Notes under the pieces: generated by a model
Seen by the model: the letters and a program-made list of their open reading frames with translations, nothing else
Databases searched by the model: none
Told to the model about the DNA's origin: nothing
NCBI RefSeq assembly: GCF_013368755.1
Contig: NC_049563.1
Location: forward strand, 5,828,001-5,892,000
Reading direction: 5' to 3'
DNA length: 64,000 nt
From: Talaromyces rugulosus
Lineage: Eukaryota; Ascomycota; Eurotiomycetes; Eurotiales; Trichocomaceae
Translations under genes and position numbers: made by a program
Shown here: in pieces, positions 1 through 64,000 of the stretch
How the letters are laid out: every line of letters starts with the position of its first letter
How positions within the stretch are numbered: position 1 is the first letter of the stretch

Positions 1-814
1 CCTGTCGCTTCTGTTTGATCTCGAACAGTTTGTTGTCAATCTTGACCGCCATCTCAATGAATCTGTCAATGTTGTCGGGTCGGTCGAGTTTGATGAGTTC
101 CGTCTGGACTTCTTCCTTGAGCATGTTTTCAAAGGTTGCGATTTGAATAGCATCATCATAGTGCAGTGGTGTTACTATCTGTCGGAATTTGGTTGCTAAC
201 TGCTGAGCGGATCCGGTCTGTCGTAGGTATCTTAGTTGTCTTTCTGCGGTCCGTAGCTCATCGATATTTCCGAACGCTTCTCCAAGTTTCTGTTTGAACA
301 TGCCGTAGTTCGAAAACAGTTCCCTGGTGATAGTTCCCCAACTACCTTTGTCGATAGTGTATAATTCACTTAGCATAGGCTGTATCCATTCTGCTGCTGC
401 ATCGGTAAAGCATGATGCCACAAAGATCATTTTCTTTTTGTCATTGGTGATCTGGTTGGCTTCGATATGCATTTCCATGTTGACCAAGAATGTCTTCAAC
501 TTAGATCTAGTTCCGTCGAAGGTCATGGGTTTTGGTAGCTTGACCCTGTTGCCGGCTGTTCCAGCTTCGCCAGGTGGTATAGCCATGACTTGAGCTTCGA
601 GTTGGTTGACATGATCGTCTCTTTCAGCGACCGCAGCTTGCAGTCTTTGAATGTGTTCATTCATTTGATCGATGACTCTTTCCAACGTGGTGAATCTTTG
701 CTGAGTTTGTTCGTCGGGTTCATCGTCACTGTCTTGATCGACTGGTCTTGCTTGTCTTGCAGGTGGGCGCGGAGTTGCCGGTCCTGCTGCTGGTGCGTTG
801 CTATTTCCTGCCAT
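1..814 (-). CDS. Gag polyprotein of element F, partial (N-terminal 271 residues)
   Basis: I translated the minus strand from the ATG at 812-814 and found no stop as far as the window edge. The order is a Pro/Ala-rich start (MAGNSNAPAAGP), an acidic stretch (DQDSDDEPDEQ), and a heptad-like coiled-coil segment at about 39-66 that includes ERVIDQMNEHIQRLQ. A retrotransposon Gag capsid region follows, with the family-typical stretches PKPMTFDGTRSKLKTFL, AAAEWIQPML and QRQLRYLRQTGSAQQLATKF in outline. The CCHC zinc knuckle expected further downstream would lie outside the window. Gag forms the particle that packages the element RNA. The frame looks functional. Because the ORF leaves the window, its end and its junction with pol cannot be judged. 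Confidence 0.85.
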   Translation of the reverse strand, partial: MAGNSNAPAAGPATPRPPARQARPVDQDSDDEPDEQTQQRFTTLERVIDQMNEHIQRLQAAVAERDDHVNQLEAQVMAIPPGEAGTAGNRVKLPKPMTFDGTRSKLKTFLVNMEMHIEANQITNDKKKMIFVASCFTDAAAEWIQPMLSELYTIDKGSWGTITRELFSNYGMFKQKLGEAFGNIDELRTAERQLRYLRQTGSAQQLATKFRQIVTPLHYDDAIQIATFENMLKEEVQTELIKLDRPDNIDRFIEMAVKIDNKLFEIKQKRQ

Positions 815-901
815 GATTAGCTCGTTAGTAAGGTTCGATTGCTTACCTAGTTCTCAAAACTTCGTGTTATGAGGGTGTTTTATTGTCAATCGGTTCAACA
901 A

Positions 902-911
902 CTCGTCACCA
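902..911 (-). promoter_or_regulatory. Candidate tRNA primer-binding site of element F
   Basis: Three bases after the LTR end the minus strand reads TGGTGACGAG. It starts with TGG, as expected for pairing with a tRNA ending in CCA. Which tRNA is used was not determined. Confidence 0.5.
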
Positions 912-1100
912 AGATGTGAATCGGGGTGGGTATTCTGCTAACAGAAGGCAAGATGAGAAGTTTGTGTAAGGCAATCCTAGGATAAGTAGAGTACTATCGC
1001 AATGATAGGCTGCAAAGTATGTTGAAGAGTAATAGTAGTATGCTATTTGCTTGAGAGAATAAAACACAATAAACTAGATACATGATGGTAAATGAGTGTC

Positions 1101-1154
1101 CTTATATAGCGGATCCTAAACATAGCGAGCATAGTCAAGCTCTGCTTGACTATG
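1101..1154 (-). promoter_or_regulatory. TATA-like box and upstream hairpin in the F LTR
   Basis: The minus strand carries GCTATATAAG at 1110-1101, a good TATA box. Just upstream lies a perfect 11-bp inverted repeat with a 3-nt loop: CATAGTCAAGC at 1130-1140 and GCTTGACTATG at 1144-1154. Further CATAGT/ACTATG copies are scattered to 1200. Confidence 0.55.
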
Positions 1155-1233
1155 TTTAACACATAGTTCCTTAGCATAGTCTCACTATGTTGACTATGCA
1201 GTCACGTGCCTAATTCCGTAAGGTGGGTCTTTT

Positions 1234-1318
1234 CGTATGGAGACTCTTTTCGTGTGGAGATCCTTTCCGTACGGGATCTCTTTTCGTACGGAGTCTGTTT
1301 TCGTATGGAAACCATTTC
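1234..1318 (-). repeat. Five 17-bp tandem units in U3 of the F LTR
   Basis: On the plus strand five consecutive 17-bp units begin at 1234, 1251, 1268, 1285 and 1302. Each starts CGTAYGG or CGTGTGG and ends in a T-rich run, with no length change. They lie upstream of the TATA-like box on the transcribed minus strand, where an enhancer would be expected. Function is inferred from position only. Confidence 0.8.
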
Positions 1319-1463
1319 CATACGACACAGGCTTCCGTTCGATGAGTCATTCCATGCGGGAGTATAAGTGTAGGCGTTTCTTCCTTCTCGGGTACAATCA
1401 GAGATTCTACCCCATGAGAATATCCAATAACCTTTGCTTATGTAACTAGCGTCCGCTGTCACA

Positions 1464-1950
1464 TCTATTGGCTGAGCGTTATCGATTCTTATGACAGAAC
1501 TGAGCTACTGATAAATGCTGTGTCTAGTTATTCTGTCACTAGTTTATATAGCAGTGTAGATAGTGTTTTATAATCTGGTTTAATCTCTCTGTCTGGTTGT
1601 CTGTCTGTGGGTGAAAAGCAGTGCTTAATTATTACTTGATTCTGAACTGATATATTAGTTCAGACTAGAATCTGCTAGTGAAAAGTGATCTTTGGTTAGT
1701 AACGATGTTATCTGGGTAGCTATAGATGTTGAAAACTCTCTTGGTTATTATATCTGCAAGTTCTTTAGTATTAATACTCTTTTTATAAGGAATATAAGTG
1801 CCTAGCTTAGTAAAGTGGTTAACAACGACCAATATAAAGTTATAAACTTCTTTCTGAAGTCTGCTTAGAGGCAGGTCTATGATGAAGTCCATAGATAAGC
1901 TTTTACTTGGTCTTAAAAGGACTGGTAATGATTGTAATTGACTATAAGAT
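1464..1950 (-). pseudogene. Integrase core relic of E
   Basis: The minus-strand translation resembles the DDE integrase core. It has MDFIIDLPLS with the first Asp, NFILVVVNHFTKLGTYIPYK (Asp to Asn in the usual VDRF), SLFTSRF, then STAFHPQTD and QTERLNQ-type sequence in the same general frame with TAG/TAA stops. It breaks off at the F LTR within the region that normally reads AQFAYNN. Not functional. Confidence 0.7.
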
Positions 1951-2989
1951 CAGTACTTTCATATCTTTATAAGCTGATATATCTCATAAGTATGAATGTA
2001 TTTATCTATATCTTAATCTATCTTAGACCAATAATACTTTTAATTTATTAAGTTAAGAGTTCTTATAATACTGAAATAACCTGTATATGGGTGGTTATAA
2101 TACAATTTTATAAGTTTATTCTGCAGAGCTATATCCTTTGGCATATATACCCTCTCATGGTAATATAGAAGACTGTTCTTAGTACTCTAAACTGTCTTTG
2201 AGTTTCTGACTTGGTTCCTAGTTGTTTTTGAGTTATTTCTAACTTAGTTTTTAAGTAGGTTTCTAGTTGTCTTTAAGTTGTTTTTAATTTAGTTCTTAGA
2301 TGAGTTTATTAATTTGGATTTGGAAATTCTGTTTGCTGGAACCATCTTTTACTAAGAAAAGGTGTCCTCTTCCTATAGCTTCTATACTAGATCTGTAGTT
2401 GATGGTGTTAAAGAGCTAAAAATATCCTTAGTTTGTATTATTTTAAGTACAAGTCTTCTCTGGTAACAGCAGACTCTGGAAACCTGATTATCTATACGCA
2501 AAGCTATATTAAGGCTTTCTCTTTGGGATAAGCTTGCCCTACTGGGACTATCCTCTAGAGATATTAAATTTGCCAGCTTTATGCCAGACTCTAATATATT
2601 TAATTTCAATTTATGTTATAAAGTTAGTAATAATTTAATATCTTCTTCTTCCTCTCTGTCTTTAAAAAAGTCTAGATATTAGGATAGAATATCTAAAGGA
2701 TTCTTTATCTCAGATTTATATTCAATCTCAAAATTATAAGCTGCTAGAAGCTAAGTTTATTTAGTCTACTTTACATTCAACTTCTTTACAGTAAAAAAGT
2801 AAGTTAAATTATTATAGTCTGTCTGTATTCTAATAGGGTACTTGCTATCTTTAAGATAGTAATATTATTTCTAGAAAATAAATATAATTGCTCCTAATTC
2901 CTAGTTATATATCAGCTAATAATATTTTATCTCATTATACTTTTAGCTTAAAAAAGTAATTAGATACTAGTATACTTAGTTTTTAATTA

Positions 2990-3970
2990 GTTCTAAGTTA
3001 GAGCCGACCTAGGTTCTAATAGAATCTATATTAGAGCCTAGTTGTAGAAGTATAGCTTCTTTTCCAATCTTTAAGGTATCTATAATAATCTTAATTCTTT
3101 TCTTTAGATTAAAATATCTTACTACTAAAAGATTTTTAAAAGTATTATAAAGCTCTTTAAAAGCTTTTTTTATTTCTAAAGTTAGTTTAAACCTATAAGT
3201 CCCTATTTTAAGATCTTCTTTAAGCATCTTAGATAGTAGTGTTATTATAGTTAAAAAACTTTTTATAAATTTTCTAAAGAACCTAATAAAGTCTAGGAAA
3301 ACTTAGATCTCCTTTACAGACTTTGGTTCAAGCTAGTTCCGAATAACTTCAGTTTATTTAGTATCTATTAAGATTCCTTGCTTGTTAATGATATAGCCTA
3401 GGAATTTTACTCTCTATTAATAGAAACTGTATTTTGAAGCTTTTGTATATAGTTGGTGGTCTTTGAGCTTCTGTAGAACTTATTTAATATACTTTATATA
3501 TTCTTTTTTTGATTATAAATAAATTAGGATATTATTAAGGTAAATAATTATAAAATTATTAATAAGGCCTTTTAAGGCATCATGAATATAAGATTAAAAG
3601 GTTATGGGGGCATTAGTCAATCTAAATAGCATGACTAAATACTTATAATGTCTATATCGAGTTTGGAAAGCTATTTTCCACTTGTCTCCGCGTTTGATTC
3701 TTATCTGGTGATATGCATCCTAGAGATCAATCTTAGTAAAGTGTTTGGATCCTGTTAATTAGTCCAGTATCTTGTCTATTCTTAATAGGAAATAATGGTT
3801 TTTGACTGTAATCTTATTAAGACTGTGGTAATCCATGTAGACGTGTAAAGAGCTGTCTGCTTTTTTTATAAATAAAATAGATATATTAGCTGGGTTTGTT
3901 GATTTTTAGATTTAACTCTTCTGCTGCATCTTTTTTAGGTATGTGTATAGATGTTCTAGTTCTTTCGCTA
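2990..3970 (-). pseudogene. Reverse transcriptase / RNase H relic of E
   Basis: Minus-strand fragments show RT and RNase H order. A tether/RNase H start (KIGTYRFKLTLEIKKAFKEL) lies near 3009-3227. Around 3600-3900 the reading matches [19 protein letters not shown] sequence, with the Leu-Asn-Lys start of RT near 3850. The fragment at 3912-4160 matches the segment just N-terminal to RT (PPYRPFYPYLAKELEHLYTY). Stops are frequent and the copy is dead. Confidence 0.6.
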
Positions 3971-4739
3971 AGTATGGGTAAAAAGGTCTATAAGGAGGGC
4001 TCTTTATATCTAGTTGTAATATAATCTTATGATTAATATTTTTAGAAAATAGGATTGCTGTCTTCTTTTCTAAGAATATATTGGTATACTTGTTATAAAT
4101 GTCTGGAAGTTTTCTTTTTTCTAGTTCAATTATTTCTGTAGATAGGAAGAATATAGTCACTATTTTTACTAGCAGTCCAAAGCATTGAAGTATCTTAATT
4201 TTAATTTTAGTAGATAATTCTTTATTTTTTTAAAATTGCCACTTTTGCCCGCGCTAGGTAAGGATTATAGGATCTTTATTCTAAAGCTAGGTCTTCCCTA
4301 GAATAGCTTTAAATCTGGTTATATTGATTATATAGAACTGTAGAGAATAGTTTTTTTCTCTCCTCTTTATATTAATAACTATAGTGTTAAGATTGAGAAT
4401 AGCGAAGTAAGTAGTGACCTGCCTATTAATAAATTTAATAGGTTATTCTAGATTCTAAGTCAGCTCCTAGCTAGCTTTGAGTAGAAATCTATATAATATA
4501 AAATTCTTGTTTATTCTAGTGTTGAATATAATGGTTATTTTAGATCTTGCTTCAGGAAGGTTCAATCTTATATAAATTGGTATAATGAAGTTCTTTAAGT
4601 CTTTTTTCTTTCTCAAACTGGCAACCACAGGTAGTTTTTATTAGGTTTGCTCTTTATCAGACTGTTTCTCAGTTTTTTTTTCCTTTTTTGTATGGATAGT
4701 ATTTAGCTTTAGAGGTAAAATTGGATTCCTTTTAGTGGT

Positions 4740-5770
4740 TTTAATAGCTTTGTATTTAGTGGTATAATGATCAGTACAATTATAATGATAACAGATCACT
4801 ATTAACTTATCTTTATTCTTTAAAAAGGATTTCTGCTTCTTTTAAGATTTCTTTTAGTTGTTATAATCTAATCTATATTTTTGCTTTCGAGTCGGCTTCA
4901 AGTTGGAATCTTCTTAGTTCTGAGTTGGACCTTAGCCTCTAGAGTAATTATTATTCTTATTTTTAGCTTTTTTTTTTAATCTCTATTTTTGCTTCTTAAT
5001 TTAATACAATTATTAAATAGTAGTAATTAGGTCTAGAAGCTTCACTGAGAGCATATCTATTTTTATAATATCTAAATGGATCTTTGGTAACAGCTTTGCC
5101 AGAAAGATTCAATATTTAAAGAGATCTTTAGTTAGTAGAGGCCCACCACTTCCTTCTCTCGCTTTCTTGTAGAGAATTGAGAATTTAGAATAAAAAGCCT
5201 TAGGGTCTTATTTATTTAACTGTATTAAACTTAATAAAGCTATAGCACTGTTGATTTTTTGGTTCTAGAGAGATTTAATCTAGTCCTCTAACCAGGTTCA
5301 GAAATTGTTAAAGATAAAAGATTGTAAGTTAATTAAATTTTTTTTCTTTTTCTATTAGATATGATGGTCTTTATTAAGCTAAATGACAGTATATTAGACT
5401 TTATTTGCTTTGTTGGGATAGGACTAGAGATAACTTAAGATATTATTTTCTATGTCTTTAATCTATTCCTTGAATTCCTTGATTGATTTTAAAGCGAAGC
5501 ACTTAAGGTCTGGAATCTTGATATTATGATATTCACTGGTAGTCGCGTGCAATAGTCTAGTGATTTTAAGTCTTTGTATAAGGACCTACAGCATCTCTAT
5601 GGTTATATTGATCTATAGAACAGCTTATGGAGGTAATTCTTTAAAAGTTGTATCCTATATCAGTTCAGTACTGATATAGTCCTAAGCCTCTTTCTCTTTA
5701 TATATAAATCCTAGATTAAGAACTGGAACAGTTCCTAGTTCATTTAGTGTTAGAGAAGTCATACCTCGTA
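4740..5770 (-). pseudogene. Gag relic of E with damaged zinc knuckle
   Basis: One minus-strand frame can be followed from about 5767 (MTSLTLNELGTVPVL) through a Gag capsid-like stretch (IKEFKE, TWLED, DPKAFYSKFSILYKKARE), with stops where Gln or Trp is expected. At 4752-4796 it reads CYHYNCTDHYTTKY. This fits a CCHC knuckle (C-x2-C-x4-H-x4-C) in which the second and fourth ligands have changed from Cys to Tyr through G-to-A. That is direct evidence of RIP-type decay. Confidence 0.6.
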
Positions 5771-5889
5771 TAGTCACTATTATTTTAGAGTTGATTTGGA
5801 TTCTTATGGAAGCGGTTTATAATGTAAAGTAGATAATGTCTGAAAGATTTATATATAAGGGAGTTGGAATCTATTGGGCTCTGAGGGGG

Positions 5890-6151
5890 TTCCTACTAGG
5901 AGTCGAGGCAGTATATAAAGTAAATAGATATGGGTTATATTGATATAGAATAAACCGCTTGAGCCCCTTCATCCTGGGGGATGGGGTCTCAAGCTTATAA
6001 GCCTGATCTAGATGAGATCCTACTTCCTAACAGGGTTATATTTACCGAGCATGAGGGGTAGATGCATCCTTTGTGATGTATCAACTCAACCCGCGGAGGA
6101 TATGCAGGCCTTTGTAAGCCGGATCGGCATCCCCGAGCCTGGCACTTCACA
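5890..6151 (-). repeat. 5' LTR of relic E (left boundary uncertain)
   Basis: A less AT-rich block ends sharply with CACTTCACA at 6151. The minus strand thus starts TGTGAAGTGCC, and gag lies further left, so this should be the 5' LTR. No second copy lies in the window, so the inner boundary is an estimate. Confidence 0.45.
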
Positions 6152-6240
6152 TCTATATATAGTTAAAGCTTATTATTTTTTTTTAATATAAAAAAAATAA
6201 AGGCTCCTACTAGACTTTTAAATAGTTTAATCCAATTTTT
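6152..6240 (-). mobile_element. Gypsy relic D, left fragment (RT region)
   Basis: These 89 bases align with the RT region of relic C at about 20,045-20,115. The sequence continues at 22,456 exactly where it stops here, so C (6241-22,455) is inserted in D. D and C are two copies of one family. The rest of D should lie beyond E, left of the window. Confidence 0.7.
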
Positions 6241-6451
6241 TGTGAGGATATTATATAGAGAGCAGGCAAGAGTTGGATTTGATAGTAAAGCTATGGTTCG
6301 CTAGGTAGTCAAACTGATTGCTGACCTTCAGCAATCTCTATATGAAGGTCAGAATATATATACCGCTTTATTAGTGGCTTGGCAATCTTCTGTAAGGCTA
6401 GTATAATAAGGTACAGCATCTAGTATATTCTAAAGATCTTATAGCCTTATA
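6241..6451 (-). repeat. Left (3') LTR of C
   Basis: It begins TGTGAGGATATTATA on the plus strand and ends ATAGCCTTATA, the RIP form of the partner end ACGGCCTCACA. It is 211 bp, exactly as long as the right LTR, and more AT-rich. Adjacent to its inner end is TTTTTTTTT, a polypurine tract on the minus strand. Confidence 0.75.
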
Positions 6452-6803
6452 TTATTCTCTTTTTTTTTAGAAGCTATATTAATATTTTTCATATAGATTC
6501 TTATAAAAGATATAAATAAGCTCAGGTATTATTATTATAAAGACCAGTATATATGGTATATAGATCTATCTATATATATTATTAATATATTATTTATAGA
6601 TTAAGCTATTGTTTATTTCTTCTTTCTTATTATTAAATAATTTATTATATTGCTACTAATTCTATGCTTATCTCTTCTACTCTTTTATTTATTTATACTA
6701 TCTGAATATAAGTAATATATCTTCTGCTAGTTATCTTATATCAATTGTAATACCTATTTAAATGTTTGCTTAGTTTATTATTTGTTAATAATTTATAGAA
6801 TAA
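6452..6803. other. C 3' non-coding region left of A
   Basis: Extremely AT-rich DNA between the left LTR of C and inserted element A. No frame of interest is visible. Confidence 0.5.
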
Positions 6804-7077
6804 TGTGACGTGCCTTTTCCAAAGATATTCGATTCCTATCTAGGGGTGCGATTCTCTAAAACAACAAGCATGGGAAAGGAATCTAACTACCAGGACCTGC
6901 AGAAAGGTTTTATCTTATATGCTTAGATAACCAGCTTAACCCCTTATAGCCCCAGGGTAAGGCTATCCCTAGATCTGGCACCATAGGTTAGGGTTGATGC
7001 CCTTCCCGCCTGAGGCCTCCCATCCGGCTATGAGGCCGCTCCTACCCTTAGGGATAGCCTTAGGCTTAGCTGTCACA
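6804..7077 (-). repeat. Left (3') LTR of A
   Basis: 274 bp, TGTGACGTGCC to GTCACA. The first roughly 100 bases are the same as B to my eye; G-to-A and C-to-T changes accumulate towards the inner end. Confidence 0.9.
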
Positions 7078-10000
7078 TTACCCCTCCCTTTAGAAATGCT
7101 TGCCTTTAAGCGTTGGTTGCTGGTCTGTCATTATCTGCATGCTTTTCAATAAATTGATCCTTCTCTATGGCTTTTATCTACGCATCTAATCAGTACAGCG
7201 GACCTAGCTTCTTAGGGTTGGTATTATAGAATGATTTTAGCGCTAGTAGAGCATTTAAAAAGTACTCTACTAGATATTATACTAGATCTAGATCTTTGCC
7301 TAGCCAGTTTACTTAATAATATAGCTTCTTCCAATATATCCAAGAGTCCAGGATCCTATTAACTTCCTATTCCGAATTTCTATTGACCTAGAGCTCAGAA
7401 CATTCCTTCTCTAATTAACCAGTAAAAAGCTCAGTTAAAATAACGTAGCGGAGCTTATTTAGAAAAAAGATATAGTACACTTATATACTTTATAATAAAT
7501 TTAATTTAAAAGCATGTTCTATCTTATACAGTATCTTATATAGCCCTTTAGACTAATAGCCTAGCTTCTTATTTAGTTATTCTATATCCTATCCTTTATT
7601 ACTAATATAGACATGATCACTAACTCTAAAGTCTATCTCCTATCTGTACTTATTCACTTGCCATTATTATCTGCCTTATGCTTCTATAATATTATTACAG
7701 ACGTGGTCCTATATATACTCTAAATACTGTATCTATACTCAGACTTCTTTCTTATTCAGTATATAGCTTCTAGGTGGTATTAATAACACCTAATTAAACA
7801 ATATCCAAGGAGTATAACCTTTTTCTATCTCAAATAAGAACATTCCTGTAGATTCCTATAGCAGTGATATAGCTGTAAAGTCAATAATTAGTAAGTATTC
7901 CGACCAGTTATTTATTGTAAAGTTAATATATAGCCACAGCTACTGCTGAAGATACTAATTCGCTATCTCTGTTTATCTATCTATCTAGATATGCTGTACT
8001 ATCAACAGCTTTACCTTAATATAAAAGATTCGGCATATCTCTCTCCAAAACTTAGAGATGAACTGGCCTCCTTAATCTGATATAATACTGTCTAGCAGGC
8101 CTATCTATAGGAAGATATACTAAATCTATAACTTTATTATATCTCTAGCTGTCACCCCTTTATAGCACAATATAAAGACTGGTTTTTTAATTAAGTAGTT
8201 GATGGTGACAAAAATATTATCAAATCCTTATTTATCCTGGGGTAGCTCTATAAAGTCTATCAATAAATGCTGCCAAGGTCGTACTGGGATAGGTAATAGT
8301 TGGAGAAGTCTAGAGGCCCTGTTTCTACACATGTTTATCCTTTTATATGTCTTATAATTGTCTATATACCAATTTATATTATTACTCTATACCTTCTAGT
8401 AGAACTATTCTCAGACTAGCTTCAGTATCTTTATATATTCTAGATATACTGTTATAGATTATTAATATACTTTATCTAGTAATCATACTTATAAATTGTC
8501 CTTCTTAGAAATATAGAGTTGTTTATTAAAGAAAAATCGTCTTTTAATCATTCTATAGCTCTCTTCTTTCTCTAAGAGTAAGACTTTAGTACCTTTCTTA
8601 ACTATATATTCCTCGTTAGCCACTAATATCTTAGTAATAATATCATTCTCTATAGTTAGAATGACTAGTTCTGTATATACTATCTTAAGTATAATCTTAT
8701 TATTAATTTTATACTATAATAGTAGTGTTCAGTTCTAATAGTTAAGGTTTTTCACTTTTTCATCTTCTTTCTAGATAAGGATGTCTATTAATATATTTAT
8801 TTTTCCTAGTTAGTATCTAAGTATAAAGTAGTATTCCTTCAAAAACTTATATTATCAAGCTTATTAGGCGTTCAGAGCTTTAATAGTTATAAAGTACTCA
8901 AGAGCCTAGTAATCTAATAAAACATTAAAGGACTCTTATCCTCTCAGTCTAATTAATTCAGACTTCTATTTCTTTAGAGCCTTTATTACTGCTAATAATT
9001 CTTTATTATAGATGTTATAATTATACTTAGCTAGAATTATTAATACAAAGTAGTACATAACTAGATATTATTCCTTATCCTCACATAATTGAGATAGGAC
9101 TATAGCCATTACTCTATCTAACGCATCCATTTCTATATAGATTTAGTAATTAGAATTATAATAAACTAATACTAGGGCTTCTAATAATTTCTTTTTTAGA
9201 CTTTCAAATGCTTCTTCACACTTTTTATTCTATATAAATAGAACATTAGTTTGAGTGAGATAATGTAATGGCCTTACAGTTTAGCTATAGGCCTTTATAA
9301 ACTTCTAATAAAAGTTGTAGAAACTAAAGAATGACTATACTTCTAAAACTGTTATTGGTGTCTTCCAGGAAAAGATAACCTTAATCTTTACTGGATTGAC
9401 CTCTATCTTCTTTAAGGTAATGATAAAGTCTAGATACTTAGTTGATGTGATATAGAACTCATATTTTTTGATATTGATTTACAGTTCTACTTCTTGGAGT
9501 CTCTTTAATATCTGTCGCATATACATCTCATACTCTAGCTTATTCTTACTATATATCAATAGATCATTGATAAATGCAATCACGAACTGGTCAAGGTAGT
9601 CTATAAAGATATCATTGATCAGTTATTGAAATGTCACTAGTCTATTAGTAAAGCTAAACAGTATTACCTTATACTTAAAAGTGCTATATTGACAATAAAA
9701 GATGGTCAGATCTATAGAGTCTAGGTATATTTGGATTTAGTAGAATCTCTGTCTAATATCTAGCTTAATAAAGATCTTTGCCTTATTTAAGCGCTTAAAG
9801 ATTTCTTTAATAAATAATAGTAGATATTAGTCTTTTCTAGTTAAAGTGTTCAGCTTGTAGTAATCAATATAGAAATAAAATCTATCATTAGCTTTCTTAG
9901 CTATGAGGATTAGAGACATAAATAGTGCATTACTAGGGATAATAAATCCTTTATCTAGATTATCAATAATATAGTCTTGGGCTGTTTGGAGCTATTCCTC

Positions 10001-12524
10001 TGACATTTGATATAAAGGACTATAACCTAACTCTAAATCCTGATTTAACTTGATCTTATGGTTATATTTCTAGTAAACTAGCAACTTATCTAAACGGATC
10101 TTTAAAAAGATATTAACGAACTTGTAATACTGATTTAGCAGCTATTACTTAATCTCCTTGCTTTTAATTAATTTGGCCATTCTTTCCTTCTTAGTTTCTA
10201 GCGCCTGCTCTATCTTGCAAAAACTAGTTATAAAGATATCTATAGTCTTGCTTTTTATATAATAATAGAATCTAGCAGCTTTAATAATTGCTATGTCCAT
10301 TCTATATATCCTTTTTTCTAAGTATTAATGATATGGGTTTCTTATTAGACTAACAACTGGTGACGCTTCCTTAGTATTACTAAAAGGTCCTATAGTATTC
10401 TCTAATTATAAAGCTTTCTCTATTTTCTATAGTTCTATCCTTAATTGTATTCTTTATGTTTTTTCTATAATTACAAGCACTTTTCTTTAGGGTTCTAGTT
10501 ATAGAAGTAGAATAGATTCTTTTATCAATTAATCTTGGCGTTCTATATCAGCTTGGTGCTTAAGATTGACTAGTCCATTTCTTCTTAGTATTATTTTTAG
10601 TATATAGATGAACTACTCTCTCTCTATTTAATCTTTAAAAGACACATCCTTCAGCTATAAAAAGCAATAGTTTCTATAATCTACTAACATATTATACTTC
10701 TCTAGCTATATACAATCTAAAATGACATTGTAACAGCCTAGTTACACTAAAAGAAAAGATAGATATTATTATATCTAGCTATCAATAATCAATATTAAGA
10801 TTATAAGATATATAACTAGTTCCATTGTCTTCTTATCATACCCTCTCACTCTATAAGGTTCAGAAATGGGTATTATGTATATCTAAAAGTATTATACAAG
10901 CTTCTTTACTAAAAATATATCTAAAAAAACAAATCTATTAGCTTTAATATTGGCTAAAGCTTTAATACAAATTAAATATCTATTCTTAGCTAACTAAATA
11001 GATATAGTTATACTATCCTTCTCTCTCTCTATTAGCTATAAGAGATCTAAAGCTTCATTATCCATACTTGATACGCCTAAGAAGAAGACTTCTCCTAGGC
11101 ATAAATGTTTTTCGATTCCTTGCCTATATCATCCTCTAAGGCCTTCAGATCTAGAGTCTTCTTCTTGAGAGGGCATTTGTCAATATAGTGACTGCTTAGT
11201 TTATAATTAAAGTACTTATCCTTACTTATTAACTTCTTCTTTTCTTTCTAGGAAAGCTGTAGTTAAGAAGCTTTATTCTTTGGCTTCAATTCTCTAGAAG
11301 TATTCAACTGGTAGTCTTTCTGGCTATGGCCTTTGCTACTCTTAATCCTATGGCTATAGGCGCGTCGTTCCCTTTTAGCAATCTGCTCGAGGTAGTTAGT
11401 AGTAATATAGCATCCTTATATAAAGATCTAGTACAATATTATTAGATTAATATTTTCCTTGATTATGGCACACTGCATATCAAACAAGAGTTTATGATAG
11501 AGTTCCTCCTTCTATTCTAATAGGGCAAGGCCAGCTTTCTGGACAAGAAGCATGAATTTTAATAAAAAGATCTGAAACTTCAAATCTCTTATTACTAGAC
11601 AACAGAGTTCTATCTTTATATTGATCACGCAGTTCTCGTCTATATAGATCGTTTTTAGATGCTTAAAGATGTCACTAATATCTTAGTAATATTATGCTGA
11701 GTTCTTTCAGAATTATAGGAGTAAATAGTTGGCTGCTTCTTTCTTATATATCCTCTTTATGTACGCTATACAGGCTAGGGCTGTTGGGTAATAGTTGATA
11801 TTAGCTTCTAACTTATTCTTAATGTCAATCTTCTATAATTTATACTTAGGATTAATTCTATCTAATAGCAGCTAGCTATCTAGTAGCTTAGTAATCTTCT
11901 TCTTATAATCTTCCCTAGCTGGAGAGATATTGGTGATTACAGCATTATATTCTATAATTAGTTTAGATATAACCTAGCAATAGTCAGTCAGATTATTTTT
12001 AAAATTTTGAATCTCCTCTTTTATAGAGTTAATTTCCTCTATATCATTATTATTAAACTTAGCAAAAACTTCTTCTAGTTGTTTCTCCTATATAAAAAGA
12101 TATTAAAATAAATCTTTAAATAGATCTCCAGGGTTGCTTCTGTAAAGTTTAAGGAATTTATCCTTATTAAGTAGTTTTTTAGAAATATCTCTAAGCTTTA
12201 GTTCTTTAAGGTTAATAGTTAAACAGTGACTAGGCTTTTCTATATTATTATTGCTAGTGCTCTTACTATACTGATATCTATTAATAATACTTAGTTTTAC
12301 TATTATGCTAGCTCACAAGATTTCTAGGTTTTAAATAAAAATAAATAAAGATTTAGGGTTAGAGCACTGACAAAACATTTATTATAGCTATATAGACTAT
12401 GCTGAATATAAAGAGGTTAAGATAAAAAAAAGTCTACTCCTAATTAAAACACTGACTGCAGCTAAATACTAGCTATGCTAGTTGTAAGAAAGATAAAGAT
12501 AAAATATAGCAATATTTATTGTAA
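7078..12524 (-). pseudogene. Dead gag-pol of copy A
   Basis: It aligns base for base with the B gag, protease and pol frames, but frequent transitions create stops throughout and no ORF of useful length survives. Where B has four T at 26,877-26,880, A has three (in CTTTCTCTATTTT near 10,423). A thus shows the ancestral frame joining protease to reverse transcriptase. A's primer-binding site (left of 12,525) is also mutated. Its use is as an outgroup for judging B. Confidence 0.85.
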
Positions 12525-12798
12525 TATAACATGCTTTTTCTAAAAATATTTGATTCCTATCTAGGGGTGCGATTTTCTAAAACAACAAGCATAGAAAAGG
12601 AATCTAACTACCAGGACCTACAAGAAGGTTTTATCTTATATACTTAGATAACCAGCTTGACCCCTTATAGCCCCAGGGTGAGGCTATCCCCAGATCTGGC
12701 ACCGCGGGTTAGGGTTGATGCCCTTCCTGCCTGAGGCCTCCCATCCGGCCACGAGGCCGCTCCTACCCTTGGGGATAGCCTCAGGCTCAGCCGTCACA
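12525..12798 (-). repeat. Right (5') LTR of A
   Basis: 274 bp. The inner end is mutated (TATAACATGC for TGTGACGTGC) and the outer half (from about 12,680) is the same as B by eye. The gradient is the mirror image of the left LTR. Confidence 0.9.
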
Positions 12799-13830
12799 AT
12801 AACTCTAAAAAAAAAGATTTTTTGCTATTTTCTAGCTACTTTACTAATTATTTTATCCTTTAACAAGGATATCTCTGTGTTAAGCTATACCCAGCTAATA
12901 TATACTGCTAATAGTATGGCTGCTGATATACTACAGTCTATAGTATAGAAAAAATTATTAAAAAAGTTATTCTTAAAGAAAAGTAAGTCTGTTACTATTT
13001 CTTTTTTTATAAAGAAATACGTACACTCCCCTTTCTCTGCTAATATTGATAAAGACAACATCAAGGATAAAAACAATAATGATAATAAAGACAACAAAGT
13101 CAATGCTATACCGCCCAGCATATTGACTCTCTCACCTTATTATAAATCTTGTGCACGTCTCTTAGAGACATATTTCCTACCTTACCAGCAGTATCTGCAA
13201 TTATTAGGCCATGACTTTAACCTGGAGTGCTCTGGCTCTAACAACAAACCCTATCCCTGGTATAAGAGGTTAAAAAAGTCTATAGCTAAATACTGCCTAG
13301 TAAATTTCTCTTTCGTCTGTATATTTTCATAGATATTGATATTTACTAGATTTTTATAGAATAGCTTAACCAGGTTGCTATAACTATAGAATTAATAATA
13401 ATCTGTGCTATTAGTTAGAAGAATACTGTTAAGATATTAGATATAATGATATATTATTAGTCTAATCCTTATTTAGCTAAGCCTTTAATTAGTGTAGATA
13501 GTTTTATTCTTACTATAGTGACATAAGATAATTTGCTTGCTATTATAATAATAAATCTCCTAGTTACTGCCTAGTAGTTTATAAGCTAATACCTTACCTC
13601 CTTTAGCAGCCCTATATTAGGTGTTACTGCTCTATATGGACTGATTATATTGCTTTATATATAATATAGATTATTCACCTCTAGTTATAGAGAATCCTTT
13701 AGTGGTTATAGCGCTAAATTTAATTCTGAATTTGTATATTTACTGACTAGAATATATAAAGTAATTTACATTTTTAATAACTACCTCTACTATTAGGAAT
13801 ATATCTAAAAAATTCTTTTTTATATAGTGA
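12799..13830. other. C 3' region between A and the C chromodomain relic
   Basis: AT-rich DNA of relic C between its integrase/chromodomain end and inserted A. It carries no recognisable gypsy domain. One plus-strand open stretch (see next entry) is the only coding-like signal. Confidence 0.5.
12949..13332 (+). other. Open plus-strand stretch of unknown nature, antisense to C
   Basis: The frame is open for 127 codons from the stop at 12,946 to the stop after 13,332, without an ATG near its start. The product would be Lys/Asn-rich at first and then less biased, with Cys, Tyr and Trp (SPYYKSCARLLETY, CSGSNNKPYPWYKRLKK). It is less AT-rich than its surroundings. It may be chance or a remnant of a captured sequence. 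I recognise no family. Confidence 0.2.
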
Positions 13831-16058
13831 TACCATGGCTTTTAGATCTAAATTAAAATATATTTACTTGTCCTTTAAAACTTTTTATAAATATCCTAGT
13901 ATTCTGATATAGTGCTTTATAGAATTTATATTTAGATATTTCTAGATAGTTCAGATTTATTTTATTCTTTGTCTTTTTTACGTAGTATATATAGTCTTTG
14001 GGCTTTTAATAGAAAGTTTTTTTTGTTTCTCTTTTTTTTAGTTTACTAGTATAGTTCTAATATAGTTTACTTTTTAGCTTTTTTTTATAGATAGATATTA
14101 AAGGTTTTGATTTTTTTAATAGTTTTTTCTGATTCTTAGATAGCTTTTTTAATTAGCTATCTTTTCTATTAGATTATATATTCTGTTTCTCTGTCTTTTT
14201 TTTAGTTCTAAACTATTTCTTAAATAGTATACTTAGGTTTGCTATCTATTAGTATTGGTTCTGAAGAAGTATAGTTTCTAGTATTAGTGTAGTATGGCTC
14301 TAGTAAAAAGATATAGAAAACTGGATGATTCTTCTATATCTTAAAGTAAGATTAAGTTTATATATATTTAACCTCTATATATCTACTATTTAGAATAGAT
14401 CTAGATATTTATTAACTAGTTTTTTATTATATTAAAGTAAAGCTATATTCTTTACCTAAAATATAACTTGTTCTCTAATTTTGAATTTCTAATAGATCTT
14501 TCTCTAGTTATAGTACTTTACTTATGCTTCTTTAGCTTCTTCTAAATATTCCTAAATATTTATCTATTTAGTATAGAGCTTTTCTATTTAATTTATAGTA
14601 TATAGCTTCTAATCTTTTAGACTTAAAAGAGCGTCTTTAGGAATATCTATTCTTAGATTTCTCTAGAATTCTATAAAGGTTTTTATTAAAGATTACTTTA
14701 TAATATTATACTAACTATTGTTATATATATTCTATACTAGTAAGATCTATTATAGCTAGTTTATCTACTTATAGTTTGTATAGTATTAGAGGAAATATTC
14801 TACTGTCTGATTCTAGCACTCTATTTATTTATCTATTTATAAATAGATTATTATTAATAGTTTCTGGATTATCCCTAGATAGAAGTATATAGTTTATTAG
14901 AATTTACTGATAAATAGCTTATCTTAATCTGAGATAATATATTATAGAAAGATAATCCACTGTATTAGATTCTCTAGAAATAGCTTTACTAGTCTTTTAA
15001 TTAATAACACTTTCTATATCAATAAGTAGATAGTGTATTTTAAGAATAGATTAATAATAATTAATATAGTATTAATTATTGCTCTTTACTATTCTATAGA
15101 TAGTAATTTTATTATAAAGTCTATAGTTATTATTTTAAACAGTTCTAATGGAACTGGTAATAGCTTAAGTAATCTATACTACCAATATCTATATATCTTA
15201 ATCTGTTGACAGATAGAACAGGTTTAGATATAATAGTCTATATCAGTTTTTAATACTAGTTAATAGTATTTCTAATAGATAGCTACTATAGTATAAGCTT
15301 TTCTAAAATAGCCTCTCTATATATTATTATGGTTATTTTTTATGATTTCTGACTATAAGGCTTTATTAGGTAGTATATATTCAGCTTTTTTGTATTGGAG
15401 AAGATTATGCTCTCTAATACTCTATATTAAACCCTTGGCTTGTTCTATATAGAATTCTTTTAACTTCTTCTATACAAAGGTGTCCCCTTATTGATATATT
15501 TAAAAAAGACTCTCTATATCAGGTTTTATTTCTAAATAGGCTGTTTTAGTCCTTATAGCTTCAGTTACTAAGAATCATAACACTAGGAGTTCTAGATCCC
15601 CTATATCACCAGTAGTAGTATTCTTATCTATAGAGATATTCCTCTCTTTAGATCTATAGGCATTTTCTTTATTAATAGTAAAAGATATTCTTTAAGCCTT
15701 CTATATTTATATCAGTATATTCATAGATAATTCTTAATTATATAGAGAGATTAGATTTTATTTTTATTTCTTAAAATAACCTCTTTACAGCTTTTTCTAT
15801 AGGGTTAAGAGTGTTATTATATCTTTTTTAATACTATTTATATAGTCTAGATAATAACTTAGTGTATCTATAGGGTTCTTTAAATCTAAACAGTATTCTA
15901 TATTAAAATTAAATACTAATAGATATTCTATTTATTAGGCCTGACGCCTGCTAAGTTTTTTAGTAATAATAAAGTATTATAGATTACTGTGATCTGTTAG
16001 GACTCTAATTATATATTAATTATCTTCTAAATATTGCTGCTAGTGCTTGAAAGCTTTT
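13831..16058 (-). pseudogene. Integrase-chromodomain relic of C
   Basis: Minus-strand translation near 13,850-14,000 resembles a chromodomain end (WEPKDY-like, LEISKYKFYKALYQN). The sequence around 14,270-14,330 resembles the link between integrase and chromodomain, and integrase-like sequence follows to about 15,500. RNase H is interrupted by the LINE at 16,059-16,070 and resumes at 19,122. Stops are dense. Confidence 0.55.
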
Positions 16059-16070
16059 ATTATTATTAAA

Positions 16071-19000
16071 GCCCGGATCTAGGGGCTCCCCCTGCCACTA
16101 CCATGGCCGATAAAGAAGCCCTAATCAGGGAAATGGCATTTCCTAACGCCCCCCGTAGCTCCCCTCCTGGGGAGCTGCCAGGTGGACAGGCCCACATGCT
16201 TATAACGCCAGAGCGGGTGCATCAGGCCCTATTCAGCCAGAGCATTAAGAAAGCTCCGGGGGCCGACAGGCTCAATTTTAAAGCATGCCGGCTACTCTGG
16301 GCACTAGACTCACCCCGAATCATAGGGATGGCTAGGCAGTGCTTTCGGCTTGGGGTGCACCCAGGGGCCTGGAAGACCGCTAAAGGCATCCTACTTCGGA
16401 AGCCAGGGAAGCCTGATTACACCCAGGTGAAGGCCTGGAGGGTGATAAGCTTGCTTAGCTGCCTGGGCAAGGTTGTTGAGAAGCTGGCTGCAGGCCTTAT
16501 AGCGGACTGGTGTGAGGCCCAGGGGGCTTTACACCCTGGACAAATGGGGTGCAGGCGGGGCCGTGGGGCTATTGACGCGGTGGCCTGCCTCGTGCAAACA
16601 GTGCACGAGGGATGGACTCAAAAGCTTCTCACAGGCACTATCTTTATTGACGTTATGGGGGCCTTCGACCATGTTGACCCCTATAAGCTTAGTGAGGCTA
16701 TGGAAGCTGCAGGCCTGGATAATGACCTTATAAGGTGGACCTTATCCTTCCTTACAAATAGAAGGGTCAGCCTCGTAATTGACGGTTATAAAGCCCCTGA
16801 ACAGCCTATTGACTCAGGGCTGCCCCAGGGCTCACCGGTCTCCCCAATCCTCTTTCTTATCTATATCCGGGGTGTGTTTCAGGCTATGGAACAGCAGGTG
16901 CCAGGGATCAAGGCCCTGTCCTATGCCGATGACATAGGCCTGGTAGCCCAGGGAAGCTCGGTCTCTGAGATCTGCAGGCAGCTAGAAGCAGCGGCAAAAG
17001 CTGCTACTGAGTGGGGACTGGCAAATAGCGTCAAATTCGACCCTAAAAAGACAGAGGCCATCCTATTCTCTAGGGCCACCAGCAGGGAACATAAAAATCA
17101 GGTCCAGGAAGCTAGGGTGCAGGTAGGAGACGCTTTAGTGGCATTCTCCCCAACAGCCATCCGGTGGTTAGGGGTCTTACTAGATCCAAAGCTTACCCTC
17201 AAAGCCCACTATAAGTACCGCCTGCAAAAAGGTCAAAATACTGAAAGACGAGTGCGGGCACTGTGCAAGGCCCAGGGGCTCCCCCCAGGCCTGGCATGGC
17301 GAATCCAAAAGGCCACCGCGCAGTCAGTGGCGCTTTATGGGGCCGAGCTTTGGTGGCATGGGCAAAAGAACTGCCTAGAAGGACTGCAGGGCCTAATTAA
17401 TAACCAGGCCCGGGCAGTCACAGGCATGCTGAAGTCCACCCCATTAGGACCGCTTATAAGGGAGGCAGCTTTGGAACCAGCAGAGGCCCTATTAGATAGT
17501 AAACAGCGGCGGTATGCCCTGAGACTCCTAGGACTCCCCCAGGGGCATCCAGCAGCAGAAATACTCCCCATAACGCTTAGGGAGGGAGACGCCCATGCAC
17601 AGCCTGGAGAGCAGCCGCTAGAAGACCGAGCTTGGGCAACACCAACCCGCCGAGGCCCCTGGAAGCTGGGCATGGGCCTGGCCCGCAGGCTACGAGAGGC
17701 CTTGACCGCCGACCCCTCCCAGGGCTTTGAGCGTACAATAGAGCCTGGTAATAGGTCTATACCACTAGATTTCAGGATAGACTCCCCTGAAACCGCTATG
17801 CAATTAGCCTCAGACCCCCTAAGTGGGATAGGGAACACTGACCTTTACTCAGACGGTTCCAGGTTAGACGATCAGCGCGTAGGCGCTGCGGTAGCTTATA
17901 AGCCACTTATTGGCCCCTGGAGGTCGCGCCTAGCTCCCCTGGGCGCAGGCTTCGAAGTCTTTGATGCAGAACTAATAGGAGTAGTCGAAGCCCTAGAGTG
18001 GGCGCTGGCAGAGAATCTTAGAGGGCCAATTAGGGTGTTTCTCGATGCTCAAGCCGCTATAGGCAGGCTTCAGCATACCCAGCCAGGCCCTGGCCAAGCC
18101 CTGGCGCTGCGGGCACATGATCTAGCCAAGGAACTGCAGGCCACCGGCCGCAGGGTTACTATATGCTGGGTGCCAGGCCATAAGGGGGTCCCAGGCAACG
18201 AAGAGGCCGATAAAGCCGCCAAGAAAGCTGCGGGGAAGCCCCGAACAGGCAAATACTCGGGCATCTCACTGGCACATGCTCAACGGGCCTGTACCGAAGC
18301 TTATAGAGCTGCCAGGGCCAACTGGCTTGCTGCAAAGCTTGCAAAGCGTGCCCAGCGGGCAAGCCAGGCCTACTATCCCCCCCGGGGATGGAAGCTTGAC
18401 CCAATGTTGGCGAACACCCCCAAGCACCTAGCGCGGCGATATTACCAGTTCAAGACTGGCCACGCACCAATTGGGGCCTATTTGCACCGAATTAAGGCCC
18501 GAGACTTCCCTAATTGCTTGGGGTGCTCTAGGGGGACTGAGACGGTAAGACACCTTCTTACAAACTGTCGACAGTGGTGCCACCAGCGGGAAAAACTATA
18601 TGCCGGCTTGGCCGAAGCGGGGGTAAAGGCCCTGCAGGATAGCGAGCAGTGCCCCGAAGCACGCCTATTCCAGGACCCAAAGGCCACTACAGCGCTGCTG
18701 GCGTTTATAGGGGCCATTAGGGAGCGAGAGGATAACCAACAGGCCTGGGAGCAGGCCTATAAGACTGATAATTGGGGCATTGAGGCCCTGGATGAGGGAG
18801 AGCGAGAGGGGGAAGGATAGCGGGCAGGGGCGGCCCGCTATTGTAGGCAACGCCCAAACGTTAGTGGCCATAAGGAGGGGGTAGTGGTTGCCACCCACTA
18901 TAAGCCCCCGAATCGTCCTGCGCATATAAGTGGCTTGGGGCGAGGAAAGTGCAAGATACCTTGAAAGCATGGATCCAATGGGGGTAGAGGCACCGGTTTA

Positions 19001-19088
19001 TAGGGGGCAACCCCTATAAGCAGGCCTAATCCACACGAATCGCTGTCTGTCATAGCCTAGGGCTCGGTATAGACGTTAAATTTGATTA

Positions 19089-19109
<21 letters not shown>
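16071..19109 (+). mobile_element. 5'-truncated Tad/I-type non-LTR retrotransposon (LINE-1 copy of window)
   Basis: A GC-balanced block inside AT-rich relic C. It ends in a (TAA)n tail at 19,088-19,109 and is flanked by the 12-bp repeat attattattaaa (16,059-16,070 and 19,110-19,121), consistent with target-primed insertion. No endonuclease or ORF1 domain precedes the RT, so it is 5'-truncated. A second, shorter copy lies at 47,096-48,817. Lack of RIP damage within a RIP-damaged host shows that it arrived later. Confidence 0.85.
16103..18820 (+). CDS. LINE ORF2 fragment: reverse transcriptase - RNase H - CCHC
   Basis: 905 residues. The RT domain spans about 30-330, with KKAPGADRL, FIDVMGAFDHV, GLPQGSPVSPILF and the catalytic SYADD near 273-277. 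RNase H spans about 577-710: DLYSDGS, then FDAELIGVVEALEWAL, then LDAQAAI, then VPGHKGVPGNEEADKAAK, so all acidic residues are present. A C-terminal zinc motif (CLGC, HLLTNC) lies near 804-820. The ATG at 16,103 is probably an internal Met of a longer protein, because the frame is open to the 5' truncation at 16,071. Enzymatic domains look intact, but the missing endonuclease makes autonomous movement unlikely. Confidence 0.85.
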   Translation: MADKEALIREMAFPNAPRSSPPGELPGGQAHMLITPERVHQALFSQSIKKAPGADRLNFKACRLLWALDSPRIIGMARQCFRLGVHPGAWKTAKGILLRKPGKPDYTQVKAWRVISLLSCLGKVVEKLAAGLIADWCEAQGALHPGQMGCRRGRGAIDAVACLVQTVHEGWTQKLLTGTIFIDVMGAFDHVDPYKLSEAMEAAGLDNDLIRWTLSFLTNRRVSLVIDGYKAPEQPIDSGLPQGSPVSPILFLIYIRGVFQAMEQQVPGIKALSYADDIGLVAQGSSVSEICRQLEAAAKAATEWGLANSVKFDPKKTEAILFSRATSREHKNQVQEARVQVGDALVAFSPTAIRWLGVLLDPKLTLKAHYKYRLQKGQNTERRVRALCKAQGLPPGLAWRIQKATAQSVALYGAELWWHGQKNCLEGLQGLINNQARAVTGMLKSTPLGPLIREAALEPAEALLDSKQRRYALRLLGLPQGHPAAEILPITLREGDAHAQPGEQPLEDRAWATPTRRGPWKLGMGLARRLREALTADPSQGFERTIEPGNRSIPLDFRIDSPETAMQLASDPLSGIGNTDLYSDGSRLDDQRVGAAVAYKPLIGPWRSRLAPLGAGFEVFDAELIGVVEALEWALAENLRGPIRVFLDAQAAIGRLQHTQPGPGQALALRAHDLAKELQATGRRVTICWVPGHKGVPGNEEADKAAKKAAGKPRTGKYSGISLAHAQRACTEAYRAARANWLAAKLAKRAQRASQAYYPPRGWKLDPMLANTPKHLARRYYQFKTGHAPIGAYLHRIKARDFPNCLGCSRGTETVRHLLTNCRQWCHQREKLYAGLAEAGVKALQDSEQCPEARLFQDPKATTALLAFIGAIREREDNQQAWEQAYKTDNWGIEALDEGEREGEG

Positions 19110-19119
<10 letters not shown>

Positions 19120-19121
19120 AA

Positions 19122-22100
19122 AATTCTAAATTATATATTTTATAGTGCACTTCTAGTCTCTTAAGCTTCTGGGATTAGAAGGCTATTAGATGTTATTAGA
19201 AATCTTTAAATAGCTAAGTAATTACTGCTTCTAGGGCTTTATTCAAAGTATTTATTTCTATGTGAATCAGGAGTGTTAGATTATAATATCTTAGTATAGA
19301 TTTATATTAGAATACTTGCTTTAAGCTTAAAAAGGATTCTTTAGCTTTTAAGATTATATTAAATCCTTAGATAGTACTATTTTTTTAGTTATTATGCTTT
19401 ATTTTTTTTATAGGACTTTTAATTATTTTAGATAGTGGTACTGATATATATAAGAACTAATATATAAAATTATAATAAAAATTTATAAATTTTAAGAATG
19501 ACTAGATCTCTTTAACTATCTATAGTTCAGGCTATTCTGTGATAATATGAATCTAGTCTAGGTTTATTATTATTTCTTATAGGCTTATAATAAATCTAAG
19601 ATATTTTATAATATCTATTCTAAAGCTATATTTGCTTTGTTTACAGTATAAGCTATAGTTTCTTAATTAACTTATAACTTTCTATACTTAGACTTCATGT
19701 ATCTGTAGATTAACTAAATATATAACTATATTATCTAGATATATTACTATATAGATGTCTAATAGGTTTAATATTGTTTTATTAATATATATCTGGAATA
19801 TGACCAGTGTATTTATAAGGCTGAATAGCATTATCTGGTATTTGAAGTGGCTATAATGGATTTAGAAAACAGTTTTCCACTTATCCTTTATTTGGATTCT
19901 GATACGATGATATGTATCTTTTAGATCCAGCTTAGTAAAATACTTTGTACTAATAAAGCGGTCCAACATCTTTTAGACTAGAGAAATTAGGTAATAATTC
20001 TTTACTATAATTATATTAAGTCCTTAATAGTCTATATATAATCAGAGTTTACCATCTTTTTTTAGTATAAAAAGGATAGGAACTTCTATTAGACTTTTAG
20101 ATGGTTTAATCTAATTTTTTTTTTATATTTTACTTAGATAGTTCTTTAGGACTTTATATTTAGTTTCTATAAGCCTATATATAGATTTATAAGGGAGAGC
20201 TGTCCTTAGTTCTAAGTCTATAGTATAGTTATATTTTACATATTCAGACAATATACTAGCAGCTTTCTCTGAGAATACATCTGCATAGTTAGATAAATAA
20301 TCTAATAGTTAAAGCTTATCTGTTCTAGATATCTCTATGTCTGATAGTATTTCTTAGATGCGCGCCCTATCATTTTTTTATAGGATATAAGTGATATATA
20401 AGCGTAAGCCTAATTCTGATATATCTTAGGGGTCTATTTAGTATACCACGTACCTAGCTACCAGGCTTTTATATGCTTTATGGGGAGATATAGTCTCTAT
20501 TTCTTTAGTTAACGCACAGTTCTGATATCTAAACTGCCCTATGATCTAATCTATGTTAAGATTTGTTTTTTTTAACTAGGGTATACTAAGGATTATATTA
20601 TATTTATTAATATCTACTATATAAAAAAGGTGTCTGCTTATTTAGATTAGTCTCTTAAAGTCTATAATTCTTATATCTGTATGGCGTTGTTTATATATTC
20701 AAATAACTCGTCTGTTAATGGCTTTTACTAGTCTAGAGACTTTTCTAGTAATCCTAGTGAATTTCTTAGTAAGTTTTTAGTTTATAAAATTGCTCTAGGC
20801 ACTACTATCAATAAAGGTCTGTATCTTCGCGGTTTCCAGTAGCTTAAGAAGTTCTGTTTTTATTATTAATAATTGCTTTTTTCTTATATTCTCTTTATAG
20901 ATTATTTTTAGTGCGGCTGCTATATGCAAGTATTAAGGTCCTAGTTTTTTGATAGTTTAGATGCTTTTTATGTTTTATTAAACTTTTTTTTATAGTATTC
21001 TTTTTTTTAATATCTTATCTTATTATAATAGTTGTAGATAGATCTAGTCTAATCCTTTTTAGGCTTCTTATATTTCTTTTTCTTTAGGTTTCCACTACTG
21101 TTTCTGCCTATAGTGGCCTTGTTCCTTTAGAGGAACTAGTTATCTTTTCTATGTTTATCTATGGAGAGTCTTGCTCTAGTATAGTAATAGTTTAGAGCTA
21201 TCTAGTATTTGTTATTACTACTGCTATGACTATTTTATTATTAGGAATTTCTTATCTTTTAATGTTTAGATATAGCATTTTCTAGCTTCTATAGAAATTG
21301 TATAGTGCTTTTATATATTTAGGATTTCTCTGGATATTTCTATAACTTATCTTGGATAGGCTATAGGATCTTTATTATAAGAAGCTTTATATGTTGTTCT
21401 TTACTATACTATATATCTATTTAGTTTTTAAGAATTCATAGATAGTAGATAAATTTCTATATTAATTAATTTTTTAACTGTTTAGTATTATTATAATCTT
21501 GTATAGCAGTAATACGAAAAAATTTAGAATTATAAAATAGTTATTATAGATATATTTTAAAATCTTTTTAAGTAATAAGTTCTGATTTCTTCTTTTTCTA
21601 ATATATATTAAAGTTGAGAAATTATTTAGAGCTTAGGTTGTCTAAAGCTTTACTAATTTTATAGTATAGATATTAGCTATACCATTCTGGATATCTATTA
21701 AACTATAATTCTATATATTCTATGAATGTCTTAAGTTTAGTTAGGGATTTCTTATTATAGAGGTTTTTTATTTTAAATCTTAAGAGGCACTTTTTTATAA
21801 AAATTATATTAGTTCAGAGTTTTTTTTTTCTATGAGCGCTGTTGTTAGAGATTTTAGTGTCTTAATTTTTATGTGCTAATATATTATATAGCTACATTTA
21901 GATTTATAGGATTTACTATTTTAGGTTTATAATATAAAGCTTTTAGTCTAGCTAGGTTTTTATAGTTTTAAGTTCTTTTATTGATATATCCTCTAGTTCC
22001 TGTTTTAGGAATGACTATACCATCCTTAGGTCTAGGTCTTTATTGGTAAAGTAATTCTTTTCTAGTTCTACTGCTAGTTTTTTTCTATTATTATGTCTAT

Positions 22101-22244
22101 CTAGTGTTTCTAATATACTGGGTTAGATTTCTGCCGCTGGTACGGAAATATTTGGTATTATTAGTGGGAATAGAGATATTTCTAGTAGTAACCATAATTC
22201 CAATACTTATTAGCCCTCTTCCTAAAAGTAAAGAATAATTAGAA
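19122..22244 (-). pseudogene. RNase H, RT, protease and gag relics of C
   Basis: The minus strand reads RT-like FTKLDLKDTYHRIRI near 19,930-19,950, then FKYQIMLFSLINTLVIFQ (from the MPFGLTNAPATFQ motif) and YLDNIVIYL in place of YLDDILIYS. Towards 20,400-20,900 lies the protease region and towards 21,000-22,200 gag. The 22,000-22,230 part keeps some GC. Every domain carries stops or lost catalytic residues. Confidence 0.65.
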
Positions 22245-22455
22245 TATGAGGATATTATATAGAGAGCAGGTAAAAGTTGGATTTGATAGTAAAGCTATAG
22301 TTTGCTAGGTAGTTAAACTGATTGTTGACCTTCAGTAATCTCTATACGAAGGTTAGAATATATATGCTGCTTTATTAGTGGCTTGGCAACCCTCTGTGAG
22401 GCTAGTGTAGCGAGGTGCGGCATCTGGTGCGTCCCGAAGGTCTCACGGCCTCACA
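22245..22455 (-). repeat. Right (5') LTR of C
   Basis: It starts TATGAGGATATTATA (from TGTGAGG) and ends ACGGCCTCACA. Only its outer right end stays GC-rich (GAGGTGCGGCATCTGGTGCG), while the inner part is RIP-like. The following ttttt matches the base run before the left LTR. Confidence 0.75.
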
Positions 22456-23265
22456 TTTTTTTCTTATATTTTACTTAAATAGTTCTTTAGAACCTTATAT
22501 TTAGTTTCTATAAGCCTATATATAGGTTTATAAAGAGGAGCTGTTTCTAATTTTAAATCTATAGTATAGTTATACTCTATATATTTGGGCAGTATATCAA
22601 TAACTCTCTCTAAAAATATATCTATATAGTTAAATAGATAATCTAATAGTCAAAGCTTATCTATTTTAGATATCTCTATATCTAATAGTACTTTCTAGAT
22701 ACATACCTTATTATTCTTTTATAGGATACAAATGGTATATAAGTATAAGCCTAAATCTAATACATTTTAAAGGTTTATCTAGTATACTACACATCCAGCT
22801 ATTAGACTTTTATATACTTTATAGAGAGATATAGTCTTTATCCCTTTAGCTAATATATAGATCTAATATCTAAACTACTCTATAATCTAATCTATATTAA
22901 GATTTATCTTTTTTAATTAGAGTATATTAAGAATTATATTATATTTATTAATATCTACTATATAAAAAAGATGTCTGTTTATTTAGATTAGTCTTTTAAA
23001 GTCTATAATTTTTATATCTATATAATATTATTTACATATTTAGACAATTCACCTATTAATAGCTTTTACTAGCCTAAAGACTTTTCTAGTAATCTTAATA
23101 AACTTTTTAGCAAGTTCCTAGCTTATAAAATTACTCTAAACATCACTATTAATAAAGATCTGTATCTTTATAGTTCTTAATAGTTTAGAAAATTCTATTT
23201 TTATTATTAATAATTACTTTTTTTTTATATTTTTTTTATAGATTATTCCTAATATAGCTGCTATA
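22456..23265 (-). mobile_element. Gypsy relic D, right fragment (RT start and protease region)
   Basis: Aligns with C at about 20,110-20,920. It continues the D sequence broken at 6240. It stops at the B LTR within GCTATAT. In C the family continues GCAAGTATTAAGG, but nothing like this follows B on the other side. Confidence 0.7.
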
Positions 23266-23539
23266 TGTGACGTGCCTTTTCCAAAGATATTCGATTCCTA
23301 TCTAGGGGTGCGATTCTCTAAAACAACAAGCATGGGAAAGGAATCTAACTACCAGGACCTGCGGGAAGGTTTTATCTTGTGTGCTTAGGTAACCAGCTTG
23401 ACCCCTTATGGCCCCGGGGTGAGGCTATCCCCAGATCTGGCACCGCGGGTTAGGGTTGATGCCCTTCCTGCCTGAGGCCTCCCATCCGGCCACGAGGCCG
23501 CTCCTACCCTTGGGGATAGCCTCAGGCTCAGCCGTCACA
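23266..23539 (-). repeat. Left (3') LTR of B
   Basis: 274 bp, TGTGACGTGCC to GCCGTCACA on the plus strand. I could find no difference from the right LTR by reading them side by side. Confidence 0.95.
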
Positions 23540-23555
23540 TCACCCCCCCCTTCGG
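23540..23555 (-). other. Polypurine tract of B
   Basis: The minus strand reads CCGAAGGGGGGGGTGA immediately before the 3' LTR. This is the usual primer site for second-strand synthesis. Confidence 0.75.
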
Positions 23556-23567
23556 AAACGCTTGCCC

Positions 23568-26500
23568 TCAAGCGTTGGTTGCCGGTCTGTCATCATCTGC
23601 ATGCTCTTCAACAAATCGATCCTCCTCCATGGCTTTCATCCACGCATCCAACCGGCGCGGCGGACCTGGCTTCTCGGGGTTGGCATCATGGAACGATTTC
23701 AGCGCCAGTGGAGCGTTCGAAAAGTACCCTGCTGGATACCATACTGGATCTGGGTCCCTGCCTAGCCAGCTTACTCGATAGCACAGCTTCTTCCAGCGCA
23801 TCCGGGAGTCCAGGATCCTGTCGACTTCCCATTCCGAATTTCCGTTGACCTGGAGCTCAGGACATTCCTCCTCCAGTTGACCAGCGAGGGGCTCGGTCGA
23901 AGCGGCGCGGCGGAGCTTGTCCGGGGAAAAGATACGGTGCACTCGTACGCCCTGCGGCAAATCCAATTCAAAGGCATGTCCTATCTTACGCAGTATCTTG
24001 TATGGCCCTTCGGACTGATGGCCCAGCTTCCTGCCTGGTCGTCCTGTATCCCATCCTTCGTTACTGACGTAGACGTGGTCACCAACTCCGAAGTCTATCT
24101 CCCGTCTGCGCTTGTTCGCTTGCCGTTGCTGTCTGCCTTGTGCTTCCGCAATATTATTGCGGGCGTGGTCCCATATGCGCTCTAAACGCTGTACCCATGC
24201 TCGGGCTTCCTTCTCGTTCAGTGTGTAGCTTCTAGGCGGCGTTGGTGGCGCCCAATCAAACGACATCCGAGGAGCATAACCTTTTTCTATCTCAAATGGG
24301 GACATCCCTGTAGATTCCTGTGGCAGTGACGCAGCTGCAAAGTCGATGATTGGTAGGTACTCCGACCAGTCGTCCATTGCAAAGTTAACATATGGCCGCA
24401 GCCGCTGCTGAAGATACTGATTCGCTATCTCTGTTTGTCCATCTGTCTGGGCATGCCGTGCTGTCGACAGCTTTACCTTGATGTGAAGGATTCGGCACGC
24501 CTCTCCCCAGAACTCAGAGATGAACTGGCCTCCTCGGTCTGATACAATGCTGTCTGGCAGGCCTGTCCACGGGAAGATATACCGAATCCATAACTTTGCC
24601 ATGTCTCTAGCTGTCACCCCCTTGTGGCACGGTATGGAGACCGGTCTTTTGGTCAAGCGGTCGACGGTGACAAAAACGTTATCGAATCCCCGTTTGTCCT
24701 GGGGCAGCTCCATGAAGTCCATCGACAAATGCTGCCAAGGTCGTACTGGGATAGGTAACGGTTGGAGGAGTCCAGGGGCCCTGTCCCTGCGCGTGTTCGT
24801 CCTCTTGCATGTCTTGCAATTGTCCACATACCGGTTCACATCATTGCTCCATGCCTCCCAGTAGAACCGTTCTCGGACTAGCTTCAGCATCTTTGTACGT
24901 CCTGGGTGCGCTGTTGCGGGTTGTCGATGTACTTCGTCTAGCAGTCGTGCTCGTAAATCGTCCTTCTTGGGAACATAGAGTCGTTCATTAAAGAAAAGTC
25001 GTCCTTCAATCACCCTATGGCTCTCCCCTTTCCCTGAGAGTAAGACTTCGGCACCTTTCTCGGCCACATATTCCTCGTTGGCCGCCAACACCTTGGTGAC
25101 AATATCATCCTCTGCAGTTAGGGTGACCAGTTCTGCATATGCCATCTCAAGTGCGATCTTATCGTCGATTTTATGCCGCGGCAGTAGCGTTCGGTTCCGG
25201 TGGTCGAGGTTTTTCGCCTTTTCATCTTCTCTCCGGGTGAGGGTGTCCGCCAATACATTCGCTTTTCCTGGTCGGTATCTGAGTACAAAGTGGTATTCCT
25301 CCAAGAACTCGCACCATCGGGCTTGTCGGGCGTTCAGAGCTTTGGTAGTCATAAAGTACTCAAGAGCCCGGTGATCCGATAGGACATCAAAGGACTCCTG
25401 TCCTCTCAGTCCGACCAATTCGGACTTCCATTCCCTCAGAGCCTTTATTACTGCCAGTAGTTCCTTGTCATGGATGTCGTAATTATGCTCGGCTGGGGTC
25501 ATCGATGCGGAGTAGTACGCGACCGGATGCCATTCCTCATCCTCACACAGTTGAGATAGGACTGCGGCCACTACTCCGTCTGACGCGTCCGTTTCCACGC
25601 GGGTTTGGCGATTGGGGTCGTAATGGGCTAGCACCGGGGCTTCCGATAATTTCTTTTTCAGACTTTCAAATGCTTCTTCGCACTCCTTACTCCATATAAA
25701 TGGAACGTCAGTTCGAGTGAGGTAATGCAATGGCCTTGCAGTTCGGCTGTAGGCCTTTATGAACTTCCGATAGAAGTTGCAGAAACCAAGGAATGACTGT
25801 ACTCCCAAAACTGTCATTGGCGTCTTCCAGGAAAGGATAACCTCAATCTTTGCTGGGTCGACCTCTATCCCCTCTGAGGTAATGATAAAGCCCAGATACT
25901 TGGTCGATGTGACATGGAACTCGCATTTTTTGATACTGGCTTGCAGTCCTGCCTCTCGGAGTCTCTCCAACACCTGTCGCACATGCATCTCATGCTCTAG
26001 CTCGTTCTCGCTGTATATCAATAGATCGTCGATGAACGCAATCACGAACTGGTCAAGGTAGTCCATGAAGATATCGTTGATCAGTCGTTGAAACGTCGCT
26101 GGTCCATTGGTGAGGCCAAACGGCATTACCTCATACTTAAAAGTGCCATACCGACAACGGAAGGTGGTCAGATCTGTGGAGTCTGGGTGCATTCGGATTC
26201 GGTGGAACCCCTGCCTAATGTCCAGCTTAGTGAAGATCTTTGCCTTACTCAAGCGCTCAAAGACTTCCTCGATAAGTGGCAGTGGATATCGGTCCTTTCT
26301 GGTCAAAGCGTTCAGCTTGCGGTAATCAACACAGAAGCGGAATCCGCCATCGGCTTTCTTGGCCATGAGGATTGGAGACGCGAATGGTGCATTGCTAGGG
26401 ACGATAAATCCTTTATCCAGGTTATCAATAATATAGTCTCGGGCTGCTTGGAGCTGTTCCTCTGACATTCGATATAAAGGACTATAACCCAACTCTAGGT

Positions 26501-26762
26501 CCTGATTCAACTCGATCTTGTGGTCATACTTCTGGTGAACTGGCAACTCGTCTGAGCGGATCTTCGAGAAGACGTCGGCGAACTCGCGATACTGATCCGG
26601 CAGCTGCTGCTTGATCTCCTCGCTTTCAGTCGACTTGGCCGTTCTTTCCTTCTCAGTTTCCAGCGCCTGCTCTATCTCGCAAAGACTAGTCATGAAGACA
26701 TCTGTAGTCTTGCTTTTCACACAACGATGGAATCCGGCAGCTCCGATGATTGCTATGTCCAT
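23568..26762 (-). CDS. Pol of B: reverse transcriptase, RNase H, integrase, chromodomain
   Basis: 1,064 residues from the ATG at 26,762, but the frame is open upstream to the single-base insertion near 26,880, where it would join the protease. RT spans about 95-260, with KLDIRQGFHRIR at 179 and the catalytic FIDD at 243-246. RNase H spans 385-510 (TDASD at 391, DKEL at 432, SDHRAL at 462). Integrase has zinc ligands H612, H619, C649 and C652 and catalytic D682, D742 and E778 (LSMDFMELP, SDRGGQF, TDGQTE). A chromodomain spans 977-1030 (EWEVDRILDSR, VSWLGRDPDPVWYPAGYF) and probably directs integration to marked chromatin. All key residues are present. The protein needs two frame changes to be made, one of them mutational. 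Confidence 0.9.
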   Translation of the reverse strand: MDIAIIGAAGFHRCVKSKTTDVFMTSLCEIEQALETEKERTAKSTESEEIKQQLPDQYREFADVFSKIRSDELPVHQKYDHKIELNQDLELGYSPLYRMSEEQLQAARDYIIDNLDKGFIVPSNAPFASPILMAKKADGGFRFCVDYRKLNALTRKDRYPLPLIEEVFERLSKAKIFTKLDIRQGFHRIRMHPDSTDLTTFRCRYGTFKYEVMPFGLTNGPATFQRLINDIFMDYLDQFVIAFIDDLLIYSENELEHEMHVRQVLERLREAGLQASIKKCEFHVTSTKYLGFIITSEGIEVDPAKIEVILSWKTPMTVLGVQSFLGFCNFYRKFIKAYSRTARPLHYLTRTDVPFIWSKECEEAFESLKKKLSEAPVLAHYDPNRQTRVETDASDGVVAAVLSQLCEDEEWHPVAYYSASMTPAEHNYDIHDKELLAVIKALREWKSELVGLRGQESFDVLSDHRALEYFMTTKALNARQARWCEFLEEYHFVLRYRPGKANVLADTLTRREDEKAKNLDHRNRTLLPRHKIDDKIALEMAYAELVTLTAEDDIVTKVLAANEEYVAEKGAEVLLSGKGESHRVIEGRLFFNERLYVPKKDDLRARLLDEVHRQPATAHPGRTKMLKLVRERFYWEAWSNDVNRYVDNCKTCKRTNTRRDRAPGLLQPLPIPVRPWQHLSMDFMELPQDKRGFDNVFVTVDRLTKRPVSIPCHKGVTARDMAKLWIRYIFPWTGLPDSIVSDRGGQFISEFWGEACRILHIKVKLSTARHAQTDGQTEIANQYLQQRLRPYVNFAMDDWSEYLPIIDFAAASLPQESTGMSPFEIEKGYAPRMSFDWAPPTPPRSYTLNEKEARAWVQRLERIWDHARNNIAEAQGRQQRQANKRRREIDFGVGDHVYVSNEGWDTGRPGRKLGHQSEGPYKILRKIGHAFELDLPQGVRVHRIFSPDKLRRAASTEPLAGQLEEECPELQVNGNSEWEVDRILDSRMRWKKLCYRVSWLGRDPDPVWYPAGYFSNAPLALKSFHDANPEKPGPPRRLDAWMKAMEEDRFVEEHADDDRPATNA

Positions 26763-27513
26763 TCCATACGTCCTTCTTTCTGAGCGTTGGCGATGTGGGT
26801 TTCTCGTCGGACTGACAACTGGTGACGCTTCCTTGGTACTGCCAAAGGGTCCTGTGGCGTTCTCTGATCGTAAGGCTTTTCTCCATTTTCTGCAGTTCCA
26901 TCCTTGATTGCGTCCTTTGCGTTCTTCCTGTAACTGCAGGCGCTTTCCTTTGGGGTTCTGGTTGTAGGAGTGGGACAGGTTCTTCCATCAACCGATCTCG
27001 GCGCTCCATATCAGCTTGGTGCTCGAGATTGACTGGTCCATTTCTCCTTAGTATTGTCTTTGGCATGCGGATGAACTGCTCTCTCTCCATTTGATCTTTG
27101 AGAGACACATCCTCCGGCCATAAAAGGCGACGGTTTCTGCAATCCACCAACACATTGTACTTCTCCAGCCACATACGACCCAAAATGACATCGTGACGGC
27201 CTAGTCGCACTAAGAGAAAGGGTAGATGCCGCTGCATCCGGCCATCAACAACCAGTGTTAAGATCATGAGGTGCGTGACCGGTTCCACTGTCTTCCCATC
27301 ATACCCTCTCACCCCACAGGGTTCAGAAACGGGTACTGTGTATGTCTGAAAGTGTCGTGCAAGCTTCTCCGCTAAAAATACATCTAAAAAGGCAAATCCG
27401 TTGGCTCCAGTATCGGCCAAAGCTTTGGTGCAAATTGAATATCCATTCTTAGCTAGCTGAATAGATACAGTCATGCTATCCTTCTCTCTCCCCATCAGCT
27501 GTGAGAGATCCAA
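26686..27513 (-). CDS. Protease segment of B, frameshifted at its C-terminal side
   Basis: The frame opens before 27,513, overlapping the end of gag (RPRLGEVSFLGASSTDNEAL can be read up to LDLSQLM), so it is entered by a -1 shift rather than by the ATG. The aspartic protease motif ALADTGANGFAF is at about 31-42, and VILGRMWL near 107 is the second retropepsin motif. Beyond about residue 210 the frame is wrong. An extra T in 26,877-26,880, absent from copy A, shifts it, so the last roughly 65 residues are spurious. Without that base the protease would run directly into the reverse transcriptase frame. Confidence 0.8.
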   Translation of the reverse strand: MDLSQLMGREKDSMTVSIQLAKNGYSICTKALADTGANGFAFLDVFLAEKLARHFQTYTVPVSEPCGVRGYDGKTVEPVTHLMILTLVVDGRMQRHLPFLLVRLGRHDVILGRMWLEKYNVLVDCRNRRLLWPEDVSLKDQMEREQFIRMPKTILRRNGPVNLEHQADMERRDRLMEEPVPLLQPEPQRKAPAVTGRTQRTQSRMELQKMEKSLTIRERHRTLWQYQGSVTSCQSDEKPTSPTLRKKDVWNGHSNHRSCRIPSLCEKQDYRCLHD

Positions 27514-27557
27514 AGCTTCGTTGTCCGTACTTGATGCGCCTAAGAAGGAGACTTCTC

Positions 27558-28778
27558 CTAGGCGTGGGCGTTTTCCGACTCCTTGCCTGCGTCATCCTCG
27601 TTCTGTTTCTCCAAGGCCTTCAGATCCGGAGCCTTCTTCTTGAGGGGGCACTTGTCAGCACGGTGACCGCTCAGTTTGCAATTGAAGCACTTGTCCTCGC
27701 TCATTAGCTTCTTCTTTTCTTCCCAGGAGAGCTGCGGTTGAGGGGCTTCATTCTTCGGCTTCGATCCTCCGGAGGTATTCGACTGGTGGCCTCCCTGGCT
27801 GTGGCCTTTGCTGCTCCCAATCCCACGGCTGCGGGCGCGTCGTTCCCCTTCAGCGATCTGCTCGAGGCGGTTGGCAGTAGTGTGGCATCCTTGTACAAAG
27901 GTCTGGTACGACACCATTGGGTCGGTGCTTTCCTTGATCATGGCGCGCTGCATGTCGAACGAGAGTTTGTGGTAGAGTTCCTCCTTCCATTCTGATAGGG
28001 CGAGGCCAGCTTCCTGGGCAAGAAGCGTGAATTTCGACAAAAAGATCTGAAACTTCGAATCTCTCATTGCTAGGCGACGGAGTTCCATCTTCGCATTGAT
28101 CACGCGGTTCTCGTCCATATAGATTGTTCTCAGATGCTCGAAGATGTCACCGACATCCTGGTAACGTTGTGCTGAGTCCTTCCGGAATCGTGGGAGCAAG
28201 TGGTTGGCCGCTTCTCCCTTACACATCCCCTTCACGTACGCCATACGGGCCAGGGCTGTTGGGTAATGGTCGGCGTTGGCTTCCAACTTGTTCTCGACGT
28301 CGATCTCCCATGATTCGTACTTGGGATCGATTCCATCCGATAGCAGCTGGCCATCTGGCAGCTTGGTGGTCTTCTTCTTGTGGTCTCCCCCGGCTGGAGA
28401 GGTATTGGCGATTGCGGCATCACGCTCCGTGATCAGTTCGGACATGGCCTGGCGATGGTCGGCCAGGTTGCTCTTGAGGTTCTGAATCTCCTCTCTCATA
28501 GAGTCGATTTCCTCTGTGTCGTTGTTGCTAGACTCAGCGAGAGCCTCTTCTAGTCGTTTCTCCTGCATGGAGAGGTGTTGGAATAAACCTTCAAACAGGC
28601 CTCCAGGGTCGCTTCTGCAAAGCTCAAGGAATTCATCCTTATTGAGTGGTCCCTCAGGAACATCTCCAAGCTTCAGTTCTTCGAGGTTAACGGTCAAGCG
28701 GCGACTGGGCTCTCCCACATCGTCGTTGCTGGCGCTCTCGCCATGCTGACGTCCGTCAGCGGTACTTGGTCTTGCCAT
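27558..28778 (-). CDS. Gag polyprotein of B
   Basis: 406 residues. The order is an acidic N-terminus, a coiled-coil-like stretch at about 70-125 (KRLEEALAESSNNDTEEIDS, then LKSNLADHRQAMSELI), the Gag capsid region at about 150-320 (ESWEIDVENKL, ALARMAYVKGMCKGEA, AHLR-type region), a basic linker, and one CCHC knuckle CFNCKLSGHRADKC at 364-377. It ends at TAG 27,558-27,560. The heptamer GGAAAAC (27,576-27,570) lies 10 nt before the stop. A -1 shift there enters the protease frame. The frame is intact and the copy looks recent. Confidence 0.9.
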   Translation of the reverse strand: MARPSTADGRQHGESASNDDVGEPSRRLTVNLEELKLGDVPEGPLNKDEFLELCRSDPGGLFEGLFQHLSMQEKRLEEALAESSNNDTEEIDSMREEIQNLKSNLADHRQAMSELITERDAAIANTSPAGGDHKKKTTKLPDGQLLSDGIDPKYESWEIDVENKLEANADHYPTALARMAYVKGMCKGEAANHLLPRFRKDSAQRYQDVGDIFEHLRTIYMDENRVINAKMELRRLAMRDSKFQIFLSKFTLLAQEAGLALSEWKEELYHKLSFDMQRAMIKESTDPMVSYQTFVQGCHTTANRLEQIAEGERRARSRGIGSSKGHSQGGHQSNTSGGSKPKNEAPQPQLSWEEKKKLMSEDKCFNCKLSGHRADKCPLKKKAPDLKALEKQNEDDAGKESENAHA

Positions 28779-28986
28779 CGTGCTGGCTCACAAGATTTCC
28801 AGGTTTCGAATGAAGGTAAATGAAGGTTCAGGGTCAGAGCGCTGACAAGGCGTTTGTCGTGGCTGTACGGACCGTGCTGAACACAAAGAGGTTGAGATAA
28901 AGAAAAGTCTACCCCCGACCAGAGCGCTGACTGCAGCTGAGTGCTGGCTGTGCTAGTCGTGAGAAAGACAAAGATAAAGTGTAGCG
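28779..28986 (-). other. Leader of B between PBS and gag
   Basis: About 200 bases of GC-balanced untranslated leader, probably holding the packaging signal. No ORF of note. Confidence 0.5.
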
Positions 28987-28997
28987 ATGCTTGTTGT
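28987..28997 (-). promoter_or_regulatory. Self-priming primer-binding site of B
   Basis: Two bases inside the 5' LTR the minus strand reads ACAACAAGCAT. Its exact complement ATGCTTGTTGT occurs in the LTR sense strand (29,067-29,057, and 23,333-23,323 in the other LTR). Tf1 of fission yeast primes cDNA with the first 11 nt of its own mRNA, and 11 nt is also the length of the match here. It predicts the transcript start at 29,067. No tRNA-type TGG site is present. Confidence 0.75.
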
Positions 28998-28999
28998 AA

Positions 29000-29273
29000 T
29001 GTGACGTGCCTTTTCCAAAGATATTCGATTCCTATCTAGGGGTGCGATTCTCTAAAACAACAAGCATGGGAAAGGAATCTAACTACCAGGACCTGCGGGA
29101 AGGTTTTATCTTGTGTGCTTAGGTAACCAGCTTGACCCCTTATGGCCCCGGGGTGAGGCTATCCCCAGATCTGGCACCGCGGGTTAGGGTTGATGCCCTT
29201 CCTGCCTGAGGCCTCCCATCCGGCCACGAGGCCGCTCCTACCCTTGGGGATAGCCTCAGGCTCAGCCGTCACA
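29000..29273 (-). repeat. Right (5') LTR of B
   Basis: 274 bp. By the self-priming model, U3 runs 29,273-29,068 and R/U5 starts at 29,067 (minus strand ATGCTTGTTGT). Confidence 0.95.
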
Positions 29274-29850
29274 TTGCTAATTGTCTAAACTATGAGTAAA
29301 ATTGAGATCTTGACATCTTTGTGTGCGTGGCAAGATGATATTACAGCTATATGCATCTATAAAGGGAAGTCTATCTGTCCTATTCAGTGATGGGCATCTA
29401 AATCTAATTTTCTGACAAACTATCTAAATCAAGGATCTACTCCACTGCCAACGTCTGTGTAGAGTGAGAATTTATTAGAGATATGCTTAAGCTCTTTTCT
29501 ATATAACTTCTCGATTTAGAATATAGAGTAAAGGCACTTACTTTATCCTGTATTTTATTAATTATCATAGTTGACTTCCTATTATAGCTTTTTAAAATTA
29601 AAAGATAAGATATGTAGCTAGGACTTGTTCTAACTAAATATTTAAATTTTCTTTAGCTTAATCCCTTTATTTAAACAAAATATATTGAATCACTAAAGAA
29701 CTACATAATTTGATAAATAGAATATACTATATGCTAAGTTCTTACTCCTGCTATAAAGATTGAGACCAAGCCATTTTTGCTTGGGATTAAAAGACTTTTT
29801 ATTATAAGTTTTTTTACTCTGTTTATCTTTTTGTCTAGAGTAAGCTTTCT
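29274..29850. other. Non-coding DNA right of B
   Basis: AT-rich but not matching any gypsy relic in the window. No gene seen. It does not continue relic D, so the B insertion marks a breakpoint. Confidence 0.5.
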
Positions 29851-31225
29851 TTAGCTTATATATAAGACTAAGTCCTTGACTAAAATCTTAACTAGATGGG
29901 TCTGTATAGCTTCAGTAGAGTCCTTAATGGATAGCTCTTTAGCTGCTGATGAATATCCTCCAGTTAGAGGAGCTTCAACTTGATAAGAATCTTCTATGTA
30001 TGAAGTTTCATCAACTGGGAGGACTTCTTCACAGAGAGGTTCTTCAATGGAGGGATCGCCTTCATGGACAGACCCTTCAATAGAAGAGATATCCTTCTCC
30101 AATGTCAGCTCAACAGAAGGGACGTCTTCATAAGAAGGCTTTTTAGCAGGAGAACTATCTTTATAAATAAATTCTTTAGTAGCAATAGCTTCTACATAGT
30201 CTATTATTCTATAAATATAAAATTAAAAAAGAGTCTGTTAGATAATTCCTTACCATATTCAGATGTATGTTTGCAAAAAGACAAGCGAACAACAAGGATT
30301 TCAACCACCATCTTTAACACAATACTATCGAAATGATGCTTCTGATCAAGACTGCTATAAAGATCCTCCAAACTACATGCTATCTTCAAAAGCTCCAGCA
30401 TATATTACAGTCTAGTATTAATATAAAATAGAAGCCAAATTTCATCTTCAAAGAATATTAAAAACACATCCCTAGTTATTTAAAGCATGTCAAGCAAGGA
30501 CAACCTATCACCAAAATACTGAATATACTTTTAGACACAAGCTTTAAAAGTATCAATACTATACTTTCTAGAAACCTAATAAACCAAGATACTTTTCTTA
30601 TACTCTATTACAATATTGGATATGTCTTCATTAAATAGTTCATTAATAGTCTCATATTCCCCAGAGTATAAAAAATATACCAAAGTGTAGCCAGTATCCT
30701 CATAAATATCTCATAGCATAACACTTGATGAAAAGGACAATCGCGGCGGAAATCAGGAATACTTTCATAGAAAAAATTCTGAAAGGCCATATCATTTATT
30801 CCCAATCTCAAAGGTAATAAGCAGCGTTTAATATAGCCAACAAAATATTAGAATAATTTAGAAGACCAATATTTTCAACGAGTTTACTTACAACAAAAAG
30901 GGTCGATTATAATCAATCTCTGAAAAAGCATCTAAAGACATCAATTCATTAGCTTTTTCAACTGCCTAAGCCTTTTTAAGTTTTTATTTCTTTCCCATTT
31001 TAAAGGAAAACGAATACCAAAATTGTTACCAGGAAAAATCGGATGATATTGAGAACTAGAAGATAATATCTGTTCATATATGTACCTAGATTGCAGAAAG
31101 AGGGGAAATGCAAGTATAAGTTGTTCTACAGCACATATCAGACACACTAGACACATTATAGCTGCAATGATCAAGGAACTATCCAGGCATAAATACACAT
31201 CACAAAATAATATACAGTAAAGCAA
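29851..31225 (-). pseudogene. Decayed multi-exon gene, product unknown
   Basis: Three coding-like pieces on the minus strand connect through plausible introns. The first piece, 31,225 to 30,892, is hydrophobic at first and then basic (KWERNKNLKRLRQLKKLMN). An 85-nt intron candidate at 30,891-30,807 (GTAAGT to GAG|) leads to LGINDMAFQNFFYESIPDF. Further on, 30,401-30,254 (MLELLKIACSLEDLYSSLDQ...) joins through a 53-nt intron at 30,253-30,201 (GTAAGG to ATAG, with ATCTAAC inside) to an acidic, Ser/Glu-rich tail (DSSPAKKPSYEDVPSVEL, then EGDPSIEEPLCEEVLPVDE). The stretch 30,607-30,402 has stops that could be former Gln codons. I do not recognise the family. Confidence 0.4.
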
Positions 31226-31921
31226 AATAAACTAAATTTTATCTACATGTTTTATTTTCATTTATTGCCATAATATTCCAAACTTGACCACCAGATACAG
31301 CATTCACTGGAAGTCCTCACTTATTATGCATGTTATCTTTGGATTATCAGCAGTAGCCACAAGCTAGACGAATACACATCAGCAGAATCAGTTTATATCG
31401 AACAGCCACTCTCTGCCCCTCGTAATCTCCATAAGTCCATTAGAACTTCCTAATAGGTAACCGGAGTGATATAGATATGGATCAGAAGACAGCCACGTAG
31501 CGAACTGTCAGCTCATACATGCAGCTTACCCCTCATTGCTTCGTTATTTTTACAGTGGCTGCCCCTCATAGAAGATATCAATCTCTGCTCTCATTCAATG
31601 AAAGGACATAGATGTCTGGCGAAATTGGAACGTTTCATTGCTAGTCAACTTGGATAGTCCCAAAGAATGTTTATATCAAACGCTTTATTACTTAATTTGA
31701 CTGCTCTAGAGATCTACACAACGATAAAAAGAAATTTATTTTAAAAATCTCAGATAGTTATTTAAAAATAAATAACATAAGTTAAATTAATATAAACAGC
31801 CTTCATTGTTAATATACTAGATCTAATCAGTAATACCACGTCTTATAACTTACTTTTCTACCTTGTTCTAATTTCTGCAAGTCCTGAGAAACTACTCATA
31901 CTTAGTTCTATACCAATTAGC
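31226..31921. other. Intergenic DNA
   Basis: No convincing coding frame or repeat seen on either strand. Confidence 0.5.
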
Positions 31922-32587
31922 TTACACAGTTAACTTGCTACTATCCAGTACCAAATAAACTCTATCATTATCTTCAGCAAGGCGCAAAGTATCACGACCC
32001 AATATTAGTATATAGTTTATAGTATTAAACATCTTTAATAACTCTAGTGTATCATTCTGCAACGCTTTATCTTCCCAATTTAAATCATCTAAAAGAATAT
32101 TCCTAATTTGCAATAATAAATCACCATAAGATTACTATAACGTAAATAGATGATTATAGACCTGACTATCACTAAACCAGAGAATATCATGTTTAGGATT
32201 AAAGTAAAAATTAGAAGACGCAATCTCCCAATAGTAAAGCCAGTAATAATGTTGTAATATATAGTCTTTAGATTCACAACACACTGAAAACAACACAGAC
32301 AGCCAGAATTTTTCAGACAGGGAACCAGTCAACCCTTTAGTATTAAAGCTATTGCCAGAAAATGTTGATAATGATCCCATCAGATGTAAGACAGTAACAC
32401 GTTCATCATTATTGCTATCCTCTTCATCATCACTAGAATCATCGAAATTGCCATTATCGTGGTTACCATACCAATAAAGAATAAGCTCAATCACCGTTGG
32501 TGATGGCCATGTATACTCCCAGATCATATAACAGATCTCCAGGGACAAAGTACTGAAGGAATAATGGATATTTTGAGATCCATCCAT
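31922..32587 (-). pseudogene. 2EXR-domain-like (F-box-like) protein gene, probably decayed
   Basis: The N-terminal part reads FSTLSLEICYMIWEYTWPSP, the start of fungal 2EXR proteins (LPxELRxxIWexxWPxPR). Next come an acidic insert (DDSSDDEEDSNNDE) and VLFSVCCESKDYILQHYYW in the place of LxVNrESRxxxLkxY, followed by YFNPKHDILWFSD. The C-terminal part is in another frame from 32,113 (NILLDDLNWEDKALQNDTLE). A 40-nt GT-AG stretch near 32,140-32,100 would join the two in frame but is unusually short for an intron, so a small indel is an alternative. 2EXR proteins form large families of unclear function in fungi. Confidence 0.5.
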
Positions 32588-32963
32588 ATCTAGATAGATA
32601 TACGTGCTTAGCTAGAATCTGTCACATACAGTTGCAGTAGAAATACAGCATACAAAACAGGATTTAGAGATCTCTTAATTACATATAAAGTCAGCATTCA
32701 TAGTCATATAGATATGGATTTTCATGGCAATCCCAACTCATCATAACTTACTCGCGATCATACCGTTGAATGGCCAAACCTAGGAATCACCAGTGGTTCT
32801 CAGCCAGCACATTTTCCCACCTCAGAGGAGTTTTCTGATGTCAGAGGACCATGTTCCTTCCTCCAAGCAATTTTACTGAAGCTAAGACAGCTGGCTTGAA
32901 CCAACCAGAGTAATGACTAAGCTTTCTAAAGAAGCCATAATAAGCCTTAATCCAATCAAAACA

Positions 32964-33110
32964 GCGGTCTATCTCCAGTTTTTCCAAGCAATGACTAAGT
33001 GCTCTGTTTACCTCCAATGCTAAATCAGACCAAAAAGCTCGATATAAAGAGTGATCTGTATTTTTTGGAATCTGATCACTATTCTGGCATAGACACTCCT
33101 ACTTTATCTA
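32964..33110 (+). repeat. Left copy of a roughly 150-bp direct repeat
   Basis: It resembles 39,411-39,560 with roughly three quarters identity by eye (GGTCTATCTCCAGTTTTTCC against GGTCGATCTCCACTTTTTCC; AAAGAGTGATCTG in both). The left copy is RIP-like. The two copies bracket the RasGEF-like and ENA relics. The nature of the repeat is unknown. Confidence 0.6.
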
Positions 33111-33190
33111 TTAGCTCTGAAATAGCAAATATTGACCCTCACTTGCTTAAATTAAGCCCCAACCCTTCTACAAAGTTTTCACTGCATTAG

Positions 33191-33437
33191 TTAAAGAGAA
33201 TTAAAACGTCTCTATAAAATACGCTTTTATGTATCTGTTTTAGTTTGTTCCTTGTATTAAATTGCTTTGTTTTAAAGTATATGTTAATCTATATCTTAGT
33301 ATGCTATATTTTACCTCAGTATTCTTATAAGATTAAGCATATACGTTCTTGTGATAATAGTGAGACTAGATAATGGGAACTCTTGATTATATTACAAGTA
33401 TGAGATACCAAATGACAGAAAAACAAAACCAAGCAAA
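33191..33437. other. Short intergenic stretch
   Basis: AT-rich; nothing recognised. Confidence 0.4.
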
Positions 33438-34059
33438 TTATACATTATTAATCAGTACCTTGAATTGCTTGTACTGATATATCGCAGATGAAGCGCTCTT
33501 GTCCTTGGAGCGAAGAGCTCTGATAAGAGGAAATAGAAAGTGTAGAGCAGGCTTGGTATTAATCTGGTGCCTATACGTTCTGTAATTTTTAGTTGGGTCT
33601 ATGAGGTATATTATTTGGTCCAGCTGACGGGACTTGATATTTGAAGAGAGAAGACCTTGTAATATCGCGGCCATCGAATAATAATTCCGAAGTTTTTTGA
33701 GCCTTTGGTTGTTGTGTTAATAGGAGTGTGGTAAAAAGAAAGACTTAACTCACTCTTGCGAGTGCTATCAGGTTTTGTTGAAATTCCATAGCACCGGCAC
33801 ACTCCTTGACCGTCTCGCTGAGGGAGTTCCATTAGGTGTTCAGAGAACGCAGGCATGGGCTCTTCAGATGTAGCCCCGAAGTTGTAATGCCGCGAAAGCT
33901 CTCTAAATCACATTGCGTTATTGAAACGGCTATATCTTTGGGTTTTTCGCTTCGGAGACGGGTTAAGAATGGTGTGGTTGGGCGGGTGCCATCAAAAAGC
34001 CAGAGAAGTGCCTTGTTAGTCGAAGCTATATGTATAGAACTCAGATAAACATCCCACAC
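33438..34059 (-). pseudogene. RasGEF catalytic-domain-like gene fragment
   Basis: The frame from 34,059 reads RLRSEKPKDIAVSITQCDLE and SFRGIT, like the KPxDIAxxLTxxDxxxFrxIt start of a RasGEF (Cdc25) domain. It continues after an in-frame TAA (33,832) to SLSETVKECAGAMEFQQ and then meets GTGAGT, a splice donor. After a roughly 51-nt AG-ended stretch another frame reads LRNYYSMAAILQGLLSSNIK, then DPTKNYRTYRHQI and PALHFLFPLI. These match the RasGEF segments NYxSxmAIlaGLnsxxI, DpxxNyxxYR and PcxPFLgxxL. RasGEFs load GTP on Ras-type GTPases. The join between frames is not clean, so an indel or altered splice site is likely. Probably dead. Confidence 0.55.
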
Positions 34060-35769
34060 TGAGTATGAGTTCAGACTTGCATGCTTTTGTGTAATCCCTA
34101 CCTTTTGAGAATTACTGGACCTTATTCGTTATCTTATATTAAGATATTGTGTTAAATAGTTTTAATTCTGTTAATATTATATTAGAGTAATATCAAAACA
34201 TAGCAGTTTGTTGATGTTCTACAGCCATTCTAGATCTTATATTCTTCTTAAACTCTCCTTAGGGCTTACAATAATTCCTTTTTACAGTATACCAGTACTC
34301 ATTTTAGATATGCTAGGATTGCGATTTGATCACTGTATATACCGAGATATTCCTATTTTCTTCCTAATAAAGAGCAGTGATAAATAGGATAAGACCAATT
34401 CCTATGAGACAGCTATGATGCTAGGCATGTATGATGAAACGCATTTTTGTATTTCTGATAGACCAATACAGAGGTATCACTTATATTGGGATTTTCTAAA
34501 TCCCTGATTACGGGTCCACGCAACTGTGCACGCTGTGGTTGATGTAGGTTGATGGGAGACTGTAGCAGCAAATAACATATTACGCTGTTATATAAAAGGT
34601 TAATGTTCAGTCAGTTAAATTAGTGTTATTATATTGGTCAATAATGGAGATAAGAAAAAGATATAACATTAAGATAAAAGGAAACTTACCATATTTCATA
34701 GTGAGAGACTACTTGACCTTCTTGTCTTGTCTCTTTAAACCACTGATCAAAGCGCTGAGATTGTAAAGTGTATCTAAAAGCAGAATAAATGTCACTATCT
34801 AGTACATTTATCTTGATGTGTGAACAAAGACAACACTATCTTATCTAGTCTCGCCAAACGATATATCTATTACAAATATCATTATACCATCAAATATATG
34901 CAGAAGTCAAAGTCAGGTATTAGAAGTAAGTAACTGGAATAGTATCACATACATAGGAAAGAAAACTATAGCGGATAAGATAAATACTGCCGCGGAAATT
35001 GCAGCAGCATGTGATCCAGTCAAACCCATCAATCACAAGAAGCAACCGACATCCTCTTATGGTGAGAGTACAAATTCGTAGTGCGAACTCCTTCAACAGA
35101 ATCTGCCTTTTATCAATCCGCATGTAGTAGTAGCTTTTCTTGATCGTTTATATACCGTGCAATGACATAGCACTCACTCTTCCCACAGTCTTAACAATTC
35201 CTATTGGATTGCCAGTTCTTGGTACCCTTGGCATTTGTCATTTGCAATTAAACTCGCACGTGAAAAAGACATTAATGACTTTTCGTCCAACTAGGAAGGG
35301 CGGAGTTCCGCCACTCTAGATTTCATGGCACGAAGGGCAGAGCATTTGCCAAGTCCTTGGCAATGTCCGCCACCACCATTCTATATTCGATGACGTGTAC
35401 GGATTTCTGGTTCCGGCGGAAAATGGCAATGAATGAATTATAGTCACGTCATAGGCCTATAGCGAGCGTAATAGACCTCTTGGCGTATCAGGGGGTTTTT
35501 TTTGGAAAAATAATCCCCTACTTGGCGTTACGTATTTCCAAAATTTAGCTAGACCCTTTTTTTTTTTTTTTCACGCCCAGACATTCGGATGATAACATAC
35601 TCTTGGCGTCAGTTTTGATATTTCTGTTGTTGGATACTTAAAATGGAGAATTCCATCTACAATAATTCTTTTCTAATTTAGTAGTGCTGTGTATAGTGAA
35701 TGTTTATCTTTTAATATCTTTTTTTAATCAAATTCAAACACTTATTTTACTATGAGATTATAATCAACA
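34060..35769. other. Intergenic region with palindrome and short repeats
   Basis: No supported gene; the open stretch at 34,920-35,123 (minus, 67 codons) is Cys/Ile-rich and unrecognised. A short palindrome GGCGGAGTTCCGCC lies near 35,298. The heptamer TTGGCGT occurs three times between about 35,479 and 35,612, next to G and T runs. These could be remnants of a DNA transposon end, but no transposase is visible. Confidence 0.35.
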
Positions 35770-38700
35770 AAGAATCTCTCAAAACCAACCTCAACTCAGA
35801 CAGCGTCCAGTTGTCTGTGCCTGCCTATAGTCTTTCAATTAAAGAAGTACTTCAGCAGCTCTTTATCAGGAAAAAAGATAGATTAACTAGGGATAAAGCC
35901 AATAAGCGCCTTCAAACATACGGTCCCAACAAATTAAACAAAGGCAAAGGCATATCAATTGTCAAGATTCTCTTACATTAAATAGCTAATGTAATAATAC
36001 TAGTTAAGCGGTCTATTCTTGGTCACCCTAAGTATATTCTTAAATGAGAACTCTTAATCTGATCCAAATTTTTCAAATATACAGATATTAATTTTAGCTA
36101 TAGCTATTAGTTTTAGTATTTAATCTTAGATAAAAGGTAGAGTGATCGCGGCTATTATCAGACTTAATATCATTATCAGTTTCATCCAAGAATATACCGC
36201 AGAGAAAACTATAGAGTCTTTGTATTTATTAACTTCGCCAACTAGTACTATATCGAGAGATAGATAAATAAATATTGTCCCAACTACCAACATCATTCCA
36301 GGGGATATAGTGGAATTAAAAACCAGTAACACAGTGCCAGCAGATCTGAGATGAGCTGCCTTTGTCTCCTATTAATATATTATACTAATCTAGGGCTTTT
36401 TTTTTCTCAGGCTAGTTGAGGCAGTGAATTTCGAAATCAATGAAATGCTCTTAACTGAAAAGTCTCTTCCTATTCACAAGATAGCTAAAACTACTTTCAA
36501 GAAAGACACTGGCCCTAGTGATCATTTAAATATTACCTACAGTTCCAGCATAGTGACAAAGGGCCAGGCATGTGACACTGTTATCACGACAGGTATAACC
36601 ACAGAAGTTGGATAAATCACTGCTGTGCTATAGGAAAGTGGGTCGAAGCGCTAACCAGTTAAATATACCAAAGAAGGAGCAATAAAAAAGTATTGGCATC
36701 TTCAGGCTTAGACATTGACTATTACAGATGCTATCAGTCACTTCCTGGGCGTCAATGTTAGTACCTTATTACAAAGAAAGCTTTCTAAATTGGCCATCAT
36801 ACTCTTCAGTATAGCAGTTTTATTCACTATTATTATAATAAGTACAAATCTCTAGAGCAACAACAAAGAAGTCATTCTCTATACAGTTGCCACCAGTTTA
36901 AGCATGATTCCAGCCTGTCTAGTAATAGTATTGACTATAACTATAGCTATAAGAACAAAATAAATAGCACAGCATCATGTTATTGTCCATAAACTTGATT
37001 CTCTAAAAGCCCTAGGAGCTGTCATTAATATATACTCTAACAAGACTGGCACCTTGACTCAAGGCAAGATAGTTATAAAGAGGGCATGGATTCTAAGCTA
37101 CAGGACTTATTTAATAAGCCTTTCACCTAAACTCTTCAACCCAACACTAGGTGACATATTCTTTATTAATAAAGCCCCGATTGAACTGTCGTTCAAGGAA
37201 GCTGAAAATAGAGATCCAGCTACTTATACTAATCTCTTATCAAATAATAAATATTTAAAAGAATTCCTCAACATTGCTTTTATGGCGAATTTAGCCCATG
37301 TTTACCAAGCCAAATCCAGACAGAACAAATAGCACGCACAGAGTGAGCCTACTAAGATCACTATTCAAGTATTCATCTCTTGCTTTAATTAAAACTACAA
37401 CCAATAGACAACCAGTCCTGATGCACTATAGCACCACAAGTCTGAGTTTCCCTTCAATTCCAATATCAAGCTGATATCAGTTATCTTCAGAAAACTCACT
37501 AAAATAGAAGAGTCTCTCACCATCTTTACCAAAGACACAGTAGAACGTATGCTTGACGCTTGCACTATGATTATCTAGGAAAAAAACACAGAGCCAGTAT
37601 TACTGACCGACGTCCACCATCAATTCATTCTTGAAAACATGGAATCACTTACTCAACTTAGATTAAGGGTTCTTACCTTTAATAGTAAATCCTATACCAC
37701 CAAGACTAAACCATTCAATGATTTAAAGCCCAGTCAAAGTGAGATCGAGAAAGATCTATACTTTTTAGATTTAGTTAGTATCTATGATCCTTCTCAGCCG
37801 GAGACTAAAATATCTATTAAGACCTGCCACAAAGCTGGTATTTTGGTATATATAGTGACAGAAGACTATATTAGAACTGCCAAGGCCATCACTTAGCAGG
37901 TCAGAATATTATCTGTCAACCTCAGCTGTGTCACGAAAAATGTGGCCGACGCAATGATGATAACTGCTAATAACTTCAACCGCCTAGCTAAGGACGAAAT
38001 TAACGCTTTACCTATATTACCTCTTATAATTGCTTAATATGCTCTACGGACCAAAGTTCAAATAATTAATACACTTTATCGTTGTGGCCACTTTGTAGCA
38101 ATGACAGAAGATAGGGTAAATAATTCTCCATCATTAAAACACACAGACATTGGCATTGCTATAAATCAGAACAGTTCAGATATTGCCAAAGATACATCAG
38201 ATATTATTCTGACAAACAACAACTTTGCCTCCATTATCAACACCATTAAAAAAAGACGACGCATCTTTAACAATATTCAAAAATTCATCCTTCATCTTTT
38301 ATCAGAGAATATAGCTCAGGCATATACTCTCTTGATTAGTCTTACTTTTAAGAATCAAGATAGGCAATCAGTATTTCCACTGGCACCGGTCGAGATCTTA
38401 TAGGTTATCATGATCACTTCTGGTATGCCTAATATAGGCCTTAGAATGGAGGTTGCTACTGCTGATATCATAGATCACCCACCACAAAGTGTAAGGTTCC
38501 ACTTCCTCCCTTTTGTCTATATCTGTAACTTAACATTCTTAGAAACAAAGTATCTTCACGTGGGAAATCATCATCGATGTTGGCGTCTATAGCTTATGGA
38601 TAGCCTCTCTTTACCTTACTGCCTTCTCCTTGGTAATATAAGGATTTAGTAATAGAAACCTTGGCCATAGCTGCAATAGATCATACAGTACTGAATACGA

Positions 38701-39090
38701 CTTGATCTTTCGTGCCCGTGCTACTACATTTATCTACCTCACTTGGTTTGCCCTATTTCTGGCTTGGAAAATAGTTGATATACACCAATCATTCTTCCGC
38801 ATGCAGCCAAGGTCCAAACAGTATTTTACTCAGTAGGTTTATAATATCTGGCGTAATAAATTCCTCTTTTAGGCAATTATTGCCAGATTTATAACAATTT
38901 TCCCTATCCTATATATACCTATCATCAATCATAACGTTTTCAAACATACAGGAATTTCCTGGGAATGGGGCGTTGTGTTTGTTGAGGCCTTTCTATTTTT
39001 CCTCAGAGTTGAAACTTAGAAATGGGCGAAGAGAATCTACTTTCATCGTCACGAACTTCAAGCAAAGGTTGATGCCAGTACTCGAGTTTA
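35770..39090 (+). pseudogene. ENA: ENA-type Na+ P-type ATPase, RIP-inactivated
   Basis: Family order is complete. N-terminal YGPNKLNKGKGISIVKI is followed by an 82-nt intron (36,003-36,084, GTTAAG to ACAG). Then come VIAAIIRLNIIISFIQEYTA and PGDIVELKTSNTVPADLR, a 60-nt intron (36,351-36,410), NFEINEMLLTEKSLPI (TGES changed to TEKS), LSMIPACLVIVLTITIA, NKTGTLTQGK (normally DKTGT), EDRVNNSPSLK (normally GDGVNDSPSLK) and NNIQKFILHLLSENIAQAYT. Last are PLAPVEIL and transmembrane segments to about 39,090. The reading frame is kept throughout when the two introns are removed; damage is stops and missense of the G-to-A/C-to-T kind. The phosphorylated Asp is lost, so the pump is dead. The intact enzyme exports Na+ or K+ at the plasma membrane. 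Confidence 0.85.
36351..36410 (+). other. ENA intron 2 with mutated splice donor
   Basis: Removing 60 nt joins ADLR to LVEAVNF, the sequence expected in ENA pumps. The acceptor TTTCTCAG and branch site TACTAAT (36,382) are good, but the donor reads ATGAGC where GTGAGC is expected. One G-to-A change removed the obligatory G. Confidence 0.75.
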
Positions 39091-39639
39091 AGTCACAGAC
39101 TTGAGCTAGCCTGCTTACGACTTCTTTTAGTAATATGGTGACGATATATGCCATTGATCAATACCAATATTCCTTTCATCCCCATTCCAGAGCAATGACC
39201 AAGCACTTCATTTGCAATCCTGGTACAGGATTCGAAGTTATCAAGCAACCAGAACCTCCTATATTTGAAGATGGCACGCCTTCAAAGTATTGATCTCTAT
39301 TCCGAGCTATACGCATAGCTACCGGGATATTTAATAATGAAGCCTATATTTTGTGATGGCCTAAAAATAGGCTTGCGAACCACCCAGTACAGGGTAACGA
39401 CGGGGGAAGCCGCGCGGTCGATCTCCACTTTTTCCGAGCACTGACTGAGTGCTTTGTTTGCCCCAGTCCTGTTAAATCGGACCACAAGGCTCCATAAAAA
39501 GAGTGATCTGATATTCCTAACTCTGGACCTAACCGTTCACTGTCACAAGACTAGCACTCCCTCTTCCCTTACAGATTTACTTATAGAACAATCTTAGAAA
39601 GTGGTACATCCTGGGAATAATATTCTAGGATGCCGGGCT
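39091..39639. other. Non-coding DNA with right copy of the 150-bp repeat
   Basis: The repeat partner of 32,964-33,110 lies at 39,411-39,560 and is GC-richer. Otherwise nothing is recognised. Confidence 0.5.
39411..39560 (+). repeat. Right copy of a roughly 150-bp direct repeat
   Basis: Same orientation as the copy at 32,964-33,110, with fewer transition-type changes. It could be part of an LTR or a small non-autonomous element; no ends could be set. Confidence 0.6.
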
Positions 39640-40038
39640 TCCCTACGGCCCGCTGGCTGTGTGGCATCGGATATATCGCCCCATGAGTCACACGTCGTCA
39701 GGAGGCAGTAGTCGACAGCTTCCTGCCCCGTTGGGCCGTATAGAGGGTTCCCGATATCTCACTAGGCCTAGCATACGAAGAGATAAAGCATTGGCTCCCG
39801 GGCCCGGTAGAGATGGACGTGGACAGAAAGCAGGAACCCCATGGTCACAAACGGGCAGCCATACACACAAAGCCAGGTCCACACGGCCACAGCCCAGAAG
39901 CCCACTGGGCCATATGGCCGTGGCCACAGAGCCCATCTAGCCATATGGCTACCGACCGATGCCACTGCAAGCCATGCAGCCTAGGAAGCCCTCGGGACGC
40001 CACCTCCTGCCCTGCTGGGCTGTGGGGCTTACGGTTAT
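39640..40038. other. GC-rich island without a recognised gene
   Basis: Sharply GC-richer than its surroundings, with repeated GGCC, CCATATGGC-type palindromes (CATATGGC near 39,911 and 39,942) and CACGGCCAC blocks. Open frames exist on both strands, as expected from composition alone. It may be a mobile-element end or a young insertion. Confidence 0.4.
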
Positions 40039-41922
40039 TTAGTACAAGATCTGTTGGCTCGCCCTTCGGTTGATGAATTTTGCAGCAGCCTGCTCCATCG
40101 CATCGGTGACCTTCCCGTCCTCAGGAAAAATCACGAAGATCGAGTTGCTCCCATCATCCCGAGCTGACTAAAGACACTCCACTGGGGTCATTAAACACAT
40201 ACGTGCGTCTCGAAGGTTTGCATAATAGTGTTCAACGAAACGGCAGGCTTCCCACTCCACCTGTAGAGGATCTGACGCACCAAGATCGACTTTAGTCCTC
40301 TCACTCCACCAGAGTCCCGTCCAAACCCAGAAAATAACGATACGATTCAATTGCTCATGAAAAATTGGTGTGCCGGGTAATCGTTGTTGTCGAATCCGGT
40401 TGGCCACATTTCTTCTGCAATCGTTGCTACGGCCGTCGTGAACGCGAGGACTGGCGTCCGCTGTCTCATTGTCTGGTACCAGGTCAGTAAAAGGGACATC
40501 TATAGACGACTGATCAACAAGCTCAGTGATGCTGTCCAAATCCAAGTCGTCAACGTTAATTTGAGTATCACACTTAGCTGATTTTTGACGATCCACGGCA
40601 GAGAAGCGTTGATATAAGGCGTGGCGAGCTGTTCAAGCAAAACGCTTTCGATTAGTCCTACCAAGAGGGTAGATTAAAGAATCTGCATCATTTTCGCCAT
40701 GTGCTAGGCCAGAATAGCTGGCCAGTCCAGCAAGCGGCTCTAAAGATCGGCCTTCATTAGGTAAGATATGATCTTCATCATCATCGTCTTCGTCACTAAA
40801 GAGATTACCTACAGCCCGAGTCCTGATAAAACTATCTTCGGATTCCTCTACAGATCGCTGGGCGCTTTCCACTTGTATCATTGCTTTCTGTTAACACAAT
40901 ACTTCGTCGGCAGCTTTCTACTCGGCTGGTAATTCCCAACGGGATTCCCCAGGCGGAGGGCTTCAGGGCTTATCTCTTCCAACAGGCGTGTCTGCGACTG
41001 GCACTGACTCCACTATTGCTGGTGCTGTCCTTTCTGCTGGTTGTTTTTCAACATAATGCTCCAATTGATCACCATGGGAAAACTCGAATTAGGCCTTACC
41101 AGTTTCTGGAATCATTTTACAGTTGTCCTCTTCCAAATTTGGTGACTCGCGCAACCAGGTAATAAAGTTTTGCATAGAAGATGAGGGAACTGGTTCAGAT
41201 GAGGCCTGTTGCTCTATTAACACCGGCTGTGGGGCACTCTGGCCATTTTCTAATTAGGAGAGCGTGTTGGCTCTCTGCTGTGCCACCAGCTCTTCTATTG
41301 GGAGTTCTAGTCCAGGACCGGCTGACGGATCTTCTAGTTGATAGCTTTCCTGTTCCATGGACCCTGGAATCCAATCAACATCCAACTGTGTGCCTCGATT
41401 CTCTGCAAAGATGGGTGATTCAGCAGGGACTGCATCAACTGCTGCAAGACGAGACCTTTCCGCAGCCCGTCGCTTAGACGCTGCGGTCTTCAATGGTTGT
41501 CAATCAGCCATTTGCTTCTTCCTCGGACCTAGCGTTAACCGGTGATTCGCTATCCAGTCGTCTGATAGAAGCTCTAAAAAAGTGTCAGCTTCTTCGACTA
41601 AGACGTCACCTTTACCCTGATTAAGTGGAGGGAAAACTACAACTCCTTGCACCGGTTGATTTGATCCAACGTTGTCATCGATGATTCTTTCCACATAATT
41701 GTCAGGACTCAGTTCTGTGACCGCTTCTTGTCTTGTTGTATTCTCCGTAGAATCCGCGCTCAATTGGTTTGGTGTTTGGGGTTGGCCGACTGGTGCTGCT
41801 ATGAACTGTTCAGTTGCAGTATGCTGGACAATTTCCAACAGTGCTCCTGAGTGGGTTGATGCATCGGGGTGTAGTTGATCAGCGTCAGTAGCAGTTATCA
41901 TTTCAGTATTTCCTATCATCAA
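40039..41922 (-). pseudogene. Acidic protein pseudogene in a single frame, family unknown
   Basis: One minus-strand frame runs from 41,922 to the TAA at 40,039 (628 codons) and is broken only by several stops, e.g. TGA near 41,500, TAA at 41,254-41,256 and TAG at 40,168-40,170. The sense sequence continues across them. Features are Glu/Asp/Ser-rich disorder, SDEDDDDEDHILPNEG, and a more ordered C-terminal third (NRIVIFWVWTGLWWSER, LQVEWEACRFVEHYYANLRD, SNSIFVIFPEDGKVTDAMEQ). The apparent start codons lie in the H1 head, so the true N-terminus may be lost. No family recognised. Confidence 0.55.
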
Positions 41923-42723
41923 TAGAAAAGCAACCGACTAGTCCGTTGATTTTATTTTATTAACAAACGTTAGCATTATACTAGGCAAAAGAGAGTTAGT
42001 TGGTTTTTTTAATTCAACTAACTCCCCACACCCGTATTTATATTAGGGTAAAGGCTCAAATTTGGACTAGGGATATGTAACGCTGCTATTATCAATAGAA
42101 AAATAATTAACTAGTCTGTTAATTTTATTTTATTAACAAACGTTAGTGTTATGCTAGGTAAAAAAGAATTAGTTGGTTTTTTTAATTTAATTAACTTCCC
42201 ACACCCGCATTTATATTAGGGTAAAGGCTTAAATTTGGACTAGGGATATATGATACCACTATCAATATACAGTATCAGTTTGAGTGTATTTAACTGATTA
42301 GTTATTATTAATAGAAAAGCAACCAACTAGTCTATTAATTTTATTTTATTAATAAATATTAGTGTTATACTAGGTAAAAAAGAGTTAATTAGTTTTTTTA
42401 ATTTAATCAACTCCCTATATCCGCATTTATATTAAAGTAGAGGCTTAAATTTAGACTAGGAATATATAACACTGCTATTAATATACAGTATCAATTTAAG
42501 TATATTTAATTAATTAGCTATGTTATTATAAGTTATTGAAAATTGTTAGGGTTATATTTTAAGGTAGTTAGGATATAGAAATATTATACCTGATTAGGAC
42601 TATAATTATTATCTAAAATAGAAAAGTAATAAAAGTTTAAGGTTATTTTAATATAATTTTAGAGTTATTTTTATATCCTAGTTAAAAAGACCACCATCTA
42701 TTATTCAATGTATTCATAGAAAT
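41914..42723 (+). repeat. H-family leader with head repeated three times
   Basis: Three tandem copies of the H head start at 41,914 (173 bp), 42,087 (216 bp) and 42,303 (full leader to the ATG at 42,724). Each begins TATYATYAATAGAAAA and includes an inverted repeat around a T-run. They differ by transition-type changes, and the third is the most degraded. H2 has a single head. The leader holds TTAGGGTTA-type motifs in its GC-richer H2 version. Confidence 0.8.
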
Positions 42724-45700
42724 ATGATGATACTGAATATTGCATAGATATTATAATATAAGCCTAAATACTAGGTTATGATTTATTATTTATATTATTA
42801 AGTGGTATTAGATAGTCAATTAGATAAATATTTACATCAACCTGTATATTAAGCTGAGTGCTATGGCCAATATATATCATCATTCTGTGAATATTATAAC
42901 CAGTACTCTGAATATATATAATAGGCTATCCATATCATTATTTCCCACAAGCCCATTGCACGTATTGTGTTATTAGATGATCCCTAATATCCTATATACT
43001 AATGTTGTTATCCTAGATGCTATTTGGTAGTCAAGACAGTCATCTAGATTTAGTAGTATTATTATACCCAATATATATAGGAGAATTTCTAAATACATGG
43101 TCAACCCTATAAGTGTGCGATCCATGCCCCCAAACCCAATCATTTATAGTAGATTGTCTATAGTCAGCAATTCATATGCTATAGACCCAGGTCTTAATAG
43201 TTTGCTATTAATATTGACGCTACCAATAATCTAGTCCCTATACAGTCCAGTGAGCGGTTTCTATAAGATATGGCTGAGCAGGTTATAAAGTAGATGATTA
43301 TACAGCATAAATAGCAGATTGAAGAAGCTAAAAAGGTATACATTTAGGCTTATAAGCTATACAAGATGAATCTATGGATAGAATATATGGGATAGGCTAT
43401 ATATTTATTAGATAAGTACTAGGGGATATTATAGGCGTTATTAAACTAGCCAGATCCTAAGAAGAAACTAGTATTAGCTGAGATTAGAAAACAATTCACC
43501 TGGATTGTCATAGTGGTCCAGTGGACTATATTAATATAGTTAAATATATTTAGTCAGTATAAGATACACTAGAAATAGATAGATTAAATATCTAGTGTCC
43601 TGTTTTAGGCGTAAATAGATCCTAACATTATAGCAAAGTATTAGGACATGTAGTAGTATATGATTTGATATATTATATAGAATATATAGTAGTAGACTAT
43701 CTAGTTTCAGTTGATAATAGATTAGCAAACAGCTATAGAGTAGATGATTGAGGCTGTTATAAAGGAAGATAATGAGTCTATAGCCAGTAAAGACCTAATC
43801 AAAAAGACATAGGACCCAGCCAATCAACTATTAAGTCCTATAGATCAGATTATATTACAGTGGTGTATCAGTATATTAGATTATTAATTAGATAGTTAAG
43901 CTGAATATGAATACTATAGTGACATTATTAGTAGATTAGCTATTATAGGTATTAAAAAGCAGAATGGATAAGAGAGTACATTAACATCCATTTTCCAATT
44001 ATCCAGGATGATTAAGATTATATAGATGTTAATGGCCTAGTAGATATAGGAAGAGACAGCTGAGACCAAAGATTGTTTAAACCCATTATAGGCTATAGTA
44101 ATGTAGTTCATGACCACCATAGAGGCCATACCAATAAAGTAGATATTAGATACCCAGATATATAGATTAAAGATCCAGTACAACACCACTACCAACAGAT
44201 TAATGATATAGCAGGATGACTAGATCACATACTAGCATTACTGATTCACTATAGATCAGTTCTAGGAGACAGTATATAGATTGATTAACCAGACATAGAA
44301 GCATTTAACACAGGAGGTATTATTATTAACACTAGAGAAGGCTAAGTAGTTACTCTCTATTACATAAAACACTATAGAAGATAACGCGGCCAAGGACCAG
44401 TCTCAATAGTATTACACCCGGGATCCCTGTAATTGGTGGATATTAGACAACCAGTGGTAGTTATATCACCAGATTTAGAACATCCTTTGGTTGTGCTAGG
44501 AATAGATTCAGCTAGACAGGTAATGATGAGAGAGGTAGGTACAGTGGTAGATACAAGCCATTGGATAGAGTAAAGAATAGATGTTGGTATTGAAGCATTA
44601 GATGGGCGGTGGCCCTGGGTGAGGACCTGAGGTGTTGAGTATCTGATATCAGAATATCAAGTTTAGCGGTATCTGTAATTAATTTATTGAGAAAGAGTTG
44701 ATATTATTTATGGTGTTATATTATAAGGGGTATAGTATTAGTGGGTGGCTGAAGATCATTTATTGATATATATTGTAGTTAATAGGTAAGTTATTTATAT
44801 ATTTCCAGCAGTTGGTTATGCTATTCCAGTGGTATATTGAGACTATGGTGTATAGGTATCCCGAGCGGAGTGGGTTCATATGGCCACTGCAGGAGGTGGA
44901 TGGCCAGATATAGACGTCGGACCGCATGAAACGGGCTATGTAGTGGGAGAGCGAGATAGGTATGGGGGAGCAGTTGAACATTAGCGCGTATCAACAGATC
45001 ATAATTATGATTGCGCAGTAATATTTAGGGCCTATAGCTAGGTTTAAGGTTGATAATGATGAGAAGAAGGCCACCAAGAATAAAGATAGATGTTGATAGA
45101 TGGTAGAGGATGTGATAATTAACGTGTAGGCTGGGTATAGCAGTCATATTACTGAGAGGATATATGCCTAGAAGATGCATCAAACAGCTAGGATATTAGT
45201 GGTAATACAGAAGCAATTCCAGCAGACCAGTAAGCGATGGCACCAGTTTTTAGGATTCCCATTAACACAGGGAGCTGGAGGGAAGCATAGACAGTAGATT
45301 ACTAAGCAGAACCAGGTATAGCAGGTGGCCTATTAGCAGGTAATATGATAGGTAGCTATCCAGCTATTATTAATCTATATTAAAAGATCTATAGCATAGT
45401 TTTAAGATATGCAGGCGGCCGCTATTAAGACTATTATAGGCGGTGTACTGTGGATGTTAGTGGTGATAGACATCAGTAGAGGTAAGAGTATAATATTTAT
45501 AGTACTAGTAGTGTAGAAATAGACTGGTATATTGATTATAATGATATCTATGGTGTTATTACAGCAGAATATACAGTAAGAGTGTAAGCAGACTAAGATA
45601 TCATATGTATTATAGAATTCCTATTAACCGCCTGAGACTGTATATATTGTGTTAATAACACTTGAGTTAGCTATCAGTAAAGAATTTTGATCATATTTAG

Positions 45701-47095
45701 ATCAATTACAGGACTAGAACTGATTAAACTGGATTATGATTAATAAGTACCACATAATATTAGATAGCTAGGCGGATTTTCGACTTAAGATGTAGGAGTT
45801 ATTCTGGTTAATAACTATAGATACTTCTATAGTTATATTGATAGCAATGTTGCTAGTGGTTGATAAAGTCTGGTTGTTATAGACATTATAGTTAACATCT
45901 ATGATGATATAATAGTACTATAGTCTATATATAACATAGATAAATATTATATATTATATGAAGCTAATGGAGCTAGATAAAGTGGTATAGATAATATTTA
46001 TTCAATAGTGGGAGGCCTAATGGTATCTTTAGGGGGAGAAGGTGATCATTTACCATGAGTTGATGGGGGATGTTGATATGTTAGTAGTGATATTGGGGGT
46101 ATTGATATACTATAGATAAATGGCTAAGGTAGCTAAGTGGTGGATATTACAGATATTTAGCAAGATAGCTGGTGGGATCATAATCATGGCGATGAACGTA
46201 TTGGGGGTAGGTATTAATATCCTGGCTGTATAGTGCGTGATCCATATTAATATGCTGAGTATATTGTGGGATTACAGTTAGAAAAGCAGATATACTAGAC
46301 AGGATAGGCAGGATAGTAAAGTGATAATTATTGCGCTGCGGATGGCCCAAAGACACAGATAGGAACAGTAGAAACATAGACAGTAGGAAAGTAAAAAGAT
46401 AATACAGCAATATTTCCAGGAGTCAGGATATTAATAGATGGTATTAGATAGATATTTAGATTTATATAACCAGCGTAAGGGGTATATAGCTAGTAAGATG
46501 ATATATAATCAGTGTCAAGCACTAAGGCAGCTATCTATATCCAAACTAAGGTTAAAACTGGTATCAACAGCGTAGATAGTCCAGGAATAGTTAAAGCAGT
46601 GAATAGCCCAGTAGAGATAGTCCATATATACACAAGCGGCGATTGAGATCAATATATTAAAACAGCAATTGACAGTATAGACACAGCAATATCTTATATA
46701 TTTTATAACCACAGCAGATCCCCAGATATTCATACATCGGATTGAGCATTGCCAGTAGGCTAATATAGATGAAGTGCGGCAGGAGATTGCAACAATAATC
46801 TAAGTAATATATAATAAACAGAAATATACCCTATATTCATGTTATTTTCTATATAGCATCCCCCAGGCGGTATGCCAGTGGTTCGAGAACAACAGACAAA
46901 GCAGATAGCATATAATAGACAGATATAATTGCCAGTTTCCTGATATTATCATCCCCATAATATTTAGTATTATTAAATACAGGCCTAATGCATATATTAA
47001 TCCAGTATTAACATAGATGTATAATAATGGTGTTAATATCATCTATACAGACCAGATTAATATATAATTAAGACAGAAGATTCAATAGAATAAGA
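42724..47095 (+). pseudogene. H1: OrsD-like C2H2 plus RecQ-type helicase gene, RIP-degraded
   Basis: One frame (about 1,457 codons) can be followed from the ATG at 42,724 to the LINE. The start matches H2. A helicase core begins at about residue 895: AIKTIIGGVLWMLVVIDISR then GKS (motif I, from GTGGGKS), VLITLELAISKEF (motif Ia/Ib region), and INKYHIIL at motif II, where DECH is expected. The C-terminal part has CQWFENN and YRPNAYINPVLT. Stops are very frequent, always at positions explained by CAA/CAG/CGA/TGG changes. The intact family would be a large ATP-dependent DNA helicase of the telomere-linked type. The 3' end is lost at the LINE. Confidence 0.75.
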
Positions 47096-48817
47096 TATTA
47101 TTATTATTATTATTATTTAATCAAATTTAACGTCTATACCGAGCCCTAGGCTATGACAGACAGCGATTCGTGTGGATTAGGCCTGCTTATAGGGGTTGCC
47201 CCCCATAAGCCGGTGCCTCTACCCCCATTGGATCCAGGCTTTCAAGGTATCTTGCACTTTCCTCACCCCATGCCGCTTATATGCGCAGGACGATTCGGGG
47301 GCTTATAGTGGGTGGCAACCACTACCCCCTCCTTATGGCCACTAACGTTTGGGCGTTGCCTACAATAGCGGGCCGCCCCTGCCCGCTATCCTTCCCCCTC
47401 TCGCTCTCCCTCATCCAGGGCCTCAATGCCCCAATTATCAGTCTTATAGGCCTGCTCCCAGGCCTGTTGGTTATCCTCTCGCTCCCTAATGGCCCCTATA
47501 AACGCCAGCAGCGCTGTAGTGGCCTTTGGGTCCTGGAATAGGCGTGCTTCGGGGCACTGCTCGCTATCCTGCGGGGCCTTTACCCCCGCTTCGGCCAAGC
47601 CGGCATATAGTTTTTCCCGCTGGTGGCACCACTGTCGACAGTTTGTAAGAAGGTGTCTTACCGTCTCAGTCCCCCTAGAGCACCCCAAGCAATTAGGGGA
47701 GTCTCGGGCCTTGATTCGGTGCAGATAGGCCCCGATTGGGGTGTGGCCGGTCTTGAATTGGTAATACCGCCGCGCCAGGTGCTTGGGGGTGCTTGCCACT
47801 ATTGGGTCAAGCTTCCATCCCCGGGGGGGTTGGTAGGCCTGGCCTACCTGTTGGGTGCGTCTTGCAAGCTTTGCAGTGAGCCAGTTGGCCTTGATAGCGC
47901 TATAAGTCTCGGTGCATGCCCGCCGGGCATGGGCCAGTGAGATGCCTGAGTACTTGCCTGTACAGGGCCTCCCTGCAGCTTTCTTAGCGGCCTTATCGGC
48001 CTCCTCGTTGCCTGGGACCCCTTTATGGCCTGGCACCCAGCATATGGTAACCCTGCGGCCGGTGGCCTGTAGTTCCCCGGCTAGGTCGTGTGCCCGCAGC
48101 GCTAGGGCTTGCCCTGGGCCAGGCCGGGTATGCTGGAGCCTGCTTATAGCGGCCTGGGCGTCTAAAAACACCCTAATTGGCCCTATAAGATTCTCTGCCA
48201 GCGCCCACTCTAGGGCTTCGACTACTCCTATTAGTTCTGCATCAAAGACTTCGAAGCCTGCGCCCAGGGGAGCTAGGCGCGACCTCCAGGGGCCAATAAG
48301 TGGCTTATAAGCTACTGCAGCGCCTACGCGCTGATCGTCTAACCTAGAACCGTCTGAGTAAAGGTCGGTGTTCCCTATCCCACTTAGGGGGTCTGAGGCT
48401 AATTGCATAGCGGTTTCAGGGGAGTCTATCCTGAAATCTAGTGGTATAGACCTATTACCAGGCTCTATTGTACGCTCAAAGCCCTGGGAGGGGTCGGCGG
48501 TCAAGGCCTCTCGTAGCCTGCGGGCCAGGCCCATGCCCAGCTTCCAGGGGCCTCGGCGGGTTGGTGTTGCCCAAGCTCGGTCTTCTAGTGGCTGCTCTCC
48601 AGGCTGTGCATGGGCGTCTCCCTCCCTAAGCGTTATAGGGAGTATTTCTGCTGCTGGATGCCCCTGGGGAAGTCCTAGGAGTCTCAGGGCATACCGCCGC
48701 TGTTTACTATCTAATAGGGCCTCTGCTGGTTCCAGAGCTGCCTCCCTTATAAGCGGTCCTAACGGGGTGGACTTCAGCATGCCTGTGACTGCCCGGGCCT
48801 GGTTATTAATTAGGCCC
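47096..48817 (-). mobile_element. Second LINE copy, 5'-truncated, minus strand
   Basis: Same family as 16,071-19,109. The (TTA)n tail at 47,096-47,116 abuts H1, and the other end stops at GGGCC, corresponding to about 17,391 of the first copy. There the H2 head begins. No target duplication can be recognised. Not RIP-mutated. Confidence 0.85.
47386..48817 (-). CDS. LINE ORF2 C-terminal fragment: RNase H and CCHC
   Basis: Open from the truncation at 48,817 to the stop at 47,386; the first Met is at 48,780. It holds the end of the RT connection, the complete RNase H (LYSDGS, FDAELIGVVEALEWAL, LDAQAAI, VPGHKGVPGNEEAD) and the zinc motif (CLGC, HLLTNC). Compared with the first copy there are scattered amino-acid changes (e.g. 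around RRTQQVGQAYQPP). It lacks the RT catalytic YADD and cannot act alone. Confidence 0.8.
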
Positions 48818-49238
48818 TATCATCAATGGAAAAGCAACCGACTAGTCCGTTGATTTTATTTTGTTAACAAACGTTAGCGTCGTGCTAGGCAAAAGGGAGT
48901 CGGTTGGTTTTTTTAATTCAACCGACTCCCCACGCCCGCATTTATATTAGGGTAGAGGCTCAAATTTGGACCAGGGATATGTGACGCCGCTATCAATATA
49001 CAGTATCAGTTTGAGCGCATTTAACCGATTAGCTATGTTGTTACAAGTTATTGAAAATCGTTAGGGTTATATTTTGAGGTGGTTAGGGTACGGAAGCGTT
49101 ATACCCGATTAGGACCACAACCATTACCCAAAGTAGAAAAGTGATAAAAGTTTAAGGTTATTTTAGCGTGATTTTAGAGTTGTTTTCATGTCCCGGTCAG
49201 GGGGACCACCATCCATCATTCAATGCATTCGTAGAAAC
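48818..49238 (+). promoter_or_regulatory. H2 leader, single head
   Basis: It starts TATCATCAATGG directly after the truncated LINE. It contains a perfect 10-bp inverted repeat, GAGTCGGTTG and CAACCGACTC, around a T-rich loop. CAACCGACT also occurs near its start. TTAGGGTTA lies at 49,061-49,069 and TTAGGGT at 49,083-49,089. It leads to the ATG at 49,239. Confidence 0.6.
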
Positions 49239-49651
49239 ATGGCGATGCCGAATATTGCACAGATATTGCAGTACGAGCCCAAATACCGGGTTATGATTTG
49301 TTGTTTATGTCACTAGGTGGTATTAGATGGTCAATTGGACGAACATTTACGTCGACCCGCACATCAGGCTGAGCGCCATGGCCAATATATATCATCATTC
49401 TGTAAGTATTATAACCAGTACCCTGAATGCATGTAACAGGCTATCCACATCACTATTCCCCGCAAGCCCATTGCACGTATTGTGTTATTAGATGATCCCT
49501 AATATCCCATATACCAATGTCGTTATCCCAGGTGCCATTTGGTGGTCAAGATGGTCACCCGGATCCAGCAGTATTGTTGTACCCAACATGCATGGGAGAA
49601 TTCCCAAGTACACGGTCGATCCCGTAAGCGTGCGATCCATGCTCCTAAACC
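49239..49651 (+). pseudogene. H2: 3'-truncated OrsD-like N-terminal fragment
   Basis: It reads MAMPNIAQILQYEPKYRVMI followed by CCLCH, then a stop, VVLDGQLDEHLRRPAHQAE, and later YQCRYPRCHLVVK and YCCTQHAWEN. This is the paired zinc-finger arrangement of OrsD (DUF3505) proteins. In-frame TAG/TAA codons stand where Gln is likely. It is cut at 49,651, where the G1 head begins. Much less AT-rich than H1. Confidence 0.7.
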
Positions 49652-49698
49652 TAACCAAAATACCTGAGTGTAGTGAACTATACTACAATCACAAACTC
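49652..49698 (+). repeat. G1 head: one 47-bp unit
   Basis: A single unit starting TAACCAAAATACCTGAG and ending CAATCACAAACTC, preceded by CC. Fewer copies than in the younger G heads. Confidence 0.85.
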
Positions 49699-50108
49699 TA
49701 TTTTAGGGTTATTTTTGCTAGTTAAATCTAGGATTAGTGTCATAGACTACAATCACAAACTTTTATAGACTACAATCAGGTTTTGTCGCCTGATCGCCCT
49801 CAAAATTAGACTAGTTATTTTCATACCATTAAATCGCTCGTCACCAAAGAATAAGCAATATTCAAGTTATCATACTGCTGTCATGGTTAATTGAAAAGGA
49901 CAGGTTTTTCAGGTTGTTTTGGTTGGAGTGCGACAGGCGCTAGTGGCCAGGATATATCACATACACGCCATGACGGATCGTCAGGGATTCCAACGTATTA
50001 GGGCATGGTTATATATAATCATATATTGTCCATACTACAGATTATCATTATCATTATAGATAGCATTAGTATTTATCACATTTACCAGAGCAATTTATTA
50101 TTATCATT
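49699..50108 (+). promoter_or_regulatory. G1 leader
   Basis: Corresponds to the G4 leader with transition changes (TCTAGGATTAG for TCTAGGGTTAG). It ends at the former start codon. Confidence 0.6.
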
Positions 50109-53100
50109 ATATATAACATATTTTTCGAGCAACTAGAGGAGTTTCCTATTATGATATGCCGGGAGTATCGCCATACTATATGGCCCAGCCAGATTGAAAC
50201 GCATTTACATCACACACACCATTATATGTCTACCACCATGCGCGTCACATTGGCCGATGATGTTCGTACATAGCCCAACATCACGCATAATCCAATCGAG
50301 TTGAATATCCTAGCCACCCAGACTACAGTGATCCAACAGTTAGTCGCGCCCATTGATAGATATCAATATTAATTAAGTTCCCATTCGTGCCAATACATAT
50401 ACACTACTATACCCACCATACAATAACATTGGATCAAGCATCATCAATGGTCCCGGACCTAAAAGATCAGACAGTCTATCCACATAGAGTAGAAACAGAT
50501 TTAGCATAAGCAGGACCAGGCATGCCATTCTATTCAATGCCAGCAGTTATTTCCTGTCAAGGCTAACTCGCAGTATTTTGCAATTATTCCCAAGACGGAT
50601 AAAGCTGTGGCCCCCAACAGTGATGCGTGCGAGATGTTAATCCAGAACATGCAGGCGCATTGGCGCAGCATGCAGAAGGCCGCAGATCGGAAGATCCAGA
50701 CCAGCTAGATCAACAAGGCCAACCCGTGGTTACAGCGAACCAAGTAGGTAAAGTATTTAGAAGAGTTCAATATCCCTGATTTAATACAGAGTGTAAGCCC
50801 ACCCCCCACAGATATTGATGGCCAGCCATCTATCAAGCCAGAAGCCCACGCCATTTGGACGGTCATAGCGCAGTTAGCCACAATCAGCTAGTTGTCCGTG
50901 ATTCACCAGATTGGGATATTTATGCAGTTAGAAGCTATCCAGACTAAGCAGCATCAGACACAGTATACCCCGTTAGAGGCGTATTAGGATAAGAAGTTAA
51001 TCATAAAGCAGGTGCAGCCATGGCAGGAGATATTAATGTTTTTTTAGTATACGCAGCAGCCACATAAATAGACCAGTCCTCTGTATTAATTCACACAACA
51101 ACAGCACATGGCATAGGAACGGTTGGTTGACACAGTGCAGATTCCATCTACCTATTAGGTAAGCAAGGGTAAGGTGATCACACAATCCAGGGCCACACAG
51201 ACACCATGGGTGGAGGAAGAGGAGGAAGAGGAGGAGGAGGAGAAAAAAGAGAAGAAGGAGGAGGAAAAGAAGGAGGAGAAGGAAGAAAAGAAGGAGGAGA
51301 AGAGAGACACTATATCAATTAATTCATTGTCTATAGATAGCAACGAACCCGATTTTTTCAATGATAGGAGTGACGGGATAGAGAAGACGATGGAGAAGAC
51401 AGCCATAGAGAGAACAGTTGATATGGATGCTATATTTGATATTGAGCGCCCCCCAGAGAATAAGGAAGAAGCCAGCAACATTACTATGCCGCCATTAAGC
51501 CCCATAGAGCAGGCGTGTTTAGATTTTTGCATCGAATTATTGAACCAGCGCATCACCCAACAGGAGTACGACAGCGCATTAGTGTGTGCCATAGCCGTAT
51601 TAGGGGTTCATAAGAACAGTTTCCGTACACCCAAGAATTACCCGCCCATTTTATCGCGAGTGATCAAGGTCGCGCGGTTCATAGTAGTAAAGAAAGCCAT
51701 CGAATTAAGTAACAAGCCTAAGGAGGAGGATGCGGCCAAGTTACCCAGTTCTATAGACCACACGGATTGGGACAGCACATATGGTGGATCACTGCTACCC
51801 AGTTCGCCAGGCCGCAAAGGATGTTTGTAATGGGTGACCCAGATGATAAATCAGTTCATGGTGCGCAGATCGCAAGGCCCCACACAATAGATGTTGGATT
51901 TGCGCACATATAGGTTGAAGATCCATTACAATACAACCAGCGCCGGCCATATACAGTAACAGAATAAGAACAAGTTATGTTATAAGGACCGGCAGTTTAC
52001 TATAAATAAGTTTCATAGTATAGTACACACAGTAGTCTAGAACACGCGGCGGATATTGATTAATAACATATTAGGATACCTATCTGACGCTGTACCAGCT
52101 ATTCTATAGGACTGTTTGTATAATGATCCCAGCAATAACTAGGTATAATAGAGTTTTTTACAGGACACCTAAACGTAATAGCCCATAGATAGGAAGTATT
52201 AGATGTGGCATCAAATCCGTCAAGATCTAGCTATACAGCATCAATTCATCCAGGCTAACAGGCAAGGGTTTTATCCGGCATGATGGATAGCGTATTAGAA
52301 CCGGATTACTGCGTTTTTAAAAAAGTTATTAGTAGCTATCCAGTTCATATAGGATCAACCAGCGTGGGCCTCTAAGTTATTAAGCATCCAGCATAAGAAC
52401 AGTCCTATAGGTGGGATCCGTAATATGTTTATCAAGGATAGCATAATAGTATTAGTCGCACAGTACCACAAAGATTACTAATTAAGCGGCGACGTTAAGA
52501 TCATCTATCAATATTTACCACGCGAGATAGGTAAGTTATTAGTATGGTATTTATAGTTAGTGTAGCTATTCAAACAGGTAGTCAGTGGAAATATATATCA
52601 ATAGGACTAGGTGTCTAGCTATATTTGGACCGTCTACCTACACCAAACAAAATAGAATTCCGAATGATTACGACACATATTGCAGCATAAGAGTGCCATG
52701 GGATTACACAGTTAATCATTGCACATTGCATCATATCGTAAGGTTGTAATTGCCATCAATCAGCAGTATTTACACAATAAATATTAATTTACAGCAGATA
52801 ATAGAGACGACCCCAAGACTATAGACAAGATACAATTATTGGCCGATGCCGCCAATTATTAGGCTGAGCATGATCCACACACAGCTAGTAGCATATACGC
52901 TCAGGAGAGCTACGAGTTGTTTAGCACTATAGCGTCTATACAAGAACAATATCATAGTAGCAATCAAGATTAGCATACATAGTTAAGATTTGCATCATAC
53001 TAGCCACCATCCGACCTAGATACCGATCCATTTAGCGCGCCCCCAGCATCCAGCACATTATGGTTCACGGACAAGGCACAGCACAGCTGGGAGGAACGGT

Positions 53101-55108
53101 GACAGCGGATACAGCGTATAGATGTTGACCAGACGTTGCGCGATATGATGGGACTAGATGCTGCATTTCGCGGGCCACAGAAGCAGATTGTGCAGGCTGT
53201 GATCCAAGGACAGAGCCTGGTCATCGGCATAATGCCTATTGGTGGTGGCAAGAGTTTGTTGTTCATGTTGCCGGTATAGATGGTCCATGGTGGCATAATG
53301 GTTGTTATCATCCTATTAGTGTTGTTACGAGATGATTTACAGTATTGATACGCGGAATTAGATATTCAATATATCGTATGGAACAACTAGTAACCCATTA
53401 ATGATATATTGATTATGTTAATTACGCCCGAGTCCGCCATACATAACGAAACATTCAGCATATTTTTAAACCACAAGTAGTTCACTAATCAATTAGATTA
53501 GATCATAATCGATAAATACTATATCGTATTACACGACCAGTACAATTTCTACAAGTCAATAACACAGTTAGGGTAGTTGGTCTGATACCGTGCCCTTATA
53601 TTATTATTAACAGTGACAATGTCCTGAGAGAACAAAAAGCAATTGTGCCAGCAAATATATTTTCTCCCCAACACTATATATTGAATCCACACACATACCA
53701 GTCATCACAACATTACATATTAGATGGTCTGTATTGCGCAGCCACAGGAACATAGCCAACATAGTAACATAGAAACAGCTATTATGGCGTAGATTAAATA
53801 AAAGATCCCATAATATTTATCTAGCAAGGTAATAGTATACATCAACAGCCAGCACTAGACAAAGCAGGTTATAGAGGCATTAAAATACAGTATATATCAT
53901 TCCCACATAATTAATTGAGCCAGGATATTGAGCACATTCTAACAGACGCCTAATAGCATTATCATAGCCACTAGTACATTAGACATAGATATTAATATCC
54001 CCAACATCTAGTATATAATCCACATTAAGCATCCCCAATCATTGTTAAATTATATCTAGGAGAGTAGACATACCAGGCAAGATAGGCAGAGCAGCACAAT
54101 AATGATGGTTTTGAACAATAGTGATAGTGGATAGAGAGACCCAGTGACCAATCAAGATACGGGATTATTATGGGCATTAGAGCAGATACAACAGTATATT
54201 AATCAGCTATATCAACAAGGCGTGTTTGATCTATATTTAGATAGAGAAGTAAATAGATATTAGCGACAGTAATACGAGAAGAGTAAAGCGGCGTATAATA
54301 GATATTATATAGTAACTATACTAATTAAGATACAGACCACATCACTAATTATACAAAGTGAGACTCTAGCCATATTATTAGCTAGGCGGGTTCAGATCTA
54401 AGCCAGATCACCAGTCCCAGCACTGGCGCGGTCCCCAAAATAAAAGTTAAGCAAGGTATTCACCATGGTGACAATGCCGCATACCCAACAGAGAAGATAT
54501 AATAAGCTATGAGAGCAATTACGATCACACATCAAGCGTGAGGCGCGAATGGTGGATTCCATCTGGGAGCATTTTGACCAATGGGTGGGACAATACTGGA
54601 TTTATACAATACACGAGGCATCCAGCAAGCATTTCACGTATCAATGTCCCCAGGCCAAAGGCCAACAGGTAGCAGCGTGGATTGAGGAGACCATCTGCAA
54701 GGTGACTAGGAATCAACACAAAGATGGGAGGAACGGGTATGAGGATTATGCGGTATGTTTTCAGTGCCATTCACCATAGTAGATATGTCTATGATAGGTT
54801 CGTGTCAATTATAGTAGATATCAGCGTACCAAAAAAACATATCGATATTTAGAGACGACGGCACACACTATAGCACAGTTGTTGCATAGACCGATGCGGA
54901 AGATGATCTAGCCAGCATGGAAGCAGCGGTTGGCGCAGATACCCAGAGGAGGGGTCCCCTATAAGAACCAGACCGCGTTGATTCGTTATTTTCAGTGGAA
55001 GTTTAGAAAACGTGAAGAAGAGCGTAGTGGGTTGGTAGAAGAGATAACATGGATGTGTTTATGGGTCGACGATACGATGCAGGTAGATATTAAGAGCAGT
55101 GAGGATTC
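50109..55108 (+). pseudogene. G1: nearly full OrsD-C2H2 / poly-Glu / RecQ helicase gene, RIP-inactivated
   Basis: One frame of about 1,666 codons with no indel that I could detect. The start ATG is now ATA, and the second Cys of the first finger is Tyr (TAT). The poly-Glu stretch has turned partly to Lys (51,211-51,305). At residues 1045-1049 the Walker A is intact (MPIGGGKSLLFMLP), preceded by FRGPQKQIVQAVIQGQS. Motif II reads IIDKYYIVL where a DECH-type box is expected. Motifs V/VI follow (ATSTLDIDINIPN, ESRHTRQDRQ). The C-terminal part has CPQAKGQQVAAW and CFQCHSP, a second zinc-like pair. It is truncated at 55,108. It shows what the unseen part of G4 should contain. Confidence 0.85.
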
Positions 55109-55202
55109 TAACCAAAATACCTGAGTGTAGTGAACTGTACTACAATCACAAACTCTAACCAAAATACCTGAGTGTAGTGAACTGTACTACAATCACAAAC
55201 TC
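55109..55202 (+). repeat. G2 head: two 47-bp units
   Basis: Units at 55,109-55,155 and 55,156-55,202, identical to each other and to those of G3 and G4 by eye. Preceded by a single C (GGATTC). Confidence 0.9.
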
Positions 55203-55612
55203 TATTTTAGGGTTATTTTTGCTAGTTAAATCTAGGGTTAGTGTCATAGACTACAATCACGAACTTTTGTAGACTACAATCAGGTTTTGTCGCCTGATCG
55301 CCCTCAAAATTGGACCAGTTATTTTCATACCATTAAATCGCTCGTCACCGGAGAATGAGCGATATTCAAGTTATCGTGCCGCTGTCGTGGTTAATTGAAA
55401 AGGACGGGTTTTTCAGGTTGTTTTGGTTGGGGTGCGACGGGCGCTAGTGGCCAGGATATATCGCGTGCGCGCCATGACGGATCGTCAGGGGTTCTGACGT
55501 ATTAGGGCATGGTTATATATAATCATATATTGTCCATACTACAGATTACCATTACTATTATAGATAGCATTAGTATTTATCACATTTACCAGGGCAATTC
55601 ATTATTATCATC
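55203..55612 (+). promoter_or_regulatory. G2 leader
   Basis: Very close to the G4 leader; holds TTAGGGTTA and TAGGGTTAG, and a TATATATAATC box about 100 nt before the ATG. Confidence 0.6.
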
Positions 55613-57345
55613 ATGTATAACACGTTTTTCGAGTAACTAGAGGAGTTTCCTATTGTGGTATGCCGGGAGTGTCGCCATGCCGTGTGGCCTAGCTAGATTG
55701 AAACGCATTTGCGTTGCGCGCACCGTTATGTGTCTACTATCATGTGCGTCACATTGGCCGATGATGTTTGTACATGGCCTAATATCGCGCATGATCTGAT
55801 TGAGTTGAATATCCCGGCTATCCGGACCATAGTGATCCAACAGTTGGTCGCGTTTGTTGATGGATATTGATGTCAATTGAGTTCCTATTCGTGCTAATAT
55901 ATATGCACTACCATGCCTATTATGTGGCAGTATTGGATCAAGCATTATCAGTGGTCCTGGATCTGAAAGATTGGACAGCCTACCCACATGGAGCAGAAAC
56001 AGATTCAGTATGAGCAGGATTAGGCATGCTGTCCCGTTCAATGCCAGCGGTTGTTTCCTGTTAAGGCCAACTCGCAGTATTTTGCGATTATTCCCGAGAC
56101 GGATGAAGCTGTGGCCCCCGATGGTGATGCGTGCGAGACGTTAATCTAGAATATGCAGGCGCATTGGCGCAGCGTGCAGGAGGCCGCGGATCGGAAGATC
56201 CAGGCTGGCCAGGTCGACGAGGCCAACCCGTGGTTACGGCGAACCGAGTGGGTGAAGTATTTGGGGGAGTTCGACATCCCCGATTTGATATAGAGTGTGA
56301 GCCTACCCCCCGCGGATATCGATGGCCAGCCGTCTATTGAGCCGGAAGCCCACGCCATTTGGACGGCTATGGCGTGGTTGGCTACGATCAGCCAGTTGTC
56401 CGTGATTCACCAGATTGGGGTGTTTGTGCGGTTGGAAGCCATCTGGACTGAGCAGCATTAGACGCGGTACACCCTGTTAGAGGCGTATTAGGATGAGGAG
56501 TTAATTGTGAAGCAGGTGCGGCCGTGGTAGGAGATGTTGATGTTTTTTTGGCGTACGCAGCAGCTGTACGAGTGGACCAGTCCTTTGTATCGATTTATGC
56601 GACGACAGCGTATGGTATGGGAGCGGTTGGTTGACGCGGTGCGGATTCCACCCATCTGCTAGGTGAGCAAGGGTAAGGTGATCATGCGATCCGGGGCCAC
56701 GCGGGCACCGTGGGTGGAGGAAGAGGAGGAAGAGGAGGGGGAGGAGGAGGAGGAGGAGGAGGAGGAGAGAGATACCATGTTGATTGATTCGTTGTCCGTG
56801 GACAGTAACGAACCCGATTTTTTCAATGATAGGAGTGACGGGATAGAGAAGACGATGGAGGAGACGGCTATGGGGAGAACGGTTGATGTGGATGCTATAT
56901 TTGATATTGAGCGCCCCCCGGAGAATGAGGAGGAAGCCAGTAATATCACTGTGCCGCCATTGAGCCCTGTGGAGCGGGTGTGTTTGGATTTTTGCATTGA
57001 ATTGTTGAACCAGCGCATCATTTGATGGGAGTATGACAGCGCATTAGTGTGTGCCGCAGCTGTATTGGGGGTTTGTGAGGGCGGTTTCCGTACGCCCGAG
57101 GATTACTCGCCTATTTTATCGCGAGTGATCAAGGTCGCGCGGTTCATGGTGGTGAAGAAAGCCGTTGAATTGAGTGACGAGCCCGAGGAGGAGGATGTGG
57201 CTGAGTTGCCCAGTTCCATGGACTATACGGATTGGGACAGCGTATATGGTGGATCGCCGCTACCTAGTTCGCCAGGCCGCAAAGGATGTTTGCAGTGGGT
57301 GACCTAGATGATGGATTGGTTCATGGTGCGCGGATCGCAAGGCCC
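55613..57345 (+). pseudogene. G2: 3'-truncated copy of the G gene (577 codons)
   Basis: ATG at 55,613 and first stop at codon 8 (TAA for CAA). It is otherwise close to G4 and less mutated than G3. It includes both zinc-finger regions, the short poly-Glu with one Gly, and the segment [10 protein letters not shown]. It is cut after GGCCC at 57,345. It has no helicase domain. Stops and Trp/Gln losses rule out a product. Confidence 0.85.
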
Positions 57346-57486
57346 TAACCAAAATACCTGAGTGTAGTGAACTGTACTACAATCACAAACTCTAACCAAA
57401 ATACCTGAGTGTAGTGAACTGTACTACAATCACAAACTCTAACCAAAATACCTGAGTGTAGTGAACTGTACTACAATCACAAACTC
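57346..57486 (+). repeat. G3 head: three 47-bp units
   Basis: Units at 57,346, 57,393 and 57,440. Joined to G2 as CCCTAACC, a telomere-like octamer. Confidence 0.9.
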
Positions 57487-57896
57487 TATTTTAGGGTTAT
57501 TTTTGCTAGTTAAATCTAGGGTTAGTGTCATAGACTACAATCACAAACTTTTATAGACTACAATCAGGTTTTGTCGCCTGATCGCCCTCAAAATTAAACC
57601 AGTTATTTTCATACCATTAAATCGCTCGTCACCGGAGAATGAGCGATATTCAAGTTATCATACCGTTGTTGTGGTTAATTAAAAAGGACAGGTTTTTCAG
57701 GTTGTTTTGGTTGGGGTACGACAGGCGCTAGTGGCCAGGATATATCACGTGCGCGCCATGACAGATCGTCAGGGGTTCCAACGTATTAGGACATAGTTAT
57801 ATATAATTATATATTGTCTATACTACAGATTACCATTACCATTATAGATAGCATTAGTATTTATCACATTTACCAAAGCAATTCATTATTATCATC
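57487..57896 (+). promoter_or_regulatory. G3 leader
   Basis: As in G4 with scattered transitions; TTAGGGTTA and TAGGGTTAG are kept. Confidence 0.6.
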
Positions 57897-60598
57897 ATGT
57901 ATAACACGTTTTTCGAGCAACTAGAGGAGTTTCTTATTATGGTATGCCGGGAGTGTCGCTATGCCATGTGGCCCAGCCAGATTGAAACGCATTTGCGTCG
58001 CGTGCACCGTTATATGTCCACCACCATGCGCATCACATTGACCGATGATGTTTGTACATGGCCTAACATCGCGCATGATCTGATTGAGTTGAATATCCTG
58101 GTCACCTGGACCACAGTGATCTAACAGTTGGTCGTGCCTGTTGATGGATATCGATGTTAATTGAGTTCCTATTCGTGCCAATATATATGCACTACTATGC
58201 CTATTATGTGGCAGCATTGGATTAAGCATCATCAGTGGTCCCGGACCTGAAAGATTGGATAGCCCACCTACATGGAGCAGAAACAGATTCAGCACGAGCA
58301 GGACCAGGTATGCTGTTCTGTTCAATGCCAGCGGTTGTTTCCCGTCAAGGCTAACTCGCAGTATTTTGCGATTATTCCTGAGATGGATGAAGCTGTGGCC
58401 CCCGACGGTGATGTGTGTGAGATGTTAATCTAGAATATGCAGGCGCATTGGCGCAGCGTGTAGGAGGCTGCGGATCGGAAGATTTAGGCTGGCCAGGTTG
58501 ATGAGGCCAACCCGTGGTTATGGTGAACCGAGTGGGTGAAGTATTTGGGGGAGTTCAACATCTCTGATTTGATATAGAGTGTGAGCTTACCTCCTGCGGA
58601 TATTGATGGCCAGCCATCTATTGAGCTGGAAGCCCACGCTATTTGGACGGCTATGGTGTGGTTGGCCATGATCAGCCAGTTGTCCGTGATTCACCAGATT
58701 GGGGTGTTTGTGTGGTTGGAAGTTATCTGGATTGAGCAGCATCAGACGCGGTACACTCTGTTAGAGGTGTACCAGGATGAGGAGTTAATTGTGAAGCAGG
58801 TGTGGCTGTGGCAGGAGATGTTGATGTTTTTTTGGCGTACACAGCAGCCGCACGAGTGGACTAGTCCCTCGTATCGATTCACGCGACGACAGCGCATGGC
58901 ATGGGAGCGGTTGGTCGACGTGGTGTGGATTCCACCCACCCGCCAGGTGAGCAAGGGTAAGGTGATCACGCGATCCGGGGCCACGCGGGTACCGTGGGTG
59001 GAGGAAGAGGAGGAAGAGGAGGAGGAGGAGGAGGAGGAGGAGGAGGAGGAGGAGGAGGAGGAGGAGGAGGAGGAGGAGGAGGAGGAGAGAGACACCATGT
59101 CGATTGATTCGTTGTCTGTGGACAGCAACGAACCCGATTTTTTCAATGATAGGAGTGACGGGATAGAGAAGACGATGGAGGAGATAGCTATAGGGAGAAC
59201 AGTTAATATGGATGCCATATTTGATATTGAGCGCCCCCCGGAGAATGAGGAGGAAGCCAGCAACATCACCATGCCACCATTGAGCCCCATAGAGCGGGCG
59301 TGTTTGGATTTTTGCATCGAATTGTTGAACCAGCGCATTACTCGACAGGAGTACAATAGTGTATTAGTGTGTGCCGTAGCTGTATTAGGAGTTCGTGAGG
59401 GTGGTTTCCATATACCTGAGGATTACCCATCTATTTTATCGCGAGTGATCAAGGTCGCGCGGTTCATGGTAGTGAAGAAAGCCGTCGAATTGAGTGACGA
59501 GCCTAAGGAGGAGGATATAGCTGAGTTGCCCAGTTCTATGGACTACATAGATTGGGACAGCGTATATAGTAGATCACCGCCACCTAGTTCGCCAGGCCGC
59601 AAAGGATGTTTGTAGTGGGTGACCCAGATGATGGATCAGTTTATGGTGCGTGGATCGCAAGGCCCCATATAATGGATGTTGGATTTGCGTATATATGGAT
59701 TAAAGATTTATTACAATATGACCAGCACCGGCTATGTATAGTAGTAGAATGGGGATGAGTTATATTATAAGGACTGGCAGTTTACTATGAATAAGTTTCG
59801 TGGCATGGTGTATATGGTGGTCTAGGATATGTGGCAGATATTGATCAATAATATATTAGGATGCCCGTCTGATGCTGTACTAGCTATTCTATAGGACTGT
59901 TTGTATGACGACCCCAGTAATAACTAGATATGATAGAGTTTTTTACAGGACATCTAAACGCAATGGCCTGTGGATAGGGAGCATTGGATATGGTATCGAA
60001 TCTGTTAGGACCTAGCTGTACAGCGTCGATTCATCTAGGCTGATAGGCAAGGGTTTTATCTGGCATGATGGATGGCGTATCAGAACCGGATTACTGTGTT
60101 TTTAGAGAAGTTGTTAGTGGCTATCTAGTTTATATAGGGTCAACCGGCGCAGGCTTCTGAGTTGTTGAGCATCCGGCATAAGAACAGTCCCATGGGTGGG
60201 ATCCGTAATATATTTATCAAGGATGGCATGGTGGTATTGGTCGTGCAGTACCACAAGGGTTATTAATTGAGCGGCGACGTTAAGATTATCCATCGATATT
60301 TACCACGCGAGGTGGGTGAGTTATTAGTGTGGTATTTATGGTTGGTGCAGCCGTTCGAGCAGGTGGTTAGTGGAAATATATATCAATGGGACTAGGTGTC
60401 CAGCTATATTTGGACTGCCCACCTACACCAAGTGAAATGGAATTCCAAACGATTACGATATATATTGCAGCGCGAGAGTGCTATGGGATTGTGTGGTTAA
60501 TTATTGCATATTGTATTATATTATGAGGTTGTGATTGTTATCAGCTGGCGGTATTTACGCAACAAATATCGATTTGTGGTGGATGATGGAGACGACCC
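57897..60598 (+). pseudogene. G3: 3'-truncated copy of the G gene (900 codons), expanded poly-Glu
   Basis: ATG at 57,897, with intact first finger ligands CREC and HLRRVH. In-frame stops appear after codon 75 and elsewhere. One open part, 58,581-59,615, carries a (GAG)n-encoded Glu tract about three times longer than in G2 or G4. Transition damage is intermediate between G2 and G1. It is cut at GACGACCC, 60,598, before the helicase core. Confidence 0.85.
59003..59092 (+). repeat. Expanded (GAG)n microsatellite in G3
   Basis: A run of about thirty GAG/GAA codons. The corresponding tracts in G2 and G4 have about 17 codons interrupted by one GGG. Confidence 0.9.
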
Positions 60599-60692
60599 TA
60601 ACCAAAATACCTGAGTGTAGTGAACTGTACTACAATCACAAACTCTAACCAAAATACCTGAGTGTAGTGAACTGTACTACAATCACAAACTC
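60599..60692 (+). repeat. G4 head: two 47-bp units
   Basis: Units at 60,599-60,645 and 60,646-60,692. The junction with G3 reads CCCTAACC (60,596-60,603). Confidence 0.9.
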
Positions 60693-61102
60693 TATTTTAG
60701 GGTTATTTTTGCTAGTTAAATCTAGGGTTAGTGTCATAGACTACAATCACGAACTTTTGTAGACTACAATCAGGTTTTGTCGCCTGATCGCCCTCAAAAT
60801 TGGACCAGTTATTTTCATACCATTAAATCGCTCGTCACCGGAGAATGAGCGATATTCAAGTTATCGTGCCGCTGTCGTGGTTAATTGAAAAGGACGGGTT
60901 TTTCAGGTTGTTTTGGTTGGGGTGCGACGGGCGCTAGTGGCCAGGATATATCGCGTGCGCGCCATGACGGATCGTCAGGGGTTCCGACGTATTAGGGCAT
61001 GGTTATATATAATCATATATTGTCCATACTACAGATTACCATTACCATTATAGATAGCATTAGTATTTATCACATTTACCAGGGCAATTCATTATTATCA
61101 TC
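60693..61102 (+). promoter_or_regulatory. G4 leader and probable promoter
   Basis: Contains TTAGGGTTA (60,697-60,705) and TAGGGTTAG (60,723-60,731), both fragments of the fungal telomere repeat. Two further CTACAATCA copies are added to those in the 47-bp units. A TATA-like TTATATATAATC near 61,003-61,014 lies about 90 nt before the ATG. Regulatory roles are inferred. Confidence 0.55.
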
Positions 61103-64000
61103 ATGTATAACACGTTTTTCGAGCAACTAGAGGAGTTTCCCATTGTGGTATGCCGGGAGTGTCGCCATGCCGTGTGGCCCAGCCAGATTGAAACGCATTT
61201 GCGTCGCGCGCACCGTTATGTGTCCACCACCATGCGCGTCACATTGGCCGATGATGTTCGTACATGGCCCAACATCGCGCATGACCCGATCGAGTTGAAT
61301 ATCCCGGCCACCCGGACCACAGCGATCCAACAGTTGGTCGCGCCCGTTGATGGATATCGATGTCAATTGAGTTCCCATTCGTGCCAATACATATGCACTA
61401 CCATGCCCACCATGCGGCAGCATTGGATCAAGCATCATCAGTGGTCCCGGACCCGAAAGATCGGACAGCCCACCCACATGGAGCAGAAACAGATTCAGCA
61501 CGAGCAGGACCAGGCATGCCGTCCCGTTCAATGCCAGCGGTTGTTTCCCGTCAAGGCCAACTCGCAGTATTTTGCGATTATTCCCGAGACGGATGAAGCC
61601 GTGGCCCCCGACGGTGATGCGTGCGAGACGTTAATCCAGAACATGCAGGCGCATTGGCGCAGCGTGCAGGAGGCCGCGGATCGGAAGATCCAGGCCGGCC
61701 AGGTCGACGAGGCCAACCCGTGGTTACGGCGAACCGAGTGGGTGAAGTATTTGGGGGAGTTCGACATCCCCGATTTGATACAGAGTGTGAGCCCACCCCC
61801 CGCGGATATCGACGGCCAGCCGTCCATCGAGCCGGAAGCCCACGCCATTTGGACGGCCATGGCGCGGTTGGCCACGATCAGCCAGTTGTCCGTGATTCAC
61901 CAGATTGGGGTGTTTGTGCGGTTGGAAGCCATCCGGACCGAGCAGCATCAGACGCGGTACACCCCGTTAGAGGCGTACCAGGATGAGGAGTCAATCGTGA
62001 AGCAGGTGCGGCCGTGGCAGGAGATGTTGATGTTTTTTTGGCGTACGCAGCAGCCGCACGAGTGGACCAGTCCCCCGTATCGATTCACGCGACGACAGCG
62101 CATGGCATGGGAGCGGTTGGTCGACGCGGTGCGGATTCCACCCACCCGCCAGGTGAGCAAGGGTAAGGTGATCACGCGATCCGGGGCCACGCGGGCACCG
62201 TGGGTGGAGGAAGAGGAGGAAGAGGAGGGGGAGGAGGAGGAGGAGGAGGAGGAGGAGAGAGACACCATGTCGATTGATTCGTTGTCCGTGGACAGCAACG
62301 AACCCGATTTTTTCAATGATAGGAGTGACGGGATAGAGAAGACGATGGAGGAGACGGCCATGGGGAGAACGGTTGATGTGGATGCCATATTTGATATTGA
62401 GCGCCCCCCGGAGAATGAGGAGGAAGCCAGCAACATCACCGTGCCGCCATTGAGCCCCGTGGAGCGGGCGTGTTTGGATTTTTGCATCGAATTGTTGAAC
62501 CAGCGCATCACCCGACGGGAGTACGACAGCGCATTAGTGTGTGCCGCAGCCGTATTGGGGGTTCGTGAGGGCGGTTTCCGTACGCCCGAGGATTACCCGC
62601 CCATTTTATCGCGAGTGATCAAGGTCGCGCGGTTCATGGTGGTGAAGAAAGCCGTCGAATTGAGTGACGAGCCCGAGGAGGAGGATGCGGCCGAGTTGCC
62701 CAGTTCCATGGACCACACGGATTGGGACAGCGCATATGGTGGATCGCCGCCACCCAGTTCGCCAGGCCGCAAAGGATGTTTGCAGTGGGTGACCCAGATG
62801 ATGGATCGGTTCATGGTGCGCGGATCGCAAGGCCCCACGCAATGGATGTTGGATTTGCGCACATATGGGTTGAAGATCCATTACAACACGACCAGCGCCG
62901 GCCATGTACAGTGGCAGAATGGGGACGAGTTATGTTATAAGGACCGGCAGTTCACCATGAATGAGTTTCGTGGCATGGTGCACGCGGTGGTCCAGGACGC
63001 GCGGCGGATATTGATCGACGACATATTAGGATGCCCGTCCGACGCCGTGCCAGCCATTCCATGGGACCGTTTGTATGACGACCCCAGCAATAACCAGGCA
63101 CGATGGAGTTTTTTACAGGACACCCGAACGCAATGGCCCGTGGATGGGGAGCATTGGATGTGGCATCGAATCCGTCAGGACCCAGCCGTGCGGCGTCGAT
63201 TCATCCAGGCCGACGGGCAAGGGTTTCATCCGGCGCGATGGATGGCGTATCAGAACCGGATCACTGCGTTTTTAGAGAAGTTGTTGGTGGCCATCCAGTT
63301 CACATGGGGTCAACCGGCGCGGGCCCCCGAGTTGTTGAGCATCCGGCACGAGAACAGTCCCATGGGTGGGATCCGTAATATGTTTATCGAGGATGGCATG
63401 GTGGTATTGGTCGCGCAGTACCACAAGGGTTACCAATTGAGCGGCGACGTTAAGATCATCCATCGATATTTACCACGCGAGGTGGGTGAGTTATTAGTGT
63501 GGTATTTGTGGTTGGTGCAGCCGTTCGAGCGGGTGGTCAGTGGAAATATATATCAACGGGACCAGGTGTCCAGCCATATTTGGACCGCCCACCCACACCA
63601 AGCGAAATGGAATTCCGAACGATTACGACACATATTGCAGCGCGAGAGTGCCATGGGATTGCGCGGTCAATCATTGCACATTGCATCATATCGTGAGGTT
63701 GCGATTGCCATCAGCCGGCGGTATTTACGCAACAAATATCGATTTGCGGCGGATGATGGAGACGACCCCGAGGCCATGGACGAGGTGCAATTGTTGGCCG
63801 ATGCCGCCGATCGTCAGGCCGGGCATGATCCACACACGGCCGGTGGCATATACGCCCGGGAGAGCCGCGAGTTGTTTGGCGCCATGGCGTCCATGCGAGA
63901 ACGATATCGTGGTAGCAGTCAGGATTGGCATACATGGTTAGGGTTTGCATCATGCCAGCCGCCGTCCGACCCGGATGCCGATCCATTTAGCGCGCCCCCA
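61103..64000 (+). CDS. G4: intact OrsD-C2H2 / RecQ-type helicase gene, N-terminal 966 codons (continues beyond window)
   Basis: I translated 61,103-64,000 and found no stop. The first C2H2 finger has ligands C17, C20, H32 and H37 ([20 protein letters not shown]). The second region is C87, C94 and C98 with H107, H111 and H112 ([23 protein letters not shown]). This is the OrsD/DUF3505 layout. A Gln/Asp/Trp-rich middle follows, then poly-Glu at about 369-386 and an acidic stretch ([18 protein letters not shown]). A long region follows that contains [20 protein letters not shown] and [18 protein letters not shown]. It ends at [11 protein letters not shown]. By alignment with G1 the helicase Walker A lies about 80 codons past the window edge. 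The copy is GC-rich, free of RIP damage, and likely expressed. Exact family name and activity are inferred. Confidence 0.85.

Follow-up and report, generated by a model that had tools for sequence, protein, structure and literature searches.

The gene array at the right end of contig C3 of Talaromyces rugulosus appears to represent a kind of mobile element that has not been recognised before. It is probably a one-ended element that terminates in the telomere, with its own protein, a predicted recombinase/helicase, as the agent of its movement. In its joins, the head of the element begins at one and the same base and abuts a Y|CY(R) target. In terminal arrays, the recipient's distal DNA is lost and is replaced by a stretch of the donor that runs from head to telomere, and the donor heads can belong to dead, RIP-mutated stubs. 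As for the enzymology, we infer that the joining is done by the element's own protein.

Organization of the array at the right end of C3

The features of the window, which is the whole stretch of 64,000 nucleotides that was analysed, are collected in Table 1. A first-pass annotation of this DNA had described four copies of one gene in the same orientation, of which the first three (G1 to G3) keep their heads and are truncated at the 3' end, with each following head placed at the break without a spacer and with an intact copy closing the array. All of this was recovered, and the 14 bases preceding each of these heads likewise lack a telomere hexamer; the array stands as described, but its first head starts at 49651 and not at 49652. 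The proposed order of decay (G1 > G3 > G2 > G4) also holds, since identity to G4 is 83.5% for G1, 89.9% for G3, and 95.0% for G2. Transitions are of the RIP type only, with counts of C>T/G>A changes versus the reverse of 867:0 in G1, 112:0 in G2, and 287:0 in G3. The cut in G1 lies a few codons short of the end of the open reading frame. G4 is intact and encodes a protein of 1661 amino acids; beyond the window it continues for ~4.1 kb, its 3' region included, and is then followed, within the next 4.2 kb, directly by (TTAGGG)n at the contig end, the repeat that the annotation had suggested looking for by extension to the right.

Table 1. Features of the window (window positions unless a contig is named; element coordinate 1 is window position 60597)
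Feature	Position	Strand	Remarks
Window	C3:5828001-5892000		Six-contig genome, 35.76 Mb
Uncut copy of the LINE	17388-19118	+	Empty site ATTAGGCC|CTGCAG
Two short family-2 head stubs preceding the longer family-2 copy	41913 (173 bp), 42086 (216 bp)		
Longer family-2 TLH copy	42302..47088	+	Protein similarity at 43831-46332, ~24-28% identity to G4
Empty-site paralogue of the G1 join	43135|43136		AAAC|CCAATC
LINE fragment (RNase H)	47089..48816	-	Right side cut by family-2 head
Second-family TLH stub	48817..49650	+	Head C|TATCATCAATGG; cut by G1 head
G1, family-1 element	49651..55107	+	1 head unit, RIP-mutated; cut at element position 5466, intact copy GAGGATT|CCAATT
G2 (RIP lineage P1)	55108..57344	+	2 head units; cut at element position 2238, 577 codons, AAGGCC|CCACGC
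G3 (RIP lineage P2)	57345..60597	+	3 head units; cut at element position 3171, ~890 codons, ACGACC|CCGAGG
G4, terminal element	60598..64000 (window edge)	+	2 head units, ORF from 61103
Two 47-bp head units of G4	60598..60691	+	CTAACCAAAATACC...CAAACT
First 966 codons of the 1661-aa TLH protein (G4)	61103..64000	+	OrsD and predicted tyrosine-recombinase domain

A fixed head base joined to a short target motif

All head junctions in the fetched stretches (53/53) start at the identical base, Y|CTAACC, and each of the 53 heads begins with CTAACCAAAATACC or its C>T/G>A-altered form. The base before the head is C in 34 cases and T in 19 and is never A or G. The fixed-base pattern that emerged from this tabulation of heads and of what precedes them, which the first-pass annotation had proposed, is far beyond chance. 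The search looked for a complete 47-bp unit and would miss heads cut at the 5' side; BLAST alignments of the six right terminal arrays, read independently and with HSPs of <=120 columns dropped, contained no such heads among 23 segments. Exact TTAGGG or CCCTAA is absent from the 14 bases to the left of all 53 joins and is present within 40 bases at 2/53. The motif ACTACAATCA occurs four times in the first 180 bases, a mismatched inverted copy of it is present in each unit, and the boundary between 47-bp units, ACT|CTATTT, is itself a YCYR site. The junction on C6 left at 27042 lies inside a partial 47-bp unit beside other repeat DNA; it is counted among the 53 places and excluded from the independent non-element flanks considered below, while a place on C4 with a two-sided head patch (5330582) is counted in both sets.

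The target side was read from truncation points that could be placed in the intact element (16 sites, with the unit boundary taken as 95). The uncut sequence reads Y|CY at 16/16 of them and Y|CYR at 15/16, site 196 being the sole one without the final R. The background for Y|CY is 216/7528 element positions (2.9%; binomial P ~2e-25), and when the position is shifted by 1 to 5 bases, the motif is found at 0 or 1 of the 16 sites. The junction on C1 left at 7920 has no exact element placement and was left out of this set; placing it at element position 6337 gave a poor match. Sites 5620 and 5657 fall at equivalent positions of a 37-bp repeat and could stem from a single event, and site 196, which occurs nine times, may be a hotspot or may reflect shared descent.

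Outside the element, all 18 independent non-element left flanks end in a pyrimidine. Seven flanks have an uncut paralogue, which belongs to the second TLH family, and in these the base after the junction is C followed by Y in 7/7 groups if RIP transitions are allowed, with R as the third base in 6/7 of the empty-site groups; some paralogue ends were shifted by hand to the junction, by 1 to 31 bases and without gaps. The G1 join, for example, reads AAAC|CTAACC where its uncut paralogue at 43135 has AAAC|CCAATC. Head and target overlap by C, CT, or CTA (1-3 bases). The earlier suggestion that head-to-break joining may be a mechanism of its own was supported. The companion suggestion, that a chromosome end is lost and then capped, was right in that a new copy replaces the old end, but passive capping of random breaks is insufficient because the join has a fixed base on the head side and YCY(R) on the target side.

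The pattern could also stem from host-driven end repair, in which chromosome ends that break or erode would be mended by microhomology-mediated break-induced replication from TLH-bearing ends, with the protein as a bystander or acting only as a helicase. Break-induced replication yields non-reciprocal replacement to the telomere, the passages of PMC7367193 cited here report such repair in Magnaporthe arrays, the joins overlap by so few bases, and the head patches in an old C4 copy (see below) resemble template switching. Against this, the donor start lies at one base at every join although the whole element offers homology, in most cases C is the only base common to the target motif and the head, and the heads of three TLH families each begin with (C)TA. 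We therefore regard host repair as an unlikely explanation of the joins.

Replacement of chromosome ends from head to telomere

RIP-type changes were used as labels for individual stubs, with 0 or 1 reverse changes in five reference stubs, and stub identity was counted from the last head unit to the cut. Recurrent stubs on different chromosomes show no differences from head to cut, and their left neighbours are unrelated. Stubs cut at 2238 at two places on C1 right and on C3 have 0 differences in 2190 positions; the stub with this cut on C4 right differs at 2 positions, and C5 left has the same cut. There are likewise 0 differences in 3973 between the cut-3982 stubs of C2 and C4, 0 in 1319 between the cut-1367 stubs of C4 and C5, and 0 in 3159 between the cut-3171 stubs of C3 and C5 right, with one 3-bp gap in the corresponding stub of C4 right. 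On C3 left, the stub cut at 3171 carries another RIP set, sharing 42/139 of the G3 marks over the part read, and may be either an older copy of the same cut or the result of a second hit.

C3 and C5 share a suffix of 10,688 bp, which is made up of the G3 stub and the intact element and reaches the telomere; the two versions show 1 gap and 0 mismatches. The shared stretch starts at CTAACC, which lies against second-family DNA on C5 and inside a unit array on C3. This pair of ends is the one case in which several neighbours are shown to have been copied as a single piece as far as the telomere. Stubs 873 and 1367 carry G2-lineage marks only and stubs 387 and 2004 carry G3-lineage marks only; dead stubs have therefore been recut and re-capped. 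All 23 segments of the six right terminal arrays begin at a head, and no distal remainder of a cut copy was found in them, which argues against two-sided insertion and for non-reciprocal replacement of arm ends. Chromosome ends were overwritten non-reciprocally, and from any head.

These observations speak against the other option raised in the first-pass annotation, namely, that 3'-truncated copies were inserted just before an existing head, both because 0/23 segments start mid-element and because RIP-marked stubs were themselves recut later. Much the same applies to a route in which stub circles are excised and re-inserted before existing heads by a Crypton-like recombinase. Such a recombinase would be in keeping with the predicted fold described below, with the recurrence of short stubs as exact units, and with the existence of one old two-sided head patch. 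However, re-insertion would leave a remainder behind the insert, which is seen at none of the 23 segments, and C3 and C5 have in common not only a stub but also the neighbour distal to it, as far as the telomere. We consider this route very unlikely.

Two places outside the terminal arrays hold segments that start mid-element. One, on C4 near 5330580, is a decayed copy in which ~41 bp of head, from CTAACC (after T), are succeeded by the copy's own distal sequence and then by another short patch of head, from element position ~115. The other, at 7254362 on C1, is a decayed piece that begins with element position 6808. Both places are older. The C4 head patch may reflect an event that was aborted or switched template but still started from the head base.

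Homologous exchange takes place as well, in that the terminal copies of C1 left, C1 right, and C6 right carry 39 G2-lineage RIP marks. As the sole cause, it would have shuffled one ancient set of junctions between TLH copies. The recombinant terminal copies with these 39 mutations, and the recurrence of truncation points, are what such shuffling would produce, but exchange between copies can neither create joins of one and the same head base to 18 different non-element flanks nor start identity exactly at that base beside unrelated DNA. Exchange alone is already contradicted, and it is the least probable of the explanations considered here.

Predicted domains of the terminal protein

The 1661-aa protein has an OrsD domain at residues 6-113 (Pfam E 3.4e-22) and, beyond the window, a RecQ-type helicase at residues 994-1345 (DEAD and Helicase_C), the best PDB sequence matches of which are RecQ and Bloom helicases (E ~1e-30). 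Because it combines OrsD with a RecQ-type helicase next to a telomere, G4 is a telomere-linked helicase (TLH) gene. The first-pass annotation had named TLH genes, along with MoTeR elements, as the closest parallels; the TLH comparison was right but understated the relationship. The closest named relative is a Talaromyces marneffei protein with 62% identity over the region searched.

Between OrsD and RecQ, residues ~600-917 are predicted to adopt a tyrosine-recombinase fold. The Foldseek E-values for this fold are weak (best 0.018 and 0.038), and neither PDB sequences nor Pfam gave a sequence-profile match to a recombinase, nor did a single-sequence phmmer search. Catalytic-type residues (R740, K775, R864, H908, and Y917, with roles assigned by position) are conserved in 118-120 of 120 rows of an alignment of sequences of >350 residues, query included, that was drawn from 137 domain hits. 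The box-II histidine typical of tyrosine recombinases is not conserved in this 120-row alignment. The protein has no match to an HUH nuclease in Pfam (sequence profiles only) and no match to a reverse transcriptase.

The last of these results bears on retrotransposition, in which transcripts started at the head would be reverse transcribed onto broken ends and the head base would be the transcription start. LINE promoters have a fixed 5' base and tandem 5' units, and the heads described here resemble them in both respects. Nevertheless, without a reverse transcriptase match in the protein, and with a piece copied between C3 and C5 that extends through a stub and onward through the terminal element as far as the telomere, we view retrotransposition as highly improbable.

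Proposed mechanism

We propose an element whose inner end would be a fixed DNA end (the head, CTAACC) and whose outer end would be the chromosome terminus. The OrsD domain would bind the head via the repeated ACTACAATCA motif, and the tyrosine recombinase would cut the head and a loosely specified CYR site, with one strand exchanged over the 1-3 bp overlap C(T)(A). The RecQ helicase and host replication would copy the donor arm to its end in a form of break-induced replication that is started by a recombinase, and it is because of this copying that the exchange would be non-reciprocal. Each round would leave a 3'-truncated stub, and repeated rounds would yield a head-to-tail array; rounds at the first YCYR site in the head (ACT|CTATTT) would yield the 47-bp tandem units. 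A broader reading, to which we give slightly better than even weight, is that TLH genes, known for decades as subtelomeric helicases, encode the transposases of a distinct class of mobile elements. These would be tyrosine-recombinase/RecQ fusions that have a single DNA end and use the telomere as their second; they would overwrite arm ends site-specifically and non-reciprocally, would be able to mobilise dead relatives in trans, would maintain themselves at every end, and would incidentally heal telomeres for the host.

Relation to known systems

The TLH genes of other fungi (S. pombe tlh1-4, Ustilago UTASa, Magnaporthe TLH, and Fusarium TLHcr) are, in the portions of the literature drawn on here, likewise telomere-adjacent RecQ genes found at several ends as full and truncated copies. 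According to the passages cited from PMC10532341, OrsD-bearing UTASb segments of Ustilago lie near telomeres or 5' of UTASa, and the OrsD domain seen here is thus shared with the Ustilago TLH family. Those portions of the TLH literature treat the genes as subtelomeric and contain no mention of a head that starts at a fixed base, of a motif on the target side, of the replacement of ends from a head, or of a recombinase domain; the cited part of PMC7840980 describes the function of the TLH protein as not clarified. Among open PMC papers, we found none linking fungal TLH with a tyrosine recombinase.

Y' elements of budding yeast are likewise helicase-coding subterminal repeats that spread between ends. 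They do so by homologous recombination and have telomere repeats between copies, whereas the joins described here lie at a fixed base and lack telomere repeats. MoTeR, FoTeR, and telomeric LINEs are also telomere-bound mobile elements that form arrays with truncated copies. Elements of the MoTeR/FoTeR type encode a reverse transcriptase and, where truncated, still have telomere repeats at a border, as stated in the cited passages of PMC12857005 and PMC7367193. In contrast, the truncation seen here is 3', there is no reverse transcriptase match, and the joins have no telomere hexamer.

Cryptons and Starships are fungal tyrosine-recombinase elements with two ends, and both target flanks are retained when they insert. 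The element described here instead has the telomere as one of its ends and, in terminal arrays, does not keep the distal flank, the ~41-bp C4 patch being the exception. Integron integrase acting on secondary sites and the one-ended transposition of IS91 and Helitrons join a defined site to loose sites, with resolution by replication; here, however, neither a cassette nor a circle was seen, Pfam gave no match to an HUH nuclease, and what results is an entire chromosome-arm end. The gene family is known, the mode of movement appears to be new, and the enzyme assignment is predicted.

TLH genes sit at the chromosome ends of many fungi. If the proposed mechanism is true, they would represent a class of mobile elements outside the cut-and-paste, rolling-circle, and retro types, would help to explain the likeness among the chromosome ends of one genome, and would supply an enzyme that initiates chromosome-arm replacement at a chosen base. 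The recombinase domain, the fixed head, and the short target motif together make the question of TLH function testable, and RIP-labelled stubs provide a readable record of past end replacements. The interpretation given in the first-pass annotation is, as a whole, partly supported.

Distribution across chromosome ends

At every readable chromosome end (11/11), the same 7.5-kb TLH element comes last, reading outward, and is followed by telomere repeats. These are six right and five left ends of 12, the left ends having been read in part, with C4 left being N in all of its first 3000 bases. All 32 matches of a protein search lie near contig ends and are oriented to the nearer end (best 28 of 90 candidates scored), and all 66 matches of a DNA search lie near ends and face outward, the innermost being ~160 kb from the end (best 40 of 42 candidates scored). 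Copy counts are lower bounds because whole-genome searches score the best candidates only. Six terminal copies encode an identical protein in one open frame; those of C1 left, C1 right, and C6 right have five stops, and those of C2 right and C4 right have a one-frame match over the later part only. Terminal copies free of RIP marks are present at eight ends, four of them right ends (full length) and four left ends (first 2 kb), which implies that the element has spread recently. The analysis covered one fungal genome, and the protein family suggests that the same behaviour may extend to others.

Heads of other TLH families

The second TLH family has 24-31% protein identity and a head of its own, C|TATCATCAATGG. 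One such head cut a LINE at 48816|48817, where the uncut LINE reads ATTAGGCC|CTGCAG. HSPs of <=60 columns were dropped in the comparison behind the 48817 stub and the LINE fragment. The stretch at 47089-48816 was first taken for a DNA transposon and proved to be a LINE fragment; insertion of the LINE beside a family-2 head was also considered, and by eye the DNA to the left of the LINE tail does not repeat the head. Of the short family-2 head stubs, the one of 173 bp stops at G|CTATCAA and the one of 216 bp at G|CTATGTT. Cuts made in family 1 by a third head variant lie at A|CTACC on C5 and at site 196 on C2. With A at one family-3 join and G at two family-2 joins, the Y at position -1 therefore belongs to family 1 only, and the target core common to the families is CYR, except at site 196.

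Terminal copies and the TLH gene

The outermost telomere-linked helicase (TLH) elements at C1 left, C1 right, and C6 right have in common 39 RIP marks of the lineage of G2, one of the truncated copies of the head-to-tail array, and these full-length copies carry 5 stop codons. They are recombinants between a dead stub, that is, a head-bearing copy cut at its 3' side, and a live copy. The terminal copies of C2 right and C4 right gave a single-frame match that was restricted to the later part of the gene. A GGA microsatellite within the gene encodes a run of glutamates and varies in length from copy to copy, and this variation may lie behind the partial match at these two ends. The sole chromosome end that could not be read was the left one of C4, where positions 1 to 3000 consist of N.

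Features inside and outside the window (plain coordinates are window positions; those after L031, L042, or L043 are positions within these stretches)
Feature	Location	Remarks
LTR retrotransposon, first copy	6803-12798	78% alike to second copy
LTR retrotransposon, second copy	23265-29274	Ty3-type by Pfam
LINE ORF	16070-18820	Reverse transcriptase and RNase H
GGA microsatellite	62206-62257 (G4); equivalent site in G1-G3	Within TLH gene
Decayed 3' piece of element, headless	L031 1363-2093	Element positions 6808-7527
Third TLH head variant, four in a row	L042 1816-2335 (C5 right)	173-bp spacing
37-bp tandem repeats	L043 about 5957-6344	Element 3' region
Several degenerate TTAGGG-TTACCAATGATGGTGC blocks	L043 last 1.5 kb, ahead of telomere	Element 3' region

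Decayed copies and head variants

Some old decayed copies fall outside the one-sided pattern. At 5540-5780 of L038, a stretch on C4, small patches of head origin lie within an old decayed TLH copy, the first (about 41 bp) beginning at CTAACC and the second at about element position 115; the copy's own distal part is found both between and beyond them. A family-2 head lies about 25 bp beyond the headless piece in L031. The short head stubs of the third variant resemble those in families 1 and 2.

Other transposable elements

A second LINE copy (47089-48816), 95% identical to the first and in the opposite orientation, is cut by a TLH head. The two LTR retrotransposons are 78% alike. Because its 276-bp LTRs are 100% identical, the second is young; the DNA beside it is heavily RIP-mutated.
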